Below, one piece after another: positions 1 through 35,000 of a DNA stretch of 35,000 nucleotides (positions within the stretch are counted from its first letter, which is position 1; each line of letters starts with the position of its first letter). Location of the stretch: contig CACEXM010000002.1 in NCBI GenBank assembly GCA_902563555.1, positions 1 through 35,000 of the forward strand, given 5' to 3'. The DNA is from an uncultured Pelagibacteraceae bacterium. Its GTDB lineage: Bacteria; Pseudomonadota; Alphaproteobacteria; Pelagibacterales; Pelagibacteraceae. Made by a program: the position numbers and the translations under genes. Below the pieces are notes generated by a model. The model saw nothing but the letters and a program-made list of their open reading frames with translations, had not been told where the DNA came from and made no database searches.

Positions 1-2
1 CT

Positions 3-1673
3 GCTTATTTGAAGCTGAATAAAAATTTTAATTTATCAATATTTTCGACTTTAATTCTCTTGATTTCTTTTTGTTTCTATTTTTTAAATTCACTAAATTT
101 TTTTTATTTGAAAGAATTTTCGAAGTTTATTTTTTATAGTTTTATTTTCTTTGGTTATTTTTCATTAATACTCAAAATTTTAAATTTCAAAAAAAAAGAT
201 GAAAAAAAATTCTTTAAATGGAACTATCTTAATACGATTTATTTCCTAATTATTATTAACGTACTAATATCTTCATTAGTTCCAGTTACTGATGCAGACT
301 CAGTAAGATATCATCTTGGCCAATTCAACAATGATCAAAAATTTATTGATTTTGATTTACATAGTAAAATTTCTTATATTGGGGATGGTCTTAATGTCAT
401 CAGCTATTATTCAAATACATTTAATATTGTCTCATGTTTAAACTTCTATTTTTTATTTTTGATAATTAGCCTTATAAAAAAAACTTTTTCTAAGGAAAAA
501 AAGATTTTTTTTTCTATTTTTTTATTATCAATACCAATTTATTTAAATCTTTTAATATCTCAAAAACCTTTTCTATGGTTGGTATTTAATTTATTTTATA
601 TTTTTTTTCTGGATTACAAAAAATTAATTGATAAAAATTCTTTATCATTTTTAATAATTTTAATTAATTTATCTTTAATTCAAATTTCCAAACCAGAATT
701 TTTGCTTGTAATCCCTTTATTTATTGTTTTTTTGATTATAAAATTAAAATCAAATTTTAGCATAAAAGAAAAACCTAGCAAAATATTTTCATATGTTGTC
801 TGTATACTTTTATTTCCTTTAATTTTTTTGATTTATAATTTTTTTGTTTTTTCCGATCCTACAAAAATACTACTGGTACAAAATAACATTGGTGAGGAGA
901 AATTTGTAAGTTTTTTGAAGAGTTCAAACATCTCAATCTCATTATCAAATATTTTTGAATTCTTTTTAAATTTGGGACTTCCAATTAAATATTTGAGTTA
1001 TTTTTCGATCTCTTTAGGTTTTGGTTTTTTTATATGTATTTTATTTTCCAAATTTAGATTAGATAAAAATTATATTTTACTGATTTTTTTTATTATTCTC
1101 AATTTAACACTTCATAGAATAGATATTGAAGAAAATCATTCAAGAAATTACGTCTTGATTTATTTAATTTTAATCTATCTATTTTTACAACAAAAAATAA
1201 TTCAAAAAAACTTTATAAAAATTATTTTAATTATACAATTAATGATAACTCAAGCTTCATTTATGTTTTTTAATTATGAAATTTACTTTAAAGATAAGTA
1301 CAAAGAGATAGCTTATAATTATTCTAATGAAAATAAAATTTTTGAAAAAACGAGATTAATAAATAACACAATAATTGTAACCAACATTGATGGAAATTTA
1401 TTTAAAAGATATGATTATGTAAATATTGATTATTACAACTTTGACAGAAGCTTTTTTTATGAAAAATTTTATAATAAAATCAAAAATGATAAAAAAATAA
1501 ATCAAATTATTTTAATTTTGAAAGATGGTGATACTTATCCTGCCTTAAATCAGTTCCTAAGTGAGGAACTATTAATTTCTATAAGAACAAGAAATCCACT
1601 TAAAAAGAAACTAACAGAAAATTATTCGATTTATAAACTCTCTAAAAAAGAATTATCGTTTTTTTCTCCATAG
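3..1673 (+). CDS. Polytopic membrane protein, possible GT-C-like glycosyltransferase or polymerase (5' end uncertain)
   Basis: Integral membrane protein, probably acting on lipid-linked glycans at the inner membrane. About ten or more strongly hydrophobic segments span most of the chain, separated by Lys-rich loops, and the last ~120 residues look soluble. After the first membrane segments there is an Asp-Ala-Asp-Ser (DADS) loop followed by Tyr-His-Leu, an acidic loop reminiscent of GT-C enzymes. The first in-window start is a TTG at 9, but the frame is open to base 3, so the gene may begin left of the window. The family is not firmly recognised. The glycosyltransferase/polymerase role is inferred from topology, the acidic loop and the neighbours. 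It converges on the gene at 1725-2789. Confidence 0.6.
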   Translation, partial: AYLKLNKNFNLSIFSTLILLISFCFYFLNSLNFFYLKEFSKFIFYSFIFFGYFSLILKILNFKKKDEKKFFKWNYLNTIYFLIIINVLISSLVPVTDADSVRYHLGQFNNDQKFIDFDLHSKISYIGDGLNVISYYSNTFNIVSCLNFYFLFLIISLIKKTFSKEKKIFFSIFLLSIPIYLNLLISQKPFLWLVFNLFYIFFLDYKKLIDKNSLSFLIILINLSLIQISKPEFLLVIPLFIVFLIIKLKSNFSIKEKPSKIFSYVVCILLFPLIFLIYNFFVFSDPTKILLVQNNIGEEKFVSFLKSSNISISLSNIFEFFLNLGLPIKYLSYFSISLGFGFFICILFSKFRLDKNYILLIFFIILNLTLHRIDIEENHSRNYVLIYLILIYLFLQQKIIQKNFIKIILIIQLMITQASFMFFNYEIYFKDKYKEIAYNYSNENKIFEKTRLINNTIIVTNIDGNLFKRYDYVNIDYYNFDRSFFYEKFYNKIKNDKKINQIILILKDGDTYPALNQFLSEELLISIRTRNPLKKKLTENYSIYKLSKKELSFFSP

Positions 1674-1724
1674 AGCTCTTGTTTAAAAATATTTTTTTTA
1701 CCCAAAATAATTTAAGAAAAAAAA

Positions 1725-2789
1725 TTATCTTAATAATTTATAATATAAAATAAATAATAGATATTTGATATAATCTATTTTAAAAATTTTTTTTAAGTTT
1801 ATATTTTCTTGACAAACAATATTTAAAAAATTTGAAAATTTATCTGATTTAATTTTATCTCCTATTTCAAAATAATCTTTTGAAACATTCATTCCCGAAA
1901 CTGTAGGTCTCATAAGAATATTTTCAAAATCAATATTTAAAAAGTTACAAATTATTTCTTGTTTTTTTTTTACATCATTTAAAAAATCTTCAAGTTTAAT
2001 TATTAAAAAATTATCTGGATATTGAGATTGTAAAAAATTTATTTTTTTTATACTTATATAATACCTTTTTTTAAAGTTTTGCTTATACATAGATCCTAAT
2101 AATAATTTTTCTATTTGTTGATTATTCAATTTCCAGCCCTTTTGGGATCTTAATGATTTTGAATATAATAAATCTTTTAAATTTCGATAAACAAATATAC
2201 ATTTAAAATTAAACTTTTCTTTTATAAAAAAATTTAATTTTTCAAAACACTCATTTGCCTCAGGTATTACTATATTCTTACTAATATCATTTTGTTTTTT
2301 TTCACTGACATAATGTTTAAAATAATTTTCATAAAATATATCAAGAAAATTCTCTGACGTTACAATACCTTTATTAAAAATATTCTCCATAAAACTTCGA
2401 TCAAACGAAAAAAAATCAAAATCAAATTTTTCAATATTATTTTTTCCTGTTTTACTATTGTCAAAAAGAGTTTTTAAATAAGAATGCACTTCAATTGCAG
2501 AATAATTTGCTGAAATATTGAGCAGCTTTCTTAATTTATTATGATCTATTGGATATGATAATTTATCATTATGGTATTTAACCCTTAGTAAATTTTTTTC
2601 TTGCTTTAAATAATATTTTATTTGTATGTCCTCTTTATAATCTTGATTTAATAAATTAAATATATCGAATGGAATATTTGAAATTTTTTCATGTGTATGA
2701 ACAACTTTAAGCTTTGAATGGGAATCTAAAAACTTTAAAATGGTACTTTTTCCACTTTGAGAAAAACCAGTGATAAAAATTTTCTTCAT
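1725..2789 (-). CDS. Sulfotransferase-like P-loop protein
   Basis: Likely transfers sulfate from PAPS to a carbohydrate, in the cytoplasm or at the inner membrane face. The N-terminus holds a P-loop-like 5'-phosphosulfate loop, GFSQSGKST, at residues 8-16 directly after a short beta strand. A second conserved region (VYRNLKDLLYS, about residue 200) matches the Arg...Ser 3'-phosphate motif of sulfotransferases. The C-terminal third has the usual Leu-Glu-Asp plus short helical pattern (LEDFL, then FLNID). The length of 354 residues fits the family. The first P-loop is closer to a kinase GxxxxGKST than in most sulfotransferases, so a nucleotide kinase is the alternative. It is divergent from the formyltransferase at 2884 and shares a 94-base upstream gap with it. 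Confidence 0.6.
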   Translation of the reverse strand: MKKIFITGFSQSGKSTILKFLDSHSKLKVVHTHEKISNIPFDIFNLLNQDYKEDIQIKYYLKQEKNLLRVKYHNDKLSYPIDHNKLRKLLNISANYSAIEVHSYLKTLFDNSKTGKNNIEKFDFDFFSFDRSFMENIFNKGIVTSENFLDIFYENYFKHYVSEKKQNDISKNIVIPEANECFEKLNFFIKEKFNFKCIFVYRNLKDLLYSKSLRSQKGWKLNNQQIEKLLLGSMYKQNFKKRYYISIKKINFLQSQYPDNFLIIKLEDFLNDVKKKQEIICNFLNIDFENILMRPTVSGMNVSKDYFEIGDKIKSDKFSNFLNIVCQENINLKKIFKIDYIKYLLFILYYKLLR

Positions 2790-2883
2790 TTAAATTTTTA
2801 AGATAATTTTAATTTATTATTATATCAAATTTTTAAGTTTTTGATTATTTATAAACGATGATAAAAGGTAAATATATTTAAAT
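2790..2883. promoter_or_regulatory. Divergent intergenic region, probable promoters for 1725-2789 and the 2884 operon
   Basis: This 94-base gap separates two divergent genes and is the only non-coding DNA upstream of the long + strand operon, so it should hold that operon's promoter. On the - strand a perfect TATAAT lies at 2819-2824, about 30 bases upstream of the ATG at 2789, with only a weak -35 match. No convincing + strand -10/-35 pair was picked out. The call rests on position and one hexamer. Confidence 0.3.
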
Positions 2884-3678
2884 ATGAAGATTTTATTAAT
2901 ATCAGGAGATCACAAAAGACATAAAAATTTTGCATCTGTTATTGACTCAAAATTTGAGCTTGTATCTTGGATTGTTGAAAAGAGAGAAGATAGTCTTCCA
3001 AAAATTTATAGGTTCAAGAATAAAATTGATAAAACTAACTTTAATTATCACTTTAAAAAAAGAGATGAATATGAAAAAAAATATTTTAAATATAATGAAA
3101 AAAAAATTAATCAAAAAAAAGTTAAAATTACAAAAATCAAAAAAAATATAAAGAAAATCAAATCTATATTAAAAAAATATAAACCCAAAATTTTAATTAC
3201 TTTTGGATCTTCAATTATACCCAATGAATTGCTAAAGAATTTACCCAAATATTCTATTAATTTACATTCAGGATTAGCACCATATTATAAGGGCTCTGCG
3301 TGCAACTTTTGGCCTATATATTTTTTACAACCAAATTTTGTTGGAATGACTTTCCACTATCTAAGTAATAAATTAGACTCTGGAAAAATAATACATCATA
3401 GTATTCCAAAATTAAAACTTAACGAAAATATTCATTCTTTGGCATGCAGAGCGCAAATAAAAGCTTTTAAAGATTTTGTAAAAATTGTTGATAAAATAAA
3501 AAAAAATAATTTGAGTGGAAAATCATTAGATATTAACGGAAAACTTTTTCAAAAAAAAGATTTTAAACCAGAGCACTTAAGAATAGTTTACAATACATTT
3601 AAGGATAGTATTATTAATTTATTTTTAAAAAAAAAAATTTTAACCAACAAACCTATAATTGTAAATTATAATGATTAA
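2884..3678 (+). CDS. Formyltransferase family protein (probable amino-sugar N-formyltransferase)
   Basis: Predicted to transfer a formyl group from 10-formyl-tetrahydrofolate to the amine of a nucleotide-linked amino sugar or aminocyclitol. The catalytic triad of the methionyl-tRNA-formyltransferase fold is visible: Asn126 and His128 in SINLHSGLAPYYKGS, and Asp165 in the LDSGKII loop. The chain of 264 residues lacks the C-terminal tRNA-binding domain of Fmt, as in sugar formyltransferases such as VioF or WlaRD. Residues 45-100 form a very Lys-rich linker. It is the first gene of the + strand operon, and its stop overlaps the next start by eight bases. Together with the downstream Gfo/Idh dehydrogenase and DegT aminotransferase it suggests oxidation, transamination and then N-formylation of one sugar. 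Confidence 0.8.
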   Translation: MKILLISGDHKRHKNFASVIDSKFELVSWIVEKREDSLPKIYRFKNKIDKTNFNYHFKKRDEYEKKYFKYNEKKINQKKVKITKIKKNIKKIKSILKKYKPKILITFGSSIIPNELLKNLPKYSINLHSGLAPYYKGSACNFWPIYFLQPNFVGMTFHYLSNKLDSGKIIHHSIPKLKLNENIHSLACRAQIKAFKDFVKIVDKIKKNNLSGKSLDINGKLFQKKDFKPEHLRIVYNTFKDSIINLFLKKKILTNKPIIVNYND

Positions 3679-4768
3679 TATTGCTTTGATTGGATGTGGT
3701 AGAGTCTCAGAATTCCACTGCAAAGCAATAAAGAAACAGAAAAAGCTAAAATTAATTGCGTGTTGTGATCTTGACATAAATAAAGCAAAATATCTTGCAA
3801 AAAAGTATAAAGCTCAAAGTTTTTCAAATTACAATGAAATGCTAAAAAATTTGCCACAAATTGATATTGTTGCAATCATTACTCCATCTGGAATGCATTA
3901 TAAACACGCTAAATCTATAATAATTAAATATAAAAAAAATTTAATTGTCGAAAAGCCTATTTGCTTAAAAACAACTAATTTGATTAATTTATTTAAAATC
4001 GCTAAAAATAAGAGAGTTAAGATTTATCCAATTTTCCAAAATAGATACAACAAAGCAGTAAGACGAGTAAAGTTAGCTTTAAAAAATAATGAGTTAGGTA
4101 AAATAAGAACAATTAATGTGACAGTAAGATGGTGTAGGCCTCAAAGATATTATGATTTATCTACTTGGCGTGGTACTTACTCTCATGATGGTGGAGCATT
4201 ATCAAACCAAGGAATACATTATGTAGATATACTACAATATTTATCTGGAGGAATACTTGAAGTAAGTTGTATAGCTAGAACACTAGGAGCAAATATTGAG
4301 GTTGAAGATACCGCATTAGGACTATTCAAGCTCAAATCTGGTGGTATAGGATCTTTAGAGGTTACTACATCTGCAAGACCTGATGATTTTGAAGGCTCTC
4401 TAACAATTGTTGGATCAAAGGGATTAGCAAAAATATCAGGGTTAGCTTTAAATAAAATTGAAATCTTCTCACCATCACCTAAAGACATAAAAAAATTTAG
4501 CGATAATTTTTCTGATTTACCTGATAGAGGAAGAGTTTATGGTCGTGGGCATTTTGATACCTATGCTGATATTCAAAAAGATATCTTTACTAAAAAAAAG
4601 TATCCAATAGATTTCGATCAAGCCTACAAATCAATTAACTTTTTAAATTCTTTATATTCTTCATATGAAAACAAAAGTAAATGGATAAAATTAAACAAAA
4701 CAATTATTTCTAAGAAATTAGGAAGAGTAAACAACAGAATATCAAAATTATATACCACGGATAATTAA
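3671..4768 (+). CDS. Gfo/Idh/MocA family oxidoreductase, WlbA/WbpB-like
   Basis: NAD(P)-dependent sugar dehydrogenase. A Rossmann motif (IALIGCGRVSEFH, residues 4-16) opens the protein. The catalytic Glu-Lys-Pro of the family follows near residue 95 (VEKPICL), and the substrate-domain motif with Asn-Gln-Gly-xx-His-Tyr (SNQGIHYVDIL) lies near residue 180. This last motif and the C-terminal tail (SKWIKLN...KKLG) resemble UDP-GlcNAc(A) 3-dehydrogenases of the WlbA/WbpB type, which oxidise C3 ahead of a DegT aminotransferase. The next gene is exactly such an aminotransferase, starting one base inside this stop codon. A cyclitol (inositol-type) substrate is an alternative because of the cyclase later in the operon. 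The oxidoreductase at the right edge of the window shares the same tail, so the two look like paralogues. Confidence 0.85.
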   Translation: MINIALIGCGRVSEFHCKAIKKQKKLKLIACCDLDINKAKYLAKKYKAQSFSNYNEMLKNLPQIDIVAIITPSGMHYKHAKSIIIKYKKNLIVEKPICLKTTNLINLFKIAKNKRVKIYPIFQNRYNKAVRRVKLALKNNELGKIRTINVTVRWCRPQRYYDLSTWRGTYSHDGGALSNQGIHYVDILQYLSGGILEVSCIARTLGANIEVEDTALGLFKLKSGGIGSLEVTTSARPDDFEGSLTIVGSKGLAKISGLALNKIEIFSPSPKDIKKFSDNFSDLPDRGRVYGRGHFDTYADIQKDIFTKKKYPIDFDQAYKSINFLNSLYSSYENKSKWIKLNKTIISKKLGRVNNRISKLYTTDN

Positions 4769-5964
4769 TGAAAAAATTAGCAATTGATGGTGGAAAACCT
4801 CTAAGGCCTAAAGGTTTTCCTGAAAGATTTCCCTACGATAAAAGGGAATTAGATATAATTACAAAAATAATGAAGCTTTCTATAAAAACTGGAATTCCAT
4901 TCAGATACAATGACAAATATTCAAAAATTTACGAAAAAAAATTTATTAAATTTATGAATGGTGGTTTCTGTAATTTAGTGAATTCTGGCACAAATGCTTT
5001 ACTTGCAAGCATAGCATCTTTGAAGCTAAAAACAAAAAGTGATATTTTGGTACCATGTTTGACAGATGTAGGATGTGTTACCCCAATCATTATCTTAGGT
5101 TTTAAACCTATACCAGTAGATATCTGTAAAAAAAACTTTAATGTGAGTCTAGATGAAATAAAAAAAAAAATTACAAAAAATACAAGTGCTGTAATAGTGG
5201 CTCATATTGGTGGGGAAGTAACCGATATAGATAAAATCTCAAAGTATTTGAAATCTAAGAAAATAAAATTAATTGAGGACTGTTCTCAATCACATGGTGC
5301 TATGTATAAAAAAAATAAGGTGGGTACTTTTGGAGATATTTCTTTTTTTTCAACAATGTCATCTAAGCTTCATACAACTGGAGGTACAGGGGGAGTAATT
5401 TTCTCAAGATACAAAAATTTGATACATAACTCAAAACTTTTTTCCGATAGAGGGAAATATTTTCAAAATTCAAAGTTTACTGGCAAATATATTTCTACAG
5501 GCTTGAATTTAACAATTGATGAATTATCAAGTGCAATTGGAACGATCCAGCTAGATAAATTATCTTTAACAATTAAAAGAACTAATTTTATTGGCGAGTA
5601 TATTAAAAAAAAACTTATCGATAATAAATCACCGTCAAAAATATCTGGTCAATATAAAAATACTTTTAATGTATACTGGTTTCTAAGAATAACTCTCGAT
5701 TTAACAAAAATAAAAGTAAGTAAAAAGAAATATTGTGAAGCTTTGAAAAAGGAAGGTTTAAGTTTATCTGAAAAATATATATATAATCCTTTTTATCAAA
5801 AGTGGATAAAAGATCATAAATTCAAAAAAAAACTTAAATTTCCTAATTACGATCAAAGCCTAAAAAAGAACTATGTCATTTTTATCAGAGAAAATTATAA
5901 CAAAAAAGATGTACAAGACATTATAAGAATTATAAAAAAAGTTGACAATGAATTTAAAAAATAA
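4768..5964 (+). CDS. DegT/DnrJ/EryC1/StrS aminotransferase (AHBA-synthase/inosose-aminotransferase type)
   Basis: PLP-dependent aminotransferase acting on a keto-sugar or keto-cyclitol. The internal aldimine lysine is Lys200 in TMSSKLHTTGGTGG, and the PLP-ring Asp is Asp171 in IEDCSQSHG. The N-terminal LAIDGGKPLR...FP motif is typical of the DegT subgroup that includes 2-deoxy-scyllo-inosose aminotransferases and 3-amino-5-hydroxybenzoate synthase, and is usually absent from PseC/ArnB-type members. At 398 residues it is full length. It follows the Gfo/Idh dehydrogenase with a one-base overlap (TAATG), a classic oxidation-then-transamination pair. The cyclase gene at 9991 in the same operon supports, but does not prove, an aminocyclitol product. 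Confidence 0.88.
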   Translation: MKKLAIDGGKPLRPKGFPERFPYDKRELDIITKIMKLSIKTGIPFRYNDKYSKIYEKKFIKFMNGGFCNLVNSGTNALLASIASLKLKTKSDILVPCLTDVGCVTPIIILGFKPIPVDICKKNFNVSLDEIKKKITKNTSAVIVAHIGGEVTDIDKISKYLKSKKIKLIEDCSQSHGAMYKKNKVGTFGDISFFSTMSSKLHTTGGTGGVIFSRYKNLIHNSKLFSDRGKYFQNSKFTGKYISTGLNLTIDELSSAIGTIQLDKLSLTIKRTNFIGEYIKKKLIDNKSPSKISGQYKNTFNVYWFLRITLDLTKIKVSKKKYCEALKKEGLSLSEKYIYNPFYQKWIKDHKFKKKLKFPNYDQSLKKNYVIFIRENYNKKDVQDIIRIIKKVDNEFKK

Positions 5965-6871
5965 GTCAGTTAAAGTAGCTGTTTGTTCAAGAACTTTTTA
6001 TAAAAATTTATATTTAAGAAATGAATTAAAAAAACTAAAAAAAATAATCAAATTTAATAAAACAAATAAAACTCTTCGAAATAAAGAATTATCTAATTTC
6101 ATTAGTGACTCGGAAATAACTATAATTGGTTTAGAAATAATAAATAAATCTATAATTAATAAATTGCCTAATTTAAAAACTATTATAAAGTACGGTGTTG
6201 GTTTAGATAAAATTGATTTAAATTATTTAAAAAAAAAAAATATTAAACTTATTCATTTTCCTGGTTTCAATAAAAGATCTGTATCTGAGCTTGTTTTAGG
6301 TTATATTCTCGCAAAATCTAGAAATCTTTACGAACATTTTAAGGAGACCAAAAACAAAAATTGGGAAAATAAAACTGGAAACTTAGTAACTAAAAAAAAA
6401 ATTGGAATTATAGGTTGTGGAAATATTGGGAAAGATTTAATTAAAATTCTTAAACCATTTGATAATGAAATATATGTTAATGATATCAAAAATATTAATA
6501 ATTATGCAAAAAAAAATAATCTTAAAAATTCAAGTAAAAAAATTATTTTTAAAAATTGTGACTTTATCTCTATCCATATTCCTTATAACAAAAAAAATAG
6601 AAATATAATTGACCAGAAATATATTTCTTTGATGCGAGATAATTCAACCTTAATAAATACCTCAAGAGGAAATGTTGTTAACGAAAATGATCTTTATAAA
6701 AATTTGAAAAAAAAAAATATATTCTCTTATTTTGATGTTTTAAGTATTGAACCATTAAATAAAAATAATAGACTTATTAACCTTAAGAATTTTTTTCTTT
6801 CACCACATATAGGTGGATCTACATTGGAAAGTATATTAGAGGGCGGTCGCTTATGTATAAAAAGAATATAA
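5948..6871 (+). CDS. D-isomer-specific 2-hydroxyacid dehydrogenase (SerA-like)
   Basis: NAD-dependent reductase or oxidase of 2-hydroxy/2-keto acids. Visible features are the Rossmann motif GIIGCGNIGKD, the substrate Arg in LINTSRGNVV, the catalytic Glu in SIEPLN, and the catalytic His in SPHIGGST near the C-terminus. A TTG at 5942 is in frame, but the ATG at 5948 is the better start and gives 307 residues, with no C-terminal ACT domain. It overlaps the aminotransferase gene by 17 bases. Possible jobs are making a 2-keto acid precursor for the KdsB-like activated sugar, or recycling 2-hydroxyglutarate if the upstream dehydrogenase works like WbpB. Both are inference. Confidence 0.85.
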   Translation: MNLKNKSVKVAVCSRTFYKNLYLRNELKKLKKIIKFNKTNKTLRNKELSNFISDSEITIIGLEIINKSIINKLPNLKTIIKYGVGLDKIDLNYLKKKNIKLIHFPGFNKRSVSELVLGYILAKSRNLYEHFKETKNKNWENKTGNLVTKKKIGIIGCGNIGKDLIKILKPFDNEIYVNDIKNINNYAKKNNLKNSSKKIIFKNCDFISIHIPYNKKNRNIIDQKYISLMRDNSTLINTSRGNVVNENDLYKNLKKKNIFSYFDVLSIEPLNKNNRLINLKNFFLSPHIGGSTLESILEGGRLCIKRI

Positions 6872-7632
6872 ATTTTTCAAAATTAAATATTTATGGTTTT
6901 GTACCAGCTAGAATGGCTGCCACTAGATTTCCTGGTAAACCTCTTAAAAAGATTTTAGGCAAGCCTATGATCCAGCATGTATACGAAAAAGCAAAAAAGT
7001 TCAAACACTGGAAAAATCTCTTTCTTACTACTTGTGACAAAGAAATAAATGATTTTGCAAAAAAAAATTCAATACCAAATATAATGACATCAAAAAAACA
7101 TAAAAGATGTCTTGATAGAGTTTATGAAGCAGCAAATAAAACTAAGGGTATAAAAAATAATGATTTAATTGTTTGTGTTCAAGGTGACGAACCAATGCTC
7201 AAACCAAATATGATAATAAATGCTATAAAACCTATACTAAAAAAGAAGGTTAATTGTACTGTTCTTGCAATGGACATAATTCATAAAGATCAATTTTTAA
7301 ATAAAGATATTGTAAAAATTATTCATGATGAAAATGATGAGGTGCTTTACACCTCTAGGGCACCAATACCGTATGCAAAAGAGTTTAATAGAAAAATTGG
7401 TGCAAAAAGAATTTATGGAATATTTGTATTCAAGTGGTTTTTTTTAAAAAAATTTTATCGTACACCTGAAAGTAATTTGGAAATTATAGAATCTTGTGAC
7501 TCAAATAGAATTTGTGATCATGGAAGAGGACAATTCATTGCAAGACAAAAATATGTTGCATCCTTCTCTGTTGACACACCGGCAGACTTAAAAAAAGTAG
7601 AGAATTTTTTGAAAAAGAATGAAAAAAATTAA
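6853..7632 (+). CDS. kdsB: CMP-KDO synthetase-like cytidylyltransferase
   Basis: Activates a 3-deoxy-2-ulosonic acid, or similar sugar acid, with CTP to give a CMP-sugar. The KdsB signature is clear: PARMAATRFPGKPL near the N-terminus for nucleotide binding, VQGDEPML for magnesium and CTP, and TSRAPIPY. The C-terminal part departs from housekeeping KdsB: the usual Leu-Glu-Gln segment is replaced by an IIESCDSNR...DHGRGQF stretch, so the substrate may not be KDO itself. It is 259 residues long, overlaps the dehydrogenase gene by 19 bases and the next gene by 14. It sits in an operon without KdsA or KdsD, so it is unlikely to be the cell's lipid-A KdsB. Eight-amino-KDO or another carboxylated sugar is possible. 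Confidence 0.85.
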   Translation: MYKKNINFSKLNIYGFVPARMAATRFPGKPLKKILGKPMIQHVYEKAKKFKHWKNLFLTTCDKEINDFAKKNSIPNIMTSKKHKRCLDRVYEAANKTKGIKNNDLIVCVQGDEPMLKPNMIINAIKPILKKKVNCTVLAMDIIHKDQFLNKDIVKIIHDENDEVLYTSRAPIPYAKEFNRKIGAKRIYGIFVFKWFFLKKFYRTPESNLEIIESCDSNRICDHGRGQFIARQKYVASFSVDTPADLKKVENFLKKNEKN

Positions 7633-8635
7633 TGTTGCAATTGTAGGGTTTGGTTTAGTTGGAAATAGAAGAAAGAAATATATTGATAAAAATAAAAAAT
7701 TTAATTTAAAATTTATTAGCGATAATAGATTTAATAAAGACTTCAAAAGAAAAAATATTTTTTTTTACAAAAACTATAAAAATATTCCAATTAAAAATTT
7801 GAATGCTGTATTTATAACTTTACCAAATTTCTTAGCTCCTGTTGTAACTAAATATTTTTTAAAAAAGAATATTCACATTTTTTGTGAAAAACCACCTGCA
7901 AAAAATTTGGCAGAAATAATTGATGTATATAAAATTTATAAAACTAAAAAAAATCTAAAATTAAAATATGGTTTTAATCATAGATATCATCTTTCAGTAC
8001 AATTGGCTAAAAAAATAATCGACAAAAAAAAAATTGGTCAAATTATAAATATCAGAGCTATTTATGGTAAAAGCAAGATTTTGAATTTTTCAAAGAATAA
8101 TTGGAGATCAAAAAAAAAATTAGCTGGTGGTGGTATTCTTTTAGATCAAGGAATTCATATGCTTGATTTAATTAGATATTTAGCTGGAGATTTTGAAGAA
8201 TATAAAAGTTTTATATCTAATAAATATTGGAAGTATGATGTTGAGGATAATGCATTCGCAATAATGAGAAATAAACAAGGAATTATTGCCTCAATTCACT
8301 CAACAGCAACACAATGGCAACATAAATTTAATTTAGAAATAATATGCTCAAAAGGATCAATTATTTTAGATGGAATACTTTCAAGTACAAAAACTTATGG
8401 AAAAGAGCAGCTCAGGATTTATCCTTCTGCTGAACCTTATACATACAAAAACAACAAGAAAACAAAAATATTTTACTTTAATAACGACCCATCATGGGAA
8501 CTGGAAATTAAAGAATTTGCAGATGTTATTACTTATAATAAAGCAGTCAAATATGGTACGATTGATGAGGCTATAAAAGTAATGAGAATGATCCAAAAAA
8601 TTTATAAAAATGATGAGAGAGTTTTAAAAATATGA
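7619..8635 (+). CDS. Gfo/Idh/MocA family oxidoreductase
   Basis: Second NAD(P)-dependent sugar or cyclitol dehydrogenase of the operon. The N-terminal Rossmann motif is VAIVGFGLVGNRR, the family's Glu-Lys-Pro is in CEKPPAKN, and the substrate-domain motif with catalytic His is LLDQGIHMLDLIRYLAG. It differs from the 3671-4768 protein in having DQGIHMLD rather than NQGIHYVD, so it probably oxidises or reduces a different position or substrate. The 338 residues are full length. It overlaps the gene before by 14 bases and the gene after by four bases (ATGA), so translational coupling is likely. Between the KdsB-like and SIS genes, it probably works on the same branch as those. Confidence 0.85.
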   Translation: MKKINVAIVGFGLVGNRRKKYIDKNKKFNLKFISDNRFNKDFKRKNIFFYKNYKNIPIKNLNAVFITLPNFLAPVVTKYFLKKNIHIFCEKPPAKNLAEIIDVYKIYKTKKNLKLKYGFNHRYHLSVQLAKKIIDKKKIGQIINIRAIYGKSKILNFSKNNWRSKKKLAGGGILLDQGIHMLDLIRYLAGDFEEYKSFISNKYWKYDVEDNAFAIMRNKQGIIASIHSTATQWQHKFNLEIICSKGSIILDGILSSTKTYGKEQLRIYPSAEPYTYKNNKKTKIFYFNNDPSWELEIKEFADVITYNKAVKYGTIDEAIKVMRMIQKIYKNDERVLKI

Positions 8636-9243
8636 AATCAATTGAAAAGTTAGCATATAAAGAGAAAAATATAGAAAATTTTAGTAAAAGATATTTAGAA
8701 AGAATAAATCTTATCTTTAAAAAAATAAATTTAAAAGAATTATCTAAGCTAGAAAATGAATTTTTGGATTTGAGAAAAAAAAATTCTACATTATTTGTTT
8801 TTGGTAATGGTGGTGGAGCTGCTACTGCAATGACGATGGCAAATGATTTAGGTTTTGATGTATTAAAAAAAACAAATAAAAAAACATTTAAAATTATTTC
8901 ACTTAACGATAATAGTTCTGTTGTAACTGCAATTGCAAATGACAAAAGTTATGATGAGATTTTTATGAATCAGTTAAAAATACATTTTAATAAAAAAGAT
9001 AAAATTTTAATTTTTTCAGCTTCTGGAAATTCTAAAAATTTGATTAAAGCAGCTAAATGGGTCAAGAAAAAAAAAGGTAAGGTAATAAGTATTATAGGTT
9101 TTGATGGTGGTAAACTTAAAAAGCTCAGTGATACTTACATTCATATTCCAACTGAAAGAGGTGAATACGGGCCTGTAGAAGATTTTCAATTAATGATAAA
9201 CCATATATTGGCACATTGGTTTCAAAAAAATTTAAAGAGATAA
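8632..9243 (+). CDS. SIS-domain phosphosugar isomerase, GmhA-like
   Basis: Predicted aldose-ketose phosphosugar isomerase. The SIS fold is shown by FVFGNGGGAATAM near residue 58, FSASGNSKNLI in the phosphate-binding loop, and the C-terminal GPVEDFQLMINHIL helix that carries catalytic residues in GmhA-like proteins. GmhA converts sedoheptulose 7-phosphate to D-glycero-D-manno-heptose 7-phosphate, and 203 residues fit that family. The family link to sedoheptulose 7-phosphate is notable because the cyclase two genes downstream belongs to a superfamily whose members cyclise that same sugar. The start codon overlaps the preceding stop as ATGA. Confidence 0.85.
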   Translation: MKSIEKLAYKEKNIENFSKRYLERINLIFKKINLKELSKLENEFLDLRKKNSTLFVFGNGGGAATAMTMANDLGFDVLKKTNKKTFKIISLNDNSSVVTAIANDKSYDEIFMNQLKIHFNKKDKILIFSASGNSKNLIKAAKWVKKKKGKVISIIGFDGGKLKKLSDTYIHIPTERGEYGPVEDFQLMINHILAHWFQKNLKR

Positions 9244-9248
9244 GGTTA

Positions 9249-9953
9249 ATGCGTATTAATTTTAGAGGAAAAACTGCATTAATTACTGGGGCATCAGATG
9301 GTATAGGCAAAACTATATATAATGATTTTAAAAAACTTGGTGCTAAAGTAATTGGAACTTGTAATCAAAAAAAAATGAAAGGACTTATCCAAGTCGATTT
9401 CAATGACACAAGATCAGTAAAAAAATTTCTAGAAAAAATAAATAAATATAAAAAAATTGATATTTTGATAAATAATGCAGGAACTAATATTTTAAATCCA
9501 GTCAATAAATTGATTGAAAATGATATTTATAAATTAATTAAAATTAATACTGTTGGACCGACATTGATAACAAAAGTAATCTCTAAAAAAATGATAAAAA
9601 ACCGGTATGGTAGAATTATTAATATGTGCTCTATATTTGGTGAGATAACAAAAGAGAAAAGAGTTTTATATAATATTACAAAATTTGGATTAAATGGTCT
9701 TACAAAAGGATCTGCTATTGACCTTGCTAAAAGTCAGATATTAGTAAATTCTATTTCTCCAGGATTTGTTTCGACCAAACTAACAAAAAAAATTTTAGGA
9801 AAAAAAATAAATACATTAAAAAAAGAAATCCCATTAAAAAGATTAGCTTCTTCAGATGAAATTTCTAAGATAGTTTTATTTCTTGCCAGTGATCTTAATA
9901 CCTATTTGACTGGACAGAATATAATTGTAGATGGAGGCTTTACATCTAAGTAA
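9249..9953 (+). CDS. SDR family NAD(P)-dependent oxidoreductase
   Basis: Classical short-chain dehydrogenase/reductase. It has the cofactor motif TGASDGIG, the structural NNAG, the catalytic Ser in NMCSIFG, and the YxxxK pair in YNITK. The PGFVSTKLT segment follows, and the C-terminal YLTGQNIIVDGG is the classical FabG-like ending. A TTG start at 9216 is possible, but the ATG at 9249, preceded by GAGATAAGG as a Shine-Dalgarno-like sequence, places the chain start directly before the first beta strand and gives 234 residues. The product fits keto reduction of a sugar or cyclitol intermediate made by the neighbouring isomerase and cyclase. The substrate cannot be read from the sequence. Confidence 0.9.
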   Translation: MRINFRGKTALITGASDGIGKTIYNDFKKLGAKVIGTCNQKKMKGLIQVDFNDTRSVKKFLEKINKYKKIDILINNAGTNILNPVNKLIENDIYKLIKINTVGPTLITKVISKKMIKNRYGRIINMCSIFGEITKEKRVLYNITKFGLNGLTKGSAIDLAKSQILVNSISPGFVSTKLTKKILGKKINTLKKEIPLKRLASSDEISKIVLFLASDLNTYLTGQNIIVDGGFTSK

Positions 9954-9990
9954 AATTATATCAAAAAAATTTAAGTGTTATAGTAATTTA

Positions 9991-11046
9991 ATGAACAAGA
10001 TTAAAATAAAATCTAAAATAAAAAGTTACGAAATTATATTTAAAAAAGTCAAGAAATTTAAAAATGAAGAAAATTTCGTTTTTTTTATTGATTATATTTT
10101 TTTTAAAAAAAATTCTTTTTTGTTTGATAAAAAAATAAAAAAAATTCTTATTGTTGCAAATGAAAAAACAAAAAGTTTTGAAAATTTAAATAAAATATTT
10201 GACAAATTTTTCAAACTAAACCCAAATAGATTTACAACATTAGTATGTGTTGGTGGCGGAGTATTGCAAGATGTCTCAGCATTTATAGCATCAATTACAT
10301 TTAGAGGACTTAATTGGATATTTTATCCTACAACCTTGCTAGCCCAAGGGGACAGTTGTATAGGTGGAAAGACATCAATAAATTATAAAGGTTCAAAAAA
10401 TCAAATCGGAAATTTTTATCCACCAAACAAAATATTCATTGATACTAATTTTTTAAATACTCTTAAAAAGAACGATATATTGTCAGGATACGGTGAAATG
10501 GCTCATTATTACTTGCTGTCAAGTTTTAAAGAGCAAGTATTTTTTAAAAAAAGAACAGAAGAAATTTTAAAAAATAAAAAGTTTAACTTAAGAAAAACTA
10601 TTAAAAACTGTTTAGGTATAAAAAAAAAGTTTATTGAGAAAGATGAATTTGACAATGGAAAAAGATTACTGCTAAATTACGGTCACTCTTTTGGTCATGC
10701 ACTTGAAAAATATACAAATTATAAAGTACCTCATGGATTAGCAGTATCGATAGGATTAGATTTGGCAAATTATATTTCATATAAAAAAAAGTATTTGGAT
10801 AAAGAAAATTATCTTTTTATGAAAAGCATATTGGCCTCAATAAACAAAAAAATCTTTATTAAAAATTTTAATAATCATAAATTTTTGAAATATTTAGAAA
10901 AAGACAAAAAAAATACGCAAAATCATTTTGGAGTAATTTTAACTCGTGGACCCAAAAAAGCATTTTTTTTAAAAATAAATAAAAAAGATAAAAACTTTCA
11001 AAATTTTATAAAAGAATATTTTTTTAAAAAAGAAATAAATAGATAA
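9991..11046 (+). CDS. 3-dehydroquinate synthase-family sugar phosphate cyclase
   Basis: NAD- and metal-dependent cyclase of the dehydroquinate-synthase superfamily. Counting from the ATG at 9991, GGGVLQD is at 88-94, FYPTTLLAQGDSCIGGK at about 111-127, the metal Glu is in SGYGEMAH, and the two metal His are in NYGHSFGHALE and VPHGLAVSIGL. The Glu/His/His metal set is therefore intact. Where dehydroquinate synthase has a Lys in its AExxK motif, this protein has His (GEMAH). An upstream ATG at 9931 would add 20 residues and overlap the SDR gene by 23 bases, but the fold seems to begin at 9991. An operon of sugar enzymes argues against housekeeping AroB. A sedoheptulose-7-phosphate or amino-sugar cyclase is more likely. 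Confidence 0.85.
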   Translation: MNKIKIKSKIKSYEIIFKKVKKFKNEENFVFFIDYIFFKKNSFLFDKKIKKILIVANEKTKSFENLNKIFDKFFKLNPNRFTTLVCVGGGVLQDVSAFIASITFRGLNWIFYPTTLLAQGDSCIGGKTSINYKGSKNQIGNFYPPNKIFIDTNFLNTLKKNDILSGYGEMAHYYLLSSFKEQVFFKKRTEEILKNKKFNLRKTIKNCLGIKKKFIEKDEFDNGKRLLLNYGHSFGHALEKYTNYKVPHGLAVSIGLDLANYISYKKKYLDKENYLFMKSILASINKKIFIKNFNNHKFLKYLEKDKKNTQNHFGVILTRGPKKAFFLKINKKDKNFQNFIKEYFFKKEINR

Positions 11047-11047
11047 A

Positions 11048-12730
11048 ATGAATTTTTTAATAGAATTATTTAACTATTCCAAAATTCATTTTGAAAAGAA
11101 ATTTTTTATTATTTTTACTTTAGTTTTAATTTCTGCCCTATTAGATTTTTTTGCCATAATCAGTTTTATTCCAATAATTAATATTCTTTTTCCTGATACT
11201 ATATCTGGTAGTGAAAAAATTTTAGAATTTTATCTCAGATTTTTTGATTTACTCAACATTGATTATAATGCGGTATCTTTAAGTCTTTTAATAATCTTAA
11301 TTTTTTTTTTAGTAAAATTAATTGAATTCTTCTCAGAATACTATTCTTTAATTTTAACTCAGAATGTAAAATATAAATTGCAAAAAGAATTTTTATTTAA
11401 ATTAAAAAAATCTTTTTTAGGTTATTTTATAAATATTAGAATAGGTGAAATAACAAACTTATATAACAGAGAAATACATTTTGTTGCAGAATCATATAGG
11501 TTGTTATTAATAATTATCGCAAGACTAATAATTTTCTTTTTACTATTAATATTTTTATTGATTAATGAGACCCTTTTAACATTTTCAACTTTAATTTTAA
11601 CTTTTCTATTAATTTTAATTATGAAAAAATTTTATAATATAATTGAAAATAATGCTAATGATCTTATTAATGAACAGCAAAAAGTATCCTCTAGTTTTAC
11701 TTTTTTTATAAACAATATTTTTTCGATAAGAAATACTATATATCAAGACAGTCACATAAATGAAATTAAAGACCAAACAAAAAATTGGATAAAATATTTA
11801 ATTAAAAATATTAGATATAAATTAATTGTTAGCTCTTTTATAGAACCGATATTTATAATTATGATAATATTTAGTATTTTTATAATTTTTCAAATACAAT
11901 CTGTAATTCCTGCAAATTACTTAGTAAATCTAGGAATTCTTCTAAGATTTGCGCGACACTTTTTATCAATTCAAAACTCTTATATAAAAATTTTAAATTG
12001 GAAAAGATACGTAAAGTCAAAAAAATTTCATGATAAATTGTTACAAGACTTTTTAGAAGATCAAGCGAACCAAAAAGAAAATATCTCAGAAATTTCAGAA
12101 ATTTTAATTGAAAAGCTTAATATATCTTATGAGGATAAAACAATAATCAAAAATTTTAATATTAAATTGGAAGTGCCGTTTTGTTTAAAAATAGATGGTA
12201 AAAATGGTTCTGGCAAAACAACTTTAGTTAGAGCTATTATGGGTTTAATAAAATTAGATAATGGAAATATCAAATTTAATAAATCAGATATAAACCAATT
12301 AGATAAAAAAACTTTATCTAATAAAGTATGTATTTTAGATAAAAATCCCCTTATTATTAAAGGCTCATTTTTAGATAATATTAAATTTAATCCTAAATCA
12401 ATACCTAATAAAAAAGAAATAATAAAATTTATTAAACTTTTTGATTTATCGGATATATTTAATGAAAATAATCTTGATGATAAAATTATTGAAGAAGAGG
12501 GAAAAAACTTATCTCAAGGACAAATGCAAAAAATTTCAGTAATTAGAGCTCTTGTTAATCAATATGAGGTTCTAATACTTGATGAGGGATTATCAAATAT
12601 TGACGAGAATAATGAAAAAAAGATTATGAAATACTTAATTCAACTTTATGATGAAAAAAAAATGAACTTAATCTTTATTTCACATAAAACTAATTTTGAT
12701 AATTATTTTAAGCAAAAGGTAAGTCTTTAA
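11048..12730 (+). CDS. ABC transporter, fused permease and ATPase (flippase-like)
   Basis: Half-size ABC exporter, probably a PglK/MsbA-like flippase that moves a lipid-linked glycan across the inner membrane. Residues 1 to about 320 carry roughly six membrane segments, and the ATPase domain starts near 345. The Walker A motif GKNGSGKTT is at 384-392, the signature LSQGQ at 488-492, Walker B is LILDEG with catalytic Glu, and the switch His is in FISHKTN. The Q-loop is odd: where most exporters have Val-Pro-Gln-(Asp)-Pro, this one reads ILDKNP near 428, so the glutamine is missing. It starts one base after the cyclase stop. As the only transporter in the window it is the likely exporter for the glycan assembled here. 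Confidence 0.88.
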   Translation: MNFLIELFNYSKIHFEKKFFIIFTLVLISALLDFFAIISFIPIINILFPDTISGSEKILEFYLRFFDLLNIDYNAVSLSLLIILIFFLVKLIEFFSEYYSLILTQNVKYKLQKEFLFKLKKSFLGYFINIRIGEITNLYNREIHFVAESYRLLLIIIARLIIFFLLLIFLLINETLLTFSTLILTFLLILIMKKFYNIIENNANDLINEQQKVSSSFTFFINNIFSIRNTIYQDSHINEIKDQTKNWIKYLIKNIRYKLIVSSFIEPIFIIMIIFSIFIIFQIQSVIPANYLVNLGILLRFARHFLSIQNSYIKILNWKRYVKSKKFHDKLLQDFLEDQANQKENISEISEILIEKLNISYEDKTIIKNFNIKLEVPFCLKIDGKNGSGKTTLVRAIMGLIKLDNGNIKFNKSDINQLDKKTLSNKVCILDKNPLIIKGSFLDNIKFNPKSIPNKKEIIKFIKLFDLSDIFNENNLDDKIIEEEGKNLSQGQMQKISVIRALVNQYEVLILDEGLSNIDENNEKKIMKYLIQLYDEKKMNLIFISHKTNFDNYFKQKVSL

Positions 12731-12735
12731 ATTAA

Positions 12736-13872
12736 ATGAAGCAGACTAATTATAGTAGACATTTTCTAGATAAGTCAGATTATAACTTTTTATTATCGGC
12801 GGCAAAATCTTCTAATATTACTCAAGGAAAATATGTTGAAACTTTTGAAAAAAATTTAAAAACTTTTTGTGGAGCAAACTATTGCTTAACTACTAATAGT
12901 GCCTCTACAGCATTATATCTATGTGTAAAATCTATTTTAATCAAAGAAAAGAATATTAATAAATTTTGTTATATTTCTCCAAATACCTACGCAGCAACAG
13001 CTAATTGTATTATTTTGAATAATTTAAAAGTAAATTTTATAGATATAGATGAGACTTTAAATATGTCTCCAGAGAAATTGGAGGAAGCTTTAAAAAAAAG
13101 AGGTAAAATTAGAGGTAAGACTATTGTAATTGTAACTCATTTTGCAGGCAACCCATGCGATTTGAAAAAATTTAAAAAACTTAGTCTCAAGTATAATTTA
13201 ATAATCATTGAAGACGCAGCACATGCTCTTGGTTCAGAATATGAGGGTCAAAAAATAGGTGGAGGAAAATATTCTGATTTTATTGTTACTAGTTTTCATC
13301 CAGTCAAAACTATTACAACTGCTGAGGGGGGGGCTATTTTTTTAAAAGATAAAAAAACTTATGAAATTTTAAATTGTTTGAGATCAAACGGTATTTTAAA
13401 AAAAAAATTTTTTAACAAGAAATATTATGATCAAATATATTCAAGTCTAAATTTTAGACTGAGTGATTTGCATGCAGCTATTGGAATTAGTCAATTAAAA
13501 AGAATAAAAAAATTTGTAAGCTATAGAAATCAAATTTCAAATAAATATAAAAAAGAAATAAATAATAAAAATATTTTCTATCAAAACATTACAAAAAATT
13601 CATTATCTAGTTTTCATTTATTTATCATAAGAATTAAAAATATTAATTTTAAAAATAAATTTTTATTTATGAAAAAGGTAGCTAAGTCTGGTATCAATTT
13701 TCATAATCTTTATATTCCAATATTTTATTTCAAACTTTACAGAAATAAAAAGTACAACTGTCCAAATGCTGAAAAATTTTATAAAGACTCAATTTGTTTA
13801 CCTATTTTTTACAAAATTAAAAATTCAACTATAAAAAAAATCATAAAAAAACTTAATGAATTTAAAAACTAA
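12736..13872 (+). CDS. pseC: PseC-like UDP-4-keto-6-deoxy-sugar aminotransferase
   Basis: PLP-dependent DegT-family transaminase, most like PseC, which aminates C4 of the PseB product on the way to pseudaminic acid. Lys191 in SFHPVKTITTAEGG forms the PLP aldimine, IIEDAAHALGS holds the cofactor Asp, and SPNTYAATANCI is PseC-like. The length of 378 residues is normal. PseB and PseF lie about 5 kb away on the other strand, so the pathway is split. The codons just after the PLP motif contain a run of eight G residues at 13326-13333. The stop overlaps the next gene by 17 bases. Confidence 0.88.
   Translation: MKQTNYSRHFLDKSDYNFLLSAAKSSNITQGKYVETFEKNLKTFCGANYCLTTNSASTALYLCVKSILIKEKNINKFCYISPNTYAATANCIILNNLKVNFIDIDETLNMSPEKLEEALKKRGKIRGKTIVIVTHFAGNPCDLKKFKKLSLKYNLIIIEDAAHALGSEYEGQKIGGGKYSDFIVTSFHPVKTITTAEGGAIFLKDKKTYEILNCLRSNGILKKKFFNKKYYDQIYSSLNFRLSDLHAAIGISQLKRIKKFVSYRNQISNKYKKEINNKNIFYQNITKNSLSSFHLFIIRIKNINFKNKFLFMKKVAKSGINFHNLYIPIFYFKLYRNKKYNCPNAEKFYKDSICLPIFYKIKNSTIKKIIKKLNEFKN
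13326..13333 (+). repeat. Homopolymeric tract of eight G within pseC-like gene
   Basis: Eight consecutive G residues lie in codons 197-200 (Glu-Gly-Gly-Ala) of the PseC-like aminotransferase. The two glycines use GGG, although most glycines in the window use GGA or GGT. A G8 run is not expected by chance in DNA this poor in G+C. A one-base change would truncate the enzyme after the PLP lysine, so this is a candidate slippage (phase-variation) site. Confidence 0.6.
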
Positions 13873-14884
13873 TTTAGATGTTTTATATTTAACTGAAAAT
13901 TTAAATAATTATAAATCATCAGAGTATCAATTAGACTTTCTTAATAATTTAAAAAATAATTTCAACATTTATGAATATGGTCCAGGTTATAAAAATTTCG
14001 ATTATAAGAAAAATTTATCTGATTTAGAAAATGATACACAAAAAAAATTTGATTTAATTTTTTTAGGACATTCTTTTTTATCAGATAGATCTGAATTTAA
14101 ACTTTTAATGAATAACATCCTAATAAATATTAAAAAAATTCCCAAAGTTATGTTTTTAAATAAGGAGTATGTGAATTTACGAGAGAAACTGAGATTTATT
14201 GAGGAAAATAATGTAAATCTTGTTTTTTCTCATCATCATTTAGCATTATACTTAAATAAGTTTTACAATAAGAAATTTATTTTTTTACCTTTTGCGACAA
14301 CATTTAATAATTTTGAAAAAAAAAACGATAAAAAATATGATCTTTGTTTTATAGGTATATTAAAAAATTTGAATAAAAAATATAATCACACAAATATCAG
14401 AGAAGAAATAAGAGATGCTCTTTTTTTTAGTTTTAAAAATATAAATCTTTTTAAAAAAAAAAATTTTTCTAGTTTCAATTTTTTTTGGACAAATCACCCA
14501 CGTAATAAATTTGAGGGAATTTTATCAAAAATTTTTTTTAAAAAATGGTTAACAAAAAAAGACTATCAAAATATTATTTCTTCTAGTAAAACAACTTTTA
14601 ATACCCCATCACCTTACAATATAATTGGACCTCGATATTATGACTCTCTTGCTTGTGGTACACCTATCATATGTCCCAAAAAAAAAATTTATAAACATTA
14701 TTTTGATGAAACAGACCTTGTGCAATTTGAAAATAAAGACGATTTTTTTGTAAAATTTAAATATTTACTAAATAATAAAAATTATCTAGAAGAGATATCC
14801 AAAAATTTGAAAATAAAATATAAAGATGTTAACTATAAAAAAAGAGTAGAAAAAATTCACTACCATATCTTGAATGAATTATAA
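13856..14884 (+). CDS. Glycosyltransferase, GT-B fold (CgeB-like/GT1-type)
   Basis: Probable cytoplasmic glycosyltransferase that adds a sugar to the growing surface glycan. The C-terminal half shows the donor-binding pattern of GT-B enzymes: YDLCFIGIL begins the second Rossmann domain and GPRYYDSLACGTPIICP is the family's Glu/Asp-x7-Gly region. This resembles CgeB/spore-maturation-type glycosyltransferases, where an Arg-x-(F/Y)-(D/E)-xxxxG motif is common. The first half is less conserved and Asn/Lys-rich. The ATG start overlaps the PseC-like gene by 17 bases and the next gene begins six bases after the stop. Donor and acceptor cannot be deduced. Confidence 0.65.
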   Translation: MNLKTNLDVLYLTENLNNYKSSEYQLDFLNNLKNNFNIYEYGPGYKNFDYKKNLSDLENDTQKKFDLIFLGHSFLSDRSEFKLLMNNILINIKKIPKVMFLNKEYVNLREKLRFIEENNVNLVFSHHHLALYLNKFYNKKFIFLPFATTFNNFEKKNDKKYDLCFIGILKNLNKKYNHTNIREEIRDALFFSFKNINLFKKKNFSSFNFFWTNHPRNKFEGILSKIFFKKWLTKKDYQNIISSSKTTFNTPSPYNIIGPRYYDSLACGTPIICPKKKIYKHYFDETDLVQFENKDDFFVKFKYLLNNKNYLEEISKNLKIKYKDVNYKKRVEKIHYHILNEL

Positions 14885-14889
14885 AAAAT

Positions 14890-15993
14890 ATGCTACTTAT
14901 ATTCTCCAGAAATGTTGGTCTCAAAACTTGGGATAAAGTAGGTAATCTTTCAAGAGAGTTAACCTTGTATAACAAACTTATAGAAAAAAAAATATTCAAG
15001 AAAATTTTTTTTTTTACATATGATAGACAAGATGTAAATTTTTCAAAAGAATTAAAGAATCAGAATGTTCTTTCAAAGGATATTTTTGTTTTTTCTCCTC
15101 CAATAAATATAAGATTTAAAATTTTAAATAATTTTTTTTGTTTGTTCTATTTCATATTTATATTTTTAAAAATATCTAATCAAGTGAAAATAATTAAAAC
15201 AAATCAAATAGATGGTAGTTATCTGGGTGTTTTATTAAAAATTTTTTATAAAAAAAAATTATATATTAGATCTGGATATAATATTATTAAGAGAGATAAA
15301 GTTTTAAATTTTAATTTCATAAAAAAATATTTTAATATTCTACAATTTAAGTTATCTTTAAAATTTGCAGATGAAATATCTGTAAGTAATCTTTTTGAAA
15401 AAAGATATTATTCTATAATTCATAAAAAAAACCCAAATTTAATTTATAATTATATTGATACAAATTTATTTTATAATTTTAATAAGAAAAGAAAAAATGA
15501 TTTTTTATATATAGGAAGAATTTCAAAGGAAAAAAATATATCTGAAATTATTAATGTTTTTAAAGATAACCCTAAATTTAATTTAGACTTGTACGGTCAA
15601 AAAAAAAGTAGTCTGGATGATATTAATTTTGTTGGCTCAAAAAACATAAATTTTCATGACCCAGTGCCTAATAATTTAATTCCAAATCTTCTTAATAAAT
15701 ACAAATTTTTAATTTTGTTATCAAATTTTGAGGGGTTATCAAAAACCATTATTGAAGGTATGAGTTGTGGTATATTTTGCGTAGTATCAAATTTGACCGA
15801 AAATAAATTTTTAATTAAAAATAACCTAAATGGATATATTTTGAAGAAAGGTTCCGTGCTTAATCTAAAAGATGTTTTAAACTCTGAGAAACAAAATCAG
15901 GAATATATTGATTATAACATGAATTTTGTTCATGAATATTTTTCTTTTGAAAAATATTTAGAAAGAGAAATATCAATTTTAAATAAAATTTGA
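14890..15993 (+). CDS. Glycosyltransferase family 4
   Basis: GT-B glycosyltransferase. The second domain begins with FLYIGRISKEKNISEII, the usual GT4 linker and beta strand with the conserved Gly-Arg. The donor-site region follows as SNFEGLSKTIIEGMSCGIF, with the Glu-x7-Glu pattern that binds the nucleotide sugar (E of FEG and E of IIEG). The chain of 367 residues is full length. The N-terminal domain contains one hydrophobic stretch near residues 78-95 that may hold it at the membrane. It sits between two other putative transferases in the operon, so this half builds the repeat unit. Specificity is unknown. Confidence 0.85.
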   Translation: MLLIFSRNVGLKTWDKVGNLSRELTLYNKLIEKKIFKKIFFFTYDRQDVNFSKELKNQNVLSKDIFVFSPPINIRFKILNNFFCLFYFIFIFLKISNQVKIIKTNQIDGSYLGVLLKIFYKKKLYIRSGYNIIKRDKVLNFNFIKKYFNILQFKLSLKFADEISVSNLFEKRYYSIIHKKNPNLIYNYIDTNLFYNFNKKRKNDFLYIGRISKEKNISEIINVFKDNPKFNLDLYGQKKSSLDDINFVGSKNINFHDPVPNNLIPNLLNKYKFLILLSNFEGLSKTIIEGMSCGIFCVVSNLTENKFLIKNNLNGYILKKGSVLNLKDVLNSEKQNQEYIDYNMNFVHEYFSFEKYLEREISILNKI

Positions 15994-16003
15994 ATTTACA
16001 AAA

Positions 16004-17104
16004 ATGAATCATACTTTTATAGTTACTCATAGCGCTGGTGAACTAGATATAATCCTTCCAATAATTGTTGATTTACTAAAAAAAAAGAGTTCAAAAATTA
16101 ATATAATTATTACCAAAAAAGATATTTTTAACTCAATTAAGATAGATAATACATATCAAAAAATTTTATATTCAAAAAATATTTCATATAAATATACACC
16201 TCTTTTAAATAAATTTGATCATGGAGAATTAAATTTTTTTTTAAATTTAATTTATAAATTTATTTTATCTTGTTCATTTTTACTCAAAAATTTTAATATT
16301 TTACGATCAAATTATATTTATATCGAAACTACAAATCAAATTTCAAAAGATTTAGTTTTTTATATTTTAAACAATATATTTAAAAAAAAATTTTATATTC
16401 TTCATCACGCACACAGTTACAATATTGCTAATGATAATTTTAAATTGAATCCTACAAAACCAATTAATTATGAATATTTAATTTTTTCAAAAAAACATAT
16501 TGGATGGTGTAATTCAATGGGCTACAAAAAAAATAAAATTATCGGGTTTCCAAAATTTTTTCTGAATTGGATTAAAGAAATATCTAAATACGATAATTTT
16601 AGAAAAAAAAATAATTATGTAATTTTTTCTAGGCCTCCTCATAAATTTTATATGTCAAAAAAAAATTACAAATATTTACTTAATTCCTCATTAGAAACAA
16701 TTTTAAAAATTGATGCTACAGCTAATATATATATTAAACCTCATCCAAGAGAAACCTTTGATCTATTTAAAAGAAATATGAAAAAAGAATACATCGATAA
16801 CAAAAATATAAAATTCACTAACTTAAATTCAATGACTTTAAGTAAGAATGCAAAATTAATAATATCTTTTTGGACTTCAGCTATATTGGAAAGTATTATA
16901 TTTAACAAGCCTGCGATTGAATATCATATTGAGAATAAAAATTTTAAAAAAGTCGAACCAAAAGGCTCTCTCTATAAGTTATTGGGGTTTACAACTGTTA
17001 AAAATAAAAAAGAACTTTTTTATTTTCTTAATAATCCTAAAAAGATAAAAAAAATAAACAAAAATTTCTTTGAAGAATTTAATTTCAAAAGATTCAGAAT
17101 ATAA
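16004..17104 (+). CDS. Putative GT-B glycosyltransferase or glycerophosphotransferase-like protein
   Basis: Not assigned to a named family with confidence. The C-terminal half has IYIKPHPRET and, about 70 residues later, IISFWTSAILESIIFNKPAIEY. A Lys-Pro-His-Pro motif followed by a Ser-x-Ser/Thr-Ala-xx-Glu-(S/A) loop is shared by CDP-glycerol glycerophosphotransferases, capsule (Kps)-type transferases and polysialyltransferases. The N-terminus starts with a beta strand, HTFIVTHSAGELDII, compatible with a GT-B fold, and one hydrophobic stretch lies near residues 80-95. It is the last gene of the long + strand operon and converges on the sulfotransferase gene at 17130. Transfer onto the glycan is inferred from these motifs and the context. 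Confidence 0.55.
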   Translation: MNHTFIVTHSAGELDIILPIIVDLLKKKSSKINIIITKKDIFNSIKIDNTYQKILYSKNISYKYTPLLNKFDHGELNFFLNLIYKFILSCSFLLKNFNILRSNYIYIETTNQISKDLVFYILNNIFKKKFYILHHAHSYNIANDNFKLNPTKPINYEYLIFSKKHIGWCNSMGYKKNKIIGFPKFFLNWIKEISKYDNFRKKNNYVIFSRPPHKFYMSKKNYKYLLNSSLETILKIDATANIYIKPHPRETFDLFKRNMKKEYIDNKNIKFTNLNSMTLSKNAKLIISFWTSAILESIIFNKPAIEYHIENKNFKKVEPKGSLYKLLGFTTVKNKKELFYFLNNPKKIKKINKNFFEEFNFKRFRI

Positions 17105-17129
17105 ATCAATTAATATTTTATCTTATAGT

Positions 17130-17768
17130 CTAAGTTAATTTGTTATAGCCAAAAAATGAAAAGTCTTCATTTTGTAGTTTATTAATTGTATCTATACTTA
17201 TATTACACAAATAATCCTTATAATTGTATTTAAAGGGATTTTTATTTTTATAATTTAATTCATAATCAAATTTTTCTAAATAAATTTTTTCACTACCTAT
17301 AAAATTTTTTAAATCAGAATTGATTTTTTCATATCTAATCAAATAATCTAATCTATACTTATTATTCCAATCCATGAAATAACTTTTTTGTGTTCTAAAT
17401 CCAGTTGAATTTTTATTCGACAATAAAAAATCTTTAAATTTCATATCTTTATGAAAATTATGATAACTTTGATGAAATTTATTTCTTTTAACATCAAGAA
17501 ACCAAGATACACTTCTTGCATAAGGATTTCTAACAGTCCCAACATGAATATTTCTATTTTTTTTTGCTGGAATGCTTAACTTTGTTTTTTTTCTAAAAAT
17601 TATTCTGTAATAATATTTTGTAATATCGATAGCCTGTAATCTTATAAAATTTTTTAAATTCGGATAGTAAATATCTTTAACTAAAGTATGAATATTACTT
17701 ATATTAAAGTGTTCACAAATTGATTTACCTGCTGTTTTATATGGACAAAAAAAAAAATAATTCCTCAT
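17130..17768 (-). CDS. Sulfotransferase family 2-like protein
   Basis: Predicted carbohydrate sulfotransferase. The N-terminal FFFCPYKTAGKSI corresponds to the PKTAGTSI 5'-phosphosulfate loop of the Sulfotransfer_2 family (Lys-Thr-x-x-x-Ser), and VGTVRNPYARSVSWF near residue 77 is the 3'-phosphate loop with Arg and Ser. The later YLIRYEKINSDL and EKFDYELNYKN segments are typical of bacterial heparan-type sulfotransferases. At 212 residues it is short but complete for this group. It follows PseB in the same orientation with only three bases between, so the Pse-type branch and a sulfation step may be co-expressed. Confidence 0.8.
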   Translation of the reverse strand: MRNYFFFCPYKTAGKSICEHFNISNIHTLVKDIYYPNLKNFIRLQAIDITKYYYRIIFRKKTKLSIPAKKNRNIHVGTVRNPYARSVSWFLDVKRNKFHQSYHNFHKDMKFKDFLLSNKNSTGFRTQKSYFMDWNNKYRLDYLIRYEKINSDLKNFIGSEKIYLEKFDYELNYKNKNPFKYNYKDYLCNISIDTINKLQNEDFSFFGYNKLT

Positions 17769-17771
17769 TAA

Positions 17772-18791
17772 CTATTTTTTTAATAAAACTTTGATTTCTT
17801 TATCACTTAAAAAATCTTTATTCGTATCAGATCTATACTCAAAACCATCTGGAACTTTTTTTCCTTTTTCTCCCAAATAATTTGAGTATGTCTTAAGAAT
17901 TTGATCTTTATTGATTGTGGATGGTGATATTACAAAAAAATTTTTAAATTCTATTGTGTTAAAAGAACTGTCAGATGGACACATTAGCTCATGAATTTTT
18001 TCACCAGGTCTTATTCCAATATTTCTAAACTTTACTTGTGGTTCAATCGCTTTCATTAAATTTACAATTTTTATTGATGGAATTTTTGGCACAAATATCT
18101 CTCCACCTTTCATAATATGGAATGATTTTAATACGAAGTTTGTAGCCTGATCTAGTGTTATCCAAAATCTAGTCATTTTAATATGTGTTAATGGAAAAAT
18201 TTTTTTTCCATCTTTTTTCAATTTTAATAAAAAAGGAACTAAAGATCCCCTTGAATTTAAAACATTTCCATATCTTACGACTGAAAATTTTATATCTGCT
18301 TTTCCAACAATGTTATTTGCTGCCGTAATTAATTTATCAGACGCAAGTTTTGATGCTCCATATAAATTTATAGGTAATGCAGCCTTATCTGTTGATAAAG
18401 CTACAATTTTTTTTACTTTATTTTTGATTGCTACGTCAACAATGTTTTGTGCACCCAGGACATTTGTTTTTATACATTCAAATGGGTTGTATTCTGCGGC
18501 GGGCACTTGTTTCAATGCGGCAGCGTGGACTATAAAATCTACATCTTTTGTAGCAAATAATAATCTCTCTTTGTCTCTAATGTCTCCAATAAAAAATCTC
18601 ATAACTGAACTTTTATCCCTTAATTTATCTTTTAATTCATACTGTTTGAGCTCATCTCTAGAAAAAATTATTATTTTTTTCAAAACTTCTAAATCTAATA
18701 ATTTTTTGACAAAAAAAGTTCCAAATGATCCTGTTCCACCTGTTATTAATAATGTTTTACCTTTTAAAATATTTTTTAAACTTTGTTTCAT
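17772..18791 (-). CDS. pseB: UDP-N-acetylglucosamine 4,6-dehydratase (inverting), PseB-like
   Basis: Catalyses the first step of pseudaminic acid synthesis: C4 oxidation, C5-C6 dehydration and C5 epimerisation of UDP-GlcNAc. Visible features are the NAD motif LLITGGTGSFG near residue 15, IVHAAALKQVPAAEYNPFE with the PseB/FlaA1 Ala-Ala-Leu-Lys-Gln-Val signature, STDKAALPINLYGASK with the catalytic Lys and Tyr-xxx-Lys, and VRYGNVLNSRGS. The 339 residues are typical. It is transcribed after pseF with about 30 bases between and before the sulfotransferase. Its aminotransferase partner is on the opposite strand at 12736. Confidence 0.93.
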   Translation of the reverse strand: MKQSLKNILKGKTLLITGGTGSFGTFFVKKLLDLEVLKKIIIFSRDELKQYELKDKLRDKSSVMRFFIGDIRDKERLLFATKDVDFIVHAAALKQVPAAEYNPFECIKTNVLGAQNIVDVAIKNKVKKIVALSTDKAALPINLYGASKLASDKLITAANNIVGKADIKFSVVRYGNVLNSRGSLVPFLLKLKKDGKKIFPLTHIKMTRFWITLDQATNFVLKSFHIMKGGEIFVPKIPSIKIVNLMKAIEPQVKFRNIGIRPGEKIHELMCPSDSSFNTIEFKNFFVISPSTINKDQILKTYSNYLGEKGKKVPDGFEYRSDTNKDFLSDKEIKVLLKK

Positions 18792-18820
18792 AAATTTTTT
18801 TTCATTATTAAATTTTTTTA

Positions 18821-19504
18821 CTATTTAGACTTTATCTTATTTTTATGCAAAATTTTTAACATTTCCAAATCTTCTTTAGTGTCAACATCAACTGACATTT
18901 TTTTATCTAAATAAAAATAGTTAAATTTTTTATTTTTTATAATTTTATAATCTTTTACTTTAAACCAATAGAATTGACCAGCATCGTGATAATATTTTTT
19001 CATATCTTGAGTCCTTTTCCTTGAGTATTTAAAATTTAAAAACTCTACTAAACCCTCTCCTTTTGACTTCATCGCAATATCTAAAGGTGCTGAATAAGAA
19101 CAAATTGATAATAAATAATTAGCTTTACTTTTTTTAAATTTTTTAAAACTTTTTATCAAAATTTTTTCAGTGATTAATATGCTTGTTGGGTAAAAATAAC
19201 AAATAGAATAAAGTTGAATTTTTTCTTTTTTTGCATACCTGAGAAAATGGCTCATCACATCTTCATCAGTTGATTTGTCTGAAGAGTACCTTTTTGGTCT
19301 TAAAAATGGAACTTTAGCGCCTACTTTTTTCACAATGTTAGAAATTTTACGGGAGTCGGTTGAAACATAAATTACATCGAAAATATTAGAATTTTTTGCT
19401 GTTTGAATAGTCCAATTGATGATTGGTTTATTATCTATTTTTAATATATTTTTGTTTTTAATTCTTTTCGAACCTGATCTAGCTGGTATTAGACATACAT
19501 TCAT
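18821..19504 (-). CDS. pseF: Pseudaminic acid cytidylyltransferase, PseF-like
   Basis: Activates a nonulosonic acid with CTP to CMP-nonulosonate. The nucleotide loop IPARSGSKRIKNKNI is at residues 6-20, STDSRKISNI follows, then VPFLRPKRYSSDKSTDED. The YHDAGQFYWF motif near residue 190 is characteristic of PseF rather than NeuA or LegF. The length of 227 residues is normal. It is the first gene of a three-gene - strand unit with pseB and a sulfotransferase, and is divergent from the GT52-like gene at 19551. No intact synthase (PseI/NeuB type) was found in the window to supply its substrate. Confidence 0.9.
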   Translation of the reverse strand: MNVCLIPARSGSKRIKNKNILKIDNKPIINWTIQTAKNSNIFDVIYVSTDSRKISNIVKKVGAKVPFLRPKRYSSDKSTDEDVMSHFLRYAKKEKIQLYSICYFYPTSILITEKILIKSFKKFKKSKANYLLSICSYSAPLDIAMKSKGEGLVEFLNFKYSRKRTQDMKKYYHDAGQFYWFKVKDYKIIKNKKFNYFYLDKKMSVDVDTKEDLEMLKILHKNKIKSK

Positions 19505-19550
19505 AATAATATTGACTATAAAATATATTAATCATAATAAAAAGTTTTTA

Positions 19551-20657
19551 ATGAATAAAGAAACAGCCTTTATACTTTTAACCTCACCGTTTCAATTAGT
19601 TTATGCGGAGATTTTCTTATCAAAATTTAAAAATATTAATAAAGTTGGACTTGTAATTCATCCAGCTCTTACTGAAAATGCTTTTAATACCATAAAAAAA
19701 AATACTAAGATTTTAGGTTATCAAAAAATTTTTGATTTAAGATTTATTGGAAAAAAAATTGAAAAAATTGAAAATATAAAATTATATAAAAAAATTTTTT
19801 TTAAAAAACGAATAAGACAATATTTAAACCAGAAAAAATTTCTAAAAGAACTAATAAAAAAAAAGATTAAGATTAACTCTGGAGATATCTTTATTTTAAG
19901 AGAAAAGTACAATATGTATGAGGAAATTTATTATTTTAGAAATGAATTTGAGTACTTCAGTATAAAAGAAGGTTTAGATCAAGAATTTAAATTTTCAGCT
20001 GAATTTGGATTTTTTCGCTCTTTACAGATTGTTCTAAAAAGATTTATTTCTAACTATAGTCTAAAGATAAGATTTTTCAATCAGTTGAATGAATTTTATG
20101 AATTTTTAAAAAAAAAAAACATAACATTTAAAAATCAAACATCTGAAAGTTTTAATAACAAAATTCTCAAAAAAATAATTTTTAAACTGTCTAAAAATTA
20201 TAATAATAAGTATAAAAATATTAAAACAATGATTTTTAGTCATCCATTGATAGAAAATAGAAAATATTACAACACCAACCCCAAAAAAGAGGCAAGAATC
20301 TACAACCTTCTTTATCATTATGCAAAAAAACGGCATAAATTAAAACAGGAAGAAATTATTTTAAAAATACATCCCAGGGTCTCGAAAAAGAATTATAATC
20401 TAATTAAAAAGTACCTGCGATTCAAAGTTGTAGATTTTAATGACCATAATATATCTGAAGTTTTTTTATTTTCAAAAAAATTGAAAACTATATATGCTAC
20501 TGGATCAAGTATTTTGTTATATGCCAAATATCTTTTCAACAAAAAAAGTTTCTTTGTTTCCCTTAAAAATCTCAATATTAATTTTGCTTATGCAAAGAGT
20601 GTAGAAAAAATATTCAAAAAAAATAAATTTGATGTTATTAGACTTGACGATTATTAA
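19551..20657 (+). CDS. GT52/polysialyltransferase-like glycosyltransferase
   Basis: Likely sialyl- or nonulosonyl-transferase using a CMP-activated donor. The N-terminal FILLTSPFQLVYAE matches the (T/S)P(F/L)Q(L/A) opening of GT52 and bacterial polysialyltransferases. The C-terminal half carries MIFSHPLIENR, then LKIHPRVSKKNY and TIYATGSSILLYAKYLF, which fit the His-Pro and Ser-Ser motifs that bind CMP-sialic acid in these enzymes. The open frame reaches upstream to 19416, but that part lies over pseF on the other strand. The ATG at 19551 starts directly before the first beta strand and gives 368 residues. Its place between pseF and the other nonulosonate genes supports a nonulosonic donor. 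Confidence 0.7.
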   Translation: MNKETAFILLTSPFQLVYAEIFLSKFKNINKVGLVIHPALTENAFNTIKKNTKILGYQKIFDLRFIGKKIEKIENIKLYKKIFFKKRIRQYLNQKKFLKELIKKKIKINSGDIFILREKYNMYEEIYYFRNEFEYFSIKEGLDQEFKFSAEFGFFRSLQIVLKRFISNYSLKIRFFNQLNEFYEFLKKKNITFKNQTSESFNNKILKKIIFKLSKNYNNKYKNIKTMIFSHPLIENRKYYNTNPKKEARIYNLLYHYAKKRHKLKQEEIILKIHPRVSKKNYNLIKKYLRFKVVDFNDHNISEVFLFSKKLKTIYATGSSILLYAKYLFNKKSFFVSLKNLNINFAYAKSVEKIFKKNKFDVIRLDDY

Positions 20658-20668
20658 TGATCATTAAT
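20653..20668. repeat. Perfect 16-base palindrome over two convergent stop codons
   Basis: ATTAATGATCATTAAT is a perfect inverted repeat with no central spacer. The TAA stop of the + strand glycosyltransferase (20655-20657) and the stop of the - strand aminotransferase (complement, 20654-20656) both fall in its left arm. It could act as a weak bidirectional terminator or protein site, or be a coincidence of the shared stop codons in AT-rich DNA. Confidence 0.6.
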
Positions 20669-21964
20669 TCTCTCGAATTTTGAATTACAAATTGGGCTAT
20701 TTAAAGGAAGTTTTTTCAATATTCCTTTTTCAAATAAGCTAATTTGATTAAATATTGGACTTAAATTTTTAAGATAATTTTTAATTATTTTTTTAGTATG
20801 ATGAATGTTTAGATATACAACATTACTTGCTAAATAGCCTTTCTTAAGCATCTCTTGAGTAATATAGGTTTTATACAAAAGATTATTTTTCGATGTAAAT
20901 GAAAAACTTGTAATAGTTTCAATGCCCGTAATACTAATTTTTAAATCATTTTGTTTAGCTAAAATTTCCCATGATTTATTTAACATTTTTCCGATTTTAA
21001 TTAAATTATTGTATGGTTTTTTTTTTTTTAAAATATCCAATGTTTTAATAGCAGCTAAATAGCCTAATCTTTCGGACCAAAAAGTACTACTGATGAAACT
21101 TTTTTCTGCAATTTTCATGTATTTTTTTCTTCCTAGGACACATGTAATTGCATACCCATTTCCTAATGCTTTTCCAAACATCGCTAAATCTGGATTTACT
21201 CCAGTTGTTAAATGTAAACCTCCTAAGTTTCTTCTAAAGCCAGTAGTACATTCATCAAATATCAATAATATTTTGTTTTTGTCAGCTAGTTTTCTAATTT
21301 TTTTCAAATTATCTTTATCTGGCAATCTATTTCTAGCAACTTCCATATATATTGCGGCTGGACGAAATTTTTGGATAATCTTTTTAAGTTTACTCAAATC
21401 ATTTGATTGAAATGTATGACAAGTATTTTTAAGAGCTTTTGGAACCCCGTGTGGTTCTAATCCAGGTAGTAAAAATTTTGAAAGATTATTTTTATCTTTC
21501 AAATTAACTGATAAATACCAGTCATGCCATCCATGATAACCACATATTGCAATATGATCTCTTCCTGTAGCTGCTCTAGCTATCCTTGCTGCTAAAGCAT
21601 TAGCCTCCCCACCAGATCTTGCAAATTTTGCCATCTGTGCCCAAGGGTGAATCTTAATAAGTTTTTTTGCTAAAAAAACTTCTTCAGGACAATTGAGGGA
21701 AGTAATAATTCCATCTCTACTTTTTTTAAATAAATATTGATCTAATTCTTTATTAGAATATCCAAGAATACTTTGACCAACTAAACACATCATATCAATA
21801 TATTTTTTTCCATTTATGTCCCAAACATTAACTTTATGGGCTTTTTTAAAATATGTAGGCCAACCTTTGGGTAACAACATGTTTGGATTTTTAGACAAAA
21901 GAGAATTCCCACCTAAAATTACCTTTTGAGCTTCTAGATATAATTTTTTTTTTTTCATTTCCAT
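20654..21964 (-). CDS. Class III aminotransferase (glutamate-1-semialdehyde aminomutase-like)
   Basis: PLP-dependent class III aminotransferase. Lys265 in AMFGKALGNGYAI binds PLP, FDECTTGFR (Asp237) is the cofactor-ring motif, and FARSGGEANALAARIARAATGR with GYHGWHDWY are strongly aminomutase-like. The length of 436 is normal. It lies downstream of an aldo/keto reductase in a nonulosonic acid region, so it is unlikely to be the housekeeping HemL of tetrapyrrole synthesis. Amination of a nonulosonate or side-chain precursor is the inferred role. An alternative ATG two codons in is possible. Its end overlaps the convergent GT52-like gene by four bases. Confidence 0.85.
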   Translation of the reverse strand: MEMKKKKLYLEAQKVILGGNSLLSKNPNMLLPKGWPTYFKKAHKVNVWDINGKKYIDMMCLVGQSILGYSNKELDQYLFKKSRDGIITSLNCPEEVFLAKKLIKIHPWAQMAKFARSGGEANALAARIARAATGRDHIAICGYHGWHDWYLSVNLKDKNNLSKFLLPGLEPHGVPKALKNTCHTFQSNDLSKLKKIIQKFRPAAIYMEVARNRLPDKDNLKKIRKLADKNKILLIFDECTTGFRRNLGGLHLTTGVNPDLAMFGKALGNGYAITCVLGRKKYMKIAEKSFISSTFWSERLGYLAAIKTLDILKKKKPYNNLIKIGKMLNKSWEILAKQNDLKISITGIETITSFSFTSKNNLLYKTYITQEMLKKGYLASNVVYLNIHHTKKIIKNYLKNLSPIFNQISLFEKGILKKLPLNSPICNSKFERINDH

Positions 21965-22806
21965 TTTCGAGGATCTAAGTCACTTATGTTAAATAAATTT
22001 ATTATAGCTGAGCAGTGATCTTTATTCAATTTTTTTACATCAGTATTTAAAATCTTTTTTAATTGTAACTTTTTATCTATACCAATAATAAAATTTGGTA
22101 TTTTTTTTAAATCATTAATGAACGATAAAGAAATTTCTAATGGCGTCATTTCTATTTTTTTTAAAAAATTAAAATACTTATTTAGTGATAATTGTAATCT
22201 TCTAGGAATTTTGTGGCTTACTTTTTTATTTAAAAGCAATCCTTGTAGAAAAATTGATCGTGCTATGATTTTTTGTTCTTTTAAATAGTTATAATTATTT
22301 TTTAAAGCAATATTTATAGGAACCTGAAATAAATCAAATTTTTTTCTTATTAAAGATATTTTTTTTACATCATTGTAGATAGAAGCACCAACTTTTTTAA
22401 CATTTAAATTTTTTTTGATATTACTGATAATTTTATTGTCAATATTATTTATGCAGAAGTTATTTGAAACATAAACACACTCAAGTTTATCTACTTTTAA
22501 AACTTTTAAAGATTTACTTACAGAAAAATTGATATTATCTATAAAATTTTTTTTATAATTCTGAATATCTATTTTTGTATAAATCTTAATTTCATCTTTT
22601 AAGTTATTTATTTTAATAAACTCACCTAATATTTTTTCAGCATTGCCATAATAAGGTGCAGTATCGAAACTTCTTATTCCAGAATCCCAAGCAAATTCTA
22701 AAATTTTAATTTTTTTTCTTTTTTCATATTTTTGAAAATTAGTAACTCCATAGTTTCTGCTCATTTGAGCTGTTCCAATAATAATTTTATTTGTAGAAAT
22801 TTTCAT
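21955..22806 (-). CDS. Aldo/keto reductase family protein lacking the catalytic His
   Basis: TIM-barrel oxidoreductase family. IIIGTAQMSRNYG opens the barrel, and SFDTAPYYGNAEKILGEFI supplies the catalytic Asp48 and Tyr53, with Lys78 in IYTKIDI. The fourth tetrad residue, normally His in a Leu-Asp-x-(L/V)-x-x-His segment, is replaced: KLECVYVSNN puts Ser114 there. The fold is otherwise intact through VGASIYND and the C-terminal IGIDKKLQL cofactor strand, 283 residues in all. Proteins of this type occur in nonulosonic acid clusters. It overlaps the aminotransferase start by ten bases, so the pair is probably translated together. Activity may be altered or lost. Confidence 0.8.
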   Translation of the reverse strand: MKISTNKIIIGTAQMSRNYGVTNFQKYEKRKKIKILEFAWDSGIRSFDTAPYYGNAEKILGEFIKINNLKDEIKIYTKIDIQNYKKNFIDNINFSVSKSLKVLKVDKLECVYVSNNFCINNIDNKIISNIKKNLNVKKVGASIYNDVKKISLIRKKFDLFQVPINIALKNNYNYLKEQKIIARSIFLQGLLLNKKVSHKIPRRLQLSLNKYFNFLKKIEMTPLEISLSFINDLKKIPNFIIGIDKKLQLKKILNTDVKKLNKDHCSAIINLFNISDLDPRKWK

Positions 22807-22856
22807 TTTAATTTTTATTTAATCATTATAAAATAGATCTGCTAATCACTATATAA

Positions 22857-23301
22857 ATGGAACTTAAAAAAATTTTAGAAAAAATAGAAGATATTAATAT
22901 TGAAAGCAATATTAATTTTAAATTAAGACTGTCTGATGAAACTTTTTGGGAAGATGTATTCAATAAACTCGAATATAAAAGTGTTTTATGCTCTAATTCT
23001 TTTATACAGTATGAATATTATTAATAAAGAAGAATCTATAAAAATAAACATATTTGATCACAAAAAAAATGATGAAAAGATTTGGTTAGAATTTAAAAAC
23101 CTTCATCTCAAAGTTTCAAAAAGAGAAACAAGAGGTGATGAAAGTTGGAAAAAATAATTTAAAAATTTATGCGATAAAAAGTCATTTTTTTTCTATTTAA
23201 AAAAAAACAACAAGTTAATTGTAGGTTCTTTTTTTGACATAACTCAAGATGAGGCTTACTATTCGGTTGGAGTTTATAATGATGAAGCAAAAAAAAAATA
23301 A
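22857..23301 (+). pseudogene. Degraded FemAB/GNAT-like acyltransferase gene
   Basis: A broken gene. An ATG at 22857 opens 55 codons ending at 23024 (...SNSFIQYEYY). The homologous reading then continues in the +1 frame, with NKEESIKINIFDHKKN in place of the stop, so a frameshift lies at about 23010-23024. A TAA at 23155-23157 interrupts that frame between DESWKK and FKNLCDKKSFF, probably a Gln codon turned to stop. The frame then runs GSFFDITQDEAYYSVGVYND to a final TAA at 23299-23301. The pattern (SxxQYEY at the start; a Ser-Gly-Arg-Lys-Thr-Arg-like segment, here SKRETRGDESW; and GGSFFxxT...YYSVGVYN) fits the FemAB/GNAT-like proteins found beside nonulosonic acid genes. The usual C-terminal third is missing. 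Family assignment is from memory of the motif order. Confidence 0.65.
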
Positions 23302-24314
23302 TGATAAAAAATATTTTAGAAAAAATATCTAAGAATGAATTTTCAGTTAAGTTAGAAGAGAAACATTTATTACGATTACAAAAATACTGTGAAAGTATTC
23401 AATTGACGGAAAAGTCAAGTCATTGGGCACTAAAGTCAAATTATAAATTAATATCTTTTAAAAAGAATGCAATAATAATTAAAAATAACCCGTCAGGTTT
23501 TGATAGATCATATAAGTTTAAATTTGCAAAGAAAAATTTAAGTGAAAATTACAAATTTTATAAAAGATTATTGAAAAGAAATATTTGTAATTTGTTAGGA
23601 AATTTTAATGGTATTGGTTTTAATGAATTTAAGCATTTTGATAAAAATTGGCCAGATGGTAGATCTCATTTTAATATTAAAAATATAATTAATTCTAATA
23701 TTCTAAAATATAATATACAGAAAATTGAACCTTTTTGGTGTTTTAATGAATTATATAAATATATTAAAGATTTTAAAAAAATAAATTACCTTGAAATAGG
23801 GCCAGGCAGTGGTGACTTAATGTCAATTATAAAAGATAAAACAGATATAAATCAAATATTCACTATTGATCTAGCGGAAAATATCCCATTCAGCTTTTTA
23901 AATATTATTACTAATTTTCCGGACTCAAGCTACCTACTTCCTAACGAAATATTAAATGAAGAACAAATAAGAAAAAACGAATTTATTTTTTTAGATTCGA
24001 CACAAGTGAATTTATTACCTTTTGGTTATTTCGATATAGCGGTAAATACTGCTTCAATGGGGGAAATGGATAAACTCGAAATAAAAAAGTATTTTGATTA
24101 TTTAAGAAAAGGTCTAAAAAAAAATAACATTTTTTTAAATATTAATAGAGTCGAAAAAGAAGTATTTTACAAAAATAAAAAAGAATATTTGAGATTTTTT
24201 GAATATCCTTGGGATGAAAATGATGAAAATCTAAAGTATGAAATTTCTAATATTAATATAGGAAAAAATGTGAATAATTCTTTTATAAAAATTGTAAAAT
24301 TACACACCAAATAA
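23301..24314 (+). CDS. Putative sugar O-methyltransferase (NanM-type)
   Basis: SAM-dependent methyltransferase probably acting on a surface sugar. Near residue 165 YLEIGPGSGDLM is the SAM-binding motif I, followed by FTIDLAENIPFSFLNI, FPDSSYLLPNE and LLPFGYFDIAVNTASMGEM. This order matches the family annotated as putative sugar O-methyltransferase (methyltran_NanM) in nonulosonic acid clusters. The N-terminal 150 residues are an all-alpha cap that includes the typical WPDGRSHFN segment. Its ATG overlaps the last base of the pseudogene before it. The final residues of its frame lie over the beginning of a synthase remnant, suggesting that this gene was joined to the remnant by recombination. 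Confidence 0.8.
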   Translation: MIKNILEKISKNEFSVKLEEKHLLRLQKYCESIQLTEKSSHWALKSNYKLISFKKNAIIIKNNPSGFDRSYKFKFAKKNLSENYKFYKRLLKRNICNLLGNFNGIGFNEFKHFDKNWPDGRSHFNIKNIINSNILKYNIQKIEPFWCFNELYKYIKDFKKINYLEIGPGSGDLMSIIKDKTDINQIFTIDLAENIPFSFLNIITNFPDSSYLLPNEILNEEQIRKNEFIFLDSTQVNLLPFGYFDIAVNTASMGEMDKLEIKKYFDYLRKGLKKNNIFLNINRVEKEVFYKNKKEYLRFFEYPWDENDENLKYEISNINIGKNVNNSFIKIVKLHTK

Positions 24315-24521
24315 TGTTGAAAAATCAAGTAAAAAATTAAGAAGATCTATATTTGCTAAAACTGATATCGAAAAAAATGTAAAAATTACAAAAGAACAAA
24401 TTACTACTTTGAGACCATTAATTGGAATATCAGCTTCAAATTTTTTTCAAATCATAGGAAAAAAAACAAAAAAAAAATTTTAGCAGGCACACCAATATAT
24501 CAAAAAGATATTTCTAAATAA
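24298..24521 (+). pseudogene. Remnant of a NeuB/PseI-type synthase: C-terminal SAF (antifreeze-like) domain
   Basis: From 24298 the + frame reads Asn-Tyr-Thr-Pro-Asn-Asn, then VEKSSKKLRRSIFAKTDIEK, VKITKEQITTLRP, IGISASNFF and QIIGKK. A poly-A run at 24459-24477 shifts the frame, and KKKILAGTPIYQKDISK then ends at a TAA at 24519-24521. This order (Arg-Arg-Ser, xTDIxKG, ITxExIxxxRP, GISxxxxxxIIGK, GTPI, DI) is that of the C-terminal SAF domain of sialic, legionaminic and pseudaminic acid synthases. The whole TIM-barrel domain (about 270 residues) is absent and the methyltransferase gene takes its place. Homology is read directly from motif order; sequencing error cannot explain the missing barrel. 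Confidence 0.75.
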
Positions 24522-24642
24522 TCATAACTATTATTCAATTTTTTATTACCTCCTAAAATGACCCGATATTTTTTTTTTCTTAAAAAATCAATTATCGTTG
24601 TTTTTTTTTATTGTAACCTAAAAAAATTATTTTTTTTTTCAT
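24522..24642 (-). pseudogene. N-terminal fragment of a probable formyltransferase-like gene
   Basis: On the - strand an ATG at 24642 starts MKKKIIFLGYNKKK. The frame then slips in a nine-A run, after which TTIIDFLRKKKYRVILGGN and KKLNNSYD continue in the next frame up to the junction with the synthase remnant near 24522. A first beta strand ending FLGY followed by Thr-x-(L/I)-Ile-xx-Leu and a short gap before Tyr-Asp is how formyltransferase-like proteins of nonulosonic acid clusters usually begin. No more than about 40 residues remain. Bases 24643-24752 show nothing recognisable. Confidence 0.35.
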
Positions 24643-24752
24643 CTACTAATAGTTTAATAAATACCCATAAATAATTCTAGATTTAAAACTTTACAGTAAA
24701 AGATGCATTAATTTTTTTGACAGAAATTTGCTTTAAATATTTAAATATAAAA

Positions 24753-25706
24753 TTAATAATTTTTATCAATATACCATTTAACAAATTTTTTTACACCTTT
24801 TTCAATTTCAACATTAAATTTAAAATTAAAATCTTTTATTTCTTTTAAAACATTAGCTTTTGTAATTTTAACATCTCCTTTTTGAAGAGGTAAAAAATTC
24901 TTTTTAGCTTTTTTTCCTATATTTTTTTCAATGTGTTGAATTAATTTCATTAATTTAACTGTTTTAGGGTTTCCTATACTTATAACTCTGTTCAAACTTG
25001 ATTTATGATTTTTAAATTTATTAATTAATTTTATTAAGTTGTCTACAATATCATTGATATGAGTAAAACTTCTAAGGTGATTGCCAAAATTAAATACATC
25101 GATTTTACGATTATTAATTATATTTTTAGTAAATTTGTATAAAGACATATCTGGCCTACCCCATGATCCATAAACTGTAAAAAATCGCATTCCTATTATT
25201 TTCATTTTGTACATATTAGAATAAACGTAAGATATTTGTTCCATTGATAATTTTGATACAGCATAAACCGAAATTGGTTTATTTATATTTTTTTTATCTA
25301 AAACATCTCCAAAAACAGAGGAGCTACTAGCATAAAGAATTAATCTTAATTTTTTTGAATTTTTAAAATATTCTAAAAGGTTTAAATATGCATAAGGATT
25401 ATTTAAAATATATGTAGTTGGATTTTTTATTGAATATCTAACTCCAGCTTGACCAGCCAAATGTATAATTTTATCTATTTTAAATGCATATTTCTTCAAT
25501 TTTTTTAAGTGGTTTTTTTTTGACAAATCAATTTTTAAAAATTCAAAATTTTTATTTTTTTTTAAAAGCTTTAGTCTTTCTTCTTTAAATTTGACACTAT
25601 AATAAGCATTAAGGTTATCTACACCTACAACCTTTTTATTCTGTTTTAACAATCTTAATGCTAAATGAAATCCTATAAATCCAGCTACACCAGTAATTAG
25701 ATACAT
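24753..25706 (-). CDS. UDP-glucuronate 4-epimerase-like NAD-dependent epimerase
   Basis: Extended SDR that probably interconverts UDP-glucuronate and UDP-galacturonate. YLITGVAGFIGFHLA is the NAD motif and GVDNLNAYYSVKFKEERL is the glucuronate-epimerase type of second strand. IIHLAGQAGVRYSIKNP is the diagnostic (A/S)AGVRYS...NP segment, SSSSVFG gives the catalytic Ser, VYAVSK the Tyr-xxx-Lys, and MRFFTVYGSWGRPDM the family's C-terminal signature. At 317 residues it is full length. It is the last gene of a - strand group with a GT2-cytidylyltransferase fusion and an asparagine synthase. A uronic acid product would be a natural substrate for that amidotransferase. Confidence 0.9.
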   Translation of the reverse strand: MYLITGVAGFIGFHLALRLLKQNKKVVGVDNLNAYYSVKFKEERLKLLKKNKNFEFLKIDLSKKNHLKKLKKYAFKIDKIIHLAGQAGVRYSIKNPTTYILNNPYAYLNLLEYFKNSKKLRLILYASSSSVFGDVLDKKNINKPISVYAVSKLSMEQISYVYSNMYKMKIIGMRFFTVYGSWGRPDMSLYKFTKNIINNRKIDVFNFGNHLRSFTHINDIVDNLIKLINKFKNHKSSLNRVISIGNPKTVKLMKLIQHIEKNIGKKAKKNFLPLQKGDVKITKANVLKEIKDFNFKFNVEIEKGVKKFVKWYIDKNY

Positions 25707-25788
25707 AATAAAATTTTTATTCGCTTATAATTTTTACGAGACTTATAATTTGTTTAATTATCCACTTATTGTTGTCTTCCATATACTT

Positions 25789-27153
25789 TTATAAATTCAA
25801 ATTAAATTTAGAGCTTCTCAATTGATTAAATTTTTTTACATTCTCTTTGGTAATTTCAATGAAAGACAATTGATCATCTATTTTATAAAAGCCTATTTTA
25901 TTTTGCATAATATTTGATGTGCGTAATTTTGATGTTCTTAATATTGTGGAAATTCCTACTCTAGATAAAAAAATTTGTTTACTTATTTGAGAAGGTATTG
26001 TTCCATTAATTAATGTTTTAACTCCAGTTTTATCTTTTAAAAAAATTGATCCCCTAAGTTTTTTAGAGGGAAGAACAACATCATAATTATTATTTATAGA
26101 AGTTTTAATCATTAAATCAAAAATTTTTGACGATCTAAATGGAAAATTTTCAGTTAAAACTAATACGAGATCATAAAACTTGCCTTTTTGTTCTAATTTA
26201 TTCACAAAATTTTTTACTGAAGAAATTATGTCTAAATAAAAATCTGATTGACTTTGTCTTTTCATTAAAATTGATATTTTATGTTTCTTTGCGATTAATT
26301 TATTATGATTATTATTTGAATATACAAAAATATCATTAACGAACTTTGATTTTTTAATTTGTTTAATTGCTATTTCTAAAAGTGAACTTTTATTTAAAAT
26401 TAAACTTTTTTCTAGAATTGGTATAACAGCAACACACTTAAGATTCTTAAATTTTATTATATCTGTTTTGTGATGAGATAAATAATTCAAATTTTCTAAA
26501 ATAGAAACTATTTCTCTACATCTTTTTTCATCCATAGATTGATTAACACCATGCCAGTGAAAAACCTGTGCTTTTGGTTCATATATTATTTTATATCCTT
26601 TTTTGATTATTTCATTTGCCCAAATTCTGTCTTCGATATGAAGAATTTTTTCATCAAACTTATTTTTTAACCAAATTTTTTTGTGAAAGGCGCTATTTGC
26701 ATTATGAAAGAAAGTATCTTTATATTGAATTCTTTTTTCATCACCAAATGTATTATACAAATCTCTTTTGTCCATTGGGCTAGAGTAAGGAAGTGGAGAT
26801 TGTTTCCCATAAATTGCTGCAACTTTTTTCTTTGCTAAATCATTTACTAAATTTTTTAACCAAAACTTATCTATTGGAATACAATGAGCTGACAAGCATA
26901 CAATTATTTCACCCTTTGATTTTTTAATTCCAAGATTTATAGCTTTTCCTGGAAAGAATTTTTTTATTTTGACGACTTTTAATTTATATTTTTTTATTTT
27001 CTGCAATGTTTTGTCTTTGGAATGATTGTCTACAATTATTATTTCAACATTCTTATAGCTCTGCTCTAAAATTTTTCTAATACAAATTTCAATCCACTGT
27101 TCTTCATTTTTTGTTCTAATAATAATTGAAACTTTTTTCTCTTTAACAATCAT
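25789..27153 (-). CDS. Two-domain protein: family 2 glycosyltransferase fused to a degenerate CMP-sugar cytidylyltransferase domain
   Basis: Residues 1 to about 215 are a GT-A family 2 glycosyltransferase: VSIIIRTKNEEQWIE, IIIVDNHSKDKTL, the metal-site position CLSAHCIP at 86-92 (SAH in place of Asp-x-Asp), and HIEDRIWANEII with the catalytic acidic pair. From about 238 a second alpha/beta domain begins with CVAVIPILEKSLILNKSSLL, then FVYSNNNHNKLIAKKH, LVLVLTENFPFRSSKIFD and YDVVLPSKKLRGS. This follows the order of NeuA-type cytidylyltransferases (IPAR..., STDxxxIA, QPTSPLR). The Ala-Arg-x-Gly-Ser-Lys nucleotide loop and the Gln-Pro-Thr motif are not conserved, so catalysis by the second domain is doubtful. 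It may bind nucleotide or serve as a structural partner. Confidence 0.75.
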   Translation of the reverse strand: MIVKEKKVSIIIRTKNEEQWIEICIRKILEQSYKNVEIIIVDNHSKDKTLQKIKKYKLKVVKIKKFFPGKAINLGIKKSKGEIIVCLSAHCIPIDKFWLKNLVNDLAKKKVAAIYGKQSPLPYSSPMDKRDLYNTFGDEKRIQYKDTFFHNANSAFHKKIWLKNKFDEKILHIEDRIWANEIIKKGYKIIYEPKAQVFHWHGVNQSMDEKRCREIVSILENLNYLSHHKTDIIKFKNLKCVAVIPILEKSLILNKSSLLEIAIKQIKKSKFVNDIFVYSNNNHNKLIAKKHKISILMKRQSQSDFYLDIISSVKNFVNKLEQKGKFYDLVLVLTENFPFRSSKIFDLMIKTSINNNYDVVLPSKKLRGSIFLKDKTGVKTLINGTIPSQISKQIFLSRVGISTILRTSKLRTSNIMQNKIGFYKIDDQLSFIEITKENVKKFNQLRSSKFNLNL

Positions 27154-27231
27154 ATTTTTTTACATTTTTATAATGTGAAATATTATATCTATCAATATTA
27201 TCTATCATATATTTTTTATTTTAAAAAATTA

Positions 27232-29073
27232 TTACTGGAAAGAATTCAAAAATATACCTGTATTTATTAAAGAAAATAATAGGTGGCTTTCGTGATTATC
27301 TAAAAATTCTTTTTTATTAAAAATTTTTTGTACATCTTTTTCTGATATTATTTTTTTTAAAAAACTATTATCAAATACAATTTCTTTATATTTTGGATCT
27401 TTTAAATCAACAACATCGTTAATATTCCCAAAAAAACCTACTTTTTCTTTGTCAGTTGCTATTTCTTTTGGAATTATAGACTTAAAAGTTTCTCTTAGAA
27501 TATATTTTGTGAATCCATCATGAATTAAAAATTTATTTTGCAATTTAAAAGAAAACTCATATAGCTCTTTTGATAAGAAAGGTGATCTATTTTCTACTCC
27601 AAAAGACATGGATATATTATCCGAAAATGTCAATTGTATTGGTAAAGAATAATAAAAAAGATCTTTATAAAGAATATCTTTTAATAAATCTTTAAAAAAT
27701 ATTTTTTTTTTAAAAAATTTATTATTTGTTTTAATGTTAAAAAATTTTTGCAAAAGCTCAGTTTTATGAAAATTTGGATTTATACCTTTTTTTTGATTTT
27801 TCGAAAATAAATCAAAATCATTCAAATTTTTTGATCTTATGAATGGTTTTAATTTTTTTTTCCAACTAGAATATTCATCTTTAAAAAAATTTGAATTTTT
27901 AATTGAATATAAATATGAAAGATAATGCGTATAATATCCACCGAATAATTCGTCACCTCCATTTCCTTGAATGACAGTTTTAATTTTGTCTCTTTTTATT
28001 TTGTTAATAATATTTCTGTATAAAAGCCAAGTAATTGTTGGATAAATTGTTGATGTATTTTCTATTAGCTTTTGTAGAGCGTAAAAACTTATTTTTGAAG
28101 GTTCTACAAATTCATGATTACATTTCAAATTTTTTATATTTAATTTTATATTTTTTGTTTCATCGTAAGATTTGTGAGTACTTTTTATAGAGTAAAATTT
28201 AAGATCTTTATTTGAATTTTTTTTTGTGATGGAGCTCACAATAGAAGTGTCAATCCCTCCACTTAGTAATACTGAAAGATTATAATCAGATCTGGTTCTT
28301 TTTTGAAAAGTTTTATTTATTATACTTTTTAATTCTTCTGAATTTTCTTTAAAACTTTTATTATTTTTTTTTATTTTTATTTTATTTGGGGACCAATAAC
28401 TTCCATTCTTTATTTCTAAATTTTTGTTTATTTCAAAATATGAATTATTTTTGAAAAATTTTATATCTGAAAAAAAAGTTTTATGGTCGTTATTAATTAG
28501 TCTAGGCCCATAAATTAAAAAGTTTGAAATCTTATTATAATTTAATTTTTTCTTTTTTGATAAAAGTTTCAATATATAATTAGGACTTGAGCCAAAGCAT
28601 ATAAAATTTTCTTTCTTCATATAATACAACGGTTTTTCTCCAAAAGGATCTCTAGCAACTATCATTTTTTTACTTTTATAATTATAATAAATTAAGCTCC
28701 ACATACCATCTAACTCCTTAAGCCCTTCAACACCTTTTAAATCTAAAATTTTCAATAAGACTTCTGTGTCTGAAGTTGTTTTGAATTTTACACCCAATTT
28801 TTTTAGATTTTCTTTAATTTCTAAATAATTATAAATTAATCCATTAAAAACTAAAATTCCCTTATCACTTGTCATTGGTTGATTTGCCAAAGAAGATTTA
28901 TCTAAAATTTTTAAACGTGAATTAATTAAGACTAATTTTTTATTTAAAACATCAAATGATTTATAGGATTGATGATCTGGTCCTCTTAATTTCATAAGAG
29001 AAATGCAATCTTTTATATCTTTAATTTGAGGACTTAATTCTCTTTCTCCAAAAAAACCTGCAATACCACACAT
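27232..29073 (-). CDS. asnB: Asparagine synthase (glutamine-hydrolysing), surface-glycan type
   Basis: Glutamine-dependent amidotransferase. MCGIAGFFG exposes the N-terminal catalytic Cys2 after Met removal, and LRGPDHQS, FNGLIYNY and TSDTEVLL complete the class II glutaminase. The synthetase half has the PP-loop LLSGGIDTSIVSS near residue 250, then VIQGNGGDELFGGYYTH and the FSDNISMSFGVENRSPFLS motif. The 613 residues fit the surface-cluster form; housekeeping AsnB is usually around 550. In polysaccharide clusters such proteins often amidate uronic acid carboxyls. The neighbouring UDP-glucuronate epimerase-like gene fits this, but free asparagine synthesis cannot be excluded. Confidence 0.9.
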   Translation of the reverse strand: MCGIAGFFGERELSPQIKDIKDCISLMKLRGPDHQSYKSFDVLNKKLVLINSRLKILDKSSLANQPMTSDKGILVFNGLIYNYLEIKENLKKLGVKFKTTSDTEVLLKILDLKGVEGLKELDGMWSLIYYNYKSKKMIVARDPFGEKPLYYMKKENFICFGSSPNYILKLLSKKKKLNYNKISNFLIYGPRLINNDHKTFFSDIKFFKNNSYFEINKNLEIKNGSYWSPNKIKIKKNNKSFKENSEELKSIINKTFQKRTRSDYNLSVLLSGGIDTSIVSSITKKNSNKDLKFYSIKSTHKSYDETKNIKLNIKNLKCNHEFVEPSKISFYALQKLIENTSTIYPTITWLLYRNIINKIKRDKIKTVIQGNGGDELFGGYYTHYLSYLYSIKNSNFFKDEYSSWKKKLKPFIRSKNLNDFDLFSKNQKKGINPNFHKTELLQKFFNIKTNNKFFKKKIFFKDLLKDILYKDLFYYSLPIQLTFSDNISMSFGVENRSPFLSKELYEFSFKLQNKFLIHDGFTKYILRETFKSIIPKEIATDKEKVGFFGNINDVVDLKDPKYKEIVFDNSFLKKIISEKDVQKIFNKKEFLDNHESHLLFSLINTGIFLNSFQ

Positions 29074-29159
29074 ATATCAAACAGTGATGTTAAAATTATT
29101 TTTTAATTGACAATTTCATACAAAAATAAATCTTTATTTTGTAAAATTATTATATATAG
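29074..29159. promoter_or_regulatory. Divergent promoter region between asnB and sulfotransferase genes
   Basis: This 86-base gap between divergent genes should hold both promoters. On the + strand a consensus -35 hexamer TTGACA is at 29107-29112, without a clear -10 at the usual spacing. An exact eight-base inverted repeat with a two-base centre, AAAATAAATCTTTATTTT, lies at 29123-29140. On the - strand TTGTAT and AATAAT are spaced 17 bases apart. All of these are weak in such AT-rich DNA. Confidence 0.3.
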
Positions 29160-30206
29160 ATGACCACTATTTCTCAATTAAATATGATTGATGTTTCAAA
29201 GTTAGATCCAGTTTTTTTTTGTGGCCATAGGGCTAGTGGTGGCGGAATGTATATGGGTGTTTTTGACTTTCATCCTGAATTATTAGTTTTTCCACATGAA
29301 TGTAAATTTTTTCAGTTATTTTATCCTTTAGCAGAAATTAAAAAATTAAAACCTGAGGAAAAAATCAATCAAATAATTAATTTTAATCTTAAATTTTTAA
29401 AGAGTGGCTTTTTTGATGTTTGTAAAGCAGATAAATCTTATTTCGACTTTGAAAAATTTATAGAAAAATTTAAATATGAAGCTAGAAAAAAAGATGATTG
29501 GAAAAATTATTTAAGAGCAATTTTTCAAGCTTACGCAGAAACAACTCCACAAAAACTTGATAATTTAAAATATTATATTGAGAGAACTTCTAGTACAGAA
29601 ATATACGCATCCGAAATATTTAAAAAAATACCTAATGCTAAATTTATTCATAACATTAGAGATCCTAGAGATAATTATGCATCAATGAAATCTAGATGGG
29701 AGAAAAAGTTAAAACATTTGTCGGATTCTGATAGTATTGAGGCTTTAAAACAAACATGCATTATGAGAGGAAGATTAGGAATTGATATGGGAATAGTTAA
29801 TCAAAAAATATGGGGTAAGGATAAATACATTTTTACAAAATATGATGAGATGGTTAGTAATACAGATAAAGAAATAGAGAAAATTTCTAAATTTTTAAAT
29901 ATAAATCCAAAAAATTTTGATAAAAAACCTACTTTTTGTGGTTTGGATTGGCCTGGAAATAATTTTGATAATAAAGACTTTAAAACTATTTCAAAAAGTC
30001 AATCTGGCTCTTGGAAAAAAAGAATAACGGATGAAGAAGCAGCTTTAATGGAGTTTCATTTCAAGGATGTTTTTGAATTTTTTGATTATAATTTATATTT
30101 TTCAGATAAAGAAAGGGCAGATGCAGCAAGAGAGCATTATAAATGGCTAAATTATAGTAGCAAATGGAAAGCTGATTTTTCATTATCAACTAAAGCAAAG
30201 TGGTAA
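29160..30206 (+). CDS. Sulfotransferase family protein
   Basis: Third sulfotransferase-like protein of the window. FFCGHRASGGGMYMGVF near residue 20 occupies the 5'-phosphosulfate loop position, although Gly replaces the usual Ser/Thr run. FIHNIRDPRDNYASMKSRW near residue 165 is the 3'-phosphate loop with Arg-Asp-Pro-Arg-Asp and Ser. YIFTKYDEMVSN, followed by KISKFLNI, is the typical C-terminal pattern. The SQSGSWKKRITDEE segment near 285 resembles the Gly-x-(S/T)-xx-W-x-x-x-(L/I) lid loop of sulfotransferases. It stands alone on the + strand between two - strand blocks. Its codon use and Glu/Asp content look somewhat less Lys/Asn-biased than its neighbours. Confidence 0.82.
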   Translation: MTTISQLNMIDVSKLDPVFFCGHRASGGGMYMGVFDFHPELLVFPHECKFFQLFYPLAEIKKLKPEEKINQIINFNLKFLKSGFFDVCKADKSYFDFEKFIEKFKYEARKKDDWKNYLRAIFQAYAETTPQKLDNLKYYIERTSSTEIYASEIFKKIPNAKFIHNIRDPRDNYASMKSRWEKKLKHLSDSDSIEALKQTCIMRGRLGIDMGIVNQKIWGKDKYIFTKYDEMVSNTDKEIEKISKFLNINPKNFDKKPTFCGLDWPGNNFDNKDFKTISKSQSGSWKKRITDEEAALMEFHFKDVFEFFDYNLYFSDKERADAAREHYKWLNYSSKWKADFSLSTKAKW

Positions 30207-30360
30207 ATCAACAAGAACTAAAAACTATTCAGGAAAGGCTTTTATTTCTATTGTAACGGTAAAACATCCTTCATCGGAATAGTAGCCACTTTTTTTTGAT
30301 TAAATTTTTTTTTTTATACTAAGTTTCACTTTTTTTTAAAAAAACATAAAGTTAAATTTT
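30207..30360. other. Convergent intergenic region with possible coding remnant
   Basis: This 154-base gap separates two convergent genes. No strong stem-loop terminator is visible; the right half is A/T homopolymer. On the - strand 30290-30225 reads as an uninterrupted, less AT-rich 21-codon stretch (SGYYSDEGCFTVTIEIKAFPE) ending in TAG, which may be the C-terminal remnant of a lost gene. Confidence 0.3.
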
Positions 30361-31362
30361 TTAAAAAAATTTATTATTATTTAATAAATATTTTCTTTTA
30401 TTATTAAAAATTTGCAAACATTCCTTTAAAAATTCAACACATTTTAAAGGATTTTGTCCTATAGCTGTTTCTGCTGCTAAAACTAAACCTTTGCATCCGC
30501 TTTCTAACGATGAGAATATATCGTTACTTTCTGCTCTAGTTGGTTCATTAGAATGAATCATTGTCTCTAGGAGATTAGTTGCTATGTAAACTTTTTTATT
30601 TATTTTTTTTGCATCATTCATAATAATTCTTTGTGCTAAAGGTATTTTTGAAATTGTTATAAACCTAGATAAATCACCTCTATCTATAAGTATCGCATTT
30701 GATAATTTAGTTATTTTTTTTCTATTTTCAAAACCTTTTCTAGTTTCTATTTTTGAGATAAGAGTGTCATTTTTATGTAAAATACTTCTTAATAATTTTA
30801 CATCTTTTGAGGAATTTGCAAATGATAGTGCAAAAATTTTTATTTTAAATTTTTTTGCTAATTTTATTGCTGCGTAATCTTTATCTGTTAATGGTTTTAA
30901 ATCAATATTTGTGTCAAAATGAACGCCTTTGTTTGGTTCTAAATACCCTTCTGAAACAACTTTACATAATAAATAATTTTTATTTTTTTTAATTACGATA
31001 GCTTTTAATCCAGAAAATCCAATACTTACCTTAGTGTTAATTTTTATATTAGAAAAAGAAAAAGTTGGATAAAATTGAATTAAATTTTTGCCTTTAAATT
31101 TATTAGACGTTATTTTAAAAAAAGTGTTTTTTTTATATAATTTTTTTTTTTTAAATATTGTTCTTATTTGAGCTCCCTCTGTGTCAATACAAATATTATT
31201 TATATTATTTTTTTTTAATAATATTAATTTTTGATTGAGTTGTTTAATTGTAAGATGAGACATGTTCAATCTAAAAATATCAATATTTTTTTTTAATTCA
31301 TTTAATATTTTTTTTTTAAATGTTGATGGTCCTAAGGTTGCAATTATTTTAATTTTATTCAT
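30361..31362 (-). CDS. Short pyruvate-kinase-like protein lacking the C-terminal allosteric domain
   Basis: Homologous to the catalytic core of pyruvate kinase. The active-site set is largely present: Arg31, Asn33 and Ser35 in FRLNMSH, Asp60 in CIDTEGAQIRT, Lys204 and Glu206 in SKIETRKG, Asp230 in IDRGDLS, Thr262 in IATNLLETMI, and EPTRAESNDI. A B domain of about 90 residues lies between 70 and 160. The chain stops at 333 residues, whereas normal pyruvate kinases have about 470; the missing part is the effector-binding C domain. It is the last gene of the - strand block containing a PEP-using DAHP-synthase-like enzyme. A role in PEP turnover or in handling an unusual enol-phosphate is inferred. 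It is unlikely to be the housekeeping glycolytic enzyme. Confidence 0.8.
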   Translation of the reverse strand: MNKIKIIATLGPSTFKKKILNELKKNIDIFRLNMSHLTIKQLNQKLILLKKNNINNICIDTEGAQIRTIFKKKKLYKKNTFFKITSNKFKGKNLIQFYPTFSFSNIKINTKVSIGFSGLKAIVIKKNKNYLLCKVVSEGYLEPNKGVHFDTNIDLKPLTDKDYAAIKLAKKFKIKIFALSFANSSKDVKLLRSILHKNDTLISKIETRKGFENRKKITKLSNAILIDRGDLSRFITISKIPLAQRIIMNDAKKINKKVYIATNLLETMIHSNEPTRAESNDIFSSLESGCKGLVLAAETAIGQNPLKCVEFLKECLQIFNNKRKYLLNNNKFF

Positions 31363-31372
31363 AAATTATTAA

Positions 31373-31894
31373 TTAATTTAATATTTTTTGTAAGATAATT
31401 TTTGTACTTTGTTTAATATTTTGTTTATCAGTATTTATATTTATAACCTTATATTTTGATTTTTGATATTTTATTTTTGATTTATATCCAATCAAATTTT
31501 TTATAATTTTTTTATCAGCTTTCTTATATAAACCCTTTGTATCTCTCTTTTTTAAAGTATTTATCGAACAATGGACATATATTTCAAAATATCTTTTTCC
31601 AAATTTTTTTTTTGCAAACTTTCGAGTTTCTGTAAATGGAGCAATTACTGAAACTAAAATAAAATCATATGATAAAGTATTTTTAGCAATATATTTAATT
31701 ACTAAAGTATTATTTTTTTTTATATTTTCAATATTAAATTTGGTTTTATAATTTTTTTTTTTTCTAAATTTATCTCCATCAACTGTAAGTATTTTGTATT
31801 TTTTTCTTTTTAATAAACTGTGGAGATGACTAGATAGTGTCGATTTTCCGGAACCTGAAAGTCCGGTAAACCATATTACTTTTGCTACTTCCAT
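31373..31894 (-). CDS. Adenylylsulfate kinase (CysC)-like P-loop kinase
   Basis: Small kinase of the APS-kinase family. IWFTGLSGSGKSTLS (Walker A, residues 11-19), TVDGDKFR (39-44) and RDTKGLYKKADKK (117-129) are CysC hallmarks, and VSVIAPFTETRKFAK corresponds to the I-S-P-Y-xxx-R segment. The loop that binds APS, normally Asp-Arg-x-Glu-Asn-Ile-Arg, reads FNIENIKKN here, so the Asp-Arg pair is lost. At 173 residues the chain is slightly short. It could make PAPS for the sulfotransferases of the island. Because of the altered loop and its place between the pyruvate-kinase-like and DAHP-synthase-like genes, it may instead phosphorylate a sugar or sugar acid. It lies ten bases upstream of the pyruvate-kinase-like gene. 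Confidence 0.8.
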   Translation of the reverse strand: MEVAKVIWFTGLSGSGKSTLSSHLHSLLKRKKYKILTVDGDKFRKKKNYKTKFNIENIKKNNTLVIKYIAKNTLSYDFILVSVIAPFTETRKFAKKKFGKRYFEIYVHCSINTLKKRDTKGLYKKADKKIIKNLIGYKSKIKYQKSKYKVININTDKQNIKQSTKIILQKILN

Positions 31895-31948
31895 TATTAT
31901 ATTTTTATATAGATTGATAATTTTTTTCTTATGAATTTAATTTTATTA

Positions 31949-32815
31949 TTAAATGTTATTATAAATTTTAATCATTTCTGGCAATAAAGACCTGAAATCT
32001 TTGTAATTAATTGGTTGTAGAGGATCTACAGCTGCATTTTTTGGATCTGGATGAACTTCTAACATTATTCCATCTGCCCCGGCGGCTACACTAGCTAAAG
32101 CCATTGGTCTTACCCATGGACGCCAAAAGGTTGCGTGAGAAGGATCTGAAACGATGGGCAAATGAGTAACTTCCTTCGCCGCAGGTATAACTTGTAAATC
32201 TAATAAAAATCTAGATGTCGATCGGTGCGTATGAGGAACTGAAACTCCTCTTTCACATAATATTACTTTTTTATTACCTTCTACCAAAATATATTCTGCT
32301 GCTCCAAGCCAATCCCTTAACGATGCACCATAGTGTCTTTTCAACATTATTGGTTTTTTAGTTTTTGCACATGCTGTAATTAAAGGATAATTTTGCATAT
32401 TTCTTGAACCAATTTGAATTATATCAGTCATTTCAGCTACTAATGGAATGTACTTTTCTTCCATTATTTCTGTAATAATAGGTATGTTATATTTTTCTTT
32501 AGCCTCAGATAACCATCTGATTCCATCTTCTCTAGTTTCTCTATATTTTTTACTTCTGTATGGGAAGGTAAGAGGTTTAAACGCTCCACCTCTTAAAAAA
32601 TGGGCTCCTATTTTTTTTACATTCTTTGCAACATCAAAAATAAGTTCCTTTGACTCAACCATATTTGGTCCAGCAAAAATTACTAAATCTTTACCAAATT
32701 CAACACCTGAAACATTAAATGTTGAACGATGATTTTTATTTTTTTTTGCAACTAAAGGAAATTTACTTTTTAAATCTTCGATAGTAATATCTTTACCCGG
32801 AAACTTATTATCCAT
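31949..32815 (-). CDS. DAHP synthase (type I-beta/KDO8P-synthase superfamily)-like condensing enzyme with altered active site
   Basis: Expected to condense PEP with an aldose phosphate to a 3-deoxy-2-ulosonic acid phosphate. The motif order is that of type I-beta DAHP synthase: IFAGPNMVES (48-55), LRGGAFKP (74-81), IIQIGSRNMQN, IMLKRH (157-161), DWLGAAEYIL, VILCERG, SDPSHATF (His227) and LEVHPDP (Glu253), with Asp264 as the last metal ligand. Two changes stand out. The metal Cys of GPCSVES is Asn51, as in metal-independent KDO8P synthases, and the erythrose-4-phosphate motif Lys-Pro-Arg-(Thr/Ser) is KPLTF (80-84). There is no ACT or ferredoxin-like regulatory domain. The gene next transcribed upstream is a CMP-sugar cytidylyltransferase, so a role like that of NeuB or KdsA fits better than aromatic amino acid synthesis. 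Confidence 0.82.
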   Translation of the reverse strand: MDNKFPGKDITIEDLKSKFPLVAKKNKNHRSTFNVSGVEFGKDLVIFAGPNMVESKELIFDVAKNVKKIGAHFLRGGAFKPLTFPYRSKKYRETREDGIRWLSEAKEKYNIPIITEIMEEKYIPLVAEMTDIIQIGSRNMQNYPLITACAKTKKPIMLKRHYGASLRDWLGAAEYILVEGNKKVILCERGVSVPHTHRSTSRFLLDLQVIPAAKEVTHLPIVSDPSHATFWRPWVRPMALASVAAGADGIMLEVHPDPKNAAVDPLQPINYKDFRSLLPEMIKIYNNI

Positions 32816-32883
32816 TAAAAACCTTTCTCATAAATAAACTTTTATTTTACAAATTTGAAACAAATTATAAATTCAATCAATAG

Positions 32884-33594
32884 TTAAATTAATTTTTTTA
32901 ATTTCATTTTATATAGATAATCAACAATTTTTAGTTCTCGTAGACTATGTATTTCTAAACTAGTCAGTACATCGTTATTTTCAATAATTTCTACATTATT
33001 TCCTATTCTTTTTCCTTTACGCCACAAAGATGTTCTAGAAACACATGTCAATGCAGTATCTTCTCTAATAATTTTTTTTCTTATTTGTCTTGAAGAATAT
33101 GTTGACATCCATTTTCTTAATCTTGACCATTTATTATTTTTCTTTTCCCAATAATTTTTATGTGTAACATGTCCAGAAAAAACACTTTGCAAATATTTTT
33201 TTTTATTTAAAAGTTTAATACCTTTTTTTATCCAGTTTATGTCTCTAAAAATATCAGTTGCACCAATAAATACCCCTATATCAAATTTTTGATTTGAAAT
33301 TTTTTCATAAGTTAATAGTGCATGCTTTAAACATTCTTCTGTTGTTGATAAATCTTGGGAAAGTTTTTTTGGTCTTATAAAAGGAACTTTTGCTCCATAT
33401 TTTGCAGCTGTTTTAGCAATTTTTTTATCATCCGTTGACACAATTATTTGATCAATAAGTTTAGTTTTTTTTGCATCTCTGATCGGATAATATATCAAAG
33501 GTTTGCCGTTTATTTTTCTTAAATTCTTTTTCTTTAAACCTTTAGAGCCACCTCTAGCGAGAATTATGCAAATAATTTTTTTTTTCTTTCCCAT
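32884..33594 (-). CDS. NeuA-family CMP-sugar cytidylyltransferase
   Basis: CTP-dependent activation of an ulosonic or nonulosonic acid. IILARGGSKGLKKKNLRKI (residues 10-28) is the nucleotide loop, GKPLIYYPI follows, then STDDKKIAKTAAKYGA and VPFIRPKKLSQDLSTTEE, all standard for NeuA/LegF/PseF proteins. The QPTSPLR motif is replaced by FIGATDIFRD, and the PseF-type YHDAGQFYW is absent, so the substrate differs from that of the gene at 18821. It is 236 residues long. It lies between the AroE-like and DAHP-synthase-like genes in one - strand unit, which suggests that it activates the product of the latter. Confidence 0.87.
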   Translation of the reverse strand: MGKKKKIICIILARGGSKGLKKKNLRKINGKPLIYYPIRDAKKTKLIDQIIVSTDDKKIAKTAAKYGAKVPFIRPKKLSQDLSTTEECLKHALLTYEKISNQKFDIGVFIGATDIFRDINWIKKGIKLLNKKKYLQSVFSGHVTHKNYWEKKNNKWSRLRKWMSTYSSRQIRKKIIREDTALTCVSRTSLWRKGKRIGNNVEIIENNDVLTSLEIHSLRELKIVDYLYKMKLKKLI

Positions 33595-33642
33595 ATAATA
33601 TATTTTTTTTTAAAAAAGTTTAATAAAATATTTAGATTATAA

Positions 33643-34647
33643 TTACTTTTTCATAATTTCCTCAATTTTTTTAATTAAACCAAATTTATTTACTTTTGAA
33701 AAAGCTAATACAGCTTGATCTAAATTCATACTCAAACCATTCAGAGTAATTGCATCAAAATTTTTAGCTATTTCTATTAAAATAGTTTGATTTGGTAAGT
33801 ATATAATATCAAAAACACCAGCTTTTTGATTTCTTTGAAAAAATTTATAACTTTCTAAAATATTTTGATTAATTAATTTAATATTTTTTTTTATAAATAA
33901 TTTTTCATCTCTTTTTTTAACAGGTTTAATTTTTGAAACAGAGCTTAATGGAGAAAAATATTTTAAATTAACATATCCACTTTTTTTTTTAATCCAACTA
34001 TCAAAACCTATAGATGTAGTATTAATTATCAAACTTACATTTTTTATTTTTTTTAATTCTTTATAATTTTTTATTATTTTGTAATTTTTTTCTTTATTTT
34101 TATTTAAAATTTTTTTTATCTTAAAATTTTTTCTATTAAAAAAAAATTTTTTATTTCTTTTATAATTTTCAAGTACTGAAATAATTCCAGCTTTACCTGC
34201 ACCACCAGCGCCCAAAAATAATATTGAAGCATTGCTCTTTAGTTTAAATTTTTTTAAGGAGTTTAAGAAAGCTAAATAATCAGTATTTATTCCAATCAGT
34301 TTTTTACTGCTTTTTAAAATTGTATTTATTGCATTTATTTTTTTTGAGTTTGGTTCTACACCATCTAAATATTTTATTATTTTTTCTTTATAAGGAATAG
34401 TAACGGATCCACCTTGAAACCTGTTGTCTTTTTTTAATATGTTAACTATATTTTGGAGATTGTTCTCTTGGACATCTGCAGGGTACATTTCACATTTAAT
34501 TTTTTTTTTTTTATATACTTTATTCCATAATTTAGGTGACCTCGCACCAAAAGATGGGCTTTCTCCTATTATTAATGCAAATTTTTTATGCTTAATTTTT
34601 ATATTGTTACTAATGTATTTATTCAAATTTGTGAGTGTAGTTTTCAA
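33643..34647 (-). CDS. Shikimate dehydrogenase (AroE)-like oxidoreductase
   Basis: NAD(P)-dependent dehydrogenase of the shikimate/quinate family. GESPSFGARSPKLWN (28-42) replaces the usual GxPIxHSxSPxxHN, so one of the two shikimate-carboxylate serines is Ala and the following His is Trp. The catalytic pair is kept: Lys87 in SVTIPYKEK and Asp123 in IGINTDYLAF, with AINTI (106-110) between. ILFLGAGGAGKA (142-153) is the cofactor loop. It has 334 residues against about 275 for normal AroE, with extra Lys-rich segments. It overlaps the upstream oxidoreductase gene by four bases. The substrate is probably not shikimate, given the altered pocket and the polysaccharide context. A cyclitol or ulosonic acid is possible. 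Confidence 0.82.
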   Translation of the reverse strand: MKTTLTNLNKYISNNIKIKHKKFALIIGESPSFGARSPKLWNKVYKKKKIKCEMYPADVQENNLQNIVNILKKDNRFQGGSVTIPYKEKIIKYLDGVEPNSKKINAINTILKSSKKLIGINTDYLAFLNSLKKFKLKSNASILFLGAGGAGKAGIISVLENYKRNKKFFFNRKNFKIKKILNKNKEKNYKIIKNYKELKKIKNVSLIINTTSIGFDSWIKKKSGYVNLKYFSPLSSVSKIKPVKKRDEKLFIKKNIKLINQNILESYKFFQRNQKAGVFDIIYLPNQTILIEIAKNFDAITLNGLSMNLDQAVLAFSKVNKFGLIKKIEEIMKK

Positions 34648-35000
34648 TTTTTAAAGCCTAACTTTTTTGATCTTAAGCCTGAATTTAACTTTACCCACTT
34701 AGATGTTTCAGAACTTTTGTATAAAGAATGAACAAAAATTGAGGTCAAATAAGCTTCGAATGCATCTACCGGTGGTTTTGTTTTGTTTTTTAAAATTAAT
34801 TTAAAAACTTTATTTAAATAAGTTATGTGACTTAATCCATAGCCATTTAAAACTTTTTGTGAATTCTGTCTTTTAACTTTAGCTTCTTCATTTTTTTTTT
34901 GGTTAATTAATTTCCATACTTTTATTTGATTCATGGCTATTCCTCCTACGATAGCTATACCCTTTTCTCCTATAATTGATAATGAAGCTTGTAGATCAAC
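34644..35000 (-). CDS. Gfo/Idh/MocA family oxidoreductase, C-terminal part (cut by the window edge)
   Basis: Only the last 118 residues are in the window. The frame stays open to base 35000, so the N-terminal Rossmann domain lies to the right; an internal ATG at 34934 is not the start. The visible part contains LQASLSIIGEKGIAIVGGIA, the family's substrate-domain beta strands, and the helix AFEAYLTSIFVHSLYKSSE, then SKWVKLNSGLRSKKLG. The tail closely resembles that of the 3671-4768 protein (SKWIKLN...SKKLG), pointing to the WlbA/WbpB-like subgroup. It is the most upstream gene seen of the - strand unit that continues with the AroE-like gene, which it overlaps by four bases. Confidence 0.85.
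   Translation of the reverse strand, partial: VDLQASLSIIGEKGIAIVGGIAMNQIKVWKLINQKKNEEAKVKRQNSQKVLNGYGLSHITYLNKVFKLILKNKTKPPVDAFEAYLTSIFVHSLYKSSETSKWVKLNSGLRSKKLGFKN

Follow-up and report, generated by a model that had tools for sequence, protein, structure and literature searches.

An AroB-related cyclase cassette in a SAR11 surface-glycan island and a candidate route to an amino-bearing carbon-ring sugar

Carbocyclic sugars have precedents in bacterial surface glycans, namely bradyrhizose and caryose of O-antigens, and we know of no link between either of them and the cyclase described here. The route to CMP-8-amino-Kdo (KdnA/KdnB/KdsB) and that to CMP-pseudaminate resemble the present gene set in their DegT amination and in using relatives of KdsB or PseF to activate the product with CMP, but to our knowledge neither includes an AroB-like cyclase. 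Sedoheptulose 7-phosphate (S7P) cyclases, which act with aminotransferases and dehydrogenases, share the superfamily of our cyclase but differ from it in clade and in pocket residues. PMC5133447 assigns EboD, the AroB-like cyclase of a conserved operon, to a sugar phosphate cyclase clade with cyclitol synthesis as its proposed function; the ebo operon, compared here by description and outside the trees, resembles ours in that respect but has a UbiA-type prenyltransferase and no CMP-transferase. A term search of PMC4743980 returned no mention of dehydroquinate or phosphoheptose, nor of bradyrhizose biosynthesis. The nearest named family is TIGR04425, a hypothetical equivalog of NCBIfam called 'AroB-related putative sugar phosphate phospholyase (cyclizing)'. 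The open-licence literature yielded no tested function for this family, with subscription papers mostly outside the search, and no description of the cassette itself in titles and abstract starts among the matches listed, each being weak evidence of absence; nor was a known activity found for any member of the cassette.

The window, which is the whole stretch of 35,000 nucleotides that was analysed, belongs to a Pelagibacteraceae (SAR11) genome represented by a 78%-complete assembly (G000). Mechanically called open reading frames at 2884-11046, near a 16S rRNA gene, form one tightly packed operon on the plus strand, with overlaps of adjacent frames of up to 28 bases; next to that rRNA gene, a frame of 1741 codons was dropped as a probable artefact (26% of the locus is N). 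Profile scores confirmed that all enzymes named in the original prediction are present on this one strand, and, as predicted, an aminotransferase and a formyltransferase lie with the cyclase in a surface-glycan island; the gene list of that prediction had left out a D-2-hydroxyacid dehydrogenase and a KdsB-like CTP transferase. First in this interval is a predicted sugar N-formyltransferase (2884..3678), its domain above the cut-off (PF00551, 39.4 bits against 26.1) and its Asn, His and Asp residues in place; the pattern N-x-H ... D-x-G, which we take to be catalytic, is kept in all three homologues, and the enzyme likely N-formylates an amino group. It is followed by a WlbA-like Gfo/Idh dehydrogenase (3671..4768; best PDB matches 3q2i and 3q2k, presumably WlbA itself, at 193.9 and 177.8 bits), a DegT/DnrJ/EryC1/StrS aminotransferase (4768..5964; 200.4 bits), and a SerA-type D-2-hydroxyacid dehydrogenase (5942..6871; PF02826, 154.5 bits), in whose alignment the Arg-Glu-His triad that we assume to be typical of such enzymes is visible. 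Then come the KdsB-like CMP-transferase (6853..7632; NF003952, 213.2 bits, cut-off 193), a second Gfo/Idh dehydrogenase, the one counted with the core described below (7619..8635; PF22725, 98.4 bits), a diverged GmhA-like SIS-domain sugar-phosphate isomerase (8632..9243; PF13580, 57.5 bits), an SDR reductase (9216..9953; PF13561, 152.9 bits) and the AroB-related cyclase (9931..11046). Downstream on the same strand, the predicted flippase proved to be an MsbA/PglK-type ABC exporter (11048..12730; PF00005, 80.1 bits; PF00664, 45 bits; also by NCBIfam), followed by a second, PseC-like DegT aminotransferase (12736..13872; PseC 337.2 bits, cut-off 423.5), which probably serves a separate sugar, two glycosyltransferases (13856..14884, PF13524, 45.6 bits; 14890..15993, PF00534, 68.9 bits), and a polysialyltransferase-like protein of CMP-donor type (19416..20657; PF07388, 22.3 bits, just below the cut-off of 23.3), a candidate user of a CMP-activated unit.

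In profile searches the cyclase matches the DHQ synthase family (120.7 bits) and DHQS_C (105.6 bits), and its best Foldseek matches place its fold nearest to DHQ synthase. TIGR04425 is its best NCBIfam model, although the 352.8 bits fall below the family cut-off of 400, and the aroB model gives 250.4 bits (cut-off 305). The true start is probably Met21, at about 9991, because residues 1-20 have pLDDT below 50 and two relatives begin there. In the tree, 19 variant rows stand on one side of a branch with support 100/98, separate from AroB, and five loci scoring above the TIGR04425 cut-off (L042, L046, L047, L048 and L051) share this clade with the window cyclase. The clade holds at 100/97 when 22 of the 80 viral cyclases are added, AroB rows being neighbours outside it. 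S7P cyclases (4 rows, plasmid-borne sequences so annotated) and DOI synthases (2 annotated rows, plus 2 that group with them) form clades of their own, all references other than AroB being plasmid-borne. For the trees L040 (same contig as L033) and the fragment L049 were dropped, L002 and L004 replaced L035 and L040, and L052, an ordinary AroB (376.1 bits to aroB), was kept as AroB and not as a variant.

PMC6262012 gives 11 DAHP-binding positions for the S. aureus DHQS and ties the pocket Asn to ring opening and aldol condensation; we transferred these positions to the cyclase on an alignment with 1xag. Ten of the eleven residues are as in true AroB, including those lost by S7P and DOI types, and in the eleventh Lys181 is replaced by His192. 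The window cyclase is like AroB in fold and in most of its pocket, but differs from it in this His, in residues invariant only among the variants (Q113, W129, C143, S149 and P164, in 19/19 variants, rare or absent among 35 AroB), and in its glycan-synthesis context. K221, R235, N239, H246 and K314 are unchanged in 19/19 variants and 35/35 AroB but altered in 4/4 S7P cyclases, a comparison made at the pocket positions given here; PMC4426668 reports 14 fingerprint residues by which S7P cyclases are set apart. In DOI synthases, Asn239 is replaced by Glu and Lys314 by Asn, whereas the window cyclase has Asn and Lys. His268, which we take to be a zinc ligand, is retained in the variants, and the pocket Lys has become His in 18/19 of them. 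In a wider count of 97 cyclases (the window, 16 bacterial and 80 viral, leaving out L033, L035, L049, L054 and L115-L118), 79 remained after deduplication, 43 having the His with SIS/CMP sets and 28 the Lys with thiamine-diphosphate (TPP) enzyme sets, and none of the 79 combining the pocket His with a TPP set. The Lys/His switch therefore tracks two gene-set types, and for a family that has a database name and no tested function that we found, it provides a direct and cheap handle on the substrate.

A core of SIS isomerase, SDR, cyclase, CMP-transferase and Gfo/Idh dehydrogenase recurs in several phyla, and because the cyclase keeps the same neighbours there, chance is not a serious option. 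Across 25 loci, the SDR is the next recognised gene to the cyclase, on the same strand, in 24, and SIS (on the cyclase strand), Gfo/Idh and CMP-transferase genes each occur in 19/25; the 2-hydroxyacid dehydrogenase is found in 12/25 and is absent from the closest relative, L034. Nine loci have a Gfo/Idh gene adjoining an aminotransferase, and three have a formyltransferase, with strong matches in L034 and L050 besides the window and 32 bits only in a fourth, L042. No SIS, Gfo/Idh or CMP genes were seen on the cyclase strand in L051, L053, L054 and L116, and missing genes may be masked in L036 (28% N) and L050 (48% N). Relatives of the cyclase are common in viral contigs, and among the best 80 of 134 such relatives an SDR accompanies 74, DegT 61, TPP enzymes 39, SIS 37 and CMP-transferase 37, with Gfo/Idh in 4/80 and 2-hydroxyacid dehydrogenase in 2/80. 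Some of the contigs with the cassette carry T4-type capsid genes (capsid and terminase were checked in 50 of the 80 viral records, L119-L146 and 22 others), and in the viral module L128 a GT29-like gene, of a sialyltransferase family, adjoins the CMP-transferase. PHROGs held no family matching the cyclase of the window or of L042.

What is directly seen here is which genes are present and how their linkage is conserved, where the cyclase groups and which pocket residues it has kept. The gene set probably builds an unusual amino-bearing carbon-ring 'sugar' for the surface coat. The best reading of the product, for which we infer both substrate and structure, is a quinate-like ring destined for surface glycans, which in this strain would carry an N-formyl group. 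More specifically, and somewhat short of an even chance, the operon would make a carbocyclic acid, amino-substituted and activated with CMP, that enters a surface polysaccharide of SAR11. The SIS isomerase, with Gfo/Idh and 2-hydroxyacid dehydrogenase where present, would supply a carboxylated 2-ketose 7-phosphate resembling DAHP, either DAHP itself or a 2-keto-heptonate 7-phosphate. These supply steps are uncertain because the loci differ and the two dehydrogenases are nearly absent in viral sets, which also weakened a draft pathway in which both were essential. The cyclase would then carry out oxidation, phosphate elimination and ring closure to a dehydroquinate-like cyclohexane carboxylate, and the loss of phosphate in this step would account for the absence of a phosphatase from the operon. 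The SDR would reduce a keto group, the first Gfo/Idh enzyme and the DegT aminotransferase would oxidise and then aminate another position, the formyltransferase would cap the amine, the KdsB-like enzyme would attach CMP, and the glycosyltransferases and ABC exporter would put the unit on the surface. Ordinary glycosyl transfer from a CMP carbocycle would be chemically odd because the ring oxygen is absent; the genome has six CTP_transf_3 matches, and the CMP therefore need not end on the ring. The original prediction of an N-formyl-aminocyclitol stands in part: a carbocyclic, amino-bearing product is plausible, but the S7P route is lost, and the CMP-transferase, which had not been foreseen, suggests an activated ulosonate-like product. 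A broader proposal strikes us as somewhat unlikely: that the product, an aminocyclitol carboxylic acid activated with CMP, is a carbocyclic mimic of Kdo or sialic acid and belongs to a new class of building blocks for glycans, its genes being a mobile cassette found in SAR11, other bacteria and T4-like phages. If true, SAR11 and other bacteria would vary their surface with this cassette, and the product of the SIS/CMP sets with pocket His would differ from that of the TPP sets with pocket Lys. Because carbocyclic residues offer the usual glycosidases no ring oxygen to work on, they could resist depolymerases.

An unlikely alternative is that the module makes an ordinary pyranose amino-ulosonate, CMP-activated, with the AroB relative performing only partial chemistry (oxidation, phosphate elimination, reduction) to give a deoxy-keto sugar acid. 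The CMP-transferase lies very near KdsB, its NF003952 score being above the subfamily cut-off and its TIGR00466 score (151.8 bits) just below 155.2, with a better TIGR00466 match (182.5 bits) elsewhere in the genome; and 5/25 loci have an HpcH/HpaI pyruvate aldolase, a maker of 3-deoxy-ulosonates. With His in place of Lys at one pocket position, ring closure could be changed or abolished. However, the ten other pocket residues are kept, including the Asn that PMC6262012 connects with ring opening and aldol condensation, as is His268, and the Lys itself is kept in the TPP-type sets.

The carbocyclic product might instead arise more directly, the cyclase turning cellular DAHP into 3-dehydroquinate or an epimer, and DegT aminating its ketone so that an amino-quinate is formed for later activation, which we consider quite unlikely. 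The DAHP pocket is nearly complete, the window holds a DAHP synthase (282.7 bits, family cut-off 267.75) 21 kb from the cyclase module, which may raise supply, as well as an AroE-like gene, and in the viral locus L152 a DAHP synthase relative lies beside the module. However, in the six other genomes where a DAHP synthase of this kind passes the cut-off, no cyclase reaches a variant-level score (G104, 62% complete, gives no match at all); conversely, G069 and G077 carry the variant cyclase but no such synthase, and the SIS isomerase would be left without a role. The DAHP synthase recurs as a cassette of its own in the five other genomes examined for it (L110-L114), none of which has a cyclase scoring as a variant; a link to the cyclase module was therefore set aside, the two being treated as separate.

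The S7P (valiolone-type) or DOI-type aminocyclitol pathway, on which the original prediction had built, appears improbable. GmhA-like, Gfo/Idh, DegT and SDR genes are indeed linked to the cyclase, and the PDB matches of the aminotransferase include the 2-deoxy-scyllo-inosose aminotransferase 2c7t (96.9 bits), beside the best match 7b0m (133.7 bits) and the 8-amino-Kdo transaminase 5k8b (89.7 bits), a likeness to the CMP-8-amino-Kdo route. The aminotransferase forms its own 3-sequence clade (100/100), outside PseC/ArnB/WecE at 94/95, just below the star threshold of the tool, and shares with inosose aminotransferases one side of that fork, drawn open in a tree without AHBA synthase. Against such a pathway, the cyclases of both types stand in their own clades, the variants do not share the residues typical of either, and a CMP-transferase has no place in it. 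The sedoheptulose premise fails because the variants keep the AroB pocket residues lost in valiolone- and DOI-type cyclases, and clade and pocket together rule out both identities for the cyclase. The GmhA-like label held for an SIS-domain isomerase but was loose, with 96.8 bits to the GmhA family (cut-off 209.45) and no demonstrable GmhA; at the presumed position of Glu65, which with His180 we take to be the catalytic pair of E. coli GmhA, 15/15 aligned SIS proteins have Asp, and the His180 equivalent is kept in Pelagibacter rows and L048 but absent in L042, L043, L046 and L047.

That the cyclase is a spare housekeeping AroB lying by accident in a polysaccharide island is scarcely credible: its pocket is nearly complete and it is the sole DHQ synthase family gene in the G000 assembly, but clade, aroB score and context rule out this identity, and the cyclase stands apart from housekeeping AroB as had been predicted. 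Neighbours of aroB in two single-contig relatives, named by eye, are aroK, a CobS-like gene and def, none of which has a match in G000. As a control, 4/4 other genomes did yield def and the CobS-like gene; this control covered those two genes and not aroK. Because these neighbours are missing too, the housekeeping aroB is very probably absent from G000 only since its block falls outside the assembly. G069 and G077 hold both genes, the variant cyclase and an ordinary aroB, the latter between its aroK, CobS-like and def neighbours.

Between 2884 and 17104 all genes lie on one strand, and by ORF calls neighbours overlap by up to 28 bases or stand no more than 10 bases apart. Their order is formyltransferase, first Gfo/Idh, DegT aminotransferase, D-2-hydroxyacid dehydrogenase, KdsB-like CMP-transferase, second Gfo/Idh, SIS isomerase, SDR, cyclase (9931-11046, plus strand), ABC exporter, second DegT, two glycosyltransferases, and a last ORF for which no Pfam match was found. 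The window covers the start (35 kb) of contig CACEXM010000002.1, from a genome assembly of 934 kb in 25 contigs that is 78% complete. Right of the window, near 40.2-41.7 kb on the contig, there is a 16S rRNA gene, which agrees with a location of the island in the SAR11 hypervariable region HVR2, placed between the 5S and 16S/23S genes in PMC4053759; a scan of 72 kb, partly N, reported neither a 5S nor a 23S gene.

The cyclase has TIGR04425 as its top family (352.8 bits) and scored 250.4 bits against the aroB model, which requires 305. A profile search across the family matched TIGR04425 at E <= 0.001 in 163 of 197 genomes, and the top three scores belonged to a family-mate (G077, 389.7), the window genome (G000, 352.6) and a genus-mate (G069, 349.9), the fourth being 274.6, the level of ordinary AroB. 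Both G077 and G069 also carry an ordinary second copy (262.6 and 241.7 bits, respectively), near which lie a CobS-like gene and def. Phylum-wide, 8 of 398 genomes matched at E <= 1e-80, four of them above the cut-off. A housekeeping AroB identity was thus rejected on the low aroB score, the separate clade (below) and the presence of both copies in these two relatives. In two single-contig relatives (L079 and L080, genes named by eye) aroB has aroK on one side and a CobS-like gene on the other, def being close, and the CobS-like gene and def are present in G017, G069, G003 and G077. None of the three neighbours (aroK, CobS-like gene, def) was matched in the 78% complete assembly of G000, so a gap in that assembly very probably accounts for the missing aroB.

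In a maximum-likelihood tree of 48 cyclases (TIGR04425-type variants, AroB, S7P cyclases and DOI synthases), the 19 variants fell together on one side of a branch with support of 100/98, apart from the S7P cyclases (100/99) and the DOI synthases (100/100). The original prediction had proposed to compare the cyclase with AroB and with the valiolone-type and DOI clades; in the tree it joined none of these groups. A long-branched Bacteroides-type AroB (L070) adjoins the variants and Pelagibacter AroB also falls near them, which makes AroB a closer relative of the variants than either the S7P or the DOI type; the exact root of their clade is unsure.

Eleven residues of S. aureus DHQS hold DAHP, according to PMC6262012, and on alignment with 1xag the window cyclase retains ten of these eleven, with His192 in place of Lys181. 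At this position 18 of the 19 variants have His and one (L051) has Lys, the residue of 35/35 AroB, 4/4 S7P cyclases and 4/4 DOIS-group rows. Lys221, Arg235, Asn239, His246 and Lys314 are as in AroB in 19/19 variants; the S7P cyclases there have Met, varied residues, Asp, Pro and varied residues, respectively, and in DOIS-group rows Arg235 is replaced by Gly/Ala, Asn239 by Glu and Lys314 by Asn. The carboxylate is bound by Lys221 and Arg235. As the variants keep AroB pocket residues that S7P cyclases have changed, the pocket argues for a carboxylated ketose 7-phosphate as the putative substrate and against sedoheptulose 7-phosphate, on which the original prediction had built its aminocyclitol logic. 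The top structural matches of an AlphaFold2 model of the cyclase (mean pLDDT 86.4) were DHQ synthases (5hvn, TM 0.81/0.85), and DOI synthase 2d2x ranked 15.

An HMM survey within 9 kb of 25 bacterial cyclases, window included, detected an SDR on the cyclase strand at 24 loci, SIS, Gfo/Idh and CMP-transferase genes at 19 each, and a 2-hydroxyacid dehydrogenase at 12; several of the loci run into a contig end, and part of L036 and of L050 is N. A Gfo/Idh gene adjoined an aminotransferase at nine loci, an HpcH/HpaI aldolase was found at five and a formyltransferase at three. Most of this core occurs outside Pelagibacteraceae in records titled Deltaproteobacteria, Desulfobacterales, Desulfosudis, Melioribacteraceae and Gemmatimonadota, and it is repeated in other families of the phylum (L115, L117 and L118, the last with no CMP gene in the available stretch). 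At L051 (Omnitrophota), L116 and the truncated L054 (Victivallaceae) the SDR accompanies the cyclase but SIS, Gfo/Idh and CMP genes are absent, and in Micromonospora (L053) partner matches were only weak and on the opposite strand. In distant L042, L043 and L047 a PF04199 'cyclase'/arylformamidase-like gene (family read on L042) comes after the CMP-transferase. The window DegT, likened at first to inosose aminotransferases, forms a clade only with the DegT proteins of L034 and L050, which falls outside PseC/ArnB/WecE (94/95) on the side of the inosose aminotransferases and may be akin to these. Gfo/Idh-1 is closest to PDB 3q2i/3q2k.

The IMG/VR scan returned 134 viral relatives of the cyclase, the best 80 of which share 34-48% identity; the neighbourhoods of these 80 hold SDR (74), DegT (61), a TPP enzyme (39), SIS (37), CMP-transferase (37), Gfo/Idh (4) and 2-hydroxyacid dehydrogenase (2) genes. 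Among 50 viral records checked, a Gp23 capsid gene is present in 17 and a Terminase_6N match in 13. Long contigs with such T4-type genes include G602, of the SIS/CMP type (165.6 kb), and G636, of the TPP type (328 kb); the remaining records may be partial sequences, come from other phages or be misassigned. Variants from viruses and bacteria interleave in one clade (37 rows, 22 viral, support 100/97). Neither of two cyclases compared with PHROGs (window and L042) matched a family there, and GenBank phage records gave 15 matches, all below 60% identity and none reaching 80% query coverage. In viral contigs the TPP-type module (39 of L156-L198) comprises an acetolactate-synthase-like TPP enzyme, SDR and cyclase, often with DegT, and in L184 a NeuB-like gene lies beside it.

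The residue at position 181 follows the gene set. After removal of sequences at least 85% identical, 79 of the 97 cyclases compared were left: 43 had His with SIS/CMP sets, 28 Lys with TPP sets, none His with a TPP set, five Lys with SIS/CMP sets, and three were others (Fisher p 4.8e-16, for related, not independent, sequences). Of the five exceptions (Lys with SIS/CMP), L152, L155, L166 and L178 have no SDR; the fifth is L148. This tracking of partner sets suggests a pocket residue that reads the substrate, and at least two products for the family.

The presence of a CMP-transferase in 19/25 bacterial sets and 37/80 viral sets (best 80 of 134), together with sialyltransferase-type genes, points to a CMP-activated unit. 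The latter genes are a GT29-like one (27.6 bits, cut-off 23) in L128, where glycosyltransferases surround the module and a CMP-transferase/cupin protein is present along with aminotransferases of class III and of the DegT family, and a PF07388-like one in the window (19416-20657), just under its cut-off (22.3 vs 23.3 bits). G000 encodes three KdsB-like proteins, one above the kdsB equivalog cut-off. An amination step is supported by aminotransferases in 70/97 loci, counted anywhere in the fetched stretch, some of which will serve other sugars. In the pathway we propose, step order, substrate and CMP attachment point are putative. The cyclase superfamily and the TIGR04425 name were already known; new, as far as the literature searched shows, are the conserved CMP-linked cassette with its pocket logic, the fact that SAR11 carries it, and its distribution over viral contigs that have T4-type genes.

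A second cassette (30361-34647, minus strand) encodes pyruvate-kinase-like, APS-kinase-like (31373-31894), DAHP synthase, PseF-like CMP-transferase and AroE-like proteins. Its DAHP synthase is accessory and scored 282.7 bits, over the TIGR01361 cut-off of 267.75, which was exceeded in 7/197 family genomes, G000 included. In all five other genomes examined (L110-L114) the DAHP synthase is accompanied by genes of AroE-like and Gfo/Idh type, and a PseF-like or related CMP gene lies nearby; the product may be a CMP-activated seven-carbon ulosonate. In L111 (G074) this cassette adjoins 2-hydroxyacid dehydrogenase, KdsB-like and HpcH-like genes, as if CMP-linked modules were being shuffled between SAR11 islands. 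Two sulfotransferase-family proteins (1725-2789 and 29160-30206) and the APS-kinase-like protein raise the possibility of a sulfated surface glycan. The window island also holds a pseudaminate-like route, with a PseC-like aminotransferase (12736-13872, below its cut-off), a Polysacc_synt_2 protein (17772-18791) and PseF (18821-19504; 209.8 bits, over the cut-off of 205.7).
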